Made by a program: the position numbers and the translations under genes
Assembly: GCF_003966895.1 (NCBI RefSeq)
Contig: NZ_AP018449.1
Coordinates: 193,424 to 257,423, forward strand
DNA length: 64,000 nucleotides
Direction: 5' to 3'
DNA from: Methylomusa anaerophila
GTDB lineage: Bacteria > Bacillota > Negativicutes > Sporomusales > Sporomusaceae
Notes under the pieces: model-generated
What the model was told of the DNA's origin: nothing
The model's database searches: none
The model's input: the letters and a program-made list of their open reading frames with translations, nothing else
Part shown: one piece after another, positions 1 to 64,000 of the stretch
Position numbering within the stretch: position 1 is the stretch's first letter
Layout: every line of letters starts with the position of its first letter

Positions 1-397
1 TACTCAATTCACCAATTCCGAGAATAAGAATGAATACAGGAAATATAGCAAAGGGATTTACTTTTTCCAGCAGCCGGAAAAAGGGCAAAAATAATTTTTC
101 TAGGGTTCTAAACATCCCACCCAGCAAAAAGCCTGCCGCTATGCCTACTGCCGCAGCTAAAAACAGGCCAATCGCCGCTCGCTGAAGACTGATTGCCATA
201 TGCTTGGATAACTCACCTTGTATAGCCAACAAATATAGTTTTTCAACTACCGAAAAAAATGTGGGAATAATTGTTTTATCCAACACGCCGTATCTCGGCA
301 GCACTTCCCAAGCGACAAAAAACAATATCACCGGTAAGTTGCTGCCAAAGATAAAGTTTCTGATTTGGACTAACGCCTTTACCAATCCATTACTCAT
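1..397 (-). CDS. SsuC/TauC-type ABC permease, partial (C-terminus beyond window)
   Basis: An open minus-strand frame starts at an ATG (395-397) and runs off the window without a stop. The translation (MSNGLVKALV..., then a segment like VAWEVLPRYGVLD) matches the N-terminal half of the other SsuC-like permeases here, including the WEVLPR segment, SLQRA and FPVFILILGIGE. The family forms the membrane channel of sulfonate/taurine/nitrate-type importers. It follows another permease with a 35-bp gap, so the two probably form a heterodimeric channel under the leader at 1283-1350. Substrate unknown. Confidence 0.8.
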   Translation of the reverse strand, partial: MSNGLVKALVQIRNFIFGSNLPVILFFVAWEVLPRYGVLDKTIIPTFFSVVEKLYLLAIQGELSKHMAISLQRAAIGLFLAAAVGIAAGFLLGGMFRTLEKLFLPFFRLLEKVNPFAIFPVFILILGIGELS

Positions 398-432
398 ATT
401 TTCACCCACTAAATAATAAAACTCAAACAAGT

Positions 433-1221
433 TTAATTGGTCGATTCCGGTTCAGTTTCCCGCCAGGTAATGAGAGTATTCTCAAGCCATACCAGAAAAT
501 AATTGATAATAAGGCCAATAACGGCTATGGCGAGGATTCCCAAATAAAGCCTGGGTATCTGCCAGTTATCCTCTGAATTCCGGATCAGCCAGCCCAGACC
601 CATATTGGCGCCAAGCCATTCAGCCCCAATCAACAGCATAAACGCCATCGTGGTCCCGGTTCTGATACCTGTAAAAATTTGCATAGCCGCTCCCGGAAGA
701 AAAACCTTGAAGAACATGGAGAATCCGTTTACCCCCATGGCCTTGGCACATTTAATCACCAGCGGATCAACCTGCTTTACCCCCTCCATAGTAGTGAATA
801 AAATCGGCCAAAAGGAAGCCCAGAATATGATGCTGTATTTTCCCCCCTCCCCCACTCCGAACAAAATAAGAAATAGCGGCAAAAGGGTCATGGTGTTGAT
901 TTGGGCACATAGATTCATGAACGGCTCAAAATATTTGGCAACCTTGGGCAGCCACCCCCCTAAGATAAAACCCAAGGGAAGTCCAATGATAATTGATATG
1001 AATAAACCGATAAAGACTCTTTCCAGGCTCACCGCTATGTGCACATACATGTCGCCATTTTTCACCAGTACCCACCCTGCTTCCAGCACTTTGGAAACCG
1101 GCGGAATAAATTTGGGATTGGCCCAACCGATAACGGGTGCTACCTGCCATAATAGAAAGAACAAAACAATAAGATAGTAACTGATAAATTGGTCGTTTAT
1201 TTTACGCACCCAATTGAGCAT
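433..1221 (-). CDS. SsuC/TauC-type ABC transporter permease
   Basis: About 262 residues of integral membrane protein. It has the binding-protein-dependent permease fold and an EAA-type cytoplasmic loop region (MEGVKQVDPLVIKCAKAMG). The frame is open from 1245, but AAGGAAGG nine bases before the ATG at 1221 selects that start. It is first in a minus-strand operon with a second permease (1-397). No ATP-binding subunit lies nearby, so an ATPase is needed from outside the window or from another system. The substrate is not shown; SsuC/TauC relatives import sulfonates, and others import nitrate or pyrimidine precursors. Regulated by the leader/terminator at 1283-1350. Confidence 0.88.
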   Translation of the reverse strand: MLNWVRKINDQFISYYLIVLFFLLWQVAPVIGWANPKFIPPVSKVLEAGWVLVKNGDMYVHIAVSLERVFIGLFISIIIGLPLGFILGGWLPKVAKYFEPFMNLCAQINTMTLLPLFLILFGVGEGGKYSIIFWASFWPILFTTMEGVKQVDPLVIKCAKAMGVNGFSMFFKVFLPGAAMQIFTGIRTGTTMAFMLLIGAEWLGANMGLGWLIRNSEDNWQIPRLYLGILAIAVIGLIINYFLVWLENTLITWRETEPESTN

Positions 1222-1282
1222 GAATTTCAACCTTCCTTCTGACAATTCCCGGCCTAAACAATATCACTTCCTTCCAAACAGC

Positions 1283-1350
1283 AAAAAGAGACCAAGGCTG
1301 TTTTCCAAAAAAACAGTTCCTTAGCCTCCAGTGTGATAACCGGTCAGCAT
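1283..1350 (-). promoter_or_regulatory. Candidate attenuator leader, copy 1
   Basis: Read on the minus strand: CTGA, stem CCGGT/ACTGG, AGGC, then a terminator hairpin (GGCTAAGG pairing with CCTTGG-type sequence) and a T-rich run. A promoter TTTACA (1421-1426) with 17-bp spacing to TATAAT (1398-1403) lies upstream. The permease gene at 1221 follows. Same architecture as 15 other elements in the window. Confidence 0.7.
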
Positions 1351-1627
1351 CCGTTATTAATTTAACGATTCAATAACTATAATAAAAGCTTAGTTGTATT
1401 ATAAATCATACAAATTTTCTTGTAAAGCATTTATCAAACCACAGTTTTTGTCCTTGGAGCAGCGCTTTTTTCTCAATTTTCCCGGAATACGTAAAATACC
1501 GGTCCCGCAGGATATTGACAAGACATTAGATATCATATATTCTATTAACTGTAGGAATTATTACTAAATTATAAAAATAAGCTTTTTGCACATTGTTACC
1601 CGCTACGTGAATAACTGCATAAAACTT

Positions 1628-1687
1628 AACTGACTTAAGAAATGAAGAGGTTAAGCCACAATAGGGTGGTTTAGCCTCTTTTCTTTA
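1628..1687 (+). promoter_or_regulatory. Candidate attenuator leader, copy 2 (plus strand)
   Basis: Plus-strand copy: CTGA at 1630, short stem CTT/AAG, AGGT, then a strong terminator hairpin (GAGGTTAAGCCAC pairing with GTGGTTTAGCCTC) ending in T-rich sequence. It precedes the plus-strand nitrogenase-like pair at 1805-4733, so the element flips with the gene it faces. The first stem is weaker than in other copies. Confidence 0.6.
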
Positions 1688-1804
1688 TTGTAACAAGCAA
1701 AATTAGCATTGCCCCTGTCCTGCAAACTGCCAATTCATTATTTATTTTTCCTGGTTCATTTGGGTCTGAGTCTTAAAAAACCATCACAATTAGGAGGTTA
1801 TCAA

Positions 1805-3145
1805 GTGACTACTTTCATCGAACGCGCGAAATCCACCTGCGCTCTTGGCGGTGCAATTGTTACCGTATCGGCCCTGCCGAAAGCAATTCCCATCGTTCAT
1901 GGCTCGGGAGGTTGCGCGACCATGTTGTCAGGTACGTATAACTCGGCAAGCGGCTACAAGGGTTCCGGGTATTGCAGCGGCCATATGACACCCACCTCGA
2001 ATGTTGTCGAAAGAGACATCGTTTTCGGCGGCGAAGAGCGGTTGGAGGAGCAGATTGCCAACACCATCAAAATAATAGACGGCGACCTTTACTTTGTGGT
2101 TTCCGGCTGCCAGGTCGAAATCATCGGCGATGATATCATAGGCGTGGCCCGCCGTTTTAAAAACGGAGTGGCGCCTGTTCTTGCGGCGAATACGCCGGGC
2201 TTTTTGGGCAACGGTTTTAAAGGGTATGAAGCGGTGTTGAGCACCCTGGCATCCGAGTTTGTTGAACCCAAGGCGGTAAAGGATGAAAAGGCCGTTACTA
2301 TATTAGGGATTATGCCTGGCCAGGACGTCTTTTACCGGGGTAATATCCGTGGAATCAAAAGGTTGTTAAAACGGTTGGGCCTAAAGGTCAATACCTTCTT
2401 TGGCGATGGAGAAACCATCGAGAATATAAAAAATTACGGGGATGCCGCCCTGACAATTGTATTTTCCGATAAATACGGCATTGATACCGCCAGGGTTTTC
2501 GAAGAAAAGCATGATATCCCTTATATTACCGCCGATCTCCCCATTGGCGAAACGAGAACCGATGCGTTTTTACATAAGATCGGCGAACGGCTGGGAATTG
2601 ATCCGGCGGCAATCAAAGCGCTTATTGCTGAGGAAAAACGGTATTATTACAGCTATATCGAAAGGTTTCTGGATATCTACGGTGACATAGACCTGCAGAG
2701 ATATGCAATTGTTTCCGCCGATATCAACTATGCATTTTCACTGACAAGCTATCTGGCCGACGATTTGGGCTGGGTCCCGCATCTCGTTGTCATCAACGAA
2801 GATTTAGATGATTTGAACAAAAAGAAATATGAACTAAAATTTGATAAGTTAGGTTCGGAAACCAAACCAAAAGTGATATTTGAGCAACACGCCGGGCAGC
2901 TTCTCAATCATATCCGGCAGAGCTGGAAGTACAACTCCAACGATAAATATTATGATGCTCTCAGTCCGGCTTTCCTTGTGGGCAGCAGCCTCGAAGCCAG
3001 TACAGCGCAGAAGATCGGAGCGGCATTCCTTCCCGTTTCATTCCCGGTCACCAACCGGGCTGTTTTGGACAGAGGATACACAGGATACAGAGGCGGCTTG
3101 ACACTTGCTGAAGACCTTATCTCAGCACTAGTCAGCAATCGATAA
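1805..3145 (+). CDS. Nitrogenase-like component 1, NifK-type subunit
   Basis: About 446 residues of the nitrogenase component-1/oxidoreductase superfamily (NifK, NifE/N, BchB/N, CfbD relatives). The three cysteine contexts expected for a P-cluster-type or [4Fe-4S] cluster at the subunit interface are visible: STCALGG near residue 10, GSGGCAT near 38 and SGCQVEIIGDD near 100. The frame is open from 1709, but AGGAGG seven bases before the GTG at 1805 sets the start. The NifD-like partner follows after 16 bp. Unlike the other two pairs, K precedes D here. With no NifH in the window, the electron-donating ATPase must be elsewhere or of another type. Substrate unknown; methylthio-alkane reductase is a characterised relative of this broad group. 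Confidence 0.88.
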   Translation: MTTFIERAKSTCALGGAIVTVSALPKAIPIVHGSGGCATMLSGTYNSASGYKGSGYCSGHMTPTSNVVERDIVFGGEERLEEQIANTIKIIDGDLYFVVSGCQVEIIGDDIIGVARRFKNGVAPVLAANTPGFLGNGFKGYEAVLSTLASEFVEPKAVKDEKAVTILGIMPGQDVFYRGNIRGIKRLLKRLGLKVNTFFGDGETIENIKNYGDAALTIVFSDKYGIDTARVFEEKHDIPYITADLPIGETRTDAFLHKIGERLGIDPAAIKALIAEEKRYYYSYIERFLDIYGDIDLQRYAIVSADINYAFSLTSYLADDLGWVPHLVVINEDLDDLNKKKYELKFDKLGSETKPKVIFEQHAGQLLNHIRQSWKYNSNDKYYDALSPAFLVGSSLEASTAQKIGAAFLPVSFPVTNRAVLDRGYTGYRGGLTLAEDLISALVSNR

Positions 3146-3161
3146 ATAAGGAGGTATTACC

Positions 3162-4733
3162 ATGTCTAAATTGACCGAAGATCTTACTTATGACTATTTA
3201 TCAGCCGAGGCCGCGCCTACCCGGGAAGAACGGATCGGTGCCTGCAACGCATTTGGCGGTTCCTGTCAAAGTCTAAAAGTTGGCATGGGGCAGGGTTGCA
3301 CCAAGTATAACAGCAGAAAGTTTGCCCAGGGCGGCGGTTGCCAGTTAAGCCTGGCTTTAGGGATCGTCAGGAGTTTCCAGAACTCGGTAACCATCATTCA
3401 TGGTCCCCTTGGCTGCGCTTCCACTAACCTAAGTGTGGCCGGGGTGACCAAAACAGCGCGGATACTAAAGCAAAAACAAGGGACCGATAATGTCTGGATA
3501 CACACTAATCTGGATGAAAATGATGTAATTGCCGGCGGCATTGACAAATTGCGCCAGGCGATCTTGTATGCGGAAAAGGAATATCGCCCGGATGCCATTA
3601 TCATCGGCAATAGCTGCGTGCCCGGCATTATAGGCGATGATATCGACACCCTGCTGGATGAGCTCGACGGGCAGATTGCGGCCAAAGTTGTGCCTGTTCA
3701 CTGTGAAGGGTTTAAAAGCAAGTTTGTCGCTACCGGCTACGACTCCGCCTATCATGGAGTACTAAAGAAATTGGTTGATCCGGTTAAAAAATATGACAAA
3801 GTAATTCCGGACGAGGTTGCGGATGCCCGCGAAAAATATATCCTCAGCAAGACTGTGAATCTTTTAAATGTTGGTTCCACCAGCTATGGTGATGAAGTTG
3901 AGTTGTCCAGGCTGCTCCAGGCCCTGGGTCTGAATGTCCGGGTATTGCCTTTGTATGCCAGCATTGATGAAATATCGCGTATCGGCGAAGCGGCGCTGAA
4001 CATCAGCATTTGCGCGACGCACGATGATTATCTCACCGGTCACCTGAAAGAGCGTTTCGGTACAGAATATGTCATTGATACCCTGCCCATCGGCATCAAA
4101 AACACGAATCAGTGGCTGCGTACAATTGCAAAATTCTTCCAACTCGATAGCGAGGTGGAACAACTAATCGCGCTTGAAACAGCGCAGCTTGAAAAAGCTC
4201 TCGAACCCTTTAAAAAAGCCTTTAAAGGCAAAACTGTGTTTGTGGGCGGCGGTGAGACCCGCATCTTTACAACCGCCGAATTTTTTCAGTCATTGGGCAT
4301 GAAGGTTCTGGGACTGAAACCGCACAATTTCGACCGTTTTGCCGTGCCGATGATTGACGATATCGATGACCCGGATGCCGTTATTGACGTTGCCCCGGGA
4401 CAACCGGCGGAAGAATTGAATGTGCTCAACCGGCTCAGGCCCGACCTCTATGTCGGCCATACGGGCGCACACGCCTGGGTGACGAAACTGGGCATTCCCA
4501 CCGTTCCACTTTTCGGGCAGTCGTTTAACTATATGGGCTATTCAGGCGCATTTGAGTTGGCCAGAAAAGCGGCGAAAAAGCTTAAAAATACTTCCTTTTC
4601 CAAAAAAATATCGGCCAATGTACTGCTGCCGTTTCGGCCGGAATGGTATGAAAGCAATCCGTTCGACAATATCAAAGAGTTCGACAATATCGACAATATC
4701 AAAGAGGCACATATCAAAGAGGCGCAGGGTTGA
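3162..4733 (+). CDS. Nitrogenase-like component 1, NifD-type subunit
   Basis: 523 residues with a NifD-like fold. Cluster cysteines are visible in GGGCQLSLAL, HGPLGCAS and GNSCVPGIIGDD, followed by the NifD hallmark HCEGFKSK. A cysteine in ISICATHDDYL lies about where NifD places its cofactor Cys. No obvious equivalent of the cofactor His is seen in the C-terminal segment (GQSFNYMGYSGAF). The N-terminus carries further cysteines (GACNAFGGSC, GQGC), unusual for NifD. The C-terminal tail contains short repeats (FDNIKE, IDNIKE, HIKE) suggesting repeat expansion. Start ATG with AAGGAGG. It forms an operon with the K-type gene upstream and is followed by a terminator at 4849-4887. Confidence 0.9.
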   Translation: MSKLTEDLTYDYLSAEAAPTREERIGACNAFGGSCQSLKVGMGQGCTKYNSRKFAQGGGCQLSLALGIVRSFQNSVTIIHGPLGCASTNLSVAGVTKTARILKQKQGTDNVWIHTNLDENDVIAGGIDKLRQAILYAEKEYRPDAIIIGNSCVPGIIGDDIDTLLDELDGQIAAKVVPVHCEGFKSKFVATGYDSAYHGVLKKLVDPVKKYDKVIPDEVADAREKYILSKTVNLLNVGSTSYGDEVELSRLLQALGLNVRVLPLYASIDEISRIGEAALNISICATHDDYLTGHLKERFGTEYVIDTLPIGIKNTNQWLRTIAKFFQLDSEVEQLIALETAQLEKALEPFKKAFKGKTVFVGGGETRIFTTAEFFQSLGMKVLGLKPHNFDRFAVPMIDDIDDPDAVIDVAPGQPAEELNVLNRLRPDLYVGHTGAHAWVTKLGIPTVPLFGQSFNYMGYSGAFELARKAAKKLKNTSFSKKISANVLLPFRPEWYESNPFDNIKEFDNIDNIKEAHIKEAQG

Positions 4734-4848
4734 CACAAAGATATCTATATCTCGCGCGGTCGGAGTGCTTCCGGCTATGGGTGAAGGGTATCTGTGGTAT
4801 CTGTAAGGAAGAAAACAAAATACTGGTAAACCGGTAATTGGACGCAAA

Positions 4849-4887
4849 AGAGGAACGCCTGGATGATGTGGGCGTTCCTCTTTATTT
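4849..4887. terminator. Intrinsic terminator, probably bidirectional
   Basis: The hairpin AGAGGAACGCC / GGCGTTCCTCT with a T-run lies between the convergent ends of the NifD-like gene (plus) and the binding-protein gene (minus). Confidence 0.7.
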
Positions 4888-4904
4888 CATTTCCAATGAA
4901 TTGC

Positions 4905-5921
4905 TTATTTTTTTGCAAACGGATTGAATTCGTTGGTATAAATCTGATCGGGCTTGATGCCGGGCTTAATTTCGCCAAATTCCGTTAACAGGTCGATCCA
5001 CACTGTTACTGATTCCTCCGTTATGATTCCATCGGGAGCAAAATAACGTGGTTTTATCTGTTTCGGATCTACGTTGGCTCTCTTGGCGGTAATTTCAGTA
5101 GCTTTCTGCATGTTGGCATTCTGCCAGTTGATGGTTTTCGCCATGGCAGTGACAAAACGTCTTACTACGTCAGGCTTTTCTTTGATAAACTTTTCAGTGA
5201 AATACAAGGGCGTCCCGCCGGCTTTGGTGCCCCAGGGCTCAAAATCGCTGAACAGGTAATTAAATTCTTTACTCTGCCTGAGTTCGGCGGGCAGTTGCCG
5301 GCTAAATCCGGCCACGTCAACTTCACCCTGGCGCAAGGCTTGTTCCATCAGCGTATCGGGCATGATGATAATCTCAATTTTGCCGCGCGGGTCTTTTATG
5401 CCGCCGGTACGCATATATCCGTACGGTATATACTCATTGCAGCCGCCGTAAGTAGCTATGCCTATTTTTTTGCCCACCATGTCTTGCGGGCCTTTTACCG
5501 GGCTGTCTTTCAGCGTTATATACGTGTGGTGCGGTATCTCTTCCGTGGTTTCCGACTGGGCCACCACCGCCTTTATCTTGGCGCCGGCGGAAATCCCGGC
5601 AATGGTCCGGTTGACATGAGCGCCGCCCACATCAATTTTCCCGGCGACAACGGAAGCAACCAGCTGTCCGCTTGGCACCTGCCCGACATACTCCAATTTT
5701 ATACCCTGTTCCGCAAAATAACCCAGTTCCTCGCCAACCCAGTAGAGTACGGTTGAGGTAGCATCGGCGACGGGAGTCGGTACCCGTATAACATCATACT
5801 TTTTCCCATCGCCGGCCGTTGCCGTATCCTTCTTCTGTTCCTTGGAGCATCCAACCGCAAATACCAAGGCCAGCGCCAGCAGTGCAGCCATTATCCGCCT
5901 AACAGCAGTTGTTATTTTCAT
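4905..5921 (-). CDS. SsuA/NMT1-type substrate-binding lipoprotein
   Basis: 338 residues. A lipoprotein signal peptide with lipobox (FAVGC near residue 25) anchors it outside the membrane. The body is an SsuA/NMT1-type periplasmic-binding fold (VIRVPTPVADATSTVLYWVG, later YGGCNEYIPYGY) and ends with the YTNEFNP signature shared by all binding proteins in this window. It is the last gene of the operon running from the permeases at 13126 through the double-cubane-type genes, 35 bp after the preceding stop. Its position suggests it captures the substrate or a precursor for those reductases. Ligand unknown. Confidence 0.88.
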   Translation of the reverse strand: MKITTAVRRIMAALLALALVFAVGCSKEQKKDTATAGDGKKYDVIRVPTPVADATSTVLYWVGEELGYFAEQGIKLEYVGQVPSGQLVASVVAGKIDVGGAHVNRTIAGISAGAKIKAVVAQSETTEEIPHHTYITLKDSPVKGPQDMVGKKIGIATYGGCNEYIPYGYMRTGGIKDPRGKIEIIIMPDTLMEQALRQGEVDVAGFSRQLPAELRQSKEFNYLFSDFEPWGTKAGGTPLYFTEKFIKEKPDVVRRFVTAMAKTINWQNANMQKATEITAKRANVDPKQIKPRYFAPDGIITEESVTVWIDLLTEFGEIKPGIKPDQIYTNEFNPFAKK

Positions 5922-5956
5922 TCATACCGGCCCCCTAATTAATTCACTACAGCCGC

Positions 5957-7168
5957 CTAAGAAAGCATTTCAACAAAAGCTTTTACCCGGGTAATTACCT
6001 GGCCGGTTGGCGCACCGGTCTGGAATGATCCCTCCAGATTAATGCTGGGTATTCCTTTTGCATGGAAATATTTTCGCCACATCTCCCGGTCGACGCTGGC
6101 GAAGGAACAGCCGATATAACCGTAAAGGATGAGACCGCGGGCATTCAGTTTGTCAACTTCGTGCTCAAGCACATTCCGGGCATACACGCCAGCGCCGGCG
6201 CCGGCATTGTCATATACCCACCTGGCCAAGGACTCTACCGGCGGCACATCCTCCCGGTACAGTTTAAAGGGAACGCTGCGCAACCCCAAGAGGGCGCCGC
6301 CGGCTTGGTCAATGGCTTCATAAATGCCGAATTCCTGGCCGGTTCCCCCGGCCCAGACCAAGGGTATGACCTTCTTTAACTCCTTTTCATCGACCGGTTT
6401 ATTTTCCAGTTCCTCAATCAGCAAATCAATGGCCGCTTCATATTCTTCCGGCTTGCCGAAATAATTGTTCAAGCCGATATTCAGCATTACAATGGTAGCC
6501 AGGCTGCGCACATAGAAAGGATGCTTCCGCCGCAATTCCAGAACTGTCTTCAGTTTATTCAGCAGGCGGTTTTTTCTTTGAATTTCCCTTATCAACTTGT
6601 CTTCGTCAATCTTCCTACTGCCGGTAAGCCATTCGGCCACGTCATAAATTTCATCAACAAGAAACTGGATCAATTTTTCCAAACGTTTGCCTTCCACGGT
6701 CGGCCCGCGGTAAACAACATCATTGTTGTACACGTCATAGCCTTCCCGTTTCATGATCTCCCAGGCCAGATTGTACGGCTCGCAGGCTGAACTATTGCCG
6801 AGAATGCGGTTTATGGTAGAGGTGTTGCGGCGCAAATGCCATTGCCCTACCGTGCATTTTACCATTGAGCAGGTTTCCACCGGAAACTGATAGTAGTCTT
6901 CGGCTATCTGCATTGCTTCCTTGTCGCTTAGCCTTCCCATCTCGCCATAAGCCACCGGAATAGTATCGCAAGCATAGATCAAGGGCACTTGCCAACCGAC
7001 ACCGCCGGACCAAATTGCCTTCGTTTTCCCTTCCTTGTAGGCTTTTTCAGCATCAGGTATGTAGGATTCAGAAAGGTTCAATATTTTGTTGATTGCAGGC
7101 GAATAATGGTGAACCTGCCGGCAATGCTCATAATAATCCCGCTGACTTTGAATGTCCTCAATATCCAT
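5957..7168 (-). CDS. 2-hydroxyacyl-CoA dehydratase D-type / double-cubane cluster protein, copy A
   Basis: 403 residues of the HgdB/BcrB-like family. Its members carry Fe-S clusters and receive electrons from an ASKHA ATPase. Cysteines are visible at about 67, 100, 105 and 129 (IYACDT, ETCSMVKC, SSACEP) and in GYIGCSFAS near the end. Its length and single-gene homodimer-like layout fit the double-cubane cluster proteins better than the two-subunit acyl-CoA dehydratases, and no CoA-metabolism genes are adjacent. It is a near-duplicate of 8091-9302 (about 85-90% identical by eye; the first 100 residues differ most). The activator 7185-8054 is encoded just upstream. Family level is sure; the double-cubane assignment is inferred. 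Confidence 0.8.
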   Translation of the reverse strand: MDIEDIQSQRDYYEHCRQVHHYSPAINKILNLSESYIPDAEKAYKEGKTKAIWSGGVGWQVPLIYACDTIPVAYGEMGRLSDKEAMQIAEDYYQFPVETCSMVKCTVGQWHLRRNTSTINRILGNSSACEPYNLAWEIMKREGYDVYNNDVVYRGPTVEGKRLEKLIQFLVDEIYDVAEWLTGSRKIDEDKLIREIQRKNRLLNKLKTVLELRRKHPFYVRSLATIVMLNIGLNNYFGKPEEYEAAIDLLIEELENKPVDEKELKKVIPLVWAGGTGQEFGIYEAIDQAGGALLGLRSVPFKLYREDVPPVESLARWVYDNAGAGAGVYARNVLEHEVDKLNARGLILYGYIGCSFASVDREMWRKYFHAKGIPSINLEGSFQTGAPTGQVITRVKAFVEMLS

Positions 7169-7184
7169 AGTAACAAGTACCTCC

Positions 7185-8054
7185 CTAACTGGCTAATCCT
7201 TCTTTTTCCGACCGGTCGGCCGCGACGGTCTTCTGGGCGATAACCGCCGCTCCGAGCGCCCCGGCATAAATAGCATCCAGTTTGACTACACTGAACGGAT
7301 GGTCCAATACTTCTTCCAGCGCCTTTTTCATGCCCCTATTGTTGGAAACCCCGCCGGAGAATACCAGATCGGCTTCCAAGCCAATCCGGTTGAAGAGGTT
7401 TTTTACGCGGCGGGCGGTGGCAATGTGGATGCCGGCCGCTATGTCGGCCCTTTTTTCGCCCTTGGCTTTTAACGAAATAACCTCCGACTCGGCGAATACT
7501 ACGCACTGGCTGCTGATATCCGACGGTTTGGTGGCTTTCAACGCTTCATCACCCAACTGTTCGGTAGTCAAATCCAGCAATCCGGCTACTTTCTCCAAAA
7601 ACCGGCCGGTACCGGCGGCGCATTTGTCATTCATGATAAATTCCACTACTTTGCCGGTTTTCGGATCCACCCGGATGGCTTTGGAATCTTGCCCGCCGAT
7701 ATCCACGATGGAACGGACTTTCGCATTCAACGCATGGGCCCCCATGGCATGGCAGGATATTTCCGTTACAATTTTGTTCTTAATACCACCAAAATTCAGA
7801 GCGATACGGCCGTAACCCGTGCCAACAATATAGACAATATCCGAATGCTGCAGACCGGACTGTTTTAATAACTTCTCAAACAGCTTATCGGCAGTTTGCT
7901 GGGCAAATACGGCGGTGGGGGTAATCGCCGTGTACAATTCCCCCTCGTGAAAAAGCACGGCTTTGCCTGTCCGCGATCCGATATCAATGCCGATAACCTT
8001 GTCGCTGGTTATGGTGGAGCCTACCTTTTTGTCAAGTATTTCTTCTATTTTCAT
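7185..8054 (-). CDS. ASKHA activator ATPase (HgdC / double-cubane reductase type)
   Basis: 289 residues. The N-terminal phosphate loop GIDIGSRTGKAV and internal GGQDSKAI mark the acetate kinase/sugar kinase/Hsc70/actin fold. The two cysteines that hold the inter-subunit [4Fe-4S] cluster in this family sit in NDKCAAGTGRFLE and SSQCVVFAESE. Such homodimers hydrolyse ATP to push one low-potential electron onto a dehydratase or double-cubane partner. It lies between the two dehydratase-like copies (8091-9302 upstream, 5957-7168 downstream), the probable electron acceptors. Start ATG with AAGGAG. Since nifH is absent here, it is the only ATP-driven reductase type in the window, alone and in the fusion at 9271-11316. 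Confidence 0.88.
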   Translation of the reverse strand: MKIEEILDKKVGSTITSDKVIGIDIGSRTGKAVLFHEGELYTAITPTAVFAQQTADKLFEKLLKQSGLQHSDIVYIVGTGYGRIALNFGGIKNKIVTEISCHAMGAHALNAKVRSIVDIGGQDSKAIRVDPKTGKVVEFIMNDKCAAGTGRFLEKVAGLLDLTTEQLGDEALKATKPSDISSQCVVFAESEVISLKAKGEKRADIAAGIHIATARRVKNLFNRIGLEADLVFSGGVSNNRGMKKALEEVLDHPFSVVKLDAIYAGALGAAVIAQKTVAADRSEKEGLAS

Positions 8055-8090
8055 AGTAATCCACTCCTTGTCTCTTTTAAAGATACCTTT

Positions 8091-9302
8091 TTAAGAAAGC
8101 ATTTCGACAAAGGCTTTTACCCGGGTTATCACCTGGCCGGTCGGCGCCCCTGTCTGGAATGATCCTTCCAAGTTAATGCTGGCAATGCCTTTTTCATGGA
8201 AATACTTCCGCCACATCTCCCGGTCGACGCTGGCGAAGGAGCAGCCGATATAGCCGTACAGGATAATGCCGCGGGCATTCAGTTTGTCAACTTCCTGCTC
8301 AAGCACGTTGCGGGCGTACACGCCGGCGCCGGCGCCGGCATTGTCGTATACCCATCTGGCCAGCGATTCAACCGGCGGAACATCCTCCCGGTACAATTTA
8401 AACGGAACGCTGCGCAACCCTAACAGGGCGCCGCCGGCTTGATCGATGGCTTCATAAATGCCGAATTCCTGACCGGTTCCGCCGGCCCAGACCAAGGGTA
8501 TGACACTCTGTAGCTCCGCTTCATCCACCGGTCTATTTTCCAGTTCCTCAATGAGCAAATCAATGGCCGCCTCAAATTCTTCCGGCTTGCCGAAGTAATT
8601 GTTCAAACCGATATTCAGCATCACAATGGTAGCCAGGCTGCGCACATAGAACGGATGTTTCCGCCGTAATTCCAGAACTGTCTTCAGTTTGTTCAGCAGA
8701 CGGTTCTTTCTTTTAATTTCTTCTGTTAATTTGTCTTCATCAATTTTCTTGCTGCCGGTAAGCCATTCCGCCACATCGTAAATCTGGCTGACAAAAAACT
8801 TGACCAACTCTTCCAGCCGCTTGCCTTCCACCGTAGGTCCGCGGTACACAACGTCATTGTTGTATACGTCATAGCCTTCCCGCTTCATGATCTCCCAGGC
8901 CAGATTAAACGGCTCGCAGGCTGAACTATTGCCAAGAATGCGGTTTATGGTACTGGTGTTGCGGCGTAAATGCCACTGACCCACCGTGCATTTCACCATT
9001 GAGCAGGTTTCCACCGGAAACTGGTAATAGTCTTCCGCTATCGCCATAGCCTCCTTGTCGCTTAAACGCCCCATTTCACCAAATGCCACCGGAGTAATAC
9101 CGCAAGCATAAATCAGCGGTACTTCCCAGCCATAGCCGCCGGCCCAAATAGCTTGCTTCGCTCCTTCCTTATATGCCTTTTCGGCATCGGGAATGTAAGA
9201 TTCGGAAAGGTCTAATAGCTTATTGACCGCGGGTGAATAACTATGGATCTTTTTGCAATGTTTGATATACTCATGCTGACTTTGAATGTCCTCGATCTCC
9301 AT
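8091..9302 (-). CDS. 2-hydroxyacyl-CoA dehydratase D-type / double-cubane cluster protein, copy B
   Basis: 403 residues, paralogue of 5957-7168 with the same cysteine pattern (ETCSMVKC, SSACEP, GYIGCSFAS). The two differ mainly in the first 100 residues and are nearly identical after that, suggesting a recent tandem duplication or gene conversion. Its start lies 32 bp inside the end of the fusion gene upstream, so translation is probably coupled. The copies could be separate homodimers or the two halves of a heterodimer. Confidence 0.8.
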   Translation of the reverse strand: MEIEDIQSQHEYIKHCKKIHSYSPAVNKLLDLSESYIPDAEKAYKEGAKQAIWAGGYGWEVPLIYACGITPVAFGEMGRLSDKEAMAIAEDYYQFPVETCSMVKCTVGQWHLRRNTSTINRILGNSSACEPFNLAWEIMKREGYDVYNNDVVYRGPTVEGKRLEELVKFFVSQIYDVAEWLTGSKKIDEDKLTEEIKRKNRLLNKLKTVLELRRKHPFYVRSLATIVMLNIGLNNYFGKPEEFEAAIDLLIEELENRPVDEAELQSVIPLVWAGGTGQEFGIYEAIDQAGGALLGLRSVPFKLYREDVPPVESLARWVYDNAGAGAGVYARNVLEQEVDKLNARGIILYGYIGCSFASVDREMWRKYFHEKGIASINLEGSFQTGAPTGQVITRVKAFVEMLS

Positions 9303-11316
9303 CCGTGTTCTCCCCTCTTTCTCCTAATACTTCCACAAAGGCCTCCAGTCTTGTTTTCAATTGTCCCTGATCGCTGGCCGAATAATCAACAGGCACTTCT
9401 AATACCGGTATTCCCAGTTTTTGATAGTGCCGGAAAAACTCATGTTTTATCTGACCGTAGCAGGGACAGAACTTAAGATATACGTATAAAACCCCGTCTA
9501 CCTTGTATTCCTGCGCCAGTTGCCCCGAGATTTCCACCCGTTCGTATAATGGCTTCATCCGCGTGCACGGCGATTGATCCAGATAGCCTTCCGCCAGCGC
9601 TTGATAGGGGTCCCCTTCTTCGTTAATGTGGAAGCCTACGTTTCTCGATCCGGTGCAATGGTCTTCGATGACGACCCGCGCTCCTACCGTGTTTTCAATC
9701 AGTTCCAACAGGCGACGGTCGCCATCGGCAACAATCCCGCCCGCCATCATCAGGCGGATTGGCTTGTTCCCTTCATCCGGCACCGCCGTTAACTTTTCAT
9801 AGATCTGTTCATACAATACCAGAAGTTCTGCCGGCGGCAGATAGTAGTACCCTTTGATAAGTTCCAGCAGGTCGCCGCCTTTGAGGGGCGGGTTATCCCG
9901 TTTACGCAGTTCGGAAATTTTGCGCAGCACCGCCCGGACTTTATTGTAAAGTTTTATTTGTTCCCGTACTGATTCAACATCAACGGTATTGCCGGACAGT
10001 TTTTCCAAATCTTCCTTAAAGTTCAATATTTCCGTGCGGTAGTAATCCCGGGATGATTCCTTATGCCGCAGCCGCGGCAGAATGTATATATCCGACGGGG
10101 TAAAGAAGTCGCCGACGGCCTCGCCGACCTTTTTGATGCAGTCGCAGGTATAGAAGGTGTATACTTTATCCAGCGCTGTGTATAAAGGATCGCCTTCTTT
10201 GAAGGCTCCCAAAATACTTTTGGTGAAATCGCAAAATACACTCTGGGTAATTTGTTCCCCGCTGGCAACGATTTGGGTATCGCCCATTTTAAACAGCCGC
10301 AGTTGGTTGACTCCCGCCGCATTGATCAGTTCCAGCGGGGTATAGGTGCACAAGTAACCTACATTCTTCCTGCCGTCCGCCTGGGTAATAATGATTTCCT
10401 GTTGTTTGGCGATCCGGTTATGCAGCTCGGTCAGGTCCAGAGAATGGCCTTCCCCGGCCACAGCCCCTTTGTGAACGCCGGCCGCCTCAAAGTTGAGGGC
10501 ATGCACCGCCGCTCCAACAGCGCCGGCATAAATAGCGTCCAGTTTGAATTCGCTGATCGGGTGTTCCATAAGATTTTCGATTGCTTTTCGCATGCCGATA
10601 TTATTGGCTACACCACCGGAAAATGCCAGTCCCGGTTCCAAGCCGATCCGGCTTAGGAGATTTTTTACCCGGCGGGCAGTCGCCAAATGAATACCGGCCG
10701 CAATATTCTCCGGCGATTCTCCTCTGGCCCGTAGGGAAACCACCTCCGATTCGGCGAATACCACGCATTGGCTGCTGATTTCCGCCGGTTTGTCGCCTCT
10801 TAATGCTGTTTCGCCCAGTTGGCTCAAATCCAGGTCTAAAAGCTGCGCTACCCTTTCCAGGAATCGGCCTGTGCCGGCCGCGCATTTGTCGTTCATGACA
10901 AACTCCACTACTTTACCGGTTTCCGGGTCGACTTTAATGCCTTTGGAATCTTGTCCGCCAATATCGATGATGGTTTTTATCCCGGCATTAAGGTAATGCG
11001 ATCCCAGGGCATGACAGGATATTTCGGTAACAATCTGGTTGGGTACGTCCGCAAAGCTCAAGGCGACCCGGCCATAACCGGTGCCGACGATATAAGATAT
11101 GTCGGTACGCTTTTTACCCGAGGCTTCCAGAAGTTCGGCCAATAATTCCTCAGCCGTTTCCTGCATATCGATCCCGGTCGGCACCTGGGCCGTATGGATT
11201 TCATCCCCGCTTAACAGTACCGCTTTTGCTGTCCGCGAACCGATATCAATGCCGACTACGGTTGATCCGGTTATAGTCGAGACTAGGGACTCGTCGATGA
11301 CTTCTGCTATCTTCAC
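9271..11316 (-). CDS. Fusion of ASKHA activator ATPase with a dehydratase-like Fe-S domain
   Basis: About 681 residues. Residues 1-290 are a complete activator (VVGIDIGSRTAKAV, NDKCAAGTGRFLE, SSQCVVFAESE). After a linker, residues 330-670 form a second HgdA/B-like domain with cysteines in YLCTYTPLELI, YTCDCIKK and KFCPCYGQ. Electron donor and cluster-bearing acceptor are thus joined in one chain, as in YjiL/HgdB-type fusions. The frame is open from 11436, but AGGAGAG seven bases before a GTG at 11316 sets the start. It is the first enzyme gene after the two permeases, and its end overlaps copy B. Substrate unknown. Confidence 0.85.
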   Translation of the reverse strand: MKIAEVIDESLVSTITGSTVVGIDIGSRTAKAVLLSGDEIHTAQVPTGIDMQETAEELLAELLEASGKKRTDISYIVGTGYGRVALSFADVPNQIVTEISCHALGSHYLNAGIKTIIDIGGQDSKGIKVDPETGKVVEFVMNDKCAAGTGRFLERVAQLLDLDLSQLGETALRGDKPAEISSQCVVFAESEVVSLRARGESPENIAAGIHLATARRVKNLLSRIGLEPGLAFSGGVANNIGMRKAIENLMEHPISEFKLDAIYAGAVGAAVHALNFEAAGVHKGAVAGEGHSLDLTELHNRIAKQQEIIITQADGRKNVGYLCTYTPLELINAAGVNQLRLFKMGDTQIVASGEQITQSVFCDFTKSILGAFKEGDPLYTALDKVYTFYTCDCIKKVGEAVGDFFTPSDIYILPRLRHKESSRDYYRTEILNFKEDLEKLSGNTVDVESVREQIKLYNKVRAVLRKISELRKRDNPPLKGGDLLELIKGYYYLPPAELLVLYEQIYEKLTAVPDEGNKPIRLMMAGGIVADGDRRLLELIENTVGARVVIEDHCTGSRNVGFHINEEGDPYQALAEGYLDQSPCTRMKPLYERVEISGQLAQEYKVDGVLYVYLKFCPCYGQIKHEFFRHYQKLGIPVLEVPVDYSASDQGQLKTRLEAFVEVLGERGENTDGDRGHSKSA

Positions 11317-11380
11317 TTTGTTTCTCTCCTTTTGTCTTTTCTTTATATTTTCTTTACCTGGTAATGCATAACCCCTAACA

Positions 11381-12163
11381 TCAAGCGGGTTCCATGTTCT
11401 CCTTCCAGCGGGAAAGATAATTTTCCAGCTTAACAAGCAGGTAATTCACAGTCACTCCCAGGATTATCAGCACCAGAATACCGGCATACATCTTCTCAAT
11501 CTCGTATTGGGCCCGGGTGGCAAAGATAAAAAAACCAAGCCCGGAACTGGCTCCCAGCATCTCGGCCGCCACCAGGATGATAACAGAGCGGGTCGCGCTT
11601 ATTCTAAGCCCGGTAAGAATGGAAGGAACCGCTGCCGGCAATATTACTCTGGTAAACAAGAATAAACGGGATATGGACATTGATCTGGCCGCTTTTATCA
11701 GCAGGGCATCGACTGTTTTAACTCCTTCGATGGTATTGATCAATATCGGCCAAAGGGAACCGTAAAAAATAATGCTGATTTTGGCTAATTCCCCTAACCC
11801 GAAAAAAAGAATAAACAAAGGATACAGTGCCAAAACCGGAGTGTTTCTGCATGTCTGCACCAGTGGATCGACTATTCTTTCAAACCGCTTGAACCAGCCC
11901 ATAAGAATCCCCAACGGAACCGCCAGCGCCACTGCGAGGACGAAACCTGCCAGCGACCGCTGGAGACTCGATACCATATGGGTAAATAGTTCTCCTGTCA
12001 GAGTAATCTCTACCAATCCCAGGATCACATCGCTAAACGGCGGCAGACTGCGGTAATCAACTATGCCCATTAACGGCAGAATTTCCCATAGTGCGATGAC
12101 AACGCCGATAGCGATTACTTTTTTTATATATCGCCAGCTTTTTTCATAATAAAATTTCATCAT
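11381..12163 (-). CDS. SsuC/TauC-type ABC transporter permease
   Basis: 260 residues, hydrophobic, with the family segments WEILPLMGIVD, SLQRSLAGF, LYPLFILFFGLGE and an EAA-like loop (IEGVKTVDALLIKAARSM). GGAGG lies before paired ATGs at 12163. It is the second permease of the operon headed by 12257-13126 and lies directly upstream of the activator-dehydratase fusion, so transport and reduction appear co-expressed. No ATPase subunit is encoded in the operon. Confidence 0.88.
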   Translation of the reverse strand: MMKFYYEKSWRYIKKVIAIGVVIALWEILPLMGIVDYRSLPPFSDVILGLVEITLTGELFTHMVSSLQRSLAGFVLAVALAVPLGILMGWFKRFERIVDPLVQTCRNTPVLALYPLFILFFGLGELAKISIIFYGSLWPILINTIEGVKTVDALLIKAARSMSISRLFLFTRVILPAAVPSILTGLRISATRSVIILVAAEMLGASSGLGFFIFATRAQYEIEKMYAGILVLIILGVTVNYLLVKLENYLSRWKENMEPA

Positions 12164-12256
12164 GTTTCACCTCCTCCGTGCTGCGCCCGACGACAGCGCA
12201 CCTTTGGCGCCGTCAACAGCCAACTTCATCCAGCTGTCTTCCCGGTTACCTGTCTC

Positions 12257-13126
12257 TTAGTCATCATCATCCGCTATTTTTTCTTTCCAGCCGCCTGTTA
12301 GCCGTTTGTCCAGCTCAACCAACAGATAGTTGACTGTTACCCCGATAAAGGATAAGGTGATAATGCCGGCATACATTTCCGGCACTGCGTATCTTTCCTC
12401 CATGTAAAAAACCAAAAAACCCAAACCGGAATTAGCTCCTATCATTTCGGCCGCCACCAGGATAAGCAGCGAACTGGTGGCGCTAAGCCGGATTCCGGTC
12501 AAAATATAAGGCAAAACCGCCGGCACTATTACCTTGTAAAAAAGCGCAAATTGAGAGATGCCCATCGATCTTGCCGACTTTATTAATATTGGGTCAGTAT
12601 TCTTTACCCCGGCAATGGTATTGAGCAAAGCCGGCCAAACCGCACCCCAGGTGATGATGGCAATTTTTGAAGCTTCCCCTAACCCGAAAAACAGCAGAAA
12701 TACCGGATATAGTGCCAGCGTTGAAGAGTTCCGGCAGGCTTGCACCAGTGGGTCCACAACTTCTTCCAGCTTACTGTACCACCCCATAAAAATCCCCAAA
12801 ACAATTGCCGCCCCCGCGCCTAAGCAAAAACCGGCAAAAGAACGCTGAAAGCTCACCCCGATATGCCTGAATAACTCGCCGGAACTGAGCAAGTTGTATA
12901 AACTTCGCGCCACGTCGCTAAAAGGCGGCAAAAGAAACGGATCCACCAGTTCCAGGCGGGGTATTACTTCCCAGATAATAAGCACCAGAGAAATGGCTAT
13001 GATTTTTTCCAGTCCGGACGATAGCCGCGCAAAGGCCCGAAAAATATTGCTATTTTGTACGCCTTCAATCAGCTTTACCCTACTTTGATAAACCTTGCGA
13101 AGGCCGCTCACCGCATTTTCGTTCAT
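12257..13126 (-). CDS. SsuC/TauC-type ABC transporter permease, first gene of the double-cubane operon
   Basis: 289 residues. The longest frame begins at 13252, but that stretch overlaps the leader terminator. GAAGGTGTG five bases before the ATG at 13126 gives the real start. Family segments include WEVIPRLELVDPF, SFQRSFAGF, LYPVFLLFFGLGE and an EAA loop (IAGVKNTDPILIKSARSMG). It pairs with the next permease as a probable heterodimer. Two tandem attenuator leaders (13229-13288 and 13415-13478) precede it, each with its own promoter. Confidence 0.88.
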   Translation of the reverse strand: MNENAVSGLRKVYQSRVKLIEGVQNSNIFRAFARLSSGLEKIIAISLVLIIWEVIPRLELVDPFLLPPFSDVARSLYNLLSSGELFRHIGVSFQRSFAGFCLGAGAAIVLGIFMGWYSKLEEVVDPLVQACRNSSTLALYPVFLLFFGLGEASKIAIITWGAVWPALLNTIAGVKNTDPILIKSARSMGISQFALFYKVIVPAVLPYILTGIRLSATSSLLILVAAEMIGANSGLGFLVFYMEERYAVPEMYAGIITLSFIGVTVNYLLVELDKRLTGGWKEKIADDDD

Positions 13127-13228
13127 ACAGACACACCTTCTTTTTGTATACTTGATGGCATCTGTTGCCAATATCATTAGGTAATTAGGGATAGCATTTG
13201 TCAGCTTTTGCCTCCGAATGGCGAGCGT

Positions 13229-13288
13229 AAAAAAGAAAAGCCGGAGACGCAACTCGCGTCTCCGGCTTTTTTACCGGTCAACTCACGT
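13229..13288 (-). promoter_or_regulatory. Candidate attenuator leader, copy 3 (proximal of a tandem pair)
   Basis: Minus strand: TTGA, stem CCGG/CCGG, AGAC, terminator GCCGGAGACGC / GCGTCTCCGGC, T-run. The 3' strand of the first stem is also the base of the terminator, so the two folds exclude each other. It has its own promoter, TTGACA (13343-13348) with 17-bp spacing to TAGAAT (13320-13325). Confidence 0.72.
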
Positions 13289-13414
13289 AAGTTAAAAAAG
13301 TTTATTCGATATTTAAATCATTCTATCTACTGTCTTGTCACCTGTCAATAATCTATCTAACTATATTCTATCACCCGGCGATGCGTTTTCGCGCCGGGAT
13401 CTCCCGTAAAACAA

Positions 13415-13478
13415 TAAAAAAGCAAAACTTTTTCCGTAAGGAATAAAATTTTGCCTTCAGATTTCCTCTGATCAGCCA
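13415..13478 (-). promoter_or_regulatory. Candidate attenuator leader, copy 4 (distal of a tandem pair)
   Basis: Minus strand: CTGA, stem TCAGA/TCTGA around ggaaa, AGGC, terminator hairpin with ATTCC/GGAA core and T-run. Promoter TTGACA (13525-13530), 17 bp, TATGCT (13502-13507). Its terminator sequence is unrelated to copy 3 although the layout is identical. A separate GC-rich hairpin (CCCGGCG/CGCCGGG) lies between the two copies near 13374-13398. Confidence 0.7.
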
Positions 13479-13584
13479 TTTTTTAATGCTATTTTTTGTA
13501 AAGCATATCATTTATATTTAAAATTGTCAATATACATTTATAAACATAATTTTTTTGCTTGTCATTTTAGGTAAATTGTTATAA

Positions 13585-13745
13585 CGAAAGTGTTTCGATA
13601 TCCCAACCAACAATGGATTAAAGACAGATATTGATTTCTGGATTAAACTCGGTGAACGAAACGGTTTTTTCAAACCCGGGGAAGGAAAGCGTCCGATCTT
13701 TATACCAACGAACTCAATCCATATTACAAAGGCGAATTGAAGTAA
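13585..13745 (+). pseudogene. 3' remnant of an SsuA/NMT1-type binding-protein gene
   Basis: Plus-strand frame 13585-13690 encodes DIPTNNGLKTDIDFWIKLG-like sequence. A shift near 13680-13690 opens the frame reading ASDLYTNELNPYYKGELK, stop at 13745. YTNE-NP is the C-terminal signature of every binding protein in this window. The rest of the gene is missing. A strong terminator follows. This is the scar of a lost transporter gene on the opposite strand from its neighbours. Confidence 0.72.
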
Positions 13746-13750
13746 ATACA

Positions 13751-13791
13751 TGCAAAAAGACATCTGTATAGGTGTCTTTTTGCATTTTTTT
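13751..13791 (+). terminator. Intrinsic terminator after the binding-protein remnant
   Basis: GCAAAAAGACA / TGTCTTTTTGC-type hairpin followed by a T-run on the plus strand. Confidence 0.75.
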
Positions 13792-13837
13792 CACTCTAGT
13801 TTAGGGCATCTCCCTCTTGTTCAGTTGGGCGGCCGGT

Positions 13838-14833
13838 TCACAGGCTTTCCACAGCTTTTTGGGCCCATTTGGAATCCGCCAGCACGGCTCGGCCGATGCC
13901 GATAAGATCTGCTTTTCCTTCTGCCAACAGTCGCTCGGCAGCCTGCGCCTCGGTAATACCGCCGGTGAGAATTACCGGAATGGACACGACTTTTTTTATC
14001 GCCTCACTTAGAGGAGCAAAATAGCCTTGCCCGGTAAGGCCCGGAATGCTGTATCCCGAGAAACCGCCGGAAATATCAATGATGCTCACGCCGGCTTTTT
14101 CAAATTGCTGCGCCGCAATCTGACTGTCCCCAATGGTTGTGCCGCCTTCGCTAAAATCCGAAGCGCCTAACCGCAGGAGAATGGGAAACTCTTCCCCTAC
14201 AGCTGCGCGCACGGCTGCAATCACTTGCAGATGGATGCGAATGCGGTTGTGCACATCGCCGCCATATTCATCCGTCCGCCGGTTGGTCAGCGGCGAGAAA
14301 AACTGATTGAGAAAGTAGCCATGGGCCGAGTGGATTTCCACTCCGTCAAAGCCGGCTTCCTTAACCCGGCGGGCGGCATCACCAAACGCAGTTACAACAT
14401 CCGCTATTTCCTGCCGGGTAATTTCCCGGGGAATACTCCCCTTGCGCGGGTTGACTACGGCCGAAGGCCCCACCGGCGTTGTACCGGTAATTTCCGGAAC
14501 AGCCGCGCTGCCGGCATGGTTAATTTGCACCACGCTCTTGGCGCCGTTACGGCGGATGATGTCCGCCAGTTTTTTTAACCCTTCAATTACATCGTCATCC
14601 GCAACCGAGAGTTGATTTTCACCGGCCTTTCCCTCCGGCTTAATGAAGCTATGCTCAACTATGATGAGGGATAGATACCCGCCCGCAGATTTTTCGGCAT
14701 AGTAATCCAGTATTGCCGGGCTGACTTTTCCCCCCGGGTCAGCTTTGGCAGTAGCCATTGGCGGCATAACCAGACGGTTAGCCAGGGTTAAAGCTCCTGC
14801 CTGTAACGGTTTAAGCAAATAAGACATAAACAT
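13838..14833 (-). CDS. Old yellow enzyme-family NADH:flavin oxidoreductase
   Basis: 331 residues, a full-length single-domain FMN TIM barrel. Recognisable are the N-terminal LANRLVMPPMAT, the catalytic-pair region EIHSAHGYFLNQFFSPLTNRR, and ILTGGITEAQAAERLLAEGKADLIGIGRAVLAD at the phosphate end. Relatives reduce activated alkenes or serve as the FMN half of 2,4-dienoyl-CoA reductases, but the C-terminal Fe-S/FAD half is missing here. Start with AAGGGGG; either of two nearby ATGs is possible. No attenuator leader precedes it. Confidence 0.88.
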   Translation of the reverse strand: MFMSYLLKPLQAGALTLANRLVMPPMATAKADPGGKVSPAILDYYAEKSAGGYLSLIIVEHSFIKPEGKAGENQLSVADDDVIEGLKKLADIIRRNGAKSVVQINHAGSAAVPEITGTTPVGPSAVVNPRKGSIPREITRQEIADVVTAFGDAARRVKEAGFDGVEIHSAHGYFLNQFFSPLTNRRTDEYGGDVHNRIRIHLQVIAAVRAAVGEEFPILLRLGASDFSEGGTTIGDSQIAAQQFEKAGVSIIDISGGFSGYSIPGLTGQGYFAPLSEAIKKVVSIPVILTGGITEAQAAERLLAEGKADLIGIGRAVLADSKWAQKAVESL

Positions 14834-14880
14834 GACGCCCCCTTTATTAAATAATTAAGCTTGAGATAATTAAGAATTTA

Positions 14881-15453
14881 TTATAAATCAAGATACCAAA
14901 TAAATTGTACCTCAAACCTGCTATCAACATCCTCAATATAAGCATATTCATCAATTTTTCTTAAAACTGCTCCCTGTTTGTGATAAAACTTACAAGCAGG
15001 TACATTATTATTTTGACATTCAATTTTCATTTGTTTAAAACCATTGCTTCTTGACCACTCCACAGCAAGATCAAATAATTTCTGTCCTATACCTTGGTAT
15101 TTATATGTATCAGATACGCGTATATCCCATAATACAGTTATGTCCTCTCTTCCATCAAGCATACGTATATCAGCAGTTCTGGAAACAATTGTTACCGCCC
15201 CAATAGGTTTTCCATCATCAAATGCCATAAAAAATGCCCAGTTTGTTATATCAAACTTTTCACTAAACTTTGTTGCCTTCGCATGTTTTGAAAAATCCCG
15301 TACATAATTTTTAACCGGTACTTCTTTTAAAAGAATACCTCCAAGTCCGTTATTGATTCTATCTAGCACATAATGACTCTTTACGTAAACTCGCATAGCA
15401 ATTGTATCGTATTTTTTAAAATAATTACAATCTATTCTTTTATAACTTATCAT
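14881..15453 (-). CDS. GNAT-family N-acetyltransferase
   Basis: About 190 residues. The acetyl-CoA binding region is visible as VSDTYKYQGIGQKLFDLAVEWSRSNG with the Q-x-x-G-x-G/A-type loop, followed by FYHKQGA. The frame is open from 15480, but AAGGGGG before the ATG at 15453 selects the internal start. It is more AT-rich than flanking genes, suggesting separate acquisition. Substrate unknown; some relatives act on antibiotics. Confidence 0.8.
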   Translation of the reverse strand: MISYKRIDCNYFKKYDTIAMRVYVKSHYVLDRINNGLGGILLKEVPVKNYVRDFSKHAKATKFSEKFDITNWAFFMAFDDGKPIGAVTIVSRTADIRMLDGREDITVLWDIRVSDTYKYQGIGQKLFDLAVEWSRSNGFKQMKIECQNNNVPACKFYHKQGAVLRKIDEYAYIEDVDSRFEVQFIWYLDL

Positions 15454-15522
15454 TATATTCCCCCTTAAACGTATCATCATGTCTTTCGACTTTCCTAAAA
15501 TGCGGCTCTGACTGCAGTTTAA

Positions 15523-16164
15523 TTAGATATTATCTTTAATCCACCGGACAAAACTCTCTACCGACTCAAAAGATAAGTCCGGTTCCATGTCTTTGACACA
15601 TTGTGCGTTCGCAGTATCGGCCCAAACGGCGCCGATTGAAACAGTGCCTGCCGCTTTGGCTGCTTTAATATCGTAAGCTGTATCTCCAATGTAAGCAACG
15701 TCCCTCGGATTATAGTTCCATACACTAAGCACCTTTTTAATGTGAGCGGGTTTATCGGCGCCATGTTCCGAGCCGGTTTGAACAACCTCGAATAACTCTC
15801 CCAATCCGGAATGCCGCAAAGAGATAGCCATGGTGCCGGGACCTTTCCCCGAAACAATTGCCAGTCTGATATTCCGCTCAGTCAATAAGGTCAAGGCAGC
15901 TTTAATCCCGGGAAAAGGTTCTGAATACTCACAGTGGGCCTCATCGTAGGCCGCCAAATAATGTTGCAGGCTTTCCTCCCACTTGTCAGGCAAAAGCTTT
16001 TTAAAAACGCCCTCTTCCGTTGGGCCGAACAAGGCGCTTATCTCGGCATCTGAGTACTCCCGGCCAAGGAACTTTAACAAGGTGCTGCGAAATCCGCTGT
16101 AGCACACCGGTAAAGTGTCAAGGAGCGTACCGTCCATATCGAATATAATGCCTCTTATTCTCAT
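15523..16164 (-). CDS. HAD-superfamily phosphatase (phosphoglycolate phosphatase-like)
   Basis: 213 residues. HAD motif I is FDMDGTLLDT, motif II VSGKG, a lysine region GADKPAHIKK and motif IV YIGDTAYDIKAAKAAG, with an alpha-helical cap between I and II. Gph/PpaX-like enzymes hydrolyse phosphoglycolate or pyrophosphate; the substrate cannot be told from sequence. Preceded by attenuator copy 5, so it belongs to the same putative regulon as the nitrogenase-like genes although it stands alone. Confidence 0.85.
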   Translation of the reverse strand: MRIRGIIFDMDGTLLDTLPVCYSGFRSTLLKFLGREYSDAEISALFGPTEEGVFKKLLPDKWEESLQHYLAAYDEAHCEYSEPFPGIKAALTLLTERNIRLAIVSGKGPGTMAISLRHSGLGELFEVVQTGSEHGADKPAHIKKVLSVWNYNPRDVAYIGDTAYDIKAAKAAGTVSIGAVWADTANAQCVKDMEPDLSFESVESFVRWIKDNI

Positions 16165-16223
16165 CTTGACATCTATCCTCCCCTTAAAGTCATCCCGGAT
16201 TATTGCATTAGGCCAAATGTTAT

Positions 16224-16290
16224 TAAAAAAAATAAGACCTCGCAGAAAATGCCGCTCTGCTGGCCTTCAGTCTTCTCACTGATCAGCTCA
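16224..16290 (-). promoter_or_regulatory. Candidate attenuator leader, copy 5
   Basis: Minus strand: CTGA, stem TCAGT/ACTGA around gagaag, AGGC, terminator GGCCAGCAGA / TCTGCGAGGTC, T-run. Promoter TTGACA (16357-16362), 17 bp, TACACT (16334-16339). Faces the HAD phosphatase gene. Confidence 0.72.
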
Positions 16291-16663
16291 ATGCTTAACA
16301 GGTTTATATAAAAACAAGCCTCGCTTTTTGTAAAGTGTAGCATTATACATGCCCGATGTCAATGTGATTTTTACCTAAAAAATACCAGATATCTTCTTGA
16401 TCATATTGACACCACAGCAGTGTCTGGAGTAATATTATTTAATTATCGCCATAATCGGCTCCGGGGCATTTGGCTACAACGCGGGAGAAACACCGGCCGC
16501 TGCCCCGCGCCGGGAAGGCACGGTAACAATAATCAAATAAGGGATTAAAAAGACCGGAGGTTCAACTCCGGTCTTTCTAATTTATTGTTACAACAAATCT
16601 TGTTTCCTTTTTGCAGCAAATCTGATTATACCTTAATAAATGCAGTTGCCACAGCCCCGGCAA
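16291..16663. other. Intergenic stretch with a small C-terminal coding remnant and a terminator
   Basis: Apart from the copy 5 promoter, the plus strand holds an open 33-codon stretch (16442-16540, reading IIAIIGSGAFGYNAGETP...) with no convincing start, followed by a GACCGGAG/CTCCGGTC terminator at 16548-16580. It looks like the 3' end of a lost gene; I cannot name it. A TTGACA-like site overlapping the palindrome GACAC/GTGTC lies near 16407. Confidence 0.35.
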
Positions 16664-17119
16664 CTACAGCTTGAATTTCTGCACAAATCCGGGTCCCTTG
16701 GAGTAATCCAGGTATTCAACCTCCCTGGCCGTGATTTTGAAGATCGCCGTATTCGGCAGATCCCCATTGGCAATTCTCTCTTTAAAGCGCGGGCTTCGGT
16801 CACTTAACAGTGCCACCGCCTTGTTTAATTCAGATTCCTGTTCAACTTGGGCCGCTTCACCAATGAGAAGTACGCTTTTCCAGCTGTCAAGGGTTTGGTT
16901 GTCGTGTTCAAAAAAGAAAGAGACCTGCTTATTTTTTTCAATCCCCTGCACTTTCGCCGCGCTTTTTTTCGTTGAAAAATAGATATCCAGTCCACTCGGC
17001 ACAAAACTTCCCATTGAGCGGAGCACCGGGACATTGTCTTCCCTCACATAGGACAAAATCGCAAACCTGGTCTCCGTAATGTAATTAAGCACTTCTTGTT
17101 TCCATTGTTCGTTGCTCAT
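16664..17119 (-). CDS. Pyridoxamine-5'-phosphate-oxidase-like flavin-binding protein
   Basis: 151 residues, the usual length of small PPOX-fold split-barrel proteins. The N-terminal ITETRFAILSYVREDNVPVLRSMGSF and FFFEHDNQTL match the FMN-binding barrel. Relatives bind FMN or F420 and do two-electron reductions; few have known substrates. It stands alone with its own strong promoter and attenuator copy 6 and adds to the flavoproteins of this region. Confidence 0.8.
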   Translation of the reverse strand: MSNEQWKQEVLNYITETRFAILSYVREDNVPVLRSMGSFVPSGLDIYFSTKKSAAKVQGIEKNKQVSFFFEHDNQTLDSWKSVLLIGEAAQVEQESELNKAVALLSDRSPRFKERIANGDLPNTAIFKITAREVEYLDYSKGPGFVQKFKL

Positions 17120-17154
17120 TTCTTTTCAAATCCTCTCTTTTTAAAATGTTATTT

Positions 17155-17220
17155 TAAAAAATAAAAAGGCTGAATTCCAAATTAATGGAAACAGCCTCTC
17201 GCTTTCAGCCAGTCAGTTGT
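17155..17220 (-). promoter_or_regulatory. Candidate attenuator leader, copy 6
   Basis: Minus strand: CAACTGACTGGCT/AGC-type stem, AGGC, terminator GGCTGTTTCC / GGAATTCAGCC, T-run. Textbook promoter TTGACA (17290-17295), 17 bp, TATAAT (17267-17272). Faces the PPOX-like gene. Confidence 0.72.
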
Positions 17221-17337
17221 CTTAGAATGAAATTAATCTATTTATGTATTTTCTCCAATCTATTTCATTATATTACACCTCTAAATGATTGTCAATAAAA
17301 ACCAAATTTCCTGGATGAAATTCAGTGCTATATTGTA

Positions 17338-18096
17338 TTAACTGACAACATACTTTAGCGACAAAAAGACAAACAGAATGACCAGTGACGCAACCAGCCA
17401 GGTTCTGACCACTGTTGTACCTTTGCGGATTACCAGTTTACTGCCTGCATAATTTCCGGCTATATTGGCCATAGCCAAGAACAGGCCCAGTGATATAAGC
17501 ACTTTTCCGTTCCACAAGAAAACCATTGAGGATGTAATGCACGATATTACCGTAAAGGGTTTCGCCGTTGCCGAGGCGTTGACAAGATCCAGCCCGGCAA
17601 ATAAGTTTAAAGCCAAAATAAGAAAGCTGCTGCTGCCCGGACCAAAAAATCCATCATAAAATCCTGCTGCAAAACAAATTACCGGGATCTTGACCGGCAG
17701 CATTCCGGGAGGCGCACCGGCCTCCCCTCCCTTGTTTTCACGGGGAATAAGGGTTGCCAGAAGCGCCAAAGGCAGAAAAAACAGGATGATTTTTCCCACA
17801 GCTTCATTGGAAAATAAAAGAATGGACCTGGAGCCGAGAAAGCCCCCCAGCAGCGAAAATACAATTCCTCGTTTTACTATTTCCCACATTACTTTTTTAT
17901 TGATGACAAAATTGATAAACGAACCGAATAGTCCGATGGTTGCGGCAAATTTATTGGTGCCAAGAGCTATTTGCGGCGGCAATCCGGAAAATAAAAGAGC
18001 CGGCAGCAGCAGCAGGCCGCCGCCGCCGGCAATGCTGTCCAGAAAACCGGCCACAAACGAGGTGGACAGCAAAAAAATCGCAATGGCTGCAGTCAT
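17338..18096 (-). CDS. TauE/SafE (TSUP) family membrane transporter
   Basis: 252 residues, strongly hydrophobic, with about seven to eight predicted helices. The family half-motifs FVAGFLDSIAGGGGLLLLPALL and FAAGFYDGFFGPGSSSFLILAL are clear, as is GTNKFAATIG. TSUP proteins are linked to export of sulfite, sulfoacetate and other organosulfur anions. The start abuts the stop of the upstream acetyltransferase, indicating translational coupling. Confidence 0.87.
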   Translation of the reverse strand: MTAAIAIFLLSTSFVAGFLDSIAGGGGLLLLPALLFSGLPPQIALGTNKFAATIGLFGSFINFVINKKVMWEIVKRGIVFSLLGGFLGSRSILLFSNEAVGKIILFFLPLALLATLIPRENKGGEAGAPPGMLPVKIPVICFAAGFYDGFFGPGSSSFLILALNLFAGLDLVNASATAKPFTVISCITSSMVFLWNGKVLISLGLFLAMANIAGNYAGSKLVIRKGTTVVRTWLVASLVILFVFLSLKYVVS

Positions 18097-18648
18097 TTAA
18101 ATTACCTCGGTATCTCTAAATATGGCGTATTCATATCGGTCCCGCCAAGTGCCGTTGGAGTAAACATGCTGTTTATGTTCCGCTTCTTTTATCATCCCGC
18201 ATCTTATCATGACCCGCTCGGAAGCCTTATTTTGGGCATCGCACCTTGCTATAACCTTATGGAATCCCAATATATTAAAGCAATAATCAATTAATAGTCT
18301 TGCCGCCTCTGTCGCATATCCCTTACCCCAGTAATCTTTAGCAAGAACCCAGCCCAAATTGGCTACACCGCCTGTCTCACTCCTGCTAATTACGGTGAAT
18401 CCTGCAGATCCTATTATATCACCATTTCCTAATACTACGGCAAAAAAGTACAATTTCCTGTTTGGATTGAAATTTTCTTGTATGCTTTCCGATAAATGTA
18501 CTAATGTTTGATCCTTTACAGTTGTTTTCCTGTGAGGCAAAAATGTCATCACTTCGTTATCAGACATCCACCCATGCATTTTGTCCAGATCACTATGAGT
18601 GAAATCTCTTAATAAAACTCTGCTGCCTTTTATTGCAACCATAATCAC
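18097..18648 (-). CDS. RimJ/RimL-type GNAT acetyltransferase
   Basis: 183 residues with the RimJ/RimL pattern: an N-terminal RVLLRDFTHSDLDKMHGWMSD, then LGWVLAKDYWGKGYATEAARLLIDYCF for acetyl-CoA binding and VIARCDAQNKASERVMIRCGM near the end. It may start at this GTG or at an ATG two codons in. It directly precedes the TSUP gene. Substrate unknown. Confidence 0.82.
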   Translation of the reverse strand: MIMVAIKGSRVLLRDFTHSDLDKMHGWMSDNEVMTFLPHRKTTVKDQTLVHLSESIQENFNPNRKLYFFAVVLGNGDIIGSAGFTVISRSETGGVANLGWVLAKDYWGKGYATEAARLLIDYCFNILGFHKVIARCDAQNKASERVMIRCGMIKEAEHKQHVYSNGTWRDRYEYAIFRDTEVI

Positions 18649-18666
18649 AAAGCCTTATGACCGGAA

Positions 18667-19497
18667 TCAGATGGGCGTCCCGGATGGTTTCTGAGCCACG
18701 GCGAATATGGTGTAGCCGTCGAATTCTATTCCGTCTTCGGTCCGGTGCTTTTCAAGCTCGGCTTCAATGTCCAGTTTGGCCTGTTCCCGCAGCGAGTCGG
18801 GAACATGGTTCAGGTAGTTGCCAAAGGAACTCGCCTCACTGAACCTGATCACATCTCTGGCAGTCGCATAATTTCGCTTGATCTCCTTTACCTGGACGTC
18901 CTTTACCTTTAAGCCGGCTTTCGCCAGCAGCTGGATAAGTTCGGTGGTAACCAGGCCGTGCTGATTCTGGGTGCTGTCCTCCAGTCGTACAAGTTTGTTA
19001 TAGGGCTCCCGCTTTAATACACTGTCGGTAATCAATCTCACGCCGGAAACAAGGGTCAGTTCCTTGGCGCCGGTTGTAATTCCGACCTTTCCTCCCGGTT
19101 TGAGAACTCTCAATATTTCTTTTAAAGCAGTCTCCTTATCAAGTACCCAATGGAAAACCGAACTCAGGTAGACCACGTCGATACTGTTATCCGCTATGGA
19201 ACTAAGGTCCTCGGCGGTTCCGGTCCTGAACACGGCATTCGGATGCTCGTTCTTCGCCTTGGCAATATTGATGCGCTCCTCCAGCGGGTCAATACCGACA
19301 TAGTGTCCGGACCGGCCGATAATGTCGATTACATGCCGGCCCAGCCGGCCGGTGCCGCTGCCGATGTCCAAGACCGAATCCCCGGGCTTTACCCCCAGTT
19401 TTTCGATTAGAACACGTCCTCTGTTAAATTGCGAATCGCTGATCTGATCATAGGTTTTTGCCAGTTCCTCATTATCAAGAATAAGACTTACTGCCAT
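18667..19497 (-). CDS. Class I SAM-dependent methyltransferase
   Basis: About 276 residues. SAM motif I is VLDIGSGTGRLG, followed by an acidic residue in YVGIDPLEERI and the post-motif VLKPGGKVGI; the layout is that of UbiE/Methyltransf_11-type enzymes. GAGAGGAG before the ATG at 19497 sets the start rather than the upstream frame opening at 19515. A C-terminal 90-residue region is probably the substrate-binding part. Substrate unknown. Confidence 0.83.
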   Translation of the reverse strand: MAVSLILDNEELAKTYDQISDSQFNRGRVLIEKLGVKPGDSVLDIGSGTGRLGRHVIDIIGRSGHYVGIDPLEERINIAKAKNEHPNAVFRTGTAEDLSSIADNSIDVVYLSSVFHWVLDKETALKEILRVLKPGGKVGITTGAKELTLVSGVRLITDSVLKREPYNKLVRLEDSTQNQHGLVTTELIQLLAKAGLKVKDVQVKEIKRNYATARDVIRFSEASSFGNYLNHVPDSLREQAKLDIEAELEKHRTEDGIEFDGYTIFAVAQKPSGTPI

Positions 19498-19991
19498 TAT
19501 AACCGCTCCTCTCATTTTTAAAATGATGTATTATTCGACTTTAAGTGGGGAACTGCTTATAAACCGCTATCTGCGTCGTTGCACTATCTGTGGGGCTGTC
19601 ATCTGCGACAAGTTAACCCGCGTTGACAATAAGAATCGTCGTCGCGCCTACGGTCTGACTATGATAGTTCGAACTGTAATTAACAAAAATATTATTACAA
19701 TAAGTTTTTTTCATATGCAACGGTATCTAACGATTTCTAAGCAGTTCGAGGCATTTGATAATCTCTTTTTACCACGGCCAGTCGGCCGGTGCGTACTGAG
19801 ACAGGCGTACCTCTCTTATCTTTCATTCTCTTTTGCAAGTTCATAAATAGCGGCTGCATAGATTTCTGTGGCTTTCAGCAGTGTGTCGATATAGTAATAA
19901 TAACATTCTTTTAGGTTTCATCATATTATTGCTCCTTCCCGATAAAAAAGAAGACCAATAGAACACACAGTATCTCAAGCGTCTCCAATAT
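19498..19991. other. Intergenic stretch without a recognisable gene
   Basis: About 490 bp between the methyltransferase and the nitrogenase-like K gene. A 30-codon minus-strand frame ending at 19816 (...TLLKATEIYAAAIYELAKENER) follows an SD-like GGAGC but is out of frame with the only nearby ATGs, so it looks like a decayed small gene. No attenuator copy is seen here. Confidence 0.4.
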
Positions 19992-21317
19992 CTATGGATT
20001 CTGGGAATTACTAATTATTTCGCTATATATATCTTCCAACAGTTTCAACGCTCCATGATAGCCAACGTAAAAACTATTTAACACAAGTCTGTCGCCCACC
20101 GGCATGGAAACAGACAAATGAAATCCATTGACCTTTTTAGAAAAAACCTTTTCCCAGGAACTTCCCAGAATCAAAGGCCTTCCCGTAAGTTCGATATTCC
20201 TTATTTCTTCCTGCACCCAGCCGCCGTCATTGGAAAAGAGGACTTTGGCTTCAATGCCGTCATTGAATTTTTTGAACTCAGCTTCAATTGCTCCCTGATA
20301 TTCAGGCAAAACCCCGTCAGTAACAAACTGCGTTTCAGGAATAAGGCCCATGTCATTAATGAGGAACCTGGATATACCCAGGCTGTAAAAACTGTCGGCC
20401 ACCGTAATAAACCGGTTGGGAACTATTCTGGTCTGATAAATCGCCTCCAAAGCGCTCTCAATATACGAGTAGTACTCTCTTTCATGCTGATAAATGACTG
20501 CTTCAATTTTCTCAGACGCAATACCGGCAAACGAGCCCAGGGTCCGAAGGAAATTGCCGGTTTCGGTCGGGCCTATCGGCAGAACAGGATAATGTAAATA
20601 CGGCGTCCCGAACTTTTCCTCCAAATGCCGGACATTTTTCAGACCTACCCAGGGAGATATGAGCAAATTGAATTGGGCTTTGGGAACTTTGTTAAGAGCT
20701 TCAATGCCTTGCCGCTCCAGCCCAAAAATAATATTGGGGATAAGGCTCAGTTCCCGGACCAGCTTTTCTATTTCCTTTAAATTGCCTAGCCAGAACGCAT
20801 CCTGAAAAGGAACAACACTCCAAATGTTTACCAGTCCCGCTTCTTTGCTTTCCGCCGGCTTTAGGTACTGGTCAATGACGGCATCGACCACAATTTCATG
20901 TCCAATATAGTTGGTGCCGTTGAATCCGCCTGTCTCCGCATAAACAACAGGTTTTCCCTGCTGTTGAAACTGCTTGACGACTTCTCCCGCATCATCACCG
21001 ACAATTTCCGGAACGCAGCCCGTAAGAACGATAAACAAGTCCGCATCGATTATCTTAAGGGAATTTTCAATTGTTTGCCTTAGCTTTTCCTCACCGCCGA
21101 ATACTACTTCCGTCTCGCCGATATTGGTGCAGGGCATTTGCGTCCCGCCCACATATCCTGAGCCATGAAACCCGTTATTCGAGCCGATAGCCCCGCCTAG
21201 CTTGGAAACGCATCCCTGCCCGGCATGCAATATGGGAGCCGCCCGCCGTATTGCCAGAACCGACTGCATACTTCCCAGGGCGCAGGCATGTCTTAGCTGT
21301 TCTAAATACTGTGCCAT
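19992..21317 (-). CDS. Nitrogenase-like component 1, NifK-type subunit (pair 2)
   Basis: 441 residues. Cluster cysteines appear in RHACALGSMQ near residue 12, HAGQGCVSKLGG near 36 and LTGCVPEIVGDD near 98, the same spacing as the other K-type genes. VVFGGEEKLRQTIENSLKIIDADLF is the shared block between them. The start follows one base after the D-type stop, so translation is coupled and a D2K2 complex is likely. It is closer to the pair 3 K gene (33287-34612) than to pair 1 by eye. Substrate unknown. Confidence 0.9.
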   Translation of the reverse strand: MAQYLEQLRHACALGSMQSVLAIRRAAPILHAGQGCVSKLGGAIGSNNGFHGSGYVGGTQMPCTNIGETEVVFGGEEKLRQTIENSLKIIDADLFIVLTGCVPEIVGDDAGEVVKQFQQQGKPVVYAETGGFNGTNYIGHEIVVDAVIDQYLKPAESKEAGLVNIWSVVPFQDAFWLGNLKEIEKLVRELSLIPNIIFGLERQGIEALNKVPKAQFNLLISPWVGLKNVRHLEEKFGTPYLHYPVLPIGPTETGNFLRTLGSFAGIASEKIEAVIYQHEREYYSYIESALEAIYQTRIVPNRFITVADSFYSLGISRFLINDMGLIPETQFVTDGVLPEYQGAIEAEFKKFNDGIEAKVLFSNDGGWVQEEIRNIELTGRPLILGSSWEKVFSKKVNGFHLSVSMPVGDRLVLNSFYVGYHGALKLLEDIYSEIISNSQNP

Positions 21318-21318
21318 A

Positions 21319-22797
21319 TTATTCGGCCTCCTGCGCCAGAAACTGGAAACTGTTCTGCTTAAGCCACCAATCAGTGTATGGGAGCTTCATCCATTTGGCG
21401 ATATTTCTTTCCCGGCTCCGGTTTGTTAACGCATCCAGCATTTTGTAGCCAAAATTAACTGTTCCCCGGTAGCCGAATACGTCGTATTCATCCGTAATCA
21501 TGATGGAAGCGACACCCATTTTGGCAGCCCATCCCGCCGTCCCCCCATGGCGGGACAAATAAATGTCCGGTCGAAATTTATTCAGTATGTTCATCATTTC
21601 AAAGGCTTGCAAATCACAAACACTTATCGGCACGTCGGATCCATCTTCCGACAAATGCCTGGCTGAATCAGGAGCGTTGCCGTTATCGAATTTCTGGTCA
21701 AAATGCCAGGACGTCGCCCACACAACTTCCATTCCCAGCTCTTGCGTAAGAACCCGCACATAATCATGGGCAAAGCCCGGTCCCATACCGATGACTGCCC
21801 GGCGGCCCTTAAGTTTTTTTCTTAAGTCCGTAAGGGCAGGCTGGTACTTTTTTTGCTGCTCCGCCAGGAAAACCTCAACCTCGTCTTCCTTGCCAACGAC
21901 TTTTCCCAAGCCCCGCAACCAGCCTTGTATCCCGGCAATTCCCTGAGGATGCAGCCCTTTTACACTTGGTACGCCATACAGCTCTTCGAGGGCATTTTCG
22001 ATGTAGGTTGACAGAGTCCCGCAGATGGCCATACTGGCGGCAGCTTCAGACATTCGGGACAATTGTTCGACTGTACACTGGGCTACCATGAATACCGGTT
22101 CCAATCCTAACCGGGCAAAAATCTCAGCGATTTCAACCCTGGCTCTGGCGTGAAAATTAAATATATTTACTTTATTGGTTTTAGCCCGCGGGGGTTTGAC
22201 AATACTGGTCAGTATGGCGTGAAAGGCGGCGTCAAATCCGGAAGCCCAAACCTTGGTTTTAAACCCTTCACAATAAACGGGAGCAAGGGGAATAGGTATT
22301 TCCTCTTTAAGCTCATCCAGGGCACTTTTAATATCTTCGCCAATAATACCGGAAACACAGGAAGTAGTAACAAAAATAGCATTGGGGTTATGCCGCCGGT
22401 ACGCTTCCCTCACAGTTGCCTTAAGTTTCTCGGTTGCGCCAAATACCGTATCCTCTTTGGTCATATTGGTGTTAAAAAATCCAATGTTTCTGGGCTGCCA
22501 GCCATCCCATCCCCGTGCCTTCTCCGACCACTTGTTTAATGTGTTGCTGCCGATTTGATCGGCGGCACAGCCAACAGGAGCGTGATTTACAATTACAGCG
22601 TCAACTATTTCGCACAGATAATTCTGAGCGCAGCCTGAGTTGCAGGAACTGGCCTGGGTAAAACAACGGCTGCTATTTTTCTGGGCACAGGTGGACGCTT
22701 TCGACACCAAATCATTGATTGTACCTTTGTAACCGGTAATTGCTCCCAGCCTTTGTTCTCTGATGGCCACTTCATTCTCCAAATTATGTATCGCCAC
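21319..22797 (-). CDS. Nitrogenase-like component 1, NifD-type subunit (pair 2)
   Basis: About 492 residues. Cluster cysteines lie in SSCNSGCAQNYLC, HAPVGCAADQ and TTSCVSGIIGED, then YCEGFKTK. A cysteine in MAICGTLSTYI lies about where NifD ligates its cofactor; no clear cofactor His is seen in DEYDVFGYRGTVNFG. The longest frame begins at a TTG overlapping the Shine-Dalgarno itself; GAGGAG about eight bases before the GTG at 22797 is the credible start. First gene of a two-gene operon behind leader copy 7. The transporter genes 22999-25803 lie immediately upstream on the same strand under their own leaders. Confidence 0.9.
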   Translation of the reverse strand: MAIHNLENEVAIREQRLGAITGYKGTINDLVSKASTCAQKNSSRCFTQASSCNSGCAQNYLCEIVDAVIVNHAPVGCAADQIGSNTLNKWSEKARGWDGWQPRNIGFFNTNMTKEDTVFGATEKLKATVREAYRRHNPNAIFVTTSCVSGIIGEDIKSALDELKEEIPIPLAPVYCEGFKTKVWASGFDAAFHAILTSIVKPPRAKTNKVNIFNFHARARVEIAEIFARLGLEPVFMVAQCTVEQLSRMSEAAASMAICGTLSTYIENALEELYGVPSVKGLHPQGIAGIQGWLRGLGKVVGKEDEVEVFLAEQQKKYQPALTDLRKKLKGRRAVIGMGPGFAHDYVRVLTQELGMEVVWATSWHFDQKFDNGNAPDSARHLSEDGSDVPISVCDLQAFEMMNILNKFRPDIYLSRHGGTAGWAAKMGVASIMITDEYDVFGYRGTVNFGYKMLDALTNRSRERNIAKWMKLPYTDWWLKQNSFQFLAQEAE

Positions 22798-22855
22798 AGT
22801 TTCCACTCTCCTCAATTCATTTGAAAGGGCAAATTCCCCGATGTTATTCGCTGCA

Positions 22856-22921
22856 AAAATTAAAAAAGCTGCATCCCAAATTCAATGGAATACAGCCTCT
22901 AGTCATGAACTAGTCAGTTGC
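22856..22921 (-). promoter_or_regulatory. Candidate attenuator leader, copy 7
   Basis: Minus strand: CAACTGA, stem CTAGT/ACTAG, AGGC, terminator GGCTGTATTCC / GGGATGCAGC, T6 run. TTGACA at 22990-22995 with AT-rich -10 candidates at 16-18 bp. Faces the nitrogenase-like pair 2. Confidence 0.75.
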
Positions 22922-22998
22922 TTGTAATTGAACAGTTCTTATTGTTTATTGTATTTTATATCATTATACTATATTATATCTTTAAATTTTGTCAATAT

Positions 22999-23781
22999 TT
23001 AATTGGCTTCCACTTGCTCCTTCCACCTGGTTGCATGCCGCTCAAATCGGATAAGCGTATAGTTGAGCAGCACGCCAATGAGTGCTATTAATACAATCCC
23101 GGCGTACATCTCAGGAGTTTCATTATCAAGTTGGGCTTGGAATATCAGATATCCTAAACCCTTTTGGGCACCGAGCATTTCGGCGGCTACCAGAACGAGA
23201 ACCGAACGGGCGGCACTAAGCCTGAAACCGGTTAAAATCGACGGCATAGCCGACGGCAAGACAACTTTGAACAATAAGGTAAGCTGAGAGGACCCCATGG
23301 ACCTGGCCGACTTAATCAGCAGCGGGTCTGCGCCCTTAACTCCCTCGATAGTATTTATCAGTATTGGCCAGAGTGTGCCCCAGAAAATTATGGCTACTTT
23401 GGATAATTCACCTAAACCGAATACCAGGATAAACACCGGGTACAGGGCTAATACCGACGTATTGCGGGACATCTGAAGCAGCGGGTCGACACCCCGTTCA
23501 AATCTTTTGAACCACCCCATCATGACCCCAAGGGGAAGGGACAGAGCCACCGCTAAGGAAAAACCTATGAGGGACCGCTGGAGGCTGGCTAACAGGTGAA
23601 CGGACATCCGGCCGGTAACGATCATTTTTACCAGTCTTTCAATCACCTCGCTAAAGGGCGGCAGAAAACGAGCATCCAGAAACCCCATGCGGGGTAATAA
23701 TTCCCAGGCCAGTAGCAATAAACCAACAGCTAACGTTCTTTCCAGAACTGGCTCCAAACGTATAGACTGCAACTTAACCAT
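22999..23781 (-). CDS. SsuC/TauC-type ABC transporter permease
   Basis: About 260 residues. Family segments: WELLPRMGFLDARF, SLQRSLIGF, LYPVFILVFGLGE, and EAA loop IEGVKGADPLLIKSARSMG. The frame is open from a TTG at 23808; the ATG at 23781 is the likelier start, though its ribosome site is close and not decisive. Third gene of the module binding protein (24775-25803), permease (23918-24745), permease. Confidence 0.86.
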   Translation of the reverse strand: MVKLQSIRLEPVLERTLAVGLLLLAWELLPRMGFLDARFLPPFSEVIERLVKMIVTGRMSVHLLASLQRSLIGFSLAVALSLPLGVMMGWFKRFERGVDPLLQMSRNTSVLALYPVFILVFGLGELSKVAIIFWGTLWPILINTIEGVKGADPLLIKSARSMGSSQLTLLFKVVLPSAMPSILTGFRLSAARSVLVLVAAEMLGAQKGLGYLIFQAQLDNETPEMYAGIVLIALIGVLLNYTLIRFERHATRWKEQVEAN

Positions 23782-23917
23782 TCCTTCACCACCATTCCCA
23801 AGTACCAATTACCAAGTTTGTAAAACAAGTTACATATCGGGCTGGACAGTTTTGGGTTGATCTGTTGTAACTATTCAGGTATCTGAATAATTGCGATCAG
23901 ATAATGTATTTTCGTTA

Positions 23918-24745
23918 TCAGTTGGCTTGCTCTTTCCACCTTGTCAGGCGATTTTCCAGGGCAATCAAGAGGTAATTAATCAAAAATCCCAGGATTGAAA
24001 GGGTGATAATCCCGGAATACATTTCCGGAATCTTGTACTTAGTTTCATTGTAAAAAATCATAAAGCCTAAACCGGCATTAGCATTAAGCATTTCGGCCGC
24101 GACCAGGATTAGAATTGATGTGGTCGCGCTGAGTCTTAAGCCCGTGATAATTGCAGGAGTAGCTGCAGGCAGTATTACTTTACGAAAGAGCGGGAATAGG
24201 GAAATCCCCATGGACCTGGCAGACTTGATTAGCAAGGGGTCAACATTCTTAACTCCCCCGATGGTATTGAGCAAAATAGGCCAAATGGTGCCCCAGAAAA
24301 TGATCGCCACCTTCGAAACCTCACCCACGCCAAAAAACATTATGAAAACCGGATAAAGAGCCAGGATCGGGGTGTTGCGGCCTAATTCCAGCAGGGGATT
24401 GACATACCGCTCCAACCTTTTAAACCATCCCATAAAAATCCCGAGGATTATGGAGAAACTTACCGCTGCAATAAACCCGGTAAAGGCCCGTCCAAAGCTT
24501 ACCGCAATATGCTTGAACATTTCTCCGGTAATAAATAACCCTGCCAACCCTGAAATCACATCACTAAATGTCGGTAATATGAATCTGTCGATCAACTCGG
24601 CTCTGGGCAGTACTTCCCAAACCAGCAGTACCACAAGGATGGATGCGGCTCTTTCAAAACCCGATCCTAATCGTTCCAGCCACAGCCTTAACGTTTGAGC
24701 GTTCCCACCCTTGGCTGCGGCAACCTCTCCTGTTTTAACGTTCAT
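23918..24745 (-). CDS. SsuC/TauC-type ABC transporter permease
   Basis: About 275 residues with WEVLPRAELIDRF, LYPVFIMFFGVGE and EAA loop IGGVKNVDPLLIKSARSMG. An upstream in-frame ATG at 24772 exists, but AGGAG lies between it and the ATG at 24745. It follows the lipoprotein gene within a few bases, so the module is a single transcript. Together with 22999-23781 it forms a probable heterodimeric channel without an encoded ATPase. Confidence 0.86.
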   Translation of the reverse strand: MNVKTGEVAAAKGGNAQTLRLWLERLGSGFERAASILVVLLVWEVLPRAELIDRFILPTFSDVISGLAGLFITGEMFKHIAVSFGRAFTGFIAAVSFSIILGIFMGWFKRLERYVNPLLELGRNTPILALYPVFIMFFGVGEVSKVAIIFWGTIWPILLNTIGGVKNVDPLLIKSARSMGISLFPLFRKVILPAATPAIITGLRLSATTSILILVAAEMLNANAGLGFMIFYNETKYKIPEMYSGIITLSILGFLINYLLIALENRLTRWKEQAN

Positions 24746-24774
24746 TTCCAGAACCACTCCTATTGGACCCATTC

Positions 24775-25803
24775 TTACTTATTTTTGAAATTAGGATTAA
24801 ATTCGTTAGTATAAAGATCTTTTGCTTTTATCCCTGGTTTCAGATCATGATAGTAATTCAGGATATCGATCCAGACTTGAACGCTGTCGTCCGTGATGAT
24901 GCCATCATCGGCGTAATGATAAGCTTGGATTTTCTCTTTATCTACTTTAAGCTCCTGGGCTATTATGTCAAGAGCCTTATCCGGGTTGGCGTTTACCCAG
25001 TTATTGGCTTTGGCGACAGCAGCGACAAATCTTTTGACTACATCAGGTTTTTCTTTTATAAATTTTTCCGAGACATAGGCCGGACAAGCTCCGGCTCGTT
25101 CTCCCCAAACATCGTAATCGGTAAAGAGTATCCTGAGATCGGGGTGCTTCTGTACATATTGGGGACTTAGGTGTAAACCGATGACATCGACTTTATCGCT
25201 AAGTAAGGCCTGTTCCAAGTTTGGCTCGGGCAGAATAATAGTTTCGAACTTGCCTTTGGGATCAGCTATACCACCATTTAGGTGCAGATATTCCAGCGGT
25301 GTATATTCAGTGCAGCCTCCATACCCGGATATGCCCACTCTCTTTCCCACAAGATCTTGCGGTGATTTAATAGGACTGTCTGCCTTCACTACATAAATCA
25401 TATGCGGCTGATCTTTAGTAGTAACAGAACCGCCAGCTACCATTTTGACTTTGGCGCCTGCGGCAATCCCGGAGATAGTCGTATTGACATGTTTCCCGCC
25501 CACATCAACTTGCCCTGAAGTGACAGCAGCAACTAATTGGGTTGTTGAAGGCAGTTCCCCGACAAACTCGGGTTTTATGCCTTCTTCTTTAAAGAAGCCC
25601 AGTTTGTCGGCTATAATATATACATTGGCAACCGCCGTAGGATATGGTGATAATAGTTTTATCACATCCAGGGTTTTGCCTGTAGTTTCGTCTTTCGTTA
25701 CCTGCCTCGCTTGCTGCGGGCTTGAACACCCGGCCAGCAATAACATAGCTATGATTACAATTATTGACGTTAACATTAGACTTTCTTTTCTTTTCAGCAT
25801 CAT
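24775..25803 (-). CDS. SsuA/NMT1-type substrate-binding lipoprotein
   Basis: About 342 residues. Signal peptide with lipobox LLAGC near residue 25; body KLLSPYPTAVANVYIIADKLGFF and YGGCTEYTPLEYL as in the 4905-5921 protein, ending YTNEFNPN. AAGGAAGGGG before the paired ATGs at 25803 rejects the upstream frame start at 25845. The two closely related binding proteins suggest similar ligands. Two tandem leaders (25908-25964, 25994-26052) control it. Confidence 0.88.
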   Translation of the reverse strand: MMLKRKESLMLTSIIVIIAMLLLAGCSSPQQARQVTKDETTGKTLDVIKLLSPYPTAVANVYIIADKLGFFKEEGIKPEFVGELPSTTQLVAAVTSGQVDVGGKHVNTTISGIAAGAKVKMVAGGSVTTKDQPHMIYVVKADSPIKSPQDLVGKRVGISGYGGCTEYTPLEYLHLNGGIADPKGKFETIILPEPNLEQALLSDKVDVIGLHLSPQYVQKHPDLRILFTDYDVWGERAGACPAYVSEKFIKEKPDVVKRFVAAVAKANNWVNANPDKALDIIAQELKVDKEKIQAYHYADDGIITDDSVQVWIDILNYYHDLKPGIKAKDLYTNEFNPNFKNK

Positions 25804-25907
25804 AATCCCCTTCCTTAAGGATAAAATTTTCTTAAGTTTAAACATATTGATGAATCATGTAATCACGGCAACCACGTCCCTTAAGTGTCTTTTATATCGA
25901 AAATATT

Positions 25908-25964
25908 AAAAAGCTGCATCCCAAATCCATGGAATACAGCCTCTAGCTAATACTAGTCAGTTGC
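25908..25964 (-). promoter_or_regulatory. Candidate attenuator leader, copy 8 (proximal of a tandem pair)
   Basis: Minus strand: CAACTGA, stem CTAG/CTAG, AGGC, terminator GGCTGTATTCC / GGGATGCAGC, T-run. Nearly the same sequence as copy 7. Faces the binding-protein gene at 25803. Confidence 0.74.
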
Positions 25965-25993
25965 TTATAATTAATTTATTCATTTGTAGTGGT

Positions 25994-26052
25994 TAAAAAA
26001 GACTGTACTCCAATTGTGGAATACAGCCTCCAGCTTTTTTCCAGCCAGTTGT
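25994..26052 (-). promoter_or_regulatory. Candidate attenuator leader, copy 9 (distal of a tandem pair)
   Basis: Minus strand: CAACTG, weaker GGCT/AGCT stem, AGGC, terminator GGCTGTATTCC / GGAGTACAGTC, T6. Promoter TTGACA (26127-26132), 17 bp, TATAAT (26104-26109). The first stem deviates most from consensus in this copy and copy 6. Confidence 0.7.
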
Positions 26053-26174
26053 CCGTATTCTATTAGGCATATTTGCTATTTTTCCCGCATAAGCCCAATC
26101 TAAATTATATTATTCCTTTCGATTGTTGTCAATGACGGGGTTAAAAATTGGCAGAAAAAACTTTAATTTTAAAA

Positions 26175-26759
26175 CTATGTTCTTGATAACAAAAAATTGT
26201 CTTGTCTGCTATCTGACCGAAGAATGGCATATTGTTTCACATCCCAATATTTACCTTTCGCAAACATTCTCTCACGGGCAATACCTTCAAAGGTCATGCC
26301 AGCCTTTTGCATGACTCTGCCTGATTTTTCGTTAGGCACAGCGTGAACACACTCAATGCGATTAAGCTCCATATCGTTAAAGGCAAATTCCAATAGCCGT
26401 CGGACCGCTTCGGGCATAATACCTTTCCCCCAATACCGGCGTCCCAGCACATATCCTATTTCTGCCCGGCTGTTTTTCTTATCAACCCAGGGAAAACCCA
26501 TAGAGCCAATAAGCTTTCCGGTTTCTTTTAAAATGATCCCCCAGTCACCGGCCTCGTCTCTTCTATATTGATCCAATGTAACATTTATAAATCTTTTGGC
26601 ATCTTCAATGAATTTATGGGTATCAAATGACATAAATTTCGTTACTTCGTCATCCGAAGCATACTCAAAAATATCCTCTGCATCTTCAATTACAAGTTTT
26701 CTTAACAGTAATCGTTCTGTCTCAAGCTGCGGTGTATTCCGGAAAAAAAGCTCACTCAT
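26175..26759 (-). CDS. RimJ/RimL-type GNAT acetyltransferase
   Basis: 194 residues. TERLLLRKLVIEDAEDIFEYASDDEV at the N-terminus, IGYVLGRRYWGKGIMPEAVRRLLEFAF for acetyl-CoA, and ECVHAVPNEKSGRVMQKAGM near the end. AAGAAGG precedes the ATG. A different type of leader/terminator (26846-26950) lies upstream. Acceptor unknown. Confidence 0.83.
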   Translation of the reverse strand: MSELFFRNTPQLETERLLLRKLVIEDAEDIFEYASDDEVTKFMSFDTHKFIEDAKRFINVTLDQYRRDEAGDWGIILKETGKLIGSMGFPWVDKKNSRAEIGYVLGRRYWGKGIMPEAVRRLLEFAFNDMELNRIECVHAVPNEKSGRVMQKAGMTFEGIARERMFAKGKYWDVKQYAILRSDSRQDNFLLSRT

Positions 26760-26845
26760 TTTCCATACCTTCTTTCATCCTTCTTTCTTTCATCCTTCTT
26801 TCATTTCTTTATCATAGCATAAATGTTCTCCAGCATATAAAAAAC

Positions 26846-26950
26846 CCCCGCAAAATCACAATATGTGACTCCGCAGGGTGCTATTCCACGTGTAAGGCTT
26901 CAAAGCCTCTATGCAGCTCAGGCATCTTTGCCTTATGCATACTCACTTAT
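26846..26950 (-). promoter_or_regulatory. Structured leader with terminator, class not recognised
   Basis: Minus strand: GGCAAAGATGCC and GAGGCTTTGAAGCCT hairpins followed by a strong terminator (CCCTGCGGAGTCACA / TGTGATTTTGCGGGGG, T6). It faces the acetyltransferase at 26759. It does not follow the YTGA-stem-AGGC layout, so it is a second leader type. I compared it mentally with S-box, T-box, c-di-GMP and cobalamin consensuses and could not match it. Confidence 0.5.
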
Positions 26951-26996
26951 TAGAAATTATTTCATTAAACTGCCATTTTGTCAATAGTTTATCAGT

Positions 26997-27860
26997 TTAA
27001 CCGTTATCAGCAATCCAACTAGCTGTGTATTCAGTGCCCGGCCTCCCGCTGCCGGGATCATCGACCACCCAGCGGCCGGTCAGGCCGAGTTCACGAGCCG
27101 TAAGCTCGAAGTGACACATGGCAATACCCATATCCACACGCTGAAGATCTGCTAGCCGCAGCAGCCGGAAAACCAGACTGCCTTTGCCATAGCCCTGGGT
27201 ACGTTGGAGATAGAAATGCCAGGTATCGCCGTTGCGAATAACTCGCCAAGGCTGTTTGTTCGAAGCCGAGGGCGCCCACCGGACCATTTCGAGTGGCTCA
27301 GCGTAGGCGCCAAGGTCATCCGGGTTGATCGCCTCGCCAAAATTCCGGTCAAAAAACAATTGTTCCATAGGAAGCCGATGATCCGAACCGGCCCGCCGGC
27401 GAATCCGATCCCCGGACCTGCTGCCGTCCGCGGTGTACCCAATGGCTGTTACCGCAGGTACTGTTTCCTCGCGGGTTGCAGAGATTTTCTTCGCAAAGCT
27501 GCTTTTCGTAAAGCCTCCTCCCAGCCAGCATGTTCCCAATCCCATATCTGTGGCAAACAGAATGGCCTGCTCCATAATATAGCCGAAGTCTTCCAAGTTC
27601 TTTGGCCCCTGCTCTACCGCGCCGACAATAAAACCCGTCGCACCACGGATGAAACCATAAGTTCCGAGGCCTTTCAAAGATTGCCGGTCATGTTCGGTTG
27701 CAGCGACAAGCGCCAAACGCGCCCGCGTGCCAAAACGTCCTACAGGGTCCGAATTCAGAAACTCTGTGATCATTCGCTGTTTGTCTTCTTCAATGGGCTT
27801 ATCCAGATATGCCCGACAAGAAAACCGTTTCCTAATGACCTCGGCGATAGGTTCATTCAT
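26997..27860 (-). CDS. Nitroreductase-family FMN protein (two-lobe type)
   Basis: 287 residues. RKRFSCRAYLDKPI is the nitroreductase N-terminal FMN-phosphate region, and MVRWAPSASNKQPWRV is a second such segment, so the protein is the single-chain pseudo-dimer form. GLGTCWLGG lies between. Substrates of this subgroup are mostly unknown; NAD(P)H-dependent reduction is expected. Divergent from the toxin-antitoxin pair. Confidence 0.82.
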   Translation of the reverse strand: MNEPIAEVIRKRFSCRAYLDKPIEEDKQRMITEFLNSDPVGRFGTRARLALVAATEHDRQSLKGLGTYGFIRGATGFIVGAVEQGPKNLEDFGYIMEQAILFATDMGLGTCWLGGGFTKSSFAKKISATREETVPAVTAIGYTADGSRSGDRIRRRAGSDHRLPMEQLFFDRNFGEAINPDDLGAYAEPLEMVRWAPSASNKQPWRVIRNGDTWHFYLQRTQGYGKGSLVFRLLRLADLQRVDMGIAMCHFELTARELGLTGRWVVDDPGSGRPGTEYTASWIADNG

Positions 27861-28054
27861 AATTTGCTATCCCCCCATACTTCCTCAAGTATACATCGGC
27901 CTAAAGTAGTTTGTCAGGAGTTTTTTAATGTTCTAAGTTTAGAAAGATTAATCATCATAATTCAATCTTCAAAGATTAGCATGAGTTCTTTATTGAAAAT
28001 TGATTCAGACTAATGCTATACTATGTTTAGAAAGTCCTAAAGGTGGTGTTGGCA

Positions 28055-28243
28055 ATGACTATTGCTAAAGCAAAGGCAATCGCTAAGCAATATAGCTCGG
28101 AAGAAGATCGCCGTTATCGCCAAGTCATGGCTGAACTTGATGATATATTTGAGCAAGGCAGGAAGGAAGCTGCTCAAAGTGGTGGTATTTCTTTTCGGGA
28201 GTATATAAAGGCGGCAAGGACGCGATTAGGTGCAAGAGAATAA
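28055..28243 (+). CDS. Putative antitoxin of a RelE/ParE-type pair
   Basis: 62 residues, charged and mostly helical, with no obvious DNA-binding motif. The frame opens at 28043, but AAGGTGG eight bases before the ATG at 28055 sets the start. Its end overlaps the toxin start by 14 bp, the usual antitoxin-first layout. Identity rests on that context. Confidence 0.6.
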   Translation: MTIAKAKAIAKQYSSEEDRRYRQVMAELDDIFEQGRKEAAQSGGISFREYIKAARTRLGARE

Positions 28244-28667
28244 ATATGATATACGACTTATGTCCAGAGGTAAGGCGGATCTGGCTAAGATCGAAGAATA
28301 TTATATACAAGAAGGCGGCAAAGAGTTAGCCGATAAAATTATCGAACGTATTTTCGAGGAAATCTTAATTTTTGAAGATTGTCCACGGGCGGGGTGGCCT
28401 TACAAACGTCAAGAGCAACGCTTATTTCCTATTTATGCGGGGAGATATGTCGTTGCTTATATTATTGATGAGAAAAACCTTCAGGTAAAAGTTGTGTTGG
28501 TATCCCCAGGGCTGAATCCGAGTCAGGCCTTTTATTGCTTAGCCCCCAGGGACATGCCAGGATACAATAGCCACAAGTATGTTTTCTACCATTGCTCTCT
28601 ATATACTCACTTCGTTGCTTATTACAAAATTGAAAATCAAGCAGTTCATCTCTCCTTGATGATATAG
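28230..28667 (+). CDS. RelE/ParE-type toxin with an unusual C-terminal extension
   Basis: 145 residues. Residues 5-95 match the RelE/ParE fold: SRGKADLAKIEEYYIQEGGKELADK, then CPRAGWPYK and YAGRYVVAYIID. Typical members end near residue 95-100. Here the frame runs on about 45 residues into the convergently oriented gene 28462-29190, so the tail is probably read-through caused by loss of the original stop. Type II toxins of this family cleave mRNA on ribosomes or poison gyrase. Start GTG overlapping the antitoxin. Confidence 0.7.
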   Translation: MQENKYDIRLMSRGKADLAKIEEYYIQEGGKELADKIIERIFEEILIFEDCPRAGWPYKRQEQRLFPIYAGRYVVAYIIDEKNLQVKVVLVSPGLNPSQAFYCLAPRDMPGYNSHKYVFYHCSLYTHFVAYYKIENQAVHLSLMI

Positions 28668-29190
28668 TCCAATTTACGCCTTTAATAATCCCCCATGGAC
28701 AAGCATCAACACAGGCAAAACAGTCTTGGCACAGGCTTTTATTTATTGGACTCCCGCTATCTAACGGATAGTCTATAAGTATTGCGGCAAGTAGTACCCT
28801 TGGACCAAATTCTTTAGTAACCAGGACACCGCTTTTACCAATCCAGCCAAGTCCGGCTTGTACTGCGGCATATTTAAAAGAAAATGGGGCCACAAGTTCT
28901 GTTTCATCTGACTGTGACATTGGCGGTATATAATTCTTAATCCCATACCGGTCAAATAATTGTTTGAGGAGATTTACCTTTTTATTAATGGCTGCTCTGC
29001 CTTCAACTAATAAGTGATGATATTTTTCTTCATTATATTCTTCATTAGTTATGAAAAACTTATATTGCTGAGCTATAACAATTGCTCTAGCAAAGTTATC
29101 CTTAAAATCAGAATAAGATATATCCGCTACAGACCATATACTATCAGAGCCATTTGCGAATATATCTTTAATTTTGTCAAGTGCATCCAT
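28462..29190 (-). CDS. QueG-like double-[4Fe-4S] protein
   Basis: About 242 residues. Two ferredoxin-type motifs, CQDCFACVDACPWGII and CGYCILACPWGL, sit in the C-terminal half, with SGVLVTKEFGPRVLLAAILID before them as in epoxyqueuosine reductase. It is much shorter than QueG and lacks the HEAT-repeat tail, so it is a QueG-like protein of unknown role, possibly corrinoid-binding as in the family. GGGGA before the ATG at 29190 favours that start over 29211. Its 3' end overlaps the toxin frame on the other strand by about 200 bp. Confidence 0.78.
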   Translation of the reverse strand: MDALDKIKDIFANGSDSIWSVADISYSDFKDNFARAIVIAQQYKFFITNEEYNEEKYHHLLVEGRAAINKKVNLLKQLFDRYGIKNYIPPMSQSDETELVAPFSFKYAAVQAGLGWIGKSGVLVTKEFGPRVLLAAILIDYPLDSGSPINKSLCQDCFACVDACPWGIIKGVNWTISSRRDELLDFQFCNKQRSEYIESNGRKHTCGYCILACPWGLSNKRPDSDSALGIPTQLLPEGFSHQ

Positions 29191-29321
29191 ATATTTTTTC
29201 CCCATATTCATTGCACATCAACGCCGCCCAAAACCCGGTTATTTCCGATCAATAGGTCAAATCTTCATGCTTTTTTGCTCTGATATAAGCATAAAATACC
29301 AATTTTCAAAAATGTCTCATT

Positions 29322-30077
29322 TTAACTTGCAGCCTCTGCCACGAGCTGAGCAATACGAACCGAGGCTTGGGGACCGTATAATCCTCCGTGATAGCAGATG
29401 ACATAATCGATATCATAATCCTGCAATTTACGTAATGACTCCAGCGCTGACCTCATATCGGCAGTATGTTCCGGCGCCGGCCCAACCAGAATCTCATCCT
29501 GAATCCGCAATTGATCGCCGGCGATAAGCATGCGGTGATTTCTCAAATAGAGGCAAATATGGCCCGGAGTATGGCCAGGCGTGTGTATCACCTGCACACC
29601 GTCATGAAATGGCAGTACATCCTTATCCTGGAACGTTTTATGTACGTGAACGGTAGGGATATTGGCAAACAAAGCGGCTGCCTGTTCCCGGATATTTTCC
29701 GGCAGGGATTGAATCCTGGCCTCTATCCGCTGGGGAGTCATTTTTATATAAGGAACGACACCTTCGATATAGTCGCGCTCATTGGCATGAGTATATATTT
29801 CCGCCTCGTTGCCTAAAGCGTCCTGCAGGTCCGACACGTTGCCGATATGATCCCAGTCTTGATGGGTAAAAACGATTCGTCTGATTTGTTTAAGCCAAAC
29901 ACCTGCTTGTTCTACCGCTGTAGTTAGCTCTTTCAATTGGCCGGGATAACCCACATCAACCAGCGTGGCGCCGTTATCATCCCACAACAAGGTTGGATAT
30001 ATGGCGGCAGATGCCCCAAAAGGATTATGCTCCAATGTGAGCATTTTGAAATTCAAAGTAGTATCAGTGTTTTTCAC
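29322..30077 (-). CDS. Metallo-beta-lactamase-fold hydrolase
   Basis: About 251 residues. The metal motif THQDWDHIG (HxxxDH), later HTPGHTPGHICLYL and IAGDQL, are intact. Glyoxalase II-like and thioesterase-like functions are both possible. GGAGGG seven bases before a GTG at 30077 sets the start rather than the upstream TTG. Single gene, no leader seen. Confidence 0.84.
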   Translation of the reverse strand: MKNTDTTLNFKMLTLEHNPFGASAAIYPTLLWDDNGATLVDVGYPGQLKELTTAVEQAGVWLKQIRRIVFTHQDWDHIGNVSDLQDALGNEAEIYTHANERDYIEGVVPYIKMTPQRIEARIQSLPENIREQAAALFANIPTVHVHKTFQDKDVLPFHDGVQVIHTPGHTPGHICLYLRNHRMLIAGDQLRIQDEILVGPAPEHTADMRSALESLRKLQDYDIDYVICYHGGLYGPQASVRIAQLVAEAAS

Positions 30078-30139
30078 AGCACTTCCCTCCAACTTTCAGA
30101 CTAAATATACAAGAATTCCAGTCCTTCCGTTTCCCTTTC

Positions 30140-30668
30140 TCATAGTTCTAACACATCTGCGTAAGCGTATAGGGCCGGTGAACCACCGGTATGAACAAAA
30201 AGCACGTTTTTATCCTTTTGAAAGTATCCCTGCCGTATTAGATCAATAAGCCCGGCCATGGCTTTACCGGTATAAACCGGGTCAAGAAGAATACCTTCGG
30301 TCCGGGCTAACAGCTTAACAGCTTCAACCATTTGGGCAGTAGGCAGAGAATAACCCGGTCCTACGTATTCATCAAAGCAAACTACCGCCTCGCGGGGAAT
30401 ATTGCTTTTGATCTCTAAACGCTTTGCTGTCTGCTGCACAAGGTCAAATACCAAATCTTCCTGGGCAGCCTTAGACTTGCCAATATTAATGCCAAGTACC
30501 GGAATATTCCAGCTTTCTGGTTTTATTGCCGCCCGCCGCAAGGCCAAGCAGATCGTCCCGCTTAATATAAATATTGGGCCCTTGCAACAAATCGGTCAAT
30601 CGTGATAATTTTTCCAACGGTGTGAAAAATTCTGTGTAACGCCGGCGTGGAAAGCGGGCCAGGTTCAT
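30140..30668 (-). pseudogene. Deleted D-cysteine desulfhydrase / ACC deaminase-like gene
   Basis: The first frame (start ATG 30668, good AGGAGG) gives [20 protein letters not shown] through [22 protein letters not shown], the PLP-lysine region of D-cysteine desulfhydrases. At about 30520 the sequence jumps to the C-terminal third in another frame ([16 protein letters not shown] ... ILLDPVYTGKAMAGLI ... FVHTGG, stop at 30140). Roughly 130 residues in the middle are missing and the frame is shifted, so the product cannot be active. The intact enzyme releases sulfide from D-cysteine, in keeping with a sulfur theme. Confidence 0.82.
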
Positions 30669-30697
30669 AAATAAATCCTCCTTGATCAATTATTCCA

Positions 30698-30745
30698 AGG
30701 CTCCCGCTTCTATAAGCGGAGTTCCATTGGCCGCTTTGGTGGGGG
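30698..30745. repeat. Hairpin resembling an IS200/IS605-type end, copy 1
   Basis: The hairpin CTCCCGCTTCTATAAGCGGAG followed by a GGTGGGGG-rich stretch and GAGTTCAC. The stem-loop with the CTTCTATAAG core recurs at 35524-35547. No transposase is nearby, so it looks like a solo or decayed end. Confidence 0.45.
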
Positions 30746-30751
30746 TTGAGT

Positions 30752-31321
30752 TCACTTCAGCTTTAATCCGACAGAATGAGACTGGCCCAAATATTCTCCG
30801 CTTCCATAATACGCCCGCTCGGTAGTACTATAGGTAAATGAATTTACCTTTGCCAAAATCGGTAGACCGTTCTCTCCCAGAACATCTTCATCTGCTTTTA
30901 CATCAACGATTTCTCCAATAAACTGGGTATGTACGCCGATCTCAAAGAGGTGCGTCAGCCTGCACTCAAGGATCAGCGGAAATTCCTCCACATAAGGGGC
31001 GTTAACAACCTCGCTTCGAACCGGAGTCAGGCCGGTAACGGAAAATTTATCGTTATCCTTACCACTGACAATGCCAACATAGTCTGTTTCTACCACGTGC
31101 TTTTGCGAAGGTATGCTGATAGTAAACGACTTGGTCCGGAGAATATTGCCATAAGAAGCGCGGGACTTCTGCAAAGATACTCCCAGGCTGGGCGGAGAAG
31201 AACAACATATCCCACCCCAGGCTGCAGCCATAATATTGGGTTCGCCATTTTCTCCATAGCTTCCTACCACCCATACCGGCGTTGGCAACGCAAACGTATG
31301 GGCGCCTAATGATGTTTTCAT
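30752..31321 (-). CDS. Flavin reductase / flavoredoxin-like FMN protein
   Basis: 189 residues with the split-barrel flavin reductase fold: PTPVWVVGSYGENGEPNIMAAAWGGICCSSPPSLGVSL, then TKSFTISIPSQKHVVETDYVGIVSGK. Relatives are DIM6/NTAB-type flavin reductases and anaerobic flavoredoxin, which pass electrons to sulfite- or thiosulfate-reducing systems. Preceded by leader copy 10 with its own promoter and divergent from nitrogenase-like pair 3. Electron transfer to the neighbouring reductases is possible but unproven. Confidence 0.85.
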   Translation of the reverse strand: MKTSLGAHTFALPTPVWVVGSYGENGEPNIMAAAWGGICCSSPPSLGVSLQKSRASYGNILRTKSFTISIPSQKHVVETDYVGIVSGKDNDKFSVTGLTPVRSEVVNAPYVEEFPLILECRLTHLFEIGVHTQFIGEIVDVKADEDVLGENGLPILAKVNSFTYSTTERAYYGSGEYLGQSHSVGLKLK

Positions 31322-31426
31322 AAATTGATTTCCCCTTTTCTATTTCATTTCTCCTCACGCAAACCGATAGGTTCCAACTTGTATTCCGATTCCTGATTAG
31401 GATGTATTTCAATAGTAACGGAACTA

Positions 31427-31485
31427 TAAAAGACTGCACTCCAAACTTATGGAATACAGCCTCTAGTTGATCGACTAGTCAGTCT
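31427..31485 (-). promoter_or_regulatory. Candidate attenuator leader, copy 10
   Basis: Minus strand: CTGA, stem CTAGT/ACTAG around cgatca, AGGC, terminator GGCTGTATTCC / GGAGTGCAGTC, T-run. TTGACA at 31526-31531 with TATTAT 18 bp downstream. Faces the flavin-reductase-like gene. Copy 11 lies 240 bp away pointing the other way. Confidence 0.73.
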
Positions 31486-31724
31486 AACTCACTACAATAT
31501 AATAATATTATAGTTTTACACTTTTTGTCAACCGATCTATTTATGTCAGTCCGCATTATCATATCATATTTTTAACCTGTGCAAAGCAGGGATATATACC
31601 GCTTCAAATGCCCCATCATTTCTTCATTACCTATAATTGACGACTATAAGAAATTAGTATATGATGAAGATTATAAACTACCCGCCATAATTATATATGT
31701 ATATATGTTATTTCGGCAGAATAT

Positions 31725-31785
31725 GATTGACCGTTCGATGGAAACGGAGGTCATACACATTTATTTGTGTATGACCTTTTTATTT
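31725..31785 (+). promoter_or_regulatory. Candidate attenuator leader, copy 11 (plus strand)
   Basis: Plus strand: TTGA (31727-31730), stem CCGTT/AACGG, AGGTC, terminator AGGTCATACACA / TGTGTATGACCT, T5 and T-rich tail. The terminator is unrelated in sequence to other copies but the layout is the same. Faces nitrogenase-like pair 3 on the plus strand. Confidence 0.73.
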
Positions 31786-31836
31786 TATAAGCATACATTT
31801 TCCCAATAAACATGGAGAACAGAATGGAGGATTAAC

Positions 31837-33294
31837 ATGAGTGTTAATTTAAAAGGACCGGCTGTTGAATTACGGGAATCACGTCTTAACACCATAACAG
31901 GCTATGAAGGTGATGCTGCCCGTTTAATCCAGTGCAGAAATCTGTCCAATCGGGAGAGAAGCTTTACCCAATGCGGTTCCTGCGGTGCGGATCAGGTAAT
32001 GAATCTGTTAAGTCAGATTCAGGATGCCGCGGTCGTTGAACATGGCCCTGCCGGCTGCGCCAGTGATATTTCCTTTCGTAACGGCGTTTTTCGCACGGGC
32101 AACCGGAGACTGGGCTACAAAGTACATAATATTAAATACATCAATACCAACCTTGATGAAAATGATACTATTTATGGCGGTGAAGCCAAACTGACCAAAG
32201 CCATCCGTGAGGCTTTCCGCCGCTTTAACCCGAAGGCTATTTTTGTTACCACGACTTGTGCCTCAGCGATTATCGGTGACGATGTTCCCACCATTTGCGA
32301 TACCCTGGAAACTGAGCTTGGCATTCCGGTTATTGCCACCTTATGCGAGGGTTTTCGCACCAATATTTGGGCTACCGGCTTTGATTCAGCCAACCATAGT
32401 ATTCTGCGCAAAATCGTCAAACCAGCCAAACAAAAACAGCCTGACTTAATCAATGTCATCAGCTTTGAACACTATTTTTTATATCAAAGCGTATTTGAAC
32501 AGTTGGGCCTGCGTCCGAACCATATTGTGCCGCTTTCCACAGTTGCCCAGTTGGAGCGTATTTCTGAAGCTGCCGCTACGGTACAGTATTGCGAAACTTT
32601 AGGAAGCTACCTGGCTGCCGGCCTTGAAAAGTATTTTGGCGTGCCGGAGGTTAAAGCCCCTGCTCCTTTTGGCCTGAAGGCCTCTGATGAATTATTGCGG
32701 GAAATCGGCCGTCTGTTTAATAAAGAAGCCGAAGTCGAAACAGTCATCGTCAAGGAACGGGGAAAAATTGCTGCCGATCTGGAGCGCTTAAGAAACAGGC
32801 TGACCGGCAAGAAAGTATATATTGCCGCCGGCGGTCCGTTGGCCTACAGCATCATTGCCCTGGTTAAAGATCTTGGCATGGACGTCGTAGGCACCTCGGT
32901 ATGGCATCATGATCAAAAATATGATAATGATGACGACCGGCTCAATTTCCTTAACTTCGCCGCCGAAACATACGGTAATTTTTCTGTGGGCGTCTGTAAT
33001 AAACAAGCTTTCGAAGTTACAAACGCGATTAACAAATATAAACCCGACATTGCCATTACCCGGCATATTGAAACAGTCTGGGCGGCAAAACTCGGCATTC
33101 CCTCTATCTTTGCCGGCAACCACCCGACGGAAATGCTTTACGACGGCTTAATCCGCTTTGGACAAACTATTGACGATGCTATTGCCAACCCCGCATACAT
33201 CAAAAATGTCGCTAAGCACAGCAAGCTGCCCTATACGAATTGGTGGCTTGAACAAAATACCTATTCATTTTTAGGCGGTGAAAAAAATGACTGA
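31837..33294 (+). CDS. Nitrogenase-like component 1, NifD-type subunit (pair 3)
   Basis: 485 residues. Cluster cysteines in FTQCGSCGAD, HGPAGCASDISF and TTTCASAIIGDD, followed by CEGFRTNIW. A cysteine in QYCETLGSYL fits the NifD cofactor-Cys region; no cofactor His is obvious in AGNHPTEMLYDGLIRFG. GGAGG before the ATG. First of a two-gene operon behind leader copy 11. By eye its closest relative in the window is the pair 2 D protein. Confidence 0.9.
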   Translation: MSVNLKGPAVELRESRLNTITGYEGDAARLIQCRNLSNRERSFTQCGSCGADQVMNLLSQIQDAAVVEHGPAGCASDISFRNGVFRTGNRRLGYKVHNIKYINTNLDENDTIYGGEAKLTKAIREAFRRFNPKAIFVTTTCASAIIGDDVPTICDTLETELGIPVIATLCEGFRTNIWATGFDSANHSILRKIVKPAKQKQPDLINVISFEHYFLYQSVFEQLGLRPNHIVPLSTVAQLERISEAAATVQYCETLGSYLAAGLEKYFGVPEVKAPAPFGLKASDELLREIGRLFNKEAEVETVIVKERGKIAADLERLRNRLTGKKVYIAAGGPLAYSIIALVKDLGMDVVGTSVWHHDQKYDNDDDRLNFLNFAAETYGNFSVGVCNKQAFEVTNAINKYKPDIAITRHIETVWAAKLGIPSIFAGNHPTEMLYDGLIRFGQTIDDAIANPAYIKNVAKHSKLPYTNWWLEQNTYSFLGGEKND

Positions 33295-34612
33295 TATTTT
33301 GCAAGGACCGCGCCATGGCTGCGCTTTAGGCGCGCTGCAAACAGTAGTCGCTATTGAACGTGCTATTCCGATTTTACATGCCGGCCCCGGCTGCGGCTCG
33401 AAATTGCATCGCGGCTTATCCCGCGCCGGCGGTTATCAAGGCGCAGGGTACGCCGGGGCCGATGCCATGCCCTGCACTAATATGATTGAAAAAGATGTCG
33501 TCTTTGGCGGTACCGATAAATTGCATAAAGTGATCGAGGGTGCATTAAAAATTATGGACGGCGACCTGTTTGTAGTGTTGACCGGTTGCACAGCCGACAT
33601 TATCGGGGACGACGTCGCCAGTGTAGTCAGGGAATTCGCCGGCCAGGCCACCCCTATCATCCACGTGGAAACGGCAGGCTTTAAGGGGGATGGCTACAAA
33701 GGGCATGAACTGCTGCTGGAAGCCATTATCGAACAATATTTACAACCGTCGGACAAAATAGAATCCGGCCTGGTAAATGTGTTTGCCAGTGTGCCGCGGC
33801 ATGACCCCTTTTGGGAAGGTGATCTTAATGAATTGAAACAGCTATTGGCCGGCATCGGGCTTAAGGCCAATATTTTATTTGGCCACAACAGCGGCGGTCT
33901 TACTGCCTTACAGTCCATCCCAGCCGCACAATTTAACCTGGTGATCTCGCCCTATATCGGTCTTAATACCGCCAAATTATTACAAGAAAAATTTGCAACA
34001 CCCTTCCTGCATCATCCGGTATTGCCGGTCGGCGGTATTGAGACTTCCAAATTCCTGCGTACTGTGGCCGAATTTGCCGGCACTTCCTCCCCGCAAACCG
34101 AAGAATTTATCACCCGGCAGGAAGCCGAGTTTTATCATTATATCGTGCGTGCTTCCGATGTGCTTACTGAATATCAGTTGAACCAGCCTAAACGGTTTTA
34201 TAATATTAATGATGCCGCCTATGGACTGGCCTTTAGCAAGTTTTTGGTGAATGAACTGGGTTATTTCCCCCTGCACCAGTTTATTACGGAAGATGTGCCG
34301 GCGGAATATCAGTCCGCAATTCGAAGTTACTTTCAGGAACTAGCCCCCGGGATCTCCTCCGATATTACCTTCACGCAAGACAGCGGGGTAATTGAAGAGC
34401 ATATACACTCGGAGAGACACCTGACTACGCCGCTGCTGCTCGGCACCTCCTGGGAATTTGATATTGCCAGAGACATCAACGGACTGCATCTTAGTGTCGG
34501 CCTGCCGGTCATTGACCGCCTGATTTTGCATCATACCTATGTTGGCTACCGGGGCGGACTGAATCTGGTGGAAGACATCTACTCCCGCCTCCTGGCTAAA
34601 CATCGGGAGTGA
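33287..34612 (+). CDS. Nitrogenase-like component 1, NifK-type subunit (pair 3)
   Basis: About 441 residues. Cysteines in RHGCALGALQ, HAGPGCGSKLHRG and LTGCTADIIGDD match the other K-type genes. The start overlaps the end of the D gene; the ATG at 33287 has a better-spaced AGGCGG than the GTG at 33278. The C-terminal LHLSVGLPVIDRLILHHTYVGYRGGL block is shared with pair 2 (LHLSVSMPVGDRLVLN). Terminator follows at 34620. Confidence 0.9.
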   Translation: MTDILQGPRHGCALGALQTVVAIERAIPILHAGPGCGSKLHRGLSRAGGYQGAGYAGADAMPCTNMIEKDVVFGGTDKLHKVIEGALKIMDGDLFVVLTGCTADIIGDDVASVVREFAGQATPIIHVETAGFKGDGYKGHELLLEAIIEQYLQPSDKIESGLVNVFASVPRHDPFWEGDLNELKQLLAGIGLKANILFGHNSGGLTALQSIPAAQFNLVISPYIGLNTAKLLQEKFATPFLHHPVLPVGGIETSKFLRTVAEFAGTSSPQTEEFITRQEAEFYHYIVRASDVLTEYQLNQPKRFYNINDAAYGLAFSKFLVNELGYFPLHQFITEDVPAEYQSAIRSYFQELAPGISSDITFTQDSGVIEEHIHSERHLTTPLLLGTSWEFDIARDINGLHLSVGLPVIDRLILHHTYVGYRGGLNLVEDIYSRLLAKHRE

Positions 34613-34619
34613 TTTATTG

Positions 34620-34672
34620 CAAAAGACAAGGGAACAGGTTTGAAAACACATAATCTGTCCCCTGTTTTTTCA
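34620..34672 (+). terminator. Intrinsic terminator after nitrogenase-like pair 3
   Basis: GGGAACAGGTT pairing with AATCTGTCCCC, followed by TGTTTTTT on the plus strand. Confidence 0.65.
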
Positions 34673-34704
34673 TAAAATCTATCCGTATGTCCGGAGACCA
34701 CCTG

Positions 34705-35487
34705 TCAGGTTCCTGTGGGCAACTCTTCTTTCCAGCTGAGAACCCTTTTCTCAAACATTACCAGGGCATAATTCACAATTAACCCCAGCATCGACATTGT
34801 GATAATCGCTGCATACATTTTCGGAATCAAAAAGTTTGCCTCGGCAAAAAACAGTAAGTAACCCAGTCCGGCATTGGCGCCTAACATCTCAGCGGCAATC
34901 AAAACCAAAATGGAATGAGTCGCACTTAGCCTGACGCCTGTTAAAATCGACGGCAGGGATGCAGGCAAAATAACTTTAGTAAACAGGGAAAAGGACGAAA
35001 TACCCAGTGATTTTGCCGATTTGACCAGTAAAGGCTCTACATTTTTCACTCCGGAAATAGTATTTAACAGTACCGCCCATTGCACTCCCCAAAAAATTAC
35101 AGCCACTTTGGAAACTTCACCGATGCCAAAAAGCAGGATAAATACCGGGAACAGGGCCAGCGTGGAAGTTTGCCGGAAAGTTTGTACCAGTGGATCAATA
35201 AAAGATTCAAATCCTTTAAACCAGCCGATCAGTAATCCCATTGGTATGGCTACGCTAAGTCCCAGACCGAACCCCAGCAGTGACCGTACCAGGCTGACGC
35301 CGATATGGGTAAACAATTCGCCGGTAATGATGAGATTCCAAAAGGCAAGTACTACCTTGGAAAAAGGGGGCAGGAATATAGTGTCAACCAGCCCTATGCG
35401 GGGTGCAATTTCCCAGAGCAGTAAAAAAATCAATACCGATAATATTTGGTATAAGCCTTTAACAATACTTTTCAGCCAAATGAGCAC
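34705..35487 (-). CDS. SsuC/TauC-type ABC transporter permease
   Basis: About 260 residues with WEIAPRIGLVDTIF, SLVRSLLGF, LFPVFILLFGIGE and EAA loop ISGVKNVEPLLVKSAKSLG. The longest frame begins at 35559 inside a hairpin repeat; AAAGGTGG seven bases before a GTG at 35487 gives the real start. Only one permease follows the binding protein here, so a homodimer is likely, unlike the two-permease modules elsewhere. Convergent with nitrogenase-like pair 3. Confidence 0.86.
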   Translation of the reverse strand: MLIWLKSIVKGLYQILSVLIFLLLWEIAPRIGLVDTIFLPPFSKVVLAFWNLIITGELFTHIGVSLVRSLLGFGLGLSVAIPMGLLIGWFKGFESFIDPLVQTFRQTSTLALFPVFILLFGIGEVSKVAVIFWGVQWAVLLNTISGVKNVEPLLVKSAKSLGISSFSLFTKVILPASLPSILTGVRLSATHSILVLIAAEMLGANAGLGYLLFFAEANFLIPKMYAAIITMSMLGLIVNYALVMFEKRVLSWKEELPTGT

Positions 35488-35523
35488 TTGACCGCCACCT
35501 TTACTTTTTATCCAATTTCGAAG

Positions 35524-35589
35524 ACACCCACTTCTATAAGTGGGTGTTACCACTTCCAAACTTCGGTGGGGTAGAGTCCCCCACCGAAG
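35524..35589. repeat. Double hairpin resembling an IS200/IS605-type end, copy 2
   Basis: ACACCCACTT / AAGTGGGTGT hairpin (35524-35547) and CTTCGGTGGGG / CCCCCACCGAAG hairpin (35561-35589). The first shares the CTTCTATAAG core with 30698-30745. It sits between binding protein and permease, where an insertion remnant would separate them by about 190 bp. No transposase remains. Confidence 0.5.
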
Positions 35590-35681
35590 CCCCGAAGTTT
35601 AAGCAGAAGCTAAACGAGTTCACTGCTATAGCCGGGCAAAACAACCGTTATACCGCGACACTGAGGCCAAGTTAGTAACCG

Positions 35682-36701
35682 TCAGTCCTTAGGCGCAAAC
35701 TCATTGGTGTAAATGTCGGTCGCTTTTATTGCTCCCGGCTGCCACAAGCCGATATCCTCCGACATTTTAACCCATAGTTCCATATAAGCGGAGTCAATAA
35801 TGCCGCGCTCTTCATACCGGAAAACACTTACGTTATCCTGATTGTCAACTTTCAGCTTTTTGGCCACAATGGCAGTGGCTTCCTTTTGGTTGGCATTTAT
35901 CCACCTGCGCGATTTCTGCAATGCCCGGCAGAAGGCCCTGACAACATCCGGATGTTCTGCAATGAATTTTTCGCTAAACCCGCGGACCGACAGGCCGGCA
36001 CCCGGAGTTTTCACAATATCGTAACTGGTGGCTATCTGGCGGATGCCCGGCTGTTTCACCGTGATTCCGGAAAATGGCGGATGTGAGGTTGTCATGTCCA
36101 CCAGTCCCTGCTTTAAGGCCTGCTCCTGCTGTCCCGGATTGGGCAATTTCACCCACTCCACATTCAGCGGCAGATTATGTTGCTTCAGGTACAGCTTCAA
36201 ATAGCCGTCCTGGCAAACCGAACTAGAACTGGTTTGCGATACTTTTTTCCCGACAATATCGTCCAGGGTTTTGATCGGGCTGTCCTCCCTCACCAGATAC
36301 CGGACATGGGGGAATTCCGGGTCGTCTATCATGCCGGGGGCAACGGCTTTTACTTTAACCCCGGCCAGAATTGCCTGTGCTACAACAAATGGATGCGCAC
36401 CGATAAAGGCGTCGTTAATCCCCTGGGCGACAGTTTGCATTTCTGTGGCCCCGCCTCTCAGCGCGCCGGTAAAGATAATCTCAATACCCTCTTCCCGGAA
36501 AAATCCGACTTCATTGCCGATTACGACCTCGCCGTTCGTTGTTCCATCGCCTGCCACTTTAATAGGGAACAGCTTCTTAGCGTCTCCCGCTGCCGCAGTT
36601 GCCTGTTCAGCATGGCCGCCACCATGGTTGCTGCTGCCACAGCCGGTAAAGGCAACCGCAGTAAACAGCAATAATAGTGACAAAATTATTCTTTTTCTCA
36701 T
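35682..36701 (-). CDS. SsuA/NMT1-type substrate-binding lipoprotein
   Basis: About 339 residues. Signal peptide with lipobox FTGC near residue 21, a histidine-rich stretch NHGGGHAE right after, then an SsuA-like body (FPIKVAGDGTTNGEVVIGNEVGFF) and C-terminal YTNEFAPKD. GGAGGG before the ATG at 36701 sets the start. The His-rich tail near the anchor differs from the other binding proteins and could bind a metal or be a flexible linker. It lacks the YGGC motif seen in the other two, so its ligand may differ. Two tandem leaders precede it. Confidence 0.87.
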   Translation of the reverse strand: MRKRIILSLLLLFTAVAFTGCGSSNHGGGHAEQATAAAGDAKKLFPIKVAGDGTTNGEVVIGNEVGFFREEGIEIIFTGALRGGATEMQTVAQGINDAFIGAHPFVVAQAILAGVKVKAVAPGMIDDPEFPHVRYLVREDSPIKTLDDIVGKKVSQTSSSSVCQDGYLKLYLKQHNLPLNVEWVKLPNPGQQEQALKQGLVDMTTSHPPFSGITVKQPGIRQIATSYDIVKTPGAGLSVRGFSEKFIAEHPDVVRAFCRALQKSRRWINANQKEATAIVAKKLKVDNQDNVSVFRYEERGIIDSAYMELWVKMSEDIGLWQPGAIKATDIYTNEFAPKD

Positions 36702-36804
36702 ATATACCCTCCATTTTTTTATCAATTGCTTTAGCATTCACTTGCCGGCATTTATTATCACATGCTTGTTTCAGCTAACCCCCTTCCCCTGCTGCTTGCA
36801 ATCT

Positions 36805-36862
36805 GAAAAAACAAACAGTCGGAGACCTTAATTGTGTCTCCGGCTGTTTACCAGTCAACTCA
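36805..36862 (-). promoter_or_regulatory. Candidate attenuator leader, copy 12 (proximal of a tandem pair)
   Basis: Minus strand: TTGA, stem CTGG/CCGG around taaacag, AGAC, terminator GCCGGAGAC / GTCTCCGAC, T-rich run. Close to copy 3, and as there the first stem and terminator share the CCGG strand. Confidence 0.72.
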
Positions 36863-36913
36863 ATATATCAAAACGCTATTGTTGGGCAGCAGGCTACTGG
36901 TTTCAGCAACAAT

Positions 36914-36975
36914 CAAAAAGGCTGTATCCTGTAAGGAATACAGCCTCTAATACATCGATCAGTCGGCAACGCAAC
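36914..36975 (-). promoter_or_regulatory. Candidate attenuator leader, copy 13 (distal of a tandem pair)
   Basis: Minus strand: CGA, stem CTGAT/ATTAG, AGGC, terminator GGCTGTATTCC / GGATACAGCC, T5. Promoter TTGACA (37024-37029), 18 bp, TATAAT (37000-37005). Confidence 0.74.
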
Positions 36976-37096
36976 TTTTATGATAAATTAATTTCTATAA
37001 TTATACAATTCAAATCAACTGATTGTCAATCTGTATTTTATGTTTAATGTGTTTAACTTGTGATAATGTCACGCCTAAACATCGGGAATAATTTAG

Positions 37097-37155
37097 TGCA
37101 AAAAAACAAAGGAGCAGGTTTTGAAAAACACAGGAACCTGCCCCTTTGTTTTTGT
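37097..37155. terminator. Intrinsic terminator downstream of the cysteine desulfurase
   Basis: AACAAAGGGGCAGGTT / AACCTGCTCCTTTG-type hairpin with T-runs on both sides. Serves the minus-strand gene ending at 37171. Confidence 0.7.
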
Positions 37156-37170
37156 CGGTAGCGGTAGGAA

Positions 37171-38370
37171 TTATACCGCGTAACTATCCTCTTTTTTATG
37201 CAATTTTTGCCACAGCGGTGACATATCCCTTAACCGTTGGACAATTTCCGGCAACACTTGCAGCACATAGTCAATATCCTTCTCCGTTGTGCCACTTCCC
37301 AAAGTAAGCCGGAGCGAACCGTGAGCCACTTCATGGGGGAGGCCGATTGCCAGTAATACATGGGACGGATCCAGCGATCCGGAAGTGCAGGCGCTGCCGC
37401 TGGAAGCGGATATGCCTTTGTTATCCAGCAGCAAGAGCATCGATTCGCCTTCAATAAATTTAAAACATATATTCACATTTCCGGGCATTCTTTTCTCGCC
37501 GACCGGCCCATTTAATTTGCTGTATGGTATACGGGAAAGTCCTTTAATCAATTTATCCCTTAACTGCACCAGCCGCTTGTTTTCCGTGTCCATTTCCTCT
37601 ACCGCCAGCTCAAGAGCTTTTCCCAGCCCGACAACGCCGGCAATGTTTTCCGTACCTGCTCTTTTGCCTCGTTCCTGCCCGCCGCCATGAATGAGACTTT
37701 CTATTTTTACGCCTTTGCGAATATAAAGCGCCCCTACTCCCTTGGGTCCGTAGAATTTGTGGGCAGCCAGCGAAAGCAGATCAATATTCATTGCTTGTAC
37801 ATCGATCGGCACGTGTCCTACTGCTTGTACCGCATCCGTATGAAAATATACATTTCGTTCGCGGCATATTTGGCCGATTTCCTTTATCGGCTCAATTGTG
37901 CCAATCTCATTATTCGCAAACATGACGGAAACCAGTATTGTTTTGCCGGTAATCGCCTGCCGCAGCGTATTTAGGTCAATAAACCCTTCGGCATCGACAG
38001 GGAGATAAGTCACCTCAAACCCATTTTTCTCTAAAAATTCACAAGTATGTAGAACGGCATGATGCTCAATCTTGGTAGTAATGATATGATTTCCCCGGTG
38101 CTTATTGGCAAAAGCAATGCCTTTCAAGGCCCAGTTATCAGCCTCGGAACCACCGCCGGTGAAAAAAATCTCGTCTTTGGCGGCAGCGTTGAGAGCTTTT
38201 GCCACTTTTTCTCTGGCTTGGTCGACAGCCTGCTCGGTCACCCGTGATATAGAATAGATGGAAGAAGGATTGCCATAATAAGTATTTAAATATGGGAGCA
38301 TTTCGTCAAAAACTTGCGGTTTAATGTAGGTTGTTGCGGAATGATCCAGATATACCTGCTTGTCACTCAT
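37171..38370 (-). CDS. Cysteine desulfurase (NifS/IscS family)
   Basis: About 399 residues, normal length. VYLDHSATTYIKPQVFDEM at the N-terminus, PLP lysine in SLAAHKFYGPKG, catalytic cysteine loop ASSGSACTSGSLDPSHVL, and RAGTENIAG. The family strips sulfur from cysteine to supply Fe-S clusters. AAGGAG before the ATG at 38370. No nifU/iscU scaffold is adjacent, so it could serve the many Fe-S enzymes here or general metabolism. A large palindrome lies upstream. Confidence 0.92.
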   Translation of the reverse strand: MSDKQVYLDHSATTYIKPQVFDEMLPYLNTYYGNPSSIYSISRVTEQAVDQAREKVAKALNAAAKDEIFFTGGGSEADNWALKGIAFANKHRGNHIITTKIEHHAVLHTCEFLEKNGFEVTYLPVDAEGFIDLNTLRQAITGKTILVSVMFANNEIGTIEPIKEIGQICRERNVYFHTDAVQAVGHVPIDVQAMNIDLLSLAAHKFYGPKGVGALYIRKGVKIESLIHGGGQERGKRAGTENIAGVVGLGKALELAVEEMDTENKRLVQLRDKLIKGLSRIPYSKLNGPVGEKRMPGNVNICFKFIEGESMLLLLDNKGISASSGSACTSGSLDPSHVLLAIGLPHEVAHGSLRLTLGSGTTEKDIDYVLQVLPEIVQRLRDMSPLWQKLHKKEDSYAV

Positions 38371-38427
38371 ATTTTGCATCTCCTTATTGTTTTACTGCAT
38401 TTAATAATCTATCCTGTTTATATATGT

Positions 38428-38529
38428 CGCCTTAAAGAATTGACATCCGGGTATTAGGATAAGCTGAGGTTAAGCGACAGCGTCGAAGCCGTTCCTAATA
38501 CCCGGATATAATTTCAATTCTTTAAGGCG
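38428..38529. repeat. Large imperfect palindrome (about 100 bp)
   Basis: Left arm CGCCTTAAAGAATTG...ATCCGGGTATTAGGA (38428-38459) is mirrored by the right arm to 38529, with a small insertion in the right arm. The centre holds TAAGCTGAGG and GCGACAGCGTCG. It could fold as a long hairpin on either strand. It is a candidate miniature mobile element or structured leader of the desulfurase gene. Confidence 0.5.
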
Positions 38530-38572
38530 TTCCATATAGATAGATCTACTGCTTCACCAGATTGCCAGCAGT

Positions 38573-38764
38573 TTACTTGATATTAATTATAACAAATCCT
38601 ATCGGCATTGTCAACATTATTGTCATCTTAGTAATAGACGCCATGGAAAAAATTTCGGTCAGGAAAGCCAGAATCTGGGCTTGCACCAGTACATCCGGGC
38701 TGCTGACCGCCTCGTCAAGGACAATCAGCTTGAGGCGCAGGGAAATGGCCCGGGCGATATACAC
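38573..38764 (-). pseudogene. Fragment of an oligopeptide/nickel-type ABC ATPase
   Basis: The 63-codon frame reads YIARAISLRLKLIVLDEAVS then SPDVLVQAQILAFL, matching the signature/Walker B block of OppD/OppF-type ATPases (IARAL...LILDEA.SALDV.VQAQIL). Everything before and after is missing. It abuts the methyltransferase gene. It cannot supply ATPase function for the SsuA/SsuC modules. Confidence 0.68.
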
Positions 38765-38765
38765 C

Positions 38766-39458
38766 TTATTTCTCGGTCAGCACGAAGCGGAATATATACG
38801 ACTGTTCATACGTCGCCTGCATTCGGTCGGCAATGCTTAAATAGCCGCTTTCCCTGCGGGACAAATCAACGAAACCCGAATGGCGGCGGCGCTGAATCCC
38901 GGCCTTGAAGCCCTCGGCGGCAAACGTTTCAACGATAAAGTCCAGGGTATGGGCATTGGACTCCACCAGGCTGTTGCGGTTAATCCACTCGGTAAAATGC
39001 GTCAGACTGGGATTGCCATTCATGTCCGTATATGTGGCATAATACACTCCGCCCGGTTTCAACACCTGTTTTACTTTCCAGGCATGGGTTTTCAGGTCTT
39101 TGATCAAATAAATGACGGCTTGGCTGATAACCAGGTCAAAGCGGTTGGCAAGCTGCTCCGGCGTCGTTGTTGCCAGATAAGTCAGCGGCAGATCCCCTTT
39201 GCGGGCATTGGCAACCGCAATGGATTCCTGCGCCAGATCAATCCCCACACCTTCTTTAAACGGTTTTGCCTTATACAAATGCCGTAAAAACCCACCCTGA
39301 TTGCAGCCGAAATCAAGCACCGCCATCTGAGAAAGATCCTGTTCCTGAATTAAGCCAATCACCTCCTGCCAGCCGCTGAGATGCCTGTCTTCCATTTGCT
39401 GCTCGCCTTCGGCGTGGTTTTGCCACCATACATCATAAAGCTTGTCTGCCTGTACCAT
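38766..39458 (-). CDS. Class I SAM-dependent methyltransferase
   Basis: About 230 residues. Motif I is VLDFGCNQGGFLRHL, acidic residue in GVGIDLAQESI, post-I LVISQAVIYL and VLKPGGVYYA. GGGGGA before the ATG at 39458 sets the start. The C-terminal region is RRRHSGFVDLSRRESGYLS. Substrate unknown. Confidence 0.8.
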   Translation of the reverse strand: MVQADKLYDVWWQNHAEGEQQMEDRHLSGWQEVIGLIQEQDLSQMAVLDFGCNQGGFLRHLYKAKPFKEGVGIDLAQESIAVANARKGDLPLTYLATTTPEQLANRFDLVISQAVIYLIKDLKTHAWKVKQVLKPGGVYYATYTDMNGNPSLTHFTEWINRNSLVESNAHTLDFIVETFAAEGFKAGIQRRRHSGFVDLSRRESGYLSIADRMQATYEQSYIFRFVLTEK

Positions 39459-39546
39459 GTTTTTTCCCCCATTCATGTATAATTAATATGGCCTGGTCCA
39501 CACCCAGCATCGCAGACAGGGCCAGCGTATAACGCCGCCGCCCAGT

Positions 39547-40101
39547 TCATCTTTTGAAACTGCGGACAAGGCTTTTAGCGGCTTCCTTAATAGTTTCCAG
39601 CTTGTATTCCCGATTTCGCCTGGTAATGTTGATAAAGTCAAACTTAACTGCTCTTACCTGGTCGGCGAATTTTTCCATAGAAGTTAAACATGAAATGCAG
39701 CCGTTGCCTGTGCCGCCCGCTGCCGCCACACAAATCACTGGTTTACCTTCTATCAGACTAGCCTCTGTATTCCGGGCCTCACACCGGCGCAGGCGGTCAA
39801 GGAAGGCTTTTGCAGACTCACTCATTTCTCCCCAGTATACCGGCGTAACCAGTACAATCCCTTCCACATCCTTAATTGAACTATGAATCTCCTGGAAGCT
39901 GTCGTTGACCTGGCAGGTATGCTCTTTCAAACATGACCCCCATCCGTTGCCGCAAGCTTGGCATTTCCCGACATTCAAGCCATTCAGGCTTACGATGTTG
40001 ACTTCCGCTCCCTCGCTTTCAGCCCCCTGTTTGGCTATCTCGCCACAAGACGCGGTTAACCCCTCCTCGTTAGGGCTGCTGGTAATAATCAGAATTCTCA
40101 T
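39547..40101 (-). CDS. NAD(P)H-dependent FMN reductase / iron-sulfur flavoprotein-like
   Basis: 184 residues, flavodoxin-like: MRILIITSSPNEEGLTASC at the FMN-phosphate loop and LVTPVYWGEMSESAKAFLDRLRRC at the second FMN loop. Cysteines in KCQACGNGWGSCLKEHTC resemble the compact cluster motif of iron-sulfur flavoproteins, though spacing is not exactly canonical. A single gene behind leader copy 14. A role as electron carrier for the reductases of the region is plausible. Confidence 0.82.
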   Translation of the reverse strand: MRILIITSSPNEEGLTASCGEIAKQGAESEGAEVNIVSLNGLNVGKCQACGNGWGSCLKEHTCQVNDSFQEIHSSIKDVEGIVLVTPVYWGEMSESAKAFLDRLRRCEARNTEASLIEGKPVICVAAAGGTGNGCISCLTSMEKFADQVRAVKFDFINITRRNREYKLETIKEAAKSLVRSFKR

Positions 40102-40124
40102 CCACAGTCACTCCTATCCCTAAA

Positions 40125-40195
40125 ATTAAAGGCTGCATTCCAAAATCGTGGAATACAGCCTCTAGTCTTATTGACTAGTCAGTTGCTCGCAACTC
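40125..40195 (-). promoter_or_regulatory. Candidate attenuator leader, copy 14
   Basis: Minus strand: hairpin GTTG-CGAG-CAAC, then CTGA, stem CTAGT/ACTAG, AGGC, terminator GGCTGTATTCC / GGAATGCAGCC with a short T-rich tail. Promoter TTGAAA (40227-40232), 17 bp, TAAAAT (40204-40209). The extra 5' hairpin is shared with copy 15. Confidence 0.73.
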
Positions 40196-40506
40196 TAATT
40201 TAGATTTTATTACAGATTAACATATTTTTCAATATTCTACCTCTTGTAGTTTAACAATTTATTATAACCCCTAACGATTGAAGCGGCAAATTAAGAATGG
40301 TATTACAAATCATCTATACCCGCCTTGAAGGCTATTAGGTTAACTCTCCCTGTATTTCATAATCCAGCAAAGCATTATCGAAAATACAATAAAAGCTTAA
40401 TAAGACAATTCCCATGCCGGCATCTATAAAAATCCATCTTGCCGACAACCAATCAATGAAGATACCGGATAAAGCACTAGCTATCGCACATAGCACGCGC
40501 CCCGAT
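40196..40506. other. Intergenic stretch without a recognisable gene
   Basis: Beyond the copy 14 promoter I see only AT-rich sequence and no frame with family similarity. The plus-strand frame starting at 40414 runs antisense into the GrpB gene and is not convincing. Confidence 0.5.
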
Positions 40507-41103
40507 TTAAACGTCAGTCGGGCCTGGCTGCCAACCGCTGCCGGAAGCCCATTCCTCAGCGGCGCTCATGATTATATCACATATTGGATCCTTAATTTCA
40601 ACATAGACCATGCGGTCGGAGTCACATCCGTGATACTTGGCCAGACGACGCTTGACTTCAGCATAAGCATTGGCAGCCTTAAGATGGGAACGAAGATAAT
40701 CCCGAAAGAGCAATGCATATCGTTGATTTGGGCGCCCAATAACTCTAACATGAAGATGAGTATTTCGTTGTTCAGTTGAAGATCTAAAGTAACGTTTCTC
40801 CCAGTCGGGGTCCGGAGGATACGTTCCGGAAGGACCGTGGTACGCCGGACAGTGGTCGAAAACAATTTCAGGCTGCAGCACATAGCCGGCAGATTCAATG
40901 GCAGTTTGAACAGCGCTAAAAGATTCGAAAGATTGAACCGTCAATTGAATGTCAATTATATCCTTTGCTGCCAAACCGGGTACAGAAGTCGATCCAATAT
41001 GGTCGATCCTTACTGCCAGTTCGCCCAGCGCATTTCGTAAAATGGCGCCTATCTTTTTGAATTCTTCCGCCCAGCTTTCTTTATAGGGAATAATCGCTAT
41101 CAT
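40507..41103 (-). CDS. GrpB/UPF0157 family protein (nucleotidyltransferase-like)
   Basis: 198 residues. VRIDHIGSTSVPGLAAKDIIDIQLTV is the GrpB hallmark, with the GSTS...D.D-type pattern of a minimal nucleotidyltransferase fold, followed by AYHGPSGTYPPDPDWEKRYF and YALLFRDYLRSH. Some relatives are fused to dephospho-CoA kinase; the biochemical role is unsettled. Preceded by leader copy 15. Confidence 0.86.
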   Translation of the reverse strand: MIAIIPYKESWAEEFKKIGAILRNALGELAVRIDHIGSTSVPGLAAKDIIDIQLTVQSFESFSAVQTAIESAGYVLQPEIVFDHCPAYHGPSGTYPPDPDWEKRYFRSSTEQRNTHLHVRVIGRPNQRYALLFRDYLRSHLKAANAYAEVKRRLAKYHGCDSDRMVYVEIKDPICDIIMSAAEEWASGSGWQPGPTDV

Positions 41104-41179
41104 TTATGCGCGCCTCCTCCGCCTCGCAGGACGAAAAATCTCCCGCAATTCATCCTATAGTTTTAGAGTTTACAGACCA

Positions 41180-41248
41180 CTAGAGGCTGCATTCCAAATT
41201 ATGGAATGCAGCCTCTAGCAGATTGGCTAGTCGGTTGCCCGCAACTCT
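41180..41248 (-). promoter_or_regulatory. Candidate attenuator leader, copy 15
   Basis: Minus strand: GTTG-CGGG-CAAC hairpin, CCGA, stem CTAGC/GCTAG, AGGC, and a perfect 16-bp stem CTAGAGGCTGCATTCC with its complement. The long stem swallows the 3' strand of the first stem. There is no T-run after it, so this copy may be decayed or work differently. TTGACA at 41280-41285. Confidence 0.68.
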
Positions 41249-41281
41249 ACTTTAGATTCTATTACACGCAGTAATATTTTG

Positions 41282-42103
41282 TCAATTATTACTGCCATAT
41301 AGATTATTGTTGATATTTTGATTTTGATCCAATTTGTATACCTCGTAGCTCCCTTTGCAGGTATAACCTACCTTTTCAGCCAGTTTACGCGACATGGTAT
41401 TGGCTGCATCCCAATGTGGTTCCATACCGTTTTCCAAACAGTGTAATACCAGTTGTGCGGCTGTAAGGAGCGCAAAGCCTCTCCTTCTATACTTTGGCTG
41501 AGATATTATACATATTTCTATACCTTTTTTACATACAAGAGCAGTGGTACATGCCGATACAACGTTATTATCAACTATAGCGCAGTAGCCAAAACCTTTT
41601 TCTATAAAATGCTCAGGAGAGTTATAGTTAATAAAGTGAAACTTATTTAATGAATCACGATTCATCGCATGAGCTTTTTTCAAGTCAATTCTTGTTATTA
41701 TACTGCTGTTCGGATTACTGTCAATTATTTGTCTTAGATGACTTTCTCTCAGACTTTCACTTGAAAACGAATAGCGTTTAACAGAATATAGATTGTCTTT
41801 ATGTATCTCTTTTAATAAGTCTAACCAATCGTCATTTGCCGGTTGTACAGCATATTTCGGTAATAAACCTTTAACAAGCTCCCTGGCTGAAGAACAATTT
41901 GCGTCCCCGCCAAAAAATGTAAATGTACCTTGAATAATCTGCACAACTTTAGGATTCTCTTGGTTGTCAAGGACAATTTGAATATTGCCGCCGGCTTGTC
42001 CTTCCAGGATACTATCAACCGACATATCATAACACCTATTATTCACTAATAGGCACTCGACTTTATTTCTATTTTCCGGAGTAACTTGATATAAAGTAAC
42101 CAT
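41282..42103 (-). CDS. GNAT-family acetyltransferase with N-terminal extension
   Basis: About 273 residues. The C-terminal 120 residues form the acetyltransferase: YCAIVDNNVVSACTTALVCKKGIEICIISQPKYRRRGFALLTAAQL, then LAEKVGYTCKGSYEVY. The first 150 residues are the extra domain of the larger GNAT_acetyltran-type proteins. AAAGGAGG with 8-base spacing favours the ATG at 42103. Substrate unknown. Confidence 0.8.
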   Translation of the reverse strand: MVTLYQVTPENRNKVECLLVNNRCYDMSVDSILEGQAGGNIQIVLDNQENPKVVQIIQGTFTFFGGDANCSSARELVKGLLPKYAVQPANDDWLDLLKEIHKDNLYSVKRYSFSSESLRESHLRQIIDSNPNSSIITRIDLKKAHAMNRDSLNKFHFINYNSPEHFIEKGFGYCAIVDNNVVSACTTALVCKKGIEICIISQPKYRRRGFALLTAAQLVLHCLENGMEPHWDAANTMSRKLAEKVGYTCKGSYEVYKLDQNQNINNNLYGSNN

Positions 42104-42258
42104 TCTCATAACCTCCTTTTCGGTTTAACCTTCACGCCAAAGTACTCCTGTAAAACCATTAGTTCTTTTTAACAAAATAAATCTCATTCCCATTCCGATT
42201 ACGATGAAACTGCGGTTGCCAGCAAGTTTTGCCCATACTCCGATTGCCAGTACTGAAA

Positions 42259-44089
42259 TCATCGTATGACGGATTTCCCTTGTTTTTCGTAATATTTAAA
42301 TTCCTTAAATAATTCAATTCCTCTATATGACGACTGAAAACCCAACTCCCTCATTTGTTCGAAAATAGGTGACGTATCTATATCCTGTCCTTCTTCCTGC
42401 CAGTACAAAGTCGAGATGGTGGAATGTTCAATCCAGAGCCGCCGGTTTTGAAATGTTTCGACAAAGTCCTTGATTGCTCCTACCAGAACCTCCTGTTCCT
42501 CGGCAACAGGAACGATGATTTTTCCATACTGCCTTACCATTAAAACCGGACGGCCATTGTAAAAGACCACCGCTGTTCCGGGATTCCGCGTTACTTTTAC
42601 CCTATCCTCTTCATCTTGAAAGAGGGGGAGAAGATTCACCGGGTCACACGCTGCTATCGTGATAAAACCGCTATTTTCTAAAGATGCTTCATGTAAACGC
42701 AGACTTTCGATGACTTCATCTTTGGCATACTGAATCCCAGAAATTTTTTCCAGGAAGACACCCCGCTTCACGCCGCTAAAGAACTCACTCTGTTTTAGAA
42801 ACTCATACACTTCCGTCCATTTGACCGGGGGCTTTTCAAACTGGATGATCTCTTTGGAAAGAATGCCGTATCTACCCAGCAACATAGAAACATAGTATTG
42901 CAGCTGCTCACGATCATCCGCACTCTTTGACCAATGAATCACCGACCATCTCCCGGTTTTAGGGTTTGATCCATACTTAACCCATAGATTTTTCTTCCTC
43001 ACTTCCTGATAATACCGGACCGGAGAAAAGAGATCGTTGGTCACGAGTCCTTTCCAGACAAGACCTTCTACGCTATGCAAGAATTCGATTTGATCCATCT
43101 TTAGCTCCAGGGCGTATTCGTAGGTAAATCCGGCAGGTCGTGATTTAAGCAGTTCGTACACTCTCCGTTCCGGCTCCGTTATTGCCGGATCAGGCACACC
43201 GAAGGAGATGATCCGGGCAAAGTCTTCCCCCGGATAAAAAGCCACTTCTTTGGTCTTTTGGCGCAAGCGCCCAATCCAGCGTATGACTCCCATGGAACAA
43301 AGGGAATCCAACAGTTTCGGATCATACTGTTTCACCCGGGACGGCAGAACAGAATGCTCCCAGTACTCAACAGGTAAAAAGAGGCCCTGCAGCTGTTTGA
43401 TCACCGCTTTTAACTGCTCCTCGCCCTGTTCCAGATTCTCATTGACCCTTTGAAATTGACAAAGAAAAGAAAGATATGTTTCCGGCCGCTTTGGCTTAAT
43501 ATCCAAGCGTGCCAGTTCCACTGTCTTCCGCCGGATTCGTTCATAAACCTTACTGTGGCAATAGATCACCGCTGCCGCCTTTTTGCTCTCCTGCAGCCGC
43601 ACAACTTCACCCAGCATGATCAACTTTTTTAATGTTATCTTCAACAGCTTCGCAGAGATGGCATACTGTTTTTGAATATTTTGTATTGTAAACGGCCCGC
43701 TAAAGCGAATCCACCGTCTGAGAATACGCATCGCCGCGGCAACCGGGTCGGGATCAATTCCCATAATGTAGCTGCTAATCCAATCGCCCGCCGTCACTTG
43801 CCGCTCCTCGCCCGGCAGCCCTAACCGGATCATAACCTTATAACGCTCCAAATCCATTGCTTTACAATACAGGGGAAAATCTTCAACAGCAATCCAATAT
43901 TGTTCATCACGCTCGGTGAGTTGCAGCCGCATCAAGCGCCGCAAGAGCTTTCGCGGCATAGGGCTCGGCTTTCAATTCACCGAGGGAGAAAATAAAGTAA
44001 TACAGGTCATTCACGTTTTTTATGCTTCGGTCATACTTTTGGCTCAGCAGATCCTTCGTCACAGCTTGAATGGCCCGTTCGTCCAGCAA
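42259..44089 (-). pseudogene. C-terminal remnant of an Lhr-type (large helicase-related) protein
   Basis: The 566-codon frame 42259-43959 resembles the winged-helix and barrel region of Lhr helicases: GPFTIQNIQKQYAISAKLL, then YWEHSVLPSRVKQYDPKLLDSLCSMGVIRWIG. A second frame, 43907-44089, carries the upstream part (LDERAIQAVTKDLLSQKY...YFIFSLGEL) and joins through a frameshift near 43930-43960. No helicase motifs (Walker A, DEAD/H) remain upstream. The gene has lost its motor domain and marks the boundary with the AT-rich region to the right. Confidence 0.7.
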
Positions 44090-44266
44090 GGCATACTCGC
44101 TTGCGTTCTGGTGCTACTGTGAAATAATCATGGCAGTCCATAGTGATTGCCTCCTCATTGGTGATGGTTGTGTGGAAACTCCATTCTACCATGTGAGGAA
44201 AAGTCACCATGGACTTTTTTCTTAGGTGTTCAATTTCATTTTACAATCGGCCTTTTAAAAACTTTG

Positions 44267-45364
44267 CTAAGCTCTAATATGACTATTAAATATATCATAT
44301 TTAAAAAATTTATTTAAGTGATCTATCTCTGACCATTTTATTAAAATAAAATCAATATCGTCCAGATGGTCGTAATATTTATAATCTATATTTGGATAAA
44401 ACCACCCCAACCATCTAGGCCTTTCCTCAAGTTCTCTCATTGTTAAAACAAAAGAGTCAATAATTCTAATCTTATCCACGTTATCAACAACTTTAGTTGT
44501 CAACTTATCAATTTCCTTATCATATTTAACAATTATAATTTTTCTTAAGTAAACGTCGTTAAATTTTGGAGCTAGATTAAATAACTTAAATATATCTCGC
44601 CACTGGAAAGTAACTTTATTTCTTTTTGTCCAACAGCCACTTTCTTCCTTCTTTTCAACTTGCTTCTGTGTCTGTTGAAATCTTAATAGTATACCTGGCA
44701 AAATTCTAATCTGTGTAGGAATTGAATAGATTTTTGACCGATTATTTTGAGGAAATAAAAGAGTATTTTCAAAAGAGTACGCATAATACTTATTACTCAT
44801 CGCACTTAGCAAAGTAGTTGTTTTTCCATCACCAGATTGACCAAGTATGAGTGCTCCATCACCAGTACCATTCGTAATTGCTGCTGCATGCAATACCAAG
44901 GCTCCTTGTTTTTCCATATATTCTATTAGAAGTTGGTTTCGTACAAATAAAACAATTTCTTTACTGCATTTCTCGGGATTAGGATTAATTACTTTAATTT
45001 CTCTTTTTAAATCATCTATCTCAAAAATTGAGCCACTTTGCTCGACATATACTATTCTTAGCTTATTATAATAGCCATATTTCCCTGTAACAAAATTGTC
45101 AGAGTACTCACCTTTTCGTAATATTATATCTCTATCTAAATACGATTTATATTTTTCAGAACTGTAATCATATAAGTCTTGATCACTATCGTAACAAACT
45201 GTCGCAAACACTTGGGAACTATATTCAAGTCGGGTGCTAACACCATAAAATTCCCCAAGGTAATAACAAAAAGCTTCGTATAAATTATTGTTTCTGTTTT
45301 CTATCTCTACATAATAATTATGAACTCCAACATAAAATCTATTAATATAAGTCACCACCTTCAT
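44267..45364 (-). CDS. HPr kinase-like P-loop protein
   Basis: 365 residues. ALVLHAAAITNGTGDGALILGQSGDGKTTTL is the HprK-type layout, with a His before a P-loop (GQSGDGKT), here in the second half. The first 150 residues are unassigned. HprK homologues outside sugar regulation modify peptides or small molecules in biosynthetic clusters. It is the last gene of the minus-strand AT-rich operon and overlaps the preceding stop by 23 bp. No HPr is encoded nearby, so the target is more likely a pathway product. Function inferred only from the fold. Confidence 0.7.
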   Translation of the reverse strand: MKVVTYINRFYVGVHNYYVEIENRNNNLYEAFCYYLGEFYGVSTRLEYSSQVFATVCYDSDQDLYDYSSEKYKSYLDRDIILRKGEYSDNFVTGKYGYYNKLRIVYVEQSGSIFEIDDLKREIKVINPNPEKCSKEIVLFVRNQLLIEYMEKQGALVLHAAAITNGTGDGALILGQSGDGKTTTLLSAMSNKYYAYSFENTLLFPQNNRSKIYSIPTQIRILPGILLRFQQTQKQVEKKEESGCWTKRNKVTFQWRDIFKLFNLAPKFNDVYLRKIIIVKYDKEIDKLTTKVVDNVDKIRIIDSFVLTMRELEERPRWLGWFYPNIDYKYYDHLDDIDFILIKWSEIDHLNKFFKYDIFNSHIRA

Positions 45365-46364
45365 ATTGCATAATTTCTATTACTTCCTTGATAAATTTTA
45401 AAACCCGTTCAGGGGTAGGGTTTCTAGAAGTTTCATCACATAACATAATTCCATCAACATTATCCAAAAGCATATTTGTAAGATCTAACACATCAGATCG
45501 CTGAGGAATATAAGACTTAGATAGACTTTCAATAATCTGAGTTGAAATTATAATTCCCTTATGATTATTTTTAACTATTCTTGTAAGCTTTTTTTGATTA
45601 ATTCCTAATTTTGTAATCGGCGTGCGTACACCCAAATCACCTCTGGCCATAATTAACGCATCAGAAACTTGAGATATCTGATCTGCATTATCAATTCCTA
45701 GTTGAGTTTCGATTTTTGAAATTATCAGTGGTCTCCATGTTCTGTTCAATTTCAATTTATATGTACAATCCGTTAGCTGACTTGCACTCTCTACAAATGA
45801 AAATGCTATGCAATCAGGCTTCCATTTGTTTAGGATTTGAGAGTATTCATCATATTTTTCATTCATTATTACTTCACAATTAACTGAACTATATTTTTTT
45901 ATGTATCCACTATTGATAAATTTAACTACAATAGTATATTCATCAACAATCTTCAGCACTTCAAAAGCAACTTGTCCATCGCCAACCGTAATAATTTGAT
46001 TATTATTAACGAAATTACCAAGTTTACAGTAATTTGTTTGCAAACAATCATCGGAAAACTCAAAGGAGCAGGATGATGATTTGATAATTTTTATATCTCC
46101 AGAAGAGACACAAAGCGTTGGCGTTCGAAACTCGCCGAATCTAACCTTTTGGGCTGGAAACGGAATATCAATTAAAATTTTTTTTGAATTATAATTAGAA
46201 ATAACGTCTTTGGCGACCTCAAGTTTATTATCAAAGTTATCAAAATCATTGCTACGGCCTAAATTGTATCTTAATATGTCCGCTCCATTAAGTAGAATAT
46301 TATTGATTTTGTTTTTGTCGGTAGCACCCGTACCTATTGTTGCAATAATATATGGGCGTGTCAT
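45342..46364 (-). CDS. Pyruvate-kinase-like protein, catalytic barrel only
   Basis: About 340 residues against 470-580 for metabolic pyruvate kinase; the allosteric C-terminal domain is missing. Catalytic elements are kept: RPYIIATIGTGAT, ADILRYNLGR, ISKIETQLGIDN (catalytic Lys and acid), IMARGDLGV, STQIIESL and MLCDETS. VGDGQVAFEV is a residual B-domain strand. It may transfer phosphate between PEP or an enolpyruvyl-like compound and ADP or another acceptor. AGGAAGG favours the ATG at 46364. It lies in the operon between the HAD and HprK-like genes, so a role in a dedicated pathway is inferred. Confidence 0.8.
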   Translation of the reverse strand: MTRPYIIATIGTGATDKNKINNILLNGADILRYNLGRSNDFDNFDNKLEVAKDVISNYNSKKILIDIPFPAQKVRFGEFRTPTLCVSSGDIKIIKSSSCSFEFSDDCLQTNYCKLGNFVNNNQIITVGDGQVAFEVLKIVDEYTIVVKFINSGYIKKYSSVNCEVIMNEKYDEYSQILNKWKPDCIAFSFVESASQLTDCTYKLKLNRTWRPLIISKIETQLGIDNADQISQVSDALIMARGDLGVRTPITKLGINQKKLTRIVKNNHKGIIISTQIIESLSKSYIPQRSDVLDLTNMLLDNVDGIMLCDETSRNPTPERVLKFIKEVIEIMQYEGGDLY

Positions 46365-46377
46365 ATCATACACCTTC

Positions 46378-47088
46378 CTACGAGATAATATTAGTAATAT
46401 CCTTAAGCGAATCCGAATGATAGCGAGCTCTCATGTCATAATTATGAACTAATATTGCATTAATACCAGCATTCTCAGCTCCAATTACATCTGCAATCAC
46501 GTCATCCCCTATCATCCACATTTCCTGGGGACTCCCTGACATTTTTTTTGCAGAATTATATATCATCTCATTTGGCTTTTCGTAACCTATGTTCGCAGAA
46601 GAAATAACAAATTCCATATATGTCCCTAATTCTAACGAATCTACGATCTCTGGTAATTCCGGGATATGATTGGACACAATGGCCTGCCTCCATCCCCTCA
46701 TCTTAAAGTTCTCAAGAACATTTATTGAGTCCGTAAACAGCTTATAATTAACTGGACTGGAATATAATTTCCGAGCTTCATGTGCATAAATTTTTGCTTT
46801 AGCAGAAAAGCCCAGTCTTTCAAATACATAAGTAAATACCCCTTCTACATACTCCCACCAACGGTTAGATTGATTTAAATGTAAATGAGGCTTATTTGAG
46901 TGATGCCAGGGAAGGTTTCCTTTAAGATGATTTAAAATTTCTTGCTTCTTTACTATATGTTGATTCTCATTAATATTTAGCACCTCTAAAAGAGCGCCAC
47001 TAATTCTCAAAGTAGAAAAGCCAAGAGTATTTTCAAAATCCCAAAAAATTATTCTTGAGTTATCCAAATATATTTCCCCCTTCTTCAT
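46378..47088 (-). CDS. HAD-superfamily hydrolase
   Basis: 236 residues. Motif I reads FWDFENTLG, so the usual second aspartate (DxD) is glutamate. Motif II is IVSNHIPEL, motif III GYEKPNEMIY and motif IV MIGDDVIADVIGAENAG. The Asp-to-Glu change could alter or weaken phosphatase activity. Its start is adjacent to the stop of the phosphoribosyltransferase gene. Substrate unknown; a phosphorylated intermediate of this cluster is the obvious candidate. Confidence 0.8.
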   Translation of the reverse strand: MKKGEIYLDNSRIIFWDFENTLGFSTLRISGALLEVLNINENQHIVKKQEILNHLKGNLPWHHSNKPHLHLNQSNRWWEYVEGVFTYVFERLGFSAKAKIYAHEARKLYSSPVNYKLFTDSINVLENFKMRGWRQAIVSNHIPELPEIVDSLELGTYMEFVISSANIGYEKPNEMIYNSAKKMSGSPQEMWMIGDDVIADVIGAENAGINAILVHNYDMRARYHSDSLKDITNIIS

Positions 47089-47616
47089 TTATACTTGGAA
47101 CACGGTGTAAAGTTTCGCGTCTCTATTTTCTAATAGTATTCTACCGTTTCTCCCATTTTCGATATAAGCTACAAAACAATTAACTACAAATCCTTTTGAA
47201 TTTAATTCTTTATACACATTCAAAAAAGTATTTCCAGAAGTAATTTCATCATCAACGATACATATTCTTTTATTTTCAAACATAGAATTAATATAAAAAT
47301 ATAGATTTTTATTCCTTGAATGTTCTTCAGTTACAATTATCTCGTTTGGTAAGGATAGGCGATTTTTGTAAGCTATTTGTAGTGGTTTTTTTAGTTTTTG
47401 AGCTAAAATAAATGCTGGAATAATACCACGTCCCGCTAATCCTATTATTAAGTCAATTTGGTCAGAATTCATTTTTGAAACAAGAATATCTGAAGCCTCA
47501 TCTAACAATTTATAATTAACCGGAAATAACGCCCCTTCAATATCACTATTAATTTTCATTCCTATTCCAGATGAATTATAACCTTTGATCTTCTCAATTT
47601 GAATCTGCGGAATCAT
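47089..47616 (-). CDS. Type I phosphoribosyltransferase-like protein
   Basis: 175 residues. The PRPP-binding loop is clear in RICIVDDEITSGNTF, with an earlier GLAGRGIIPAFILAQ pyrophosphate-loop region. Type I PRTases attach or remove 5-phosphoribose on bases or related nucleophiles. The start overlaps the radical SAM stop by 4 bp. In this setting a phosphoribosylated intermediate is suggested, but the acceptor cannot be read from sequence. Confidence 0.8.
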   Translation of the reverse strand: MIPQIQIEKIKGYNSSGIGMKINSDIEGALFPVNYKLLDEASDILVSKMNSDQIDLIIGLAGRGIIPAFILAQKLKKPLQIAYKNRLSLPNEIIVTEEHSRNKNLYFYINSMFENKRICIVDDEITSGNTFLNVYKELNSKGFVVNCFVAYIENGRNGRILLENRDAKLYTVFQV

Positions 47617-48539
47617 ATAGTATTTACCCCGGTATAGTTTTCTAATGCTCTATTTATTAGATTATTATTTATATGGTTATTATCACATTTTAAACATATC
47701 TCCAAGAAGTTTCCAGCTAAATGTTCTTTTCTGACTTCTGAATATAGACTGCTATTAATGATGTCCCTAATATGATTATTATAAACATTTCCCAAATTCA
47801 GTTGGCCATCATAATCCATACAACACAAAGGTACATCTCCATTCCAATTAATCGTAAAAGAATTCCATAATCTATGACAGTAATTATATTTCAAAGCATT
47901 AATATTGCTTGTTGCAAAATTATGGGTTATAAGTTTTTTTCTTATTTGAAATCCCAAATTGTCTAAAAATTGTTCAAATTCTTCTTCTTCTTTTTGAGTA
48001 TGGTCGGCTCCAATCATATCAACTATAAGTCTCTCTTTATAATTGCTCCTAGCAATTTCATTTAAATTATTTTCAATAACACCAAAATCTCTATTTCTTG
48101 TCTTTTCAAATTCAGTTCTAGGGGAAAGTGACAAAATTATATAACTAATTCCAGCCTCACATAACTCATTGAATAAATTAAAATTAAGTAAAAAACCATT
48201 AGTATGAGTATGAACTTCAAATCCTAATTTAGAAGCAGCCTGTGTTCTATCTACCAATTTTTCATCTAAGAGAGGTTCTCCCATATTTCTTATATCAATT
48301 GTTTTTATACCAATCTCTTTAGCCTCTTTAAGAATTTTATTGAATAAATCGTCCTTCATAAAGCCTTTTTTTCTTTTCATTATTTGATGTGCACAAAAAG
48401 AGCATTCAAAATTACAGCAATTAGTGATTTCAGGTCTTAATTCAATATGTGAATAATCTTCTAAAATCTCGCTTTTACCTAATGTTTCTTTGAAATATTC
48501 ATTTTGTTTTGTATTAGATATTAGTATTTTTTTATACAT
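47613..48539 (-). CDS. Radical SAM protein with SPASM-like C-terminus
   Basis: 308 residues. CNFECSFCAHQ is the radical SAM CxxxCxxC motif; RNMGEPLLDE follows at the usual place for the SAM-binding GE motif. C-terminal cysteines in LCCMDYDGQLNLGNV and ICLKCDNN resemble a SPASM/twitch auxiliary-cluster domain. Family members modify peptides, sugars or small molecules. No precursor peptide is visible next to it, so a small-molecule role fits the neighbours better. Between the P-loop kinase and PRTase genes, no gap. Confidence 0.85.
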   Translation of the reverse strand: MYKKILISNTKQNEYFKETLGKSEILEDYSHIELRPEITNCCNFECSFCAHQIMKRKKGFMKDDLFNKILKEAKEIGIKTIDIRNMGEPLLDEKLVDRTQAASKLGFEVHTHTNGFLLNFNLFNELCEAGISYIILSLSPRTEFEKTRNRDFGVIENNLNEIARSNYKERLIVDMIGADHTQKEEEEFEQFLDNLGFQIRKKLITHNFATSNINALKYNYCHRLWNSFTINWNGDVPLCCMDYDGQLNLGNVYNNHIRDIINSSLYSEVRKEHLAGNFLEICLKCDNNHINNNLINRALENYTGVNTI

Positions 48540-49175
48540 TTAAACATCTTCCCTTCTAAAGTTATATAAATTATTTAACTCATCAAAATATAAAGAATTA
48601 TAGACAACCCATTCATTTGCCATTTTCTTATACTTTGCCACTTTTAACGGTTGAATAACATTTTTTGAATTATAATATAAATAACATGTATCAAAATTAG
48701 AGATTAAATCAGAAAATTGGTTTAACAGTAATAACTGTTTTGTATATATTTTTTCAATACTTGTAACTTGTCCAATAAGTTTTTCCCTTTTAAATGCTCG
48801 TTCAACAGCTAATGATACGTCTGTATGGCAATAATAATTAATTAAACTATAATTGTATTTTTGACAAAGATTTAATATACATTTATATCTTGAACTTATA
48901 GAACAATGGTCATAAATTATATTATATTTATTTCGAATACAGTTTATCAAAATTCGATAAGCGTAACGTACAGCTATTTTCATTGATTTTTTTTCAAGCT
49001 TACTAAAGATATCATCATGATTTATTAAGATAAATTGATCTTTAAGAAACAACTGTTTAATCAAAGTAGTTTTACCTGAAGCTGGAATTCCTGATAAATT
49101 TATTAGAATTGGTTTTTGTTTATAATTTCCTTTTATTAAATAATAATGAATTAAATCATTCAATTGATATACCAT
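48540..49175 (-). CDS. P-loop kinase (zeta-toxin / polynucleotide-kinase-like)
   Basis: 211 residues. ILINLSGIPASGKTTLIKQL carries the P-loop, followed by FILINHDDIFSKL as in AAA_33-type small-molecule kinases, and a lid-like arginine helix AVERAFKREKLIG. Such enzymes phosphorylate nucleotides, sugars or antibiotics. It overlaps the end of the upstream gene by 20 bp. Fits the phosphate-transfer theme of this operon. Confidence 0.72.
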   Translation of the reverse strand: MVYQLNDLIHYYLIKGNYKQKPILINLSGIPASGKTTLIKQLFLKDQFILINHDDIFSKLEKKSMKIAVRYAYRILINCIRNKYNIIYDHCSISSRYKCILNLCQKYNYSLINYYCHTDVSLAVERAFKREKLIGQVTSIEKIYTKQLLLLNQFSDLISNFDTCYLYYNSKNVIQPLKVAKYKKMANEWVVYNSLYFDELNNLYNFRREDV

Positions 49176-50448
49176 ATATTTTGTCCATAAATTTTTTATT
49201 AATATAATCTACAGTTTCGAATAAAAAAGAAGTTTGCATAGGAAATCTTGCTCCTTTTTCACAAACAAAAGCTGCTAATTTTATACGTTTTCTTTCTAGT
49301 GAAGCTTGAGTAGAATTTATATGTTTATGAGTATGAATTAAAATTGGAATAAACCCCCCCCCAAGAAAAGAATTACTACAAATAATAATTCCACCATTAG
49401 TTTCTAACATAAAAGATTTCCCAAGTATCACATCTCTTCCAATAAAAAATATACTTGGATTACTTGTCGTATGTTCTGCTATAAAAGCACCTGAATTTAA
49501 ACCCAATATAACTCCTCTAGAAATTTTTAAAACAGCTTTGTAAAATTTAGATTTTAAAAATTGCATTGAAAAATCAGGTAAATTAAATTCATTTAATTGC
49601 AAACAAATTTTACATAATTCTGCTATTGAATAATTTTCCTCTCCAAAAGAAGCAACTTTTTGATCCCATTTCACTACATAATCAGACCAATTAATTAAAG
49701 AATTGTTCAAATCTATTTGAATAATTCTTTCTCCTTTTGCAGAATAAATTCCGACTTTAAACAAATCATAATTTCCAATTTGCAACTTATTAATTATTTT
49801 GGATAATATTAATACTGTTGATTCTTCCATTTTGTAAGCAATAGCTTGATTAAATATATAAAATATATTTTTAATGTCTTTTGGAATATCTATTAAATGA
49901 TCAACTTCATTAGATGGAAATTTTAATTTTTCATCCCATTTCTTATCCTTTTTTATATTGAAATTATTAATGCGTTCTTTAAATTTATTAATATCACTAT
50001 TTTGAAGTTCAATTATACCTGAATTTATTGCTTCAATGAGTAAAGTTGCTAATTCTAATTTAAAATCAAATGTAATTAAAGCATTATTTAAAAGTATATT
50101 ATTAATAATTATATTTTTTACTTCACTTATCTTTTGTTTTTTTTTCAAAAATTCTTTCAATATTTCTATAGAATAAAAATTTAATTGTTCATTACCAAAT
50201 AATACCCACGAATCATCATATAATTCTCTATTACTTAAAACCTTATTTATTGCATTAAGTGAAGAATTTAATATTTCTTCATTATTTATAATAAAATTAT
50301 AAATATTATCCCATAAATTTAAAGGTAAAGAAGCATAATCAATAATATTTTTGGGAGCTGTTATTACTAATTCAATATTATCTGAAGTTATATTTTTATC
50401 ATATTGATGAATAATATTCATAAGATTAATAGCAAATTGTCTTTTCAC
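49156..50448 (-). CDS. Protein with a hexapeptide-acyltransferase-like C-terminus
   Basis: About 430 residues. The first 300 match nothing I recognise. The last 120 resemble a short left-handed beta-helix acyltransferase end: FIGRDVILGKSFMLETNGG, SFLGGGFIPILIHTHKH. A G9 homopolymer on the coding strand (49354-49362) encodes the GGG of this motif and could vary in length. The longest frame starts at a TTG (50469); a GTG at 50448 after AAAGGA is likelier but not certain. Overlaps the oxidoreductase gene. Function uncertain. Confidence 0.5.
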   Translation of the reverse strand: MKRQFAINLMNIIHQYDKNITSDNIELVITAPKNIIDYASLPLNLWDNIYNFIINNEEILNSSLNAINKVLSNRELYDDSWVLFGNEQLNFYSIEILKEFLKKKQKISEVKNIIINNILLNNALITFDFKLELATLLIEAINSGIIELQNSDINKFKERINNFNIKKDKKWDEKLKFPSNEVDHLIDIPKDIKNIFYIFNQAIAYKMEESTVLILSKIINKLQIGNYDLFKVGIYSAKGERIIQIDLNNSLINWSDYVVKWDQKVASFGEENYSIAELCKICLQLNEFNLPDFSMQFLKSKFYKAVLKISRGVILGLNSGAFIAEHTTSNPSIFFIGRDVILGKSFMLETNGGIIICSNSFLGGGFIPILIHTHKHINSTQASLERKRIKLAAFVCEKGARFPMQTSFLFETVDYINKKFMDKIYGISIE

Positions 50449-51457
50449 ATTCCCACATTTCCTTTCCAATTATTTGTTTTAGCTTAATTCCAGTATTTAA
50501 ATACCGTTTTAACCTATCATTATTAATTTTTTCATTTGTATTTAACTTAATTAAATAATCTAGCAACATAGTATACATCATATCATCATTTTCTATACGC
50601 TTTTGATATATAACTTCACCATAATTATTCAATTCAGTGAATCCATATTCGTTTGAATTTGGATTTGAATAATTAAATATAATAGAAGTTTTATCGGAAT
50701 AATCAATTTTCAAAAATCTTTTTTTTTGGGGGTAACTTAAATTTGATACCAATTTGAAAATCGTTTTTAAATTTGAAAAGTGTACAGTTCCACTATTATG
50801 ATTTTTCAAGATTTGATTATTTATAATTAAATCTGACGAGCTTGAAAAAGTAATTTTTCCCAAATTGCCAAATAAATAATTACAAAGATAAATCATATGA
50901 GGAAACTCTAATTGCCAAACTAATGGTGCTTTCCCATTATAAAAACCGCGTTTATTCAAAGAATCAGTTAATCTATTTTTGGAAAACTCTATTGTAACAT
51001 TATCAGGAAGGGATGCTTTATTTTTTAAATAAAGCATCCCTTCTTTTGTAACTTGTGAATATAAATAATTCTCAATAATGAAAAGTTGTATTTTCGAAAA
51101 AATATTTTTAAGTTTATTAGATTCAACAATACATGGTTTTTCCACAATTAATTTGGTAAATCCAAAGGAAATAATATTATCCATAATGTCTTCAATAATT
51201 GGCGCTGGAACACAAATATCTACAATACTATTGGGACTTACTTTATAAAGTAAATCTTTAAAATTAGAATAAAATTCAATTATATCTATTTTTTTATTAT
51301 CCAATAAATTTGTATTTATATAATTATTTTTTTGAGGATCAAAAATATATATTTTATTAATATTGATTTTATTGATTTTATTGTTTTTAATTATTTTTAA
51401 ATATGAATTTAAATGTAAATATCCAGCCTTTCCAGCACCAATTATTATAATTTCCAT
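50426..51457 (-). CDS. Gfo/Idh/MocA-type NAD(P)-binding oxidoreductase
   Basis: About 343 residues. The N-terminal MEIIIIGAGKAGYLHLNSYL is the dinucleotide-binding loop; DICVPAPIIEDIMDNIISFGF and LIVEKPCIVESNKL (EKP motif) complete the family pattern. Relatives oxidise or reduce sugars and inositols, and a branch reduces thiazolinyl or imine groups in NRPS assembly lines. AGGAGA before the ATG at 51457. It is the first surviving gene of the AT-rich operon, directly downstream of the IS insertion that separates it from leader copy 16. Confidence 0.8.
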   Translation of the reverse strand: MEIIIIGAGKAGYLHLNSYLKIIKNNKINKININKIYIFDPQKNNYINTNLLDNKKIDIIEFYSNFKDLLYKVSPNSIVDICVPAPIIEDIMDNIISFGFTKLIVEKPCIVESNKLKNIFSKIQLFIIENYLYSQVTKEGMLYLKNKASLPDNVTIEFSKNRLTDSLNKRGFYNGKAPLVWQLEFPHMIYLCNYLFGNLGKITFSSSSDLIINNQILKNHNSGTVHFSNLKTIFKLVSNLSYPQKKRFLKIDYSDKTSIIFNYSNPNSNEYGFTELNNYGEVIYQKRIENDDMMYTMLLDYLIKLNTNEKINNDRLKRYLNTGIKLKQIIGKEMWECEKTICY

Positions 51458-51507
51458 TTTCAAATTCTCCTTTCTGAATTAAAAAATGAATGAAGCATTC
51501 CATAAAA

Positions 51508-53256
51508 CCTGAGTTCCCGTAAAGTGTAACGATGCAACATCAGACAACACCAGATAAACAGCGGGATTATGGCATTTCTCGTTGCCTCTCTCCTCGTTAT
51601 ATATTATAATATATAATGAGGAGAGATTGCGATGGCTAGGATCTATCAGACAAACAAGAAGACCGGGATTACGTATGCATACTCGAATGAAGCGTATTGG
51701 GATAAGGAAAAGCAGCAGTCAAGAGCAAAGAGAAAACTTATAGGGAAAGTTGATCCTGTTACCGGCGGGATCATTCCAACACGAGAACATAATAAATCTA
51801 AAGCGTCAATCCAAACTGGGGCAATAAAACCAGGACCTGTTGCAATGATGAAAACGCAACGGAGTTTCTTCGGTGCAAGCTACCTGCTTGATGCGATCGG
51901 AAAAGAGACGGGTGTCGAAGCCGATCTAAAAGCCTGTTTTCCTGATCGATACAAGAAGATATTATCCATTGCCTACTATCTTATCCTGGAAGAGAACAAC
52001 TCCCTTAGTCGTTTTTCCCACTGGCAGAAGTTGCACATTCATCCTTATGGAGACGATATCGCGTCCCAACGCAGCAGCGAGCTTTTTCAGTCCATCGACG
52101 AGAAGGCGCGAATGTCTTTCTTTGAAAAGCAAGGCAAACGTCGGATTGAGAAGGAGTATTGGGCTTTTGATATTACAACGATCTCCAGTTATTCTGAAGT
52201 CCTTAAGCAGGTCAAGAATGGCAAGAACAAGGAAAACGACCGATTACCTCAGTTGAATCTAGCGCTCCTCTTTGGTGAAGAATCCGGGCTACCCTTGTAT
52301 TATCGAAAACTCCCCGGAAACATCAACGATGTAAAGACCATAAAACAGTTGATGCATGAGTTCGATGTCATGGGCTATAAGAAAGTCAATGTCATCCTGG
52401 ATCGTGGTTTCTACAGCAAGAAGAATATTGATGAACTCTATAAAAATCATCAGAAGTTCGTCATAGGAGTCAGGCTGGGACTAAAGTATGTTAAGGAAAT
52501 CATGGAAGGGGAACGGGAGAATCTTAAACTTCTGGGGAAACCTACAGACGCAATTTAGCGCTTACGGCCTTTGTAGGATGATTGACTGGGAGTATGAGCA
52601 GGAACGACCGTACAAGGGGGATGTCCTGACCGCTAAGCGGAGAGCCTATCTTCTACTTTACTATAGCCCCGAGAAAGCCGCAAAGGACCAGGTGGACATG
52701 AATAACTATCTGACGAGTCTGTTTAGCGATCTGAAGGAAGGTAGCGAACGGGAATACTGCGCCAAAGATTATGCCAAATATTTCGAAGTCACCCAGACGC
52801 CTAAGAGAGGCCGACAGGTGAAACCCCGGGAAGATGTTATACGGGAAGAAGCCAGGAATTATGGCTACTTTGCTCTGTTATCTAATGAGGTCAAAGACCC
52901 CTGCGAGGCACTGTCATTATATCGAAGCAAAGACATCGTTGAAAAAGCGTTTGGTAATCTCAAAGAACGATTGAATTTCAGAAGAATGCAGGTGTCCTCT
53001 GAATTATCCTTAAACGGGAAATTATTTGTTGAGTTTGTAGCATTGATCTATCTGTCCTATGTGAAGAAGAAAATGCAGGATGCTAAGCTGTTCGAAAAGT
53101 GGACAATGCAAGGTTTGCTGGATGAACTGGACACGATAGAGCTGTTTGAGGCACCCGGATACGGTCGTGTCCTCGGAGAAATCACTGCAAAGCAACAGGC
53201 TCTCTTTGAAGCACTAAGTGTGAAATGTCCCTCGTTATAAATTTCGGGAACTCAGG
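51508..53256 (+). mobile_element. IS1634-like insertion sequence with 6-bp target duplication
   Basis: Terminal inverted repeats CCTGAGTTCCCG (51508-51519) and CGGGAACTCAGG (53245-53256). Directly outside them is ATAAAA on both sides (51502-51507 and 53257-53262), a target site duplication, so the element transposed here as a unit. It encodes the split transposase at 51632-53240 and sits between leader copy 16 and the AT-rich operon. Confidence 0.88.
51632..53240 (+). pseudogene. IS1634-type DDE transposase, frameshifted
   Basis: Frame 1 (51632-52558) begins MARIYQTNKKTGITYAYSN and contains the DDE core half (EYWAFDITTISSYSEVL, NVILDRGFYSKKNI). The second half (about 52530-53240) continues in the +1 frame (AYGLCRMIDWEYEQERPYKG ... 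SKDIVEKAFGNLKERLNFRRM). The shift lies around 52530-52558. A one-base insertion, two-base deletion or sequencing error would explain it; programmed frameshifting is not usual for this family. Confidence 0.82.
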
Positions 53257-53361
53257 ATAAAAGCAGAGGCGTCTTTTCCTTTCTCTATGATACTGCCATT
53301 ATATCTGTCAACTTTTGGACAGGCAATACCATCAGCTTTCCGGCCTTTTGAATCAGCGGCA

Positions 53362-53425
53362 ACAAAAAGGGTCATATTCCATTTTTACAGGAATATGACC
53401 TCTTATCTTTTGTAAGTCAGTCATT
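53362..53425 (-). promoter_or_regulatory. Candidate attenuator leader, copy 16
   Basis: Minus strand: CTGA, stem CTTA/TAAG, AGGTC, terminator AGGTCATATTCC / GGAATATGACC, T5. It faces the AT-rich operon (51457 and beyond), now with the IS element in between. It ties that operon to the same putative regulon as the nitrogenase-like genes. Confidence 0.7.
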
Positions 53426-54129
53426 AAATACAAAATATCATATCTTTTATATTATCAGGCATTTAACATTTTTTTACATATAGTTTATATTATGTATTAT
53501 ATATGGAATTATCACCAATTTCAACCACTTTTTATCGACAACTTCTTATCTGTACTTACATATATTTTTATAAAATGATAAATTTATCTATATTCCGACT
53601 CAATTGATACCAGTCTATTTGCTCAACCTGTAAAAAAAATAACCCAGATGTAGAATGGTACTATATTTTTTGATGTTTCAGTTATTAAATTTGCGGATTA
53701 TGGGCACCTGCTATAGCGTAGTATTTTTAGATGATTTCACTTCATAAATCTACCGCCATATTCTCTCCTGCTTGATTTCTCTGTTTTCCATCCTTGTCTT
53801 CGGGAACATAAACCATTTCCTTCCATCGTCCACAACCTCAGGCCCCATCTAGCATTAAGCCATGTGTTTCCTTTCCACCCAAACTACGCACTCGATGTGC
53901 GTTTTGATAGATAGATAATACTAATACGCGAAATGATTGAGTTTTGCGAAAAGGTGCACCCCCCCCCCCCCCAAAAATTGAGTGGGGGGTATTTTTCATT
54001 AGGAATTAAACCTTACGCAAAAATCGCTATTTTTCCATACGCAACTAGATTTTCAATAATTTTTTTTTACAATATCTTTTCGCTCCATTATTTCCCATCT
54101 TCCATTATATAAATTATAGTTAATCAATC
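53426..54129. other. Intergenic stretch with a 15-C homopolymer
   Basis: No convincing gene. It contains the AT-rich promoter region of leader copy 16, a run of 15 cytosines (53959-53973) followed closely by a G6 run, and near 54063-54100 a minus-strand segment encoding IMERKDIVKKNY, which resembles the start of the broken PLP-enzyme gene at 60874 (MERKDVVERN). A decayed frame near 53760-53860 could not be identified. Confidence 0.5.
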
Positions 54130-55422
54130 TTAAACATTTCGTTTATAGATATTTAAGCCATATTGATATTTGTATTTTTTTAAATTAATTACCCTCTTTT
54201 TCTTCTTATTAATTTCAATTATTACATCGTACCTAAATTTGGTAAGCTCATTTTCTATTGAATAAATTTTATTATAAAAATTAATTTTTCTTATAAAAAG
54301 AATCTCAAGTTGTAAATCACAGAAAAATTCTTTCGAAAGAAAAAGTTCTTCATTTAAATCAAGTTTTGTATTGTATTGAGGATGATTTTTCTTAAATTCA
54401 AATAAAGAATTCATAAGATCTGATTTTTTATTTAAATCCATAACATCACCAATAAATATAATTCCTTTTTCCCCCAAAAGCTCAATTAATAATAAAAGTA
54501 TTTTTCTCAAATAATTGACTCCACTAAAGCAGTGAATAACACTATTCATAATGGCAATATCAAAGTTTTTTTCTTCTAAATTCCTTATTTCATGAGCCGG
54601 AACGCATTGCAATTTAACATTGCTCAGGCCTATTTCCGCAGCTTTTTGTATATTTTTTTCAATTGCAATCTCTGACAGATCAGTCCCAAGATACATACCC
54701 ACATATGGCGCAATCTTAAACATACTGATACCCGAAGCACAACCTACTTCTAAAATTTTTTTATCCTTATTAAGGTATTTTTCAAGTTTAAGAAATATAT
54801 TATTTGCATATTCATCCATTTCTGGTTTAGAAAAGTATTCCCTTGTGTAACTATTAATCCAGCCCCCACCTTCTATTTCATTCTTTGCATTCATGCCTAC
54901 TAATTCCCATAGTTTTTTATTCATAAGTTTGCTATTTTGAGGCTCATTTTGATAGACATCTGCTGAATCAATGCAAATGTAGCTTTTTACAGATGGACAT
55001 TCCCATAAAAGTTTGTTAAGTATTCTCAAATATTTTTTAACTGAAAGAATCACATTTATATTAGCTTTATTTATTACTCTAACTATTTCTTCAAATGTTA
55101 TCTTAGATTCAATCAATTTAAATTTTTGTCCATTTTTTTTCAAAGTTAGAATTGAGATAATCTGACTGACGGAACCATATTCATCAAAAATTGCAATATT
55201 TTTTTTATGAGTTTTAGGTTCACAAGTTAAAATATAATCTTCAAGTACATTGCATATTCTGTCAACTTTCTTAAACGTTAAATTTGAGGTTTCATGAGCT
55301 AATGCAATTTCATCAGGATATTCTTTAACATAATTACTAAACTTTTGAATATCAAGAATACCTCCATTTTCACTATATTCTTTTTCCCAAACTCCTAACG
55401 GATCTATTTCTAATCTGCTCAT
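54130..55422 (-). CDS. Stand-alone partial adenylation / methyltransferase protein (NRPS-like)
   Basis: 430 residues. Residues 20-170 look like the N-terminal part of an AMP-binding domain (FSNYVKEYPDEIALAHETSNLTFKKVDRI), but the P-loop-like SGTTG and later core motifs are missing. Residues 190-340 are an NRPS/PKS-type methyltransferase: GGGWINSYTREYFSKPEMDE, ILEVGCASGISMFKIAPYVG, YLGTDLSE. It may methylate a carrier-bound intermediate with the A half only structural. Start ATG overlaps a duplicated end of the ABC ATPase gene, so it once followed that gene directly. Confidence 0.75.
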   Translation of the reverse strand: MSRLEIDPLGVWEKEYSENGGILDIQKFSNYVKEYPDEIALAHETSNLTFKKVDRICNVLEDYILTCEPKTHKKNIAIFDEYGSVSQIISILTLKKNGQKFKLIESKITFEEIVRVINKANINVILSVKKYLRILNKLLWECPSVKSYICIDSADVYQNEPQNSKLMNKKLWELVGMNAKNEIEGGGWINSYTREYFSKPEMDEYANNIFLKLEKYLNKDKKILEVGCASGISMFKIAPYVGMYLGTDLSEIAIEKNIQKAAEIGLSNVKLQCVPAHEIRNLEEKNFDIAIMNSVIHCFSGVNYLRKILLLLIELLGEKGIIFIGDVMDLNKKSDLMNSLFEFKKNHPQYNTKLDLNEELFLSKEFFCDLQLEILFIRKINFYNKIYSIENELTKFRYDVIIEINKKKKRVINLKKYKYQYGLNIYKRNV

Positions 55423-55474
55423 ATTCCCACCGTTCTTTTGCCATCTCCCTGATAAATTTGCTTAATCATCCCTT
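55399..55474. repeat. 76-bp direct repeat, left copy
   Basis: Matches 60882-60957 with one mismatch. On the minus strand it holds the last codons of the ABC ATPase gene (MIKQIYQGDGKR...VGI, stop) and the first eight codons of the methyltransferase gene (MSRLEIDP). The left end of the RIT element abuts it. Confidence 0.85.
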
Positions 55475-55566
55475 ATCCCAGATGTATGATTATCCGAGAA
55501 AGTATGCTTAAAGCTAAAAAGATAGGTAAAGTTTTAAAACCTTCTCAGATAATCATAATGAAACAA

Positions 55567-56592
55567 TCAGCGTAGAAAATCAGGCACCTCATTGCCACGA
55601 ACAGTGCTATGATCAGCATTGGCTGGTATTGAGAACCACCGCTCATTCCATTCCTTCAAATGCTTATCCACAGTATTCTGAGATATCTCAGCATAAATCT
55701 GAGTCGACTGTAATGACGAGTGCCCCAGAAAGTTCTTAATCACAGCAAGCGGGACACCTGCTTCTAACATATGGCTTGCTGTCGAGTGCCTCATTGAATG
55801 GGGCGTATAACTGTTATCAATAAATAAGCCAGGATTCTTCTGCTTTGCTATCCAGACATATTTTTTGAAGATTTCTTCGATGCAGAATACGGTCATCTTT
55901 TCGTGTGTCTGGCTGGAGAATATATGCCTTTCCGGAAGCGATGCTATCTTCCTGTGATCAATGTAACCCTTCAAGAGAGTCGCGCATGCATAAGAAATCC
56001 CAATCCTTCTCTTTTTGTGTCCCTTTCCAGTGATGTTAAGAGAAGCGCCTCTTTCCGAGAATTGAATGTCCTTCACAGTAAGGTCACATATTTCCTGAGC
56101 CCTTGCGCCACTAGCATACATGAGACTCAGAAGCACTTTGTCCCTAAGACCGATCACATAGTGATCGTCCGGAAGCCTCAGTAGGATTGTGACCTCTTCC
56201 CTTGTGAAGATCGCCCGATTCTTATGTGTGGCCTTCTTCATCGGAATCCTTGTGACACTGCTTCTGAATGTCGATGCAGCTGCGGAATCCCTGTTTTGTG
56301 CATAAGAGGAGAATGACGCAAGTGCTGACAGACGCTGGTTCTTGGTGGTTGCACTACATCCTCGGGACTTTTCAAGCCACGACAGGAAGTCGATCATTGT
56401 CTGGTAATCGAGAGCCTCAAAAGATATCTGGTCAGCTGAGATACCTTTCTCCTGATACATATATTTCAGAAGCAGTCTGAAAGCTGCTTTGTACGATTTT
56501 ATCGTATTCGGGCTGGCACCTACCGCACCCGGAAGGTATTCTGTTACAAAACTGTTCAGCAGTTCAAGAAATGGGGAGGCTTTACGTTTCAT
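55567..56592 (-). CDS. Tyrosine recombinase, third of the RIT trio
   Basis: About 341 residues. N-terminal SAM-like core-binding domain (TIKSYKAAFRLLLKYMYQE), catalytic domain with Arg in YASGARAQEICDL, HSMRHSTASHML and the nucleophile Tyr in LGHSSLQSTQIYAEIS. GGAGGTGG before the ATG at 56592 sets the start inside the end of the preceding gene. All catalytic residues are present. Confidence 0.88.
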   Translation of the reverse strand: MKRKASPFLELLNSFVTEYLPGAVGASPNTIKSYKAAFRLLLKYMYQEKGISADQISFEALDYQTMIDFLSWLEKSRGCSATTKNQRLSALASFSSYAQNRDSAAASTFRSSVTRIPMKKATHKNRAIFTREEVTILLRLPDDHYVIGLRDKVLLSLMYASGARAQEICDLTVKDIQFSERGASLNITGKGHKKRRIGISYACATLLKGYIDHRKIASLPERHIFSSQTHEKMTVFCIEEIFKKYVWIAKQKNPGLFIDNSYTPHSMRHSTASHMLEAGVPLAVIKNFLGHSSLQSTQIYAEISQNTVDKHLKEWNERWFSIPANADHSTVRGNEVPDFLR

Positions 56593-57562
56593 ACGCCACC
56601 TCCGGAAATACATCTGCTGAATAATCAGAGAACAACTCCATCGCCTCAGGAAACAGTTCACTGCTGAACTTCATATATTTTTCGGTTTCCTGTAGGCTGT
56701 CATGCCCAAGGTATATGGAGAGATAAAGTACCGAATCATCGATCCTTCTCCCGGCTTTTACTGCAGCAGCAAAGGACTTGAAGACGAAAACATGACGCAT
56801 GCAATGCAGGCAGGGACCGCGTTCATGCTTTTTCCGTCCAGGAAAAGATATCTCCGCAAGACGGAGTATCTTCTTAAACCAGTGCTGAGTATCCTTCGGC
56901 GTCATTGATTCATCTTTTCCAGAAATGGGAAACAGCCAAGCATCTGGAACCCCAACGATTCCCATTGCCAGACAGTAACGTTCCAGAATCTCAGTCAACA
57001 AAGGATTCATCGGCACTAGACGCTGCCTGTCACCTTTTGTATGCCTCATAATCAAGATCCCACCAATCAGGTCGACATCCTTCATCTTTAAGGCAAGCGT
57101 CTCTCCTATCCGGAGCCCGCAGCCATACATGAGCCTGATGACCATAGGAAACTCGTACTGAATCAGCGGATTCTTCTTTGTGTTTGCGACATCAAGGTTG
57201 TCTGCCTGTAGATATATCCGGTCCAGTTCCTCATCCGAGAAGATATATGGGACATAGTCATCAGCGACCTTGGGTATCGGAGGAATGTAAGCGGTAATCC
57301 CGATACTGTTAAGGTACTTCATAAAAATACGTATGACTATGACCTCATTTGCTACGGAACTGCTCTTTCCGTTCAGGGTATGAATCCAGTTATTAATCAG
57401 GGTTTCTGATACGAACTTTTCATTTGTATATCTAGCTGAAAACGTATCAAAATCTGCAAGATAATGACAGTCATGGGCATATGCGCTCTTACTGAGTGAT
57501 GCCTGTCGCAAGGTCAGAAAATCTTCAAGCTCTTTCCGGAAGGGGCTATTGAATGTCCTCAT
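56582..57562 (-). CDS. Tyrosine recombinase, second of the RIT trio
   Basis: About 326 residues. Catalytic Arg in YGCGLRIGETLAL, CLHCMRHVFVFKS, and Tyr in YLGHDSLQETEKYMKFS. GGGAGG before the ATG at 57562. Overlaps the next gene by 11 bp and the true end of the previous one by 4 bp, so the trio is translationally coupled. Confidence 0.88.
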   Translation of the reverse strand: MRTFNSPFRKELEDFLTLRQASLSKSAYAHDCHYLADFDTFSARYTNEKFVSETLINNWIHTLNGKSSSVANEVIVIRIFMKYLNSIGITAYIPPIPKVADDYVPYIFSDEELDRIYLQADNLDVANTKKNPLIQYEFPMVIRLMYGCGLRIGETLALKMKDVDLIGGILIMRHTKGDRQRLVPMNPLLTEILERYCLAMGIVGVPDAWLFPISGKDESMTPKDTQHWFKKILRLAEISFPGRKKHERGPCLHCMRHVFVFKSFAAAVKAGRRIDDSVLYLSIYLGHDSLQETEKYMKFSSELFPEAMELFSDYSADVFPEVAYET

Positions 57563-58790
57563 AACTGCCACCTCCCTTCCAGAAACTCTTTGAAACAACC
57601 GGAAGGTGCAGGAGGTTCAATAGCATACTCGCGAAGCCTCTCGATATCAACCCTTGCATAGTGCTTGACGGCATCAGGGTCTATATGTCCAAGGATTTCC
57701 GTACTACATCGTATGACACCAGATGGTTTATCATTGAGCTGGCCAGAGAAGAACGAAACACATGGGGGCCATGCTTCTTATCAGTGATATCGATGTCGGC
57801 TTTACCGAAATATTTGTTAGTCTCGAAGCGGACTACAGAAGTAGTTATCTTCTCGAATGGGGCATTTGCTCTCAGGAATACATAAGGCTGACCTGATTCC
57901 GGCCTTCCATTCTTAAGATAATCAGCTAATGCAGTTTTTACTGCCGGGATCATGGGAAGGACAAGAGGCTCATTCGTTTTTTCCTGTGTAATACTGATAG
58001 TGTCGTTACCGAAGTCAAGCGACGAAAAAGTGAGGTTTGCTATATCGCCGGATCTCATATCAAGCCGAGTTGCGAGAAGCAGCATCGCATAATCGCGTTT
58101 TCCGATTTTGGAGTTAGTATCTATCGTTTCCTCAAAACGGTTGACTTCATCCTCTGTATAGGTACTCGGAAGGCGAAACGCTCTTTTAAAATGAGGGATG
58201 ATAGTTGAGAAATCATGATTTATCAGACCGGCATAATTCAGATACCGCAGAAACATCCTGATGACAGCCCATCCGTCTTTGTTGTTCTGCATGAGGCATG
58301 CCCTGCCAATGATGGCAGCATCCGCACCCCTAAGGTCATGGCATCCAAGGGATTCGAGATGGCAATAGAATTCCCGAAGGGAATAGCTCTTTCCAATGAT
58401 TGTTGATTCCCTGTTTCCATCATCCCTGCATTTCTGCAGATATGCATCCATCAATGTGGTGTAGCTTTCGGGCAACGGGGTGAGTTCCGGTTTTCGCTGG
58501 ATTTGATACTTATCAACACAGTAATCATCTAAGCGATGAATGACTGTATTCATGTATTGCCGATTGCCTTTGCTGAGCGCATGCGTTGAAAGATAATCGT
58601 CAATAAATTTCTGGCCGACAGACGGGTCATAAGTGACGATGTCATTCGCGATCATATATCGCTCAAGCTGGTTCAGCTTCCGGTGATAATTATTGATGGT
58701 GTCATTTCCGTAGGCCTTGCCATGAAGTAGTTTCAGTAGACCCTTCTTCAATGAATCAAACGACTGGCATCCGTATTGTCTTGTACTCAT
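57559..58790 (-). pseudogene. Tyrosine recombinase, first of the RIT trio, frameshifted before its catalytic Tyr
   Basis: The open frame 57681-58790 ends HVFRSSLASSMINHLVSYDVVRKSLDI, lacking the nucleophile. Restoring one base near 57690 continues as ILGHIDPDAVKHYARVDIER and on to a stop at 57559, overlapping the next start as expected. Arg in LATRLDMRSGDIANL is intact. Loss of one A in an A-run explains it. If real, the trio has a non-catalytic member. Confidence 0.82.
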
Positions 58791-58948
58791 AACTGTCTCC
58801 TTTCACAACAGAAATATCAAGGTACATTTCTATTGTAATAGGAGAAGGATTATTTGAGAAAAATGACGAAAATACAGCAGTTATGCAGCCTGCGCATAAT
58901 CTCCTCGGATAATCATATATCTGGGATAATGTGCCTTATCTTACTTCT

Positions 58949-59602
58949 CGAATAGGGCACACCTGCGAAGGTATTTTGTAGATGCTCTCCCGAAGGACAC
59001 GAAAAGTCCGACAGCTACCTTTGCCAGCCAAGGCATTGAATACTGCAATAAGCTATTTGAGATCGAAAAGGCTCTTAAGGATCTCAGTGGCGAAAATCGA
59101 AAGATAGAGCGTCTGAAACAGGAAACACCTGTTTTAGATGCCTTTTGGGCGTGGGTAGAATCCGCGAGAGGAGAGGCAAACTTCTGCCAAAATCAAAGTC
59201 AGCCGAAGCCGTAAACTATGCCCTCAATCATAAAGAAGGTTTGATGAACTACCTTCTTTATGGAAATTGCTCCATCTCGAATAATCTCGTCGAGAACAGT
59301 ATACGTCCTTTCACGGTGGGACGCCGAAACTGGTTGTTCAGCGGAAGTCCCAGAGGTGCGGCTGCAAGCGCAATTGTTTACAGCATTGTTGAAACGGCCA
59401 AAGTCAATGGCCTCAATCCCTATAAATACTTGAAATTTATTTTTAGTGAATTACCCGGCGTTCAGTTTGGACAACATCCTGAATTCCTTGATGATTATCT
59501 ACCATGGAACCCCGAAGTTCAACAACTCTGCAAATAGGGCAATGCCTTGAGTATATCTCGGGTATTGCCTTTTTTCTATCCACTATGTTATTAGGCGCTT
59601 AC
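58949..59602 (+). mobile_element. IS66-family remnant (3' part of transposase tnpC plus right end)
   Basis: From 58949 the frame reads AHLRRYFVDALPKDTKS..., the C-terminal domain of IS66 TnpC, to a shift near 59160-59180, then LLPKSKSAEAVNYALNHKEG through SNNLVENSIRPFTVGRRNWLF and GAAASAIVYSIVETAKVNGL, stop at 59537. A terminator (59538-59576) and the end sequence GGCGCTTAC (59594-59602) follow. The 5' half of the element and the left end are gone, cut where the RIT element begins. Confidence 0.82.
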
Positions 59603-59646
59603 GATAAAACAGGGTAGATCAACCTGCATTGCGCTCATATTGCGAT

Positions 59647-59907
59647 CTATAATTCTAATCCCACACGCTTCTCTATGAGATTGACTAAACTATTAATGTT
59701 TTCAAAATTACTCAAGTCAAGTTCAATGTAATCAAACTCAAATTCAAATTCCTCTTCGCAATATATAATAATGTCTACAAAACCAAGAGAATCAACTCCA
59801 TATTCATTTGATAAGGATGCATCGAGATTAACATTATAAAAATTATGTATAATATCTTTTTGTATTAAATATTTTACAATTTTATTTGTTATATCTTCTC
59901 TTTTCAT
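59647..59907 (-). CDS. Acyl carrier protein
   Basis: 86 residues, normal length. YGVDSLGFVDIIIYCEEEFEFEFDY has the DSL motif whose serine takes the 4'-phosphopantetheine arm. It is acidic and helical as expected. The gene is isolated from fatty-acid genes and lies in the natural-product region with an amino acid:[carrier protein] ligase and NRPS-like parts, so it probably carries an aminoacyl group. Confidence 0.88.
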   Translation of the reverse strand: MKREDITNKIVKYLIQKDIIHNFYNVNLDASLSNEYGVDSLGFVDIIIYCEEEFEFEFDYIELDLSNFENINSLVNLIEKRVGLEL

Positions 59908-60195
59908 TATCGCTTAACCATCCATTCTGCAAATGATTGTTCTTGAATACAGTTATAATAAATTACCAAATTATGTTCGTTCTCTTTTATGTACATAATA
60001 TAGTTTTTTAATTGACCATGTTATCCACCTCTAATATTTTTACTATGCCAACATAATGAAAGCAAAGCTGTGACTTTTAACAAAATGAACCTTACCGTAG
60101 GAAGCTTCTGTGAATTCGAGCCTGAGAGATTAAATTCACTTCTCAAAGCTATAGAATATAGAAGATTTATATCTAAGGATAGTCTAGTATTTCAT

Positions 60196-60874
60196 CAATT
60201 TATATTATTCACGGCTATCTCTATTCTTTTTAGCCCTTCCGTTAAAACCGATTGAGGACATGCAAAATTCATTCTTTGAAAACCTGAACCATCCTCACCA
60301 AATGATTTTCCATCATTTAATTTTACTTTCGCGTAATAGGTGAAAAAATTCTTGAGTTCATCAAGATTAATCCAATCTCTCTACAGTCAAGCCAAGCCAA
60401 GTATGTACCTTCCTGTTTGATAACTTTAATTTTTGGAATTTTCTCAGAAATGTATCGAACCATATATTTATAATTTTTTTCCATATAATTTAATACATCT
60501 TCTAACCACTCTTTACCATATGAATAGCCTGCTTCAGCTGCAACAATGCCAAAAATACTAGGCTCATGAACTCCAGCTAATTTAAGTTGTTTATTAAATT
60601 TTTCACGGATCTTTGTATTAGGAACAATTGCATATGATGCAGATAATCCAGATAAATTAAATGTTTTACCTGCTAACATAAATGTAATAGAAGTTTGTGC
60701 TATTTCAGATGACAAAAAAGCTATTGGAATGTGTTTGTATCCTTTAAATACGATATCAGAGTGAATTTCATCAGAAACTAATATCACGTTATAATATTCG
60801 CAATTTCTTTCTACAACATCTTTTCGTTCCATTATTCTTAAACACACCTCTATTTTCACTATTTTCTTTTCCAA
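60196..60874 (-). pseudogene. Broken MalY/PatB-type PLP aminotransferase-fold enzyme
   Basis: The frame starting at 60874 (ATG) reads into NVILVSDEIHSDIVFKGYKH and the PLP-lysine region AGKTFNLSGLSA, but the first roughly 190 residues of the family are missing. Near 60362 the frame shifts and continues NLDELKNFFTYYAKVKLNDG then FGEDGSGFQRMNFACPQSVL to a stop at 60196. So it is both truncated and frameshifted. Intact relatives are C-S lyases or aminotransferases. Confidence 0.8.
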
Positions 60875-60881
60875 AATCCTA

Positions 60882-60957
60882 CGGATCTATTTCTAATCTG
60901 CTCATATTCCCACCGCTCTTTTGCCATCTCCCTGATAAATTTGCTTAATCATCCCTT
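60882..60957. repeat. 76-bp direct repeat, right copy
   Basis: Contains the end of the intact ABC ATPase gene and MSRLEIDP followed at once by a stop codon, i.e. the first eight codons of the methyltransferase gene with the rest deleted. Pairs with 55399-55474. Confidence 0.85.
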
Positions 60958-61891
60958 CAACTCCCGGTTCCTCTACAGTCAGATCCAAGATTTCGTATTT
61001 TTTCATTAATTCCGCAATAATCTCGGAAGGGGATAAATCATCTTTATTGAACCTCAGCCACTTTTGGGGGCCATTTTCTTTCATTAAGACGACGTGATTC
61101 ATGGTTAAATTAAAATCATTCTCCTTGATTTTAACGACCAGAGTCCGGTACTTGCCTAACCTTTCCCGCATCGTATCCAGATTGCCATCGTAAACGATTT
61201 TTCCATTATCAATAACAATCGTTCGCGTACATAACCTCTCAATATCGCCTATATCATGGGTCGTTAGGATGACGGTTACTTTTTTTTCTCTATTAATAGT
61301 AGTAACAAATTCACGTATTTTCTCTTTAGCGATCAGATCAAGTCCGATGGTAGGTTCATCCAGAAAAAGAATAGGCGGATTATGTACCAATGAAGCTGAG
61401 AAATCAGCTCTCATTCTTTGCCCAAGACTCAGTTGTCTGACCGGCTGGTTTAAAAACTCGCCAATTCCTAATACATCATGAAATAATTCAAGGTTTCTTT
61501 GATAGGCTTGCTTGGGTACTTTATAGATATGCCTTAATAGATTAAGGGAATCAATAACGGGCAGTTCCCACCAAAGCTGGGTTCTTTGTCCGAAAACTAC
61601 TCCGATGTTTTTGGCATGCTCTTTGCGTTTTTTATGGGGAATCAACCCGTTAACTGATATTTCACCTGACGTGGGTACTAAGATTCCGGTCAGCATTTTT
61701 ATGGTTGTGGATTTGCCTGCTCCATTGGGTCCAATATAACCTACTATTTCCCCTTTGTGAATTCCAAACGAAATTTCATCCACCGCTTTTTTTATTTCAA
61801 ATTGATTGCTAAATAAATAGGAAAATACGCCCTTTTGTTGTTTGGTAATTCGGAATTCTTTGCACAGTCGATTGACTTTGATAATATCCAA
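60902..61891 (-). CDS. ABC-2-type exporter ATP-binding protein
   Basis: 329 residues. Walker A GYIGPNGAGKST, signature LSLGQRMRADF, Walker B ILFLDEPTIGLD, then H-loop TTHDIGD. The 80-residue C-terminal extension after the core is usual for this subgroup, where the ATPase is encoded with two ABC-2 permeases. It energises the pair 61950-63539; its substrate is probably the product of the carrier-protein pathway around it. Confidence 0.9.
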   Translation of the reverse strand: MDIIKVNRLCKEFRITKQQKGVFSYLFSNQFEIKKAVDEISFGIHKGEIVGYIGPNGAGKSTTIKMLTGILVPTSGEISVNGLIPHKKRKEHAKNIGVVFGQRTQLWWELPVIDSLNLLRHIYKVPKQAYQRNLELFHDVLGIGEFLNQPVRQLSLGQRMRADFSASLVHNPPILFLDEPTIGLDLIAKEKIREFVTTINREKKVTVILTTHDIGDIERLCTRTIVIDNGKIVYDGNLDTMRERLGKYRTLVVKIKENDFNLTMNHVVLMKENGPQKWLRFNKDDLSPSEIIAELMKKYEILDLTVEEPGVEGMIKQIYQGDGKRAVGI

Positions 61892-61949
61892 TAAACTCTA
61901 TCCTTTCATGGATTGTCGCGAGATATGCAGACGATTCTTATTAAATTGC

Positions 61950-62747
61950 CTAACTGCCGACACTTTGGTATTTTGATATTCCTGTATTGGTTATCCACAA
62001 CGACAGGAGCAATATAAACAAGCCAACAACCGGAGTATAGAGATAAAAGCCGTTTTGCTCACTTGGTTTATCCAATATGTACAAGGCGGGATAATAGTTG
62101 ATAAACGCCCACGGCAAGATATAAGTTAAAACGAATGAAATACCACCGCCAAAAATAGATACCGGATAGTTAATAAAATTGCGCAGCGTGAAAAACAATA
62201 CATTGCCTAAATTCATGGATTTTTTCAGCCAAAAGCTTAACGATCCGAAAATAATCATCGCCCCGGCCTGGATCAAAATTCCCCCAATGATGCAAACCAG
62301 CAGTACGATAATTTTATAAGCAGTCCAATCTATCCCTAAGCTAAAAATACTTGCTCCCAAAAATATTCCCGAAACAATAATTTGACCAAAACCCGTCCAA
62401 TCAAAACCGTAGAACAACATGCTGATAAGAGGATGTAAAGGACGAATCAAGAATTTATCGAAGTTCCCGTTATTTATATTTTCGCCCAGTTGGTAATAAT
62501 GTTTCCAAAGTGCAGTAGTAGCTACCGCATAGGAAAACAAATTCAGCGCCATTAAAAAAACAAGTTCCTGGTAATTCCAGCCGGCGACTGATTGAAATCG
62601 ATGCGTCAAAATCCAAATGGTTAGATACATCAATAAATAGGTATAAAAGTTGGCAAAGATGCCACTGATGAAATTCGCTTTATATTGACTATCCGCTTTA
62701 ATAAAATAGCCAATGTGAAGACCATACAGTTTTAACAAGTACAGCAT
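61950..62747 (-). CDS. ABC-2-type permease subunit
   Basis: 265 residues with six hydrophobic segments, e.g. LIKADSQYKANFISGIFANFY and VLFFTLRNFINYPVSIFGGG. It matches the ABC-2 permease family found as unequal pairs with such ATPases. The 3-bp gap to the upstream permease and 58-bp gap to the ATPase gene show one operon. Confidence 0.87.
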   Translation of the reverse strand: MLYLLKLYGLHIGYFIKADSQYKANFISGIFANFYTYLLMYLTIWILTHRFQSVAGWNYQELVFLMALNLFSYAVATTALWKHYYQLGENINNGNFDKFLIRPLHPLISMLFYGFDWTGFGQIIVSGIFLGASIFSLGIDWTAYKIIVLLVCIIGGILIQAGAMIIFGSLSFWLKKSMNLGNVLFFTLRNFINYPVSIFGGGISFVLTYILPWAFINYYPALYILDKPSEQNGFYLYTPVVGLFILLLSLWITNTGISKYQSVGS

Positions 62748-62750
62748 CGT

Positions 62751-63539
62751 CTAACCTCCCTGTATGATCAGCTTTTTTATGCCCGTCTTCCACAAATAGA
62801 ATGTCCCGAAGCCGAGCAGCACAATCCAGGAACAGGCCGCCGTAAGGTTAAAAAGCAACTCGCCGGTAGATATTTTATTGACAGATAAGCTTTGAGGAAA
62901 TTGATATAGAAGCTGAAATGGAAGAAAATAAGAGATTTCTCTTAATACGTCCGGAAAAAACCATAAGGGAATGACCCCTCCCCCCAGGATACGAACAGTA
63001 TCCCGGAGTATTCTGACAAACCACCCCGCGTTTAAAAACGTAAAATGCAGCAAGCCAATCATATAATGCAGCAGCCAATAGATAATGATGTTTAAGACCA
63101 GCGCAACCATCAACAACAGGACATTGAGTAAACTTATTTTTAATCTAAAATTTAAAACAATCACGGCAAATATAATAACCGCTATGCCTTTCGCAGCAAA
63201 GCCGCTGAGTGTATCTCCCAGGGTTCGGGAAAACATGCCGGCCGCAAAATTGTAAGGTCGGAGCAGTTCCAGAGAAATAGAACCGTCCAAAACTTTCCCT
63301 CCTACTTCTCGAGCAACTGTATCCGTATACAGAAGACTTAAAATAATTCCCATGATTTGATAAGTAATCATATCATGAAGCGACAACTGGCTTATGCGAT
63401 AATCCCCATACAGCGATCTCCACAAGTAAATTTGAACATACAAAGCAATAATGCTGCCCAAAATACTAATTAGGGTATCCAAACGGTAAGCAAGTGAATT
63501 TTTCAAGGCTATTTTCATGATTTCATAATAGGTTCTCAT
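62751..63539 (-). CDS. ABC-2-type permease subunit
   Basis: 262 residues, six hydrophobic segments; begins MRTYYEIMKIALKNSLAYRL and contains DTVAREVGGKVLDGSISLELLRPYN, a family trait in the first cytoplasmic loop. Heterodimer partner of the permease encoded 3 bp downstream. A 24-bp gap follows the carrier-protein ligase gene. Confidence 0.87.
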   Translation of the reverse strand: MRTYYEIMKIALKNSLAYRLDTLISILGSIIALYVQIYLWRSLYGDYRISQLSLHDMITYQIMGIILSLLYTDTVAREVGGKVLDGSISLELLRPYNFAAGMFSRTLGDTLSGFAAKGIAVIIFAVIVLNFRLKISLLNVLLLMVALVLNIIIYWLLHYMIGLLHFTFLNAGWFVRILRDTVRILGGGVIPLWFFPDVLREISYFLPFQLLYQFPQSLSVNKISTGELLFNLTAACSWIVLLGFGTFYLWKTGIKKLIIQGG

Positions 63540-63563
63540 CTGTTCAACCTCAAATACTGCTTT

Positions 63564-64000
63564 TTAATAGGTAACTTTGTCCAAATGAATGTTATTTTCA
63601 TTGATTACAGCTAACCAACGTTCTAAGCCAAATCCCACACAGCCTGTTACAATCTTGCCTCCATCATCAAAATTGAATGCTTTGCTAAAATGAGTATCAT
63701 GAAAATTAAATGAGGCAATCGCTACTTGTTTTTCTTTAATTTGTAATGATAACTCGTGTTTTAGTGAGTTTGCTTTTTGCAGCTTAGCTTTAATTATATT
63801 TTTTTGCGATGGATAAAACTGATCATTAGCTTCAATAATATCAGCAGATAATCCTAATTTTTGGGTAAATTCTAGTGCCAATTGTTTTGTCTTTTCTAAT
63901 TGCCTCAGCACATAATCACTAGCTCCAACAAATACAATTTCCCTGACAGTAAAATCCCACAGCCGAGTAATCCCATCAAAATTACCATGTTCATATCTAT
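63564..64000 (-). CDS. Amino acid:[carrier protein] ligase, seryl-tRNA-synthetase-like, partial (N-terminus beyond window)
   Basis: The minus-strand frame is open to the window edge. RYEHGNFDGITRLWDFTVRE resembles the class II motif 2 region and TGCVGFGLERW motif 3 of atypical seryl-tRNA-synthetase homologues, which activate an amino acid with ATP and load it on a carrier protein rather than tRNA. Cysteine in GCVG is the family's zinc-ligand position. A carrier protein is encoded at 59647-59907. Its place upstream of the exporter genes points to a biosynthetic role. Confidence 0.82.
   Translation of the reverse strand, partial: RYEHGNFDGITRLWDFTVREIVFVGASDYVLRQLEKTKQLALEFTQKLGLSADIIEANDQFYPSQKNIIKAKLQKANSLKHELSLQIKEKQVAIASFNFHDTHFSKAFNFDDGGKIVTGCVGFGLERWLAVINENNIHLDKVTY

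Follow-up and report, generated by a model that had tools for sequence, protein, structure and literature searches.

An AT-rich eight-gene operon of Methylomusa anaerophila, possibly the tailoring half of a thiotemplate metabolite cluster gained by horizontal transfer

Pyruvate kinases are familiar from glycolysis, and in butirosin O-ribosylation is carried out by BtrL and BtrP. Among lasso peptides, phosphorylation by PsmK is followed by the addition of hexoses to the phosphate by PsmN, and lasso-type HprK-like kinases (PadeK/PsmK) carry a His-Lys-Asp-Asp catalytic motif (PMC9266682). A lysine at position 117 is the mark of K+-independent pyruvate kinases (PMC4374775). Closest in gene set to the locus described here, at the superfamily level only, is a 7-deazapurine nucleoside-type cluster found on Streptomyces plasmids (NZ_CP066832, NZ_CP107737 and NZ_CP107890). 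The shared genes encode an HprK-like protein, a PF14907 protein, a P-loop kinase, HADs, a radical SAM enzyme, a methyltransferase and an NRPS, and the comparison also lists a class I/II aminotransferase as common. A phosphoribosyltransferase (PRTase) is annotated in two of the three Streptomyces records; a pyruvate-kinase-like gene is not annotated.

The operon lies in a 64,000-nucleotide window of the M. anaerophila genome (Table 1), whose ORF list holds eight minus-strand ORFs of 175-437 aa each, spanning 51463 down to 44267. Neighbouring ORFs overlap by 4-44 nt or are separated by 0-4 nt, and all eight, described in the first-pass annotation as overlapping or nearly abutting AT-rich genes, were confirmed as unbroken frames with 22-35% G+C. 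The chance of random opening is 10^-7 to 10^-20 per frame and the other frames are rich in stops, so these are genuine genes under maintenance. For the first gene, ATG 51457, already proposed as the operon start, is favoured over 51463 and is preceded by AAAGGAG.

Table 1. The operon and its surroundings, in window positions except where prefixed L008
Feature	Position	Strand	Basis and remarks
lhr C-terminal remnant	42259..43959	-	PRK09751 profile positions 1025-1286
HprK-related/FomB-like kinase	44267..45364	-	TIGR04355 1.2e-11, FomB 2.2e-6
Pyruvate-kinase-like A+B domain protein	45342..46373	-	PF00224 1.7e-43
HAD (DREG-2-like) hydrolase	46378..47088	-	HAD_2 1.3e-13, TIGR02252 2.4e-27; abuts PRTase gene
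Type I phosphoribosyltransferase	47089..47616	-	Pribosyltran (PF00156) 8e-10, archaeal HPT 1e-17
Radical SAM enzyme with SPASM/Twitch-type C-terminal domain	47613..48539	-	Radical_SAM 1.2e-12, SPASM 4.5e-14
P-loop small-molecule kinase, AAA_33/PSTK type	48540..49175	-	AAA_33 1.4e-7, selen_PSTK 2.4e-5
Orphan protein (first called hexapeptide-like)	49156..50421	-	No family; ORF start possible up to 50469
Gfo/Idh-like oxidoreductase, operon gene 1	50426..51457	-	PF01408; GxGxxG and EKP motifs
IS1634-family element	51508..53256		25-nt terminal repeats; 6-bp target duplication ATAAAA
NRPS-type adenylation-domain N-terminal part fused to methyltransferase	54130..55422	-	tblastn matches in NRPS genes
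Acyl/peptidyl carrier protein	59647..59907	-	DSL motif; PP-binding 6e-6, AmcB ACP 1.6e-12
ABC exporter	60902..63539	-	DrrA-like ATPase 60902-61891 and two membrane-protein ORFs
Amino acid:[carrier protein] ligase	63564..64000, continuing beyond the window (L008:6988-7809)	-	PRK07080 6e-31
lhr N-terminal remnant	L008:12857-13342		PRK09751 profile positions 12-154; ~25.5 kb from C-terminal remnant

The eight operon genes make up the downstream half of an AT-rich island of ~25 kb, which interrupts an lhr gene. GC falls across the junction from 0.45-0.50 to 0.20-0.35, and this drop and the lhr fragment bear out the earlier description of a junction with moderate-GC DNA at a decayed Lhr gene. Horizontal acquisition, proposed at the same time, is supported by an island that splits lhr and was not found in the relatives sampled; a search for an intact lhr to map the empty site gave no match in any of 27 further genomes from the order. 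Past the amino acid:[carrier protein] ligase the island continues with a PF14907 nucleotidyltransferase (profile E 6.6e-44), a PatB C-S lyase (445 bits against TIGR04350, passing the cut-off of 340; E 1.9e-133), a family-less protein and the N-terminal lhr piece. The ligase scored 107.5 bits against PRK07080, under the cut-off of 357, but this profile was the best of its matches, suggesting a related but divergent enzyme. The ligase, carrier-protein, NRPS-type, PF14907, PatB and export genes are AT-rich, share the strand of the operon and all lie between the lhr halves. Judged from its genes, the island looks like a thiotemplate metabolite cluster interrupted by IS elements, and we give about even odds to the operon being its tailoring half, the whole being a thiotemplate secondary-metabolite cluster gained by horizontal transfer.

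The IS1634-family element sits ~50 nt upstream of the operon, between it and the nearest strong promoter-like sites, which counts against the thiotemplate explanation; its transposase frame is split in two. Given its clean target duplication, the insertion is probably recent. Three tyrosine recombinases and IS remnants divide the island halves, which may therefore never have formed one pathway. It is somewhat unlikely that the operon is a decaying patchwork, with unrelated genes gathered in an IS-rich hot spot and a pathway that no longer works. Besides the adjacent IS1634 element and the recombinases, an IS66 remnant, a PatB fragment and a truncated A-domain protein would fit such decay, as would the replacement of Asp by Glu in two enzymes and a gene set found in no other genome searched. 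However, decay is harder to reconcile with eight intact frames, tight translational overlaps and very low GC, with catalytic motifs that are mostly intact, and with an upstream insertion that is probably recent.

The complete eight-gene set was absent from every other genome or plasmid searched, in line with the first-pass annotation, which knew of no pathway combining these genes. No characterised pathway for polysaccharides or nucleotides was found to conserve it, and the open literature yielded no described cluster with this gene set. At the thresholds used, searches for orthologues of the pyruvate-kinase-like (PK-like) protein in 300 class and 398 phylum genomes, HprK-like searches for an orthologous operon in family and phylum genomes, and a search for the ligase in 250 class genomes each returned only the genome of origin; the phylum pyruvate kinase matches were long and ordinary-looking. 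The PRTase had no relatives in 299 phylum genomes (E<=1e-7) or in plasmids (E<1e-3), tblastn against plasmids with the PRTase, the orphan protein, the kinase and the L008:10214-11335 protein gave nothing, and viral contigs and phages held no relatives. Scans of genome contigs with an HprK pair alignment and a hand-built motif recovered no relative; a single match to the motif (L022) read as a TniB-type protein and was discarded. Because no orthologous operon was found, no pathway step is backed by co-conservation.

Most of the original family calls stood, namely the pyruvate kinase barrel, HAD, PRTase, radical SAM/SPASM enzyme and P-loop kinase, and the oxidoreductase fell slightly below its cut-off (PF01408, GFO_IDH_MocA; E 1.7e-4, 22.7 bits against 24). 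The same protein matched TIGR04380 inositol 2-dehydrogenase at 1.4e-3, and the P-loop kinase matched PSTK structures in the PDB (1.5e-4). The label "hexapeptide-like" was unsupported, as the protein had zero matches in Pfam, NCBIfam and PDB, although its C-terminal stretch reads like a short left-handed beta-helix. Single-sequence structure prediction of two orphan proteins gave no usable model; the AF2 model of this one, with helices in the N-terminal part, was uninterpretable (pLDDT 44). A possible hexapeptide fold beside a Gfo/Idh protein would suit a surface polysaccharide or glycan decoration locus; radical SAM relatives are found within polysaccharide-like loci, and on L054, L055 and L057 HprK-like relatives have apparent glycosyltransferase genes close by. 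Such a role is nonetheless very unlikely: among the island genes examined none was identified as a glycosyltransferase, flippase or polymerase, and the island has NRPS-type and carrier-protein genes instead.

The PRTase gene overlaps the stop codon of the radical SAM gene, abuts the HAD gene and encodes an intact PRPP-binding motif (IVDDEITSGNT). The Streptomyces cluster likewise combines PRTase and HAD genes with HprK-like, PF14907, P-loop kinase, radical SAM and NRPS genes, and the top-scoring profiles of the operon's PRTase are hypoxanthine/guanine and adenine PRTases. These likenesses favour a nucleoside-type product, a narrower form of the preferred explanation in which the PRTase would place ribose-5-phosphate on a base-like acceptor, and a phosphorylated peptidyl-nucleoside would be completed by the HAD and kinases, as is expected of the Streptomyces cluster. 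We regard this form as unlikely, since the Streptomyces cluster carries folE, queD, queE and queC, whereas none of these base-making genes was seen in the island stretches examined, and its PRTase is no close homologue of the one here. The Streptomyces radical SAM enzyme and P-loop kinase are likewise not closely related to their counterparts in the operon, and all three comparisons count against the thiotemplate explanation as well.

The radical SAM enzyme contains CX3CX2C and an additional Cys pattern compatible with a single auxiliary cluster, and its closest PDB entries by phmmer are BtrN (6e-7) and BlsE (3e-6). This locus and butirosin both have a PRTase beside a HAD phosphatase, and the radical SAM enzyme here may be of the Twitch type as in butirosin; the likeness to BtrL/BtrP is at the level of gene type. 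These features, together with the weak inositol dehydrogenase match and the carrier-protein and PF14907 genes of the island, raise the prospect of an aminocyclitol- or aminoglycoside-like product, with the Gfo/Idh enzyme oxidising a cyclitol, a BtrN-like radical SAM enzyme, and the PRTase and HAD acting in O-ribosylation as BtrL and BtrP do. We think this quite improbable. BlsE scores close to BtrN, and BtrN is among the few solved Twitch enzymes, which makes the match weak evidence; in addition, DOI synthase, a DegT-type aminotransferase and a glycosyltransferase were not seen here. A first, BtrH-like reading of the protein at L008:10214-11335 was not supported, as neither Pfam nor the annotated Priestia BtrH matched it. 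The radical SAM core also matched PADLOC pVip (1.3e-13), and PRTase matches were weak, but anti-phage defence, for example by a viperin-like radical SAM enzyme with a nucleotide kinase, is extremely unlikely given that the pVip match is confined to residues 38-149 of a protein with a SPASM domain and that six of the eight operon proteins, including the adjacent kinase, had no PADLOC match.

The protein first called HprK-like is a distant HprK-related/FomB-like kinase and not an HPr kinase: Hpr_kinase_C (PF07475) did not match it, or anything genome-wide, even at E 10. It scored under the cut-off for both TIGR04355 (HprK-related kinase B) and FomB (27 bits, cut-off 400). With the FomB phosphonate monophosphate kinase it shares a weak profile likeness and the small-molecule-kinase, antibiotic-cluster type, but no phosphonate-forming (PepM) gene was seen here. 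A Bosea homologue is 21% identical over 96% of the length (2e-19). In an alignment the His and P-loop Lys are retained and Glu-Asn stands where four relatives have Asp-Arg, so that the His-Lys-Asp-Asp motif of PadeK/PsmK is incomplete. Motif I of the HAD likewise reads DFENT, with its second Asp replaced by Glu, and Glu for an expected Asp in these two enzymes speaks against the thiotemplate-tailoring explanation.

HprK-related kinase and PF14907 genes recur as a pair in five of eight other Bacillota loci and also on a Bosea plasmid and the Streptomyces plasmids. The PsmK/PsmN and PadeK lasso modules similarly combine an HprK-like kinase, a PF14907 protein and an exporter in one cluster; here, by contrast, the kinase and PF14907 genes are ~19 kb apart and the catalytic Asp is Glu. 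The island genes examined also showed none of the lasso genes (precursor, B protein, C protein) and no PqqD, and a RiPP reading was rejected because the small ORFs hold no plausible precursor peptide. Recurrence of the pair beyond lasso peptides, in carrier-protein and nucleoside-type clusters, makes it a usable marker for genome mining.

Gene content, intact frames, families, island anatomy and kinase/PF14907 recurrence were established directly; all reactions and their order in the thiotemplate explanation are those that we infer. The product would be a small molecule that is phosphorylated and probably phosphoribosylated, with phosphate added and removed. The first-pass annotation had suggested as much, and our reading agrees with that general idea while adding what it had missed, namely a wider island that also holds genes for a carrier protein, NRPS-type proteins and export, and within it a recurrent PF14907 partner of the HprK-like kinase. 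The SerRS-like ligase would charge the carrier protein with an amino acid, and the PatB lyase, Gfo/Idh enzyme, radical SAM enzyme and methyltransferase would modify the scaffold, which is not named by any gene seen, a point against this explanation. The PRTase may then attach ribose-5-phosphate from PRPP and the neighbouring HAD strip off the phosphate, which would yield a ribosylated product of nucleoside-like or O-ribosyl type. Hydroxyls would be phosphorylated by the P-loop and HprK-related kinases, and the PF14907 protein may decorate that phosphate, like PsmK/PsmN in pseudomycoidin, for activation or self-protection, before export by the ABC exporter. Such a cluster would join, in a Bacillota genome, modules that are mostly seen apart: amino acid:[carrier protein] ligase loading, PRPP-dependent ribosylation, and an HprK-like kinase with PF14907.

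The PK-like protein (343 aa) is the catalytic-only homologue that had been proposed. The barrel profile PF00224 matched its A and B domains with 149 bits (cut-off 30), the alignment stops where the C-terminal (allosteric) domain would start, and the score against the TIGR01064 pyruvate kinase equivalog is 176.7 bits, below the cut-off of 306.4. Alignment indicates that it keeps the phosphotransfer residues (Arg and Asn of the RxN motif, Lys/Glu of SKIE, ARGDLG and TQ), with Lys at position 117 and nonpolar residues at 113 and 120; by these residues the enzyme is of the K+-independent type. It resembles that group of pyruvate kinases (EC 2.7.1.40) in its A/B domains, phosphotransfer residues and Lys117, and differs from canonical pyruvate kinases, to which it is ~27-31% identical, in lacking a C domain, in NLGRS for the NFSHG motif (Ser and His altered), in a two-residue insertion ahead of position 117 and in its location in a metabolite island. 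No described role for a pyruvate-kinase-like enzyme in such a cluster was found in the open literature. It may transfer phosphate between ATP and a PEP-like enolate, either on a non-standard substrate or as a supply for the kinases. A further but unlikely reading is a natural-product pathway of a new kind, where a dedicated biosynthetic phosphotransferase derived from pyruvate kinase would act on a PEP-like or other enolisable intermediate, combined with PRTase/HAD ribosylation, HprK-related/PF14907 decoration and a non-ribosomal carrier-protein feed. If true, a metabolite cluster has recruited a pyruvate kinase for a new kind of biosynthetic phosphotransfer. The genome has two more pyruvate kinase genes elsewhere, with frames of 588 and 500 aa.

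On the minus strand from 51463 to 44267, eight ORFs follow in series; neighbors overlap by 4-44 nt or are 0-4 nt apart. They contain 22-35% G+C, third positions are the poorest in G+C in nearly all, and the probability of each frame being open by chance is 10^-7 to 10^-20, bearing out the eight consecutive genes claimed in the first-pass annotation. The first most likely starts at ATG 51457, with AAAGGAG 5' of it. Domain searches matched a pyruvate kinase (PK) barrel, a HAD, a type I PRTase, a radical SAM protein with SPASM and a P-loop kinase, all as originally labeled. The oxidoreductase label stands in part, as Gfo/Idh motifs are present but the score is marginal. The "HprK-like" last gene is HprK-related by profile search (TIGR04355, 1.2e-11; FomB, 2e-6) but not an HPr kinase proper. 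The "hexapeptide-like" label gained no support: this 437-aa protein had zero family or structure matches in domain and further searches, and its predicted structure was uninterpretable.

The island splits one lhr gene: a remnant lies on either side, the two about 25.5 kb from each other, and some 870 residues are gone. A search of 27 further genomes of the order with the C-terminal piece gave no match. The AT-rich stretch upstream of the operon also contains an NRPS-type A-domain/methyltransferase piece, a carrier protein and an ABC exporter, and past the window end come genes for an amino acid:[carrier protein] ligase and a PF14907 nucleotidyltransferase, followed by an intact PatB lyase gene and one gene whose product was assigned to no family. 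Without exception, the metabolite-type genes lie on the minus strand. Among the mobile elements, the tandem recombinases resemble a recombinase-in-trio element. The IS1634 element now lies between the operon and the closest strong minus-strand sites that are promoter-like by sequence (53496-53524 and 53298-53326); sequence matches of this kind do not in themselves show function. Elsewhere in the window, two genes at 31837-34612 read as nitrogenase component I-like proteins beside ABC transporter genes.

Features of the island and a plasmid comparison locus (L008, DNA continuing past the window end)
Feature	Coordinates	Remarks
lhr C-terminal piece	42259-43959	profile positions 1025-1286
IS1634-family element	51508-53256	25-nt terminal repeats; clean 6-bp target duplication ATAAAA; transposase split into two frames
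Three tandem tyrosine recombinase genes	55567-58790	within island
IS66 transposase remnant	59145-59537	
Fragment of second PatB-like lyase	60323-60874	visible similarity to intact copy L008:8978-10144
lhr N-terminal piece	L008:12857-13342	profile positions 12-154
folE/queD/queE/queC cluster with PRTase, HprK-like, PF14907, NRPS	L038:10940-36111	Streptomyces liliifuscus linear plasmid

We give about an even chance that the operon supplies the tailoring half of a secondary-metabolite cluster that depends on a carrier protein. We infer all reactions and their order: the Gfo/Idh-like and radical SAM proteins would perform redox tailoring, the PRTase and HAD ribosylation, and the P-loop and HprK-related kinases phosphorylation, accompanied by decoration by the PF14907 protein and followed by export. 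A nucleoside-like or an aminocyclitol-like scaffold would fit the operon.

The oddest member is the PK-like enzyme. In alignments it retains the RxN Arg and Asn, the Asp, the SKIE Lys and Glu, ARGDLG and TQ, residues that predict enolate phosphotransfer. NLGRS replaces the NFSHG motif, and the C domain is absent. Position 117, preceded by a two-residue insertion, is Lys; together with the nonpolar residues 113 and 120, this resembles the pattern of K+-independent pyruvate kinases (PMC4374775). A housekeeping role is unlikely because the genome encodes two further PKs (frames of 588 and 500 aa).

Motif I of the HAD is DFENT, its second Asp replaced by Glu. The HprK-related kinase retains the His and P-loop Lys, but has Glu-Asn where four aligned relatives have Asp-Arg and lasso-peptide kinases Asp-Asp (PMC9266682). 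These substitutions may alter or reduce activity. Partial decay of the island is a serious rival to a working tailoring operon, given both Glu-for-Asp changes, the heavy IS load and the absence of a second example of the gene set within the sampled genomes.

A profile from five HprK-related proteins retrieved eight more Bacillota loci, one of which lies on a contig of 6.8 kb. A PF14907 gene is present in five of them, adjacent to the kinase (L051, L055), two genes off (L053, L057) or several genes off (L052), so we regard the pair as a recurrent module. It spans lasso-type and other loci: L053 has an Asn-synthase-type gene, as in lasso clusters, and L057 a similar-looking one. In the characterized instance, pseudomycoidin, PsmK acts as the kinase and PsmN attaches hexoses to the phosphate (PMC9266682). 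The island holds both members at a distance of about 19 kb, an indirect sign that its halves belong to one cluster.

In up to 398 sampled genomes of the phylum, searches with the PK-like, HprK-related, PRTase and ligase proteins gave matches only in the genome they come from at the chosen thresholds (ordinary PKs aside), although these scans sample species, single-sequence tblastn reaches only moderately close relatives, and a missing match does not prove uniqueness. The nearest HprK-related protein, on a Bosea plasmid (21% over 96%), has a histidine phosphatase, an MFS exporter and a PF14907 protein as neighbors, and as a query it retrieved relatives on plasmids of Streptomyces and Agrobacterium.

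The Streptomyces locus is a 7-deazapurine-type cluster (folE, queD, queE, queC, PRTase, HADs) that also encodes HprK-like, PF14907, P-loop kinase, radical SAM, aminotransferase and NRPS proteins; two more Streptomyces plasmids have nearly the same gene order. Its resemblance to the island is one of superfamilies: compared pairwise, the PRTases and the radical SAM proteins showed no convincing relation, and similarity was weak for the HprK, PF14907, HAD and kinase proteins. A Priestia koreensis plasmid locus (L026:12166-16692) contains amino acid:[carrier protein] ligase-like, BtrH-domain, carrier protein, ATP-grasp and MurF genes.
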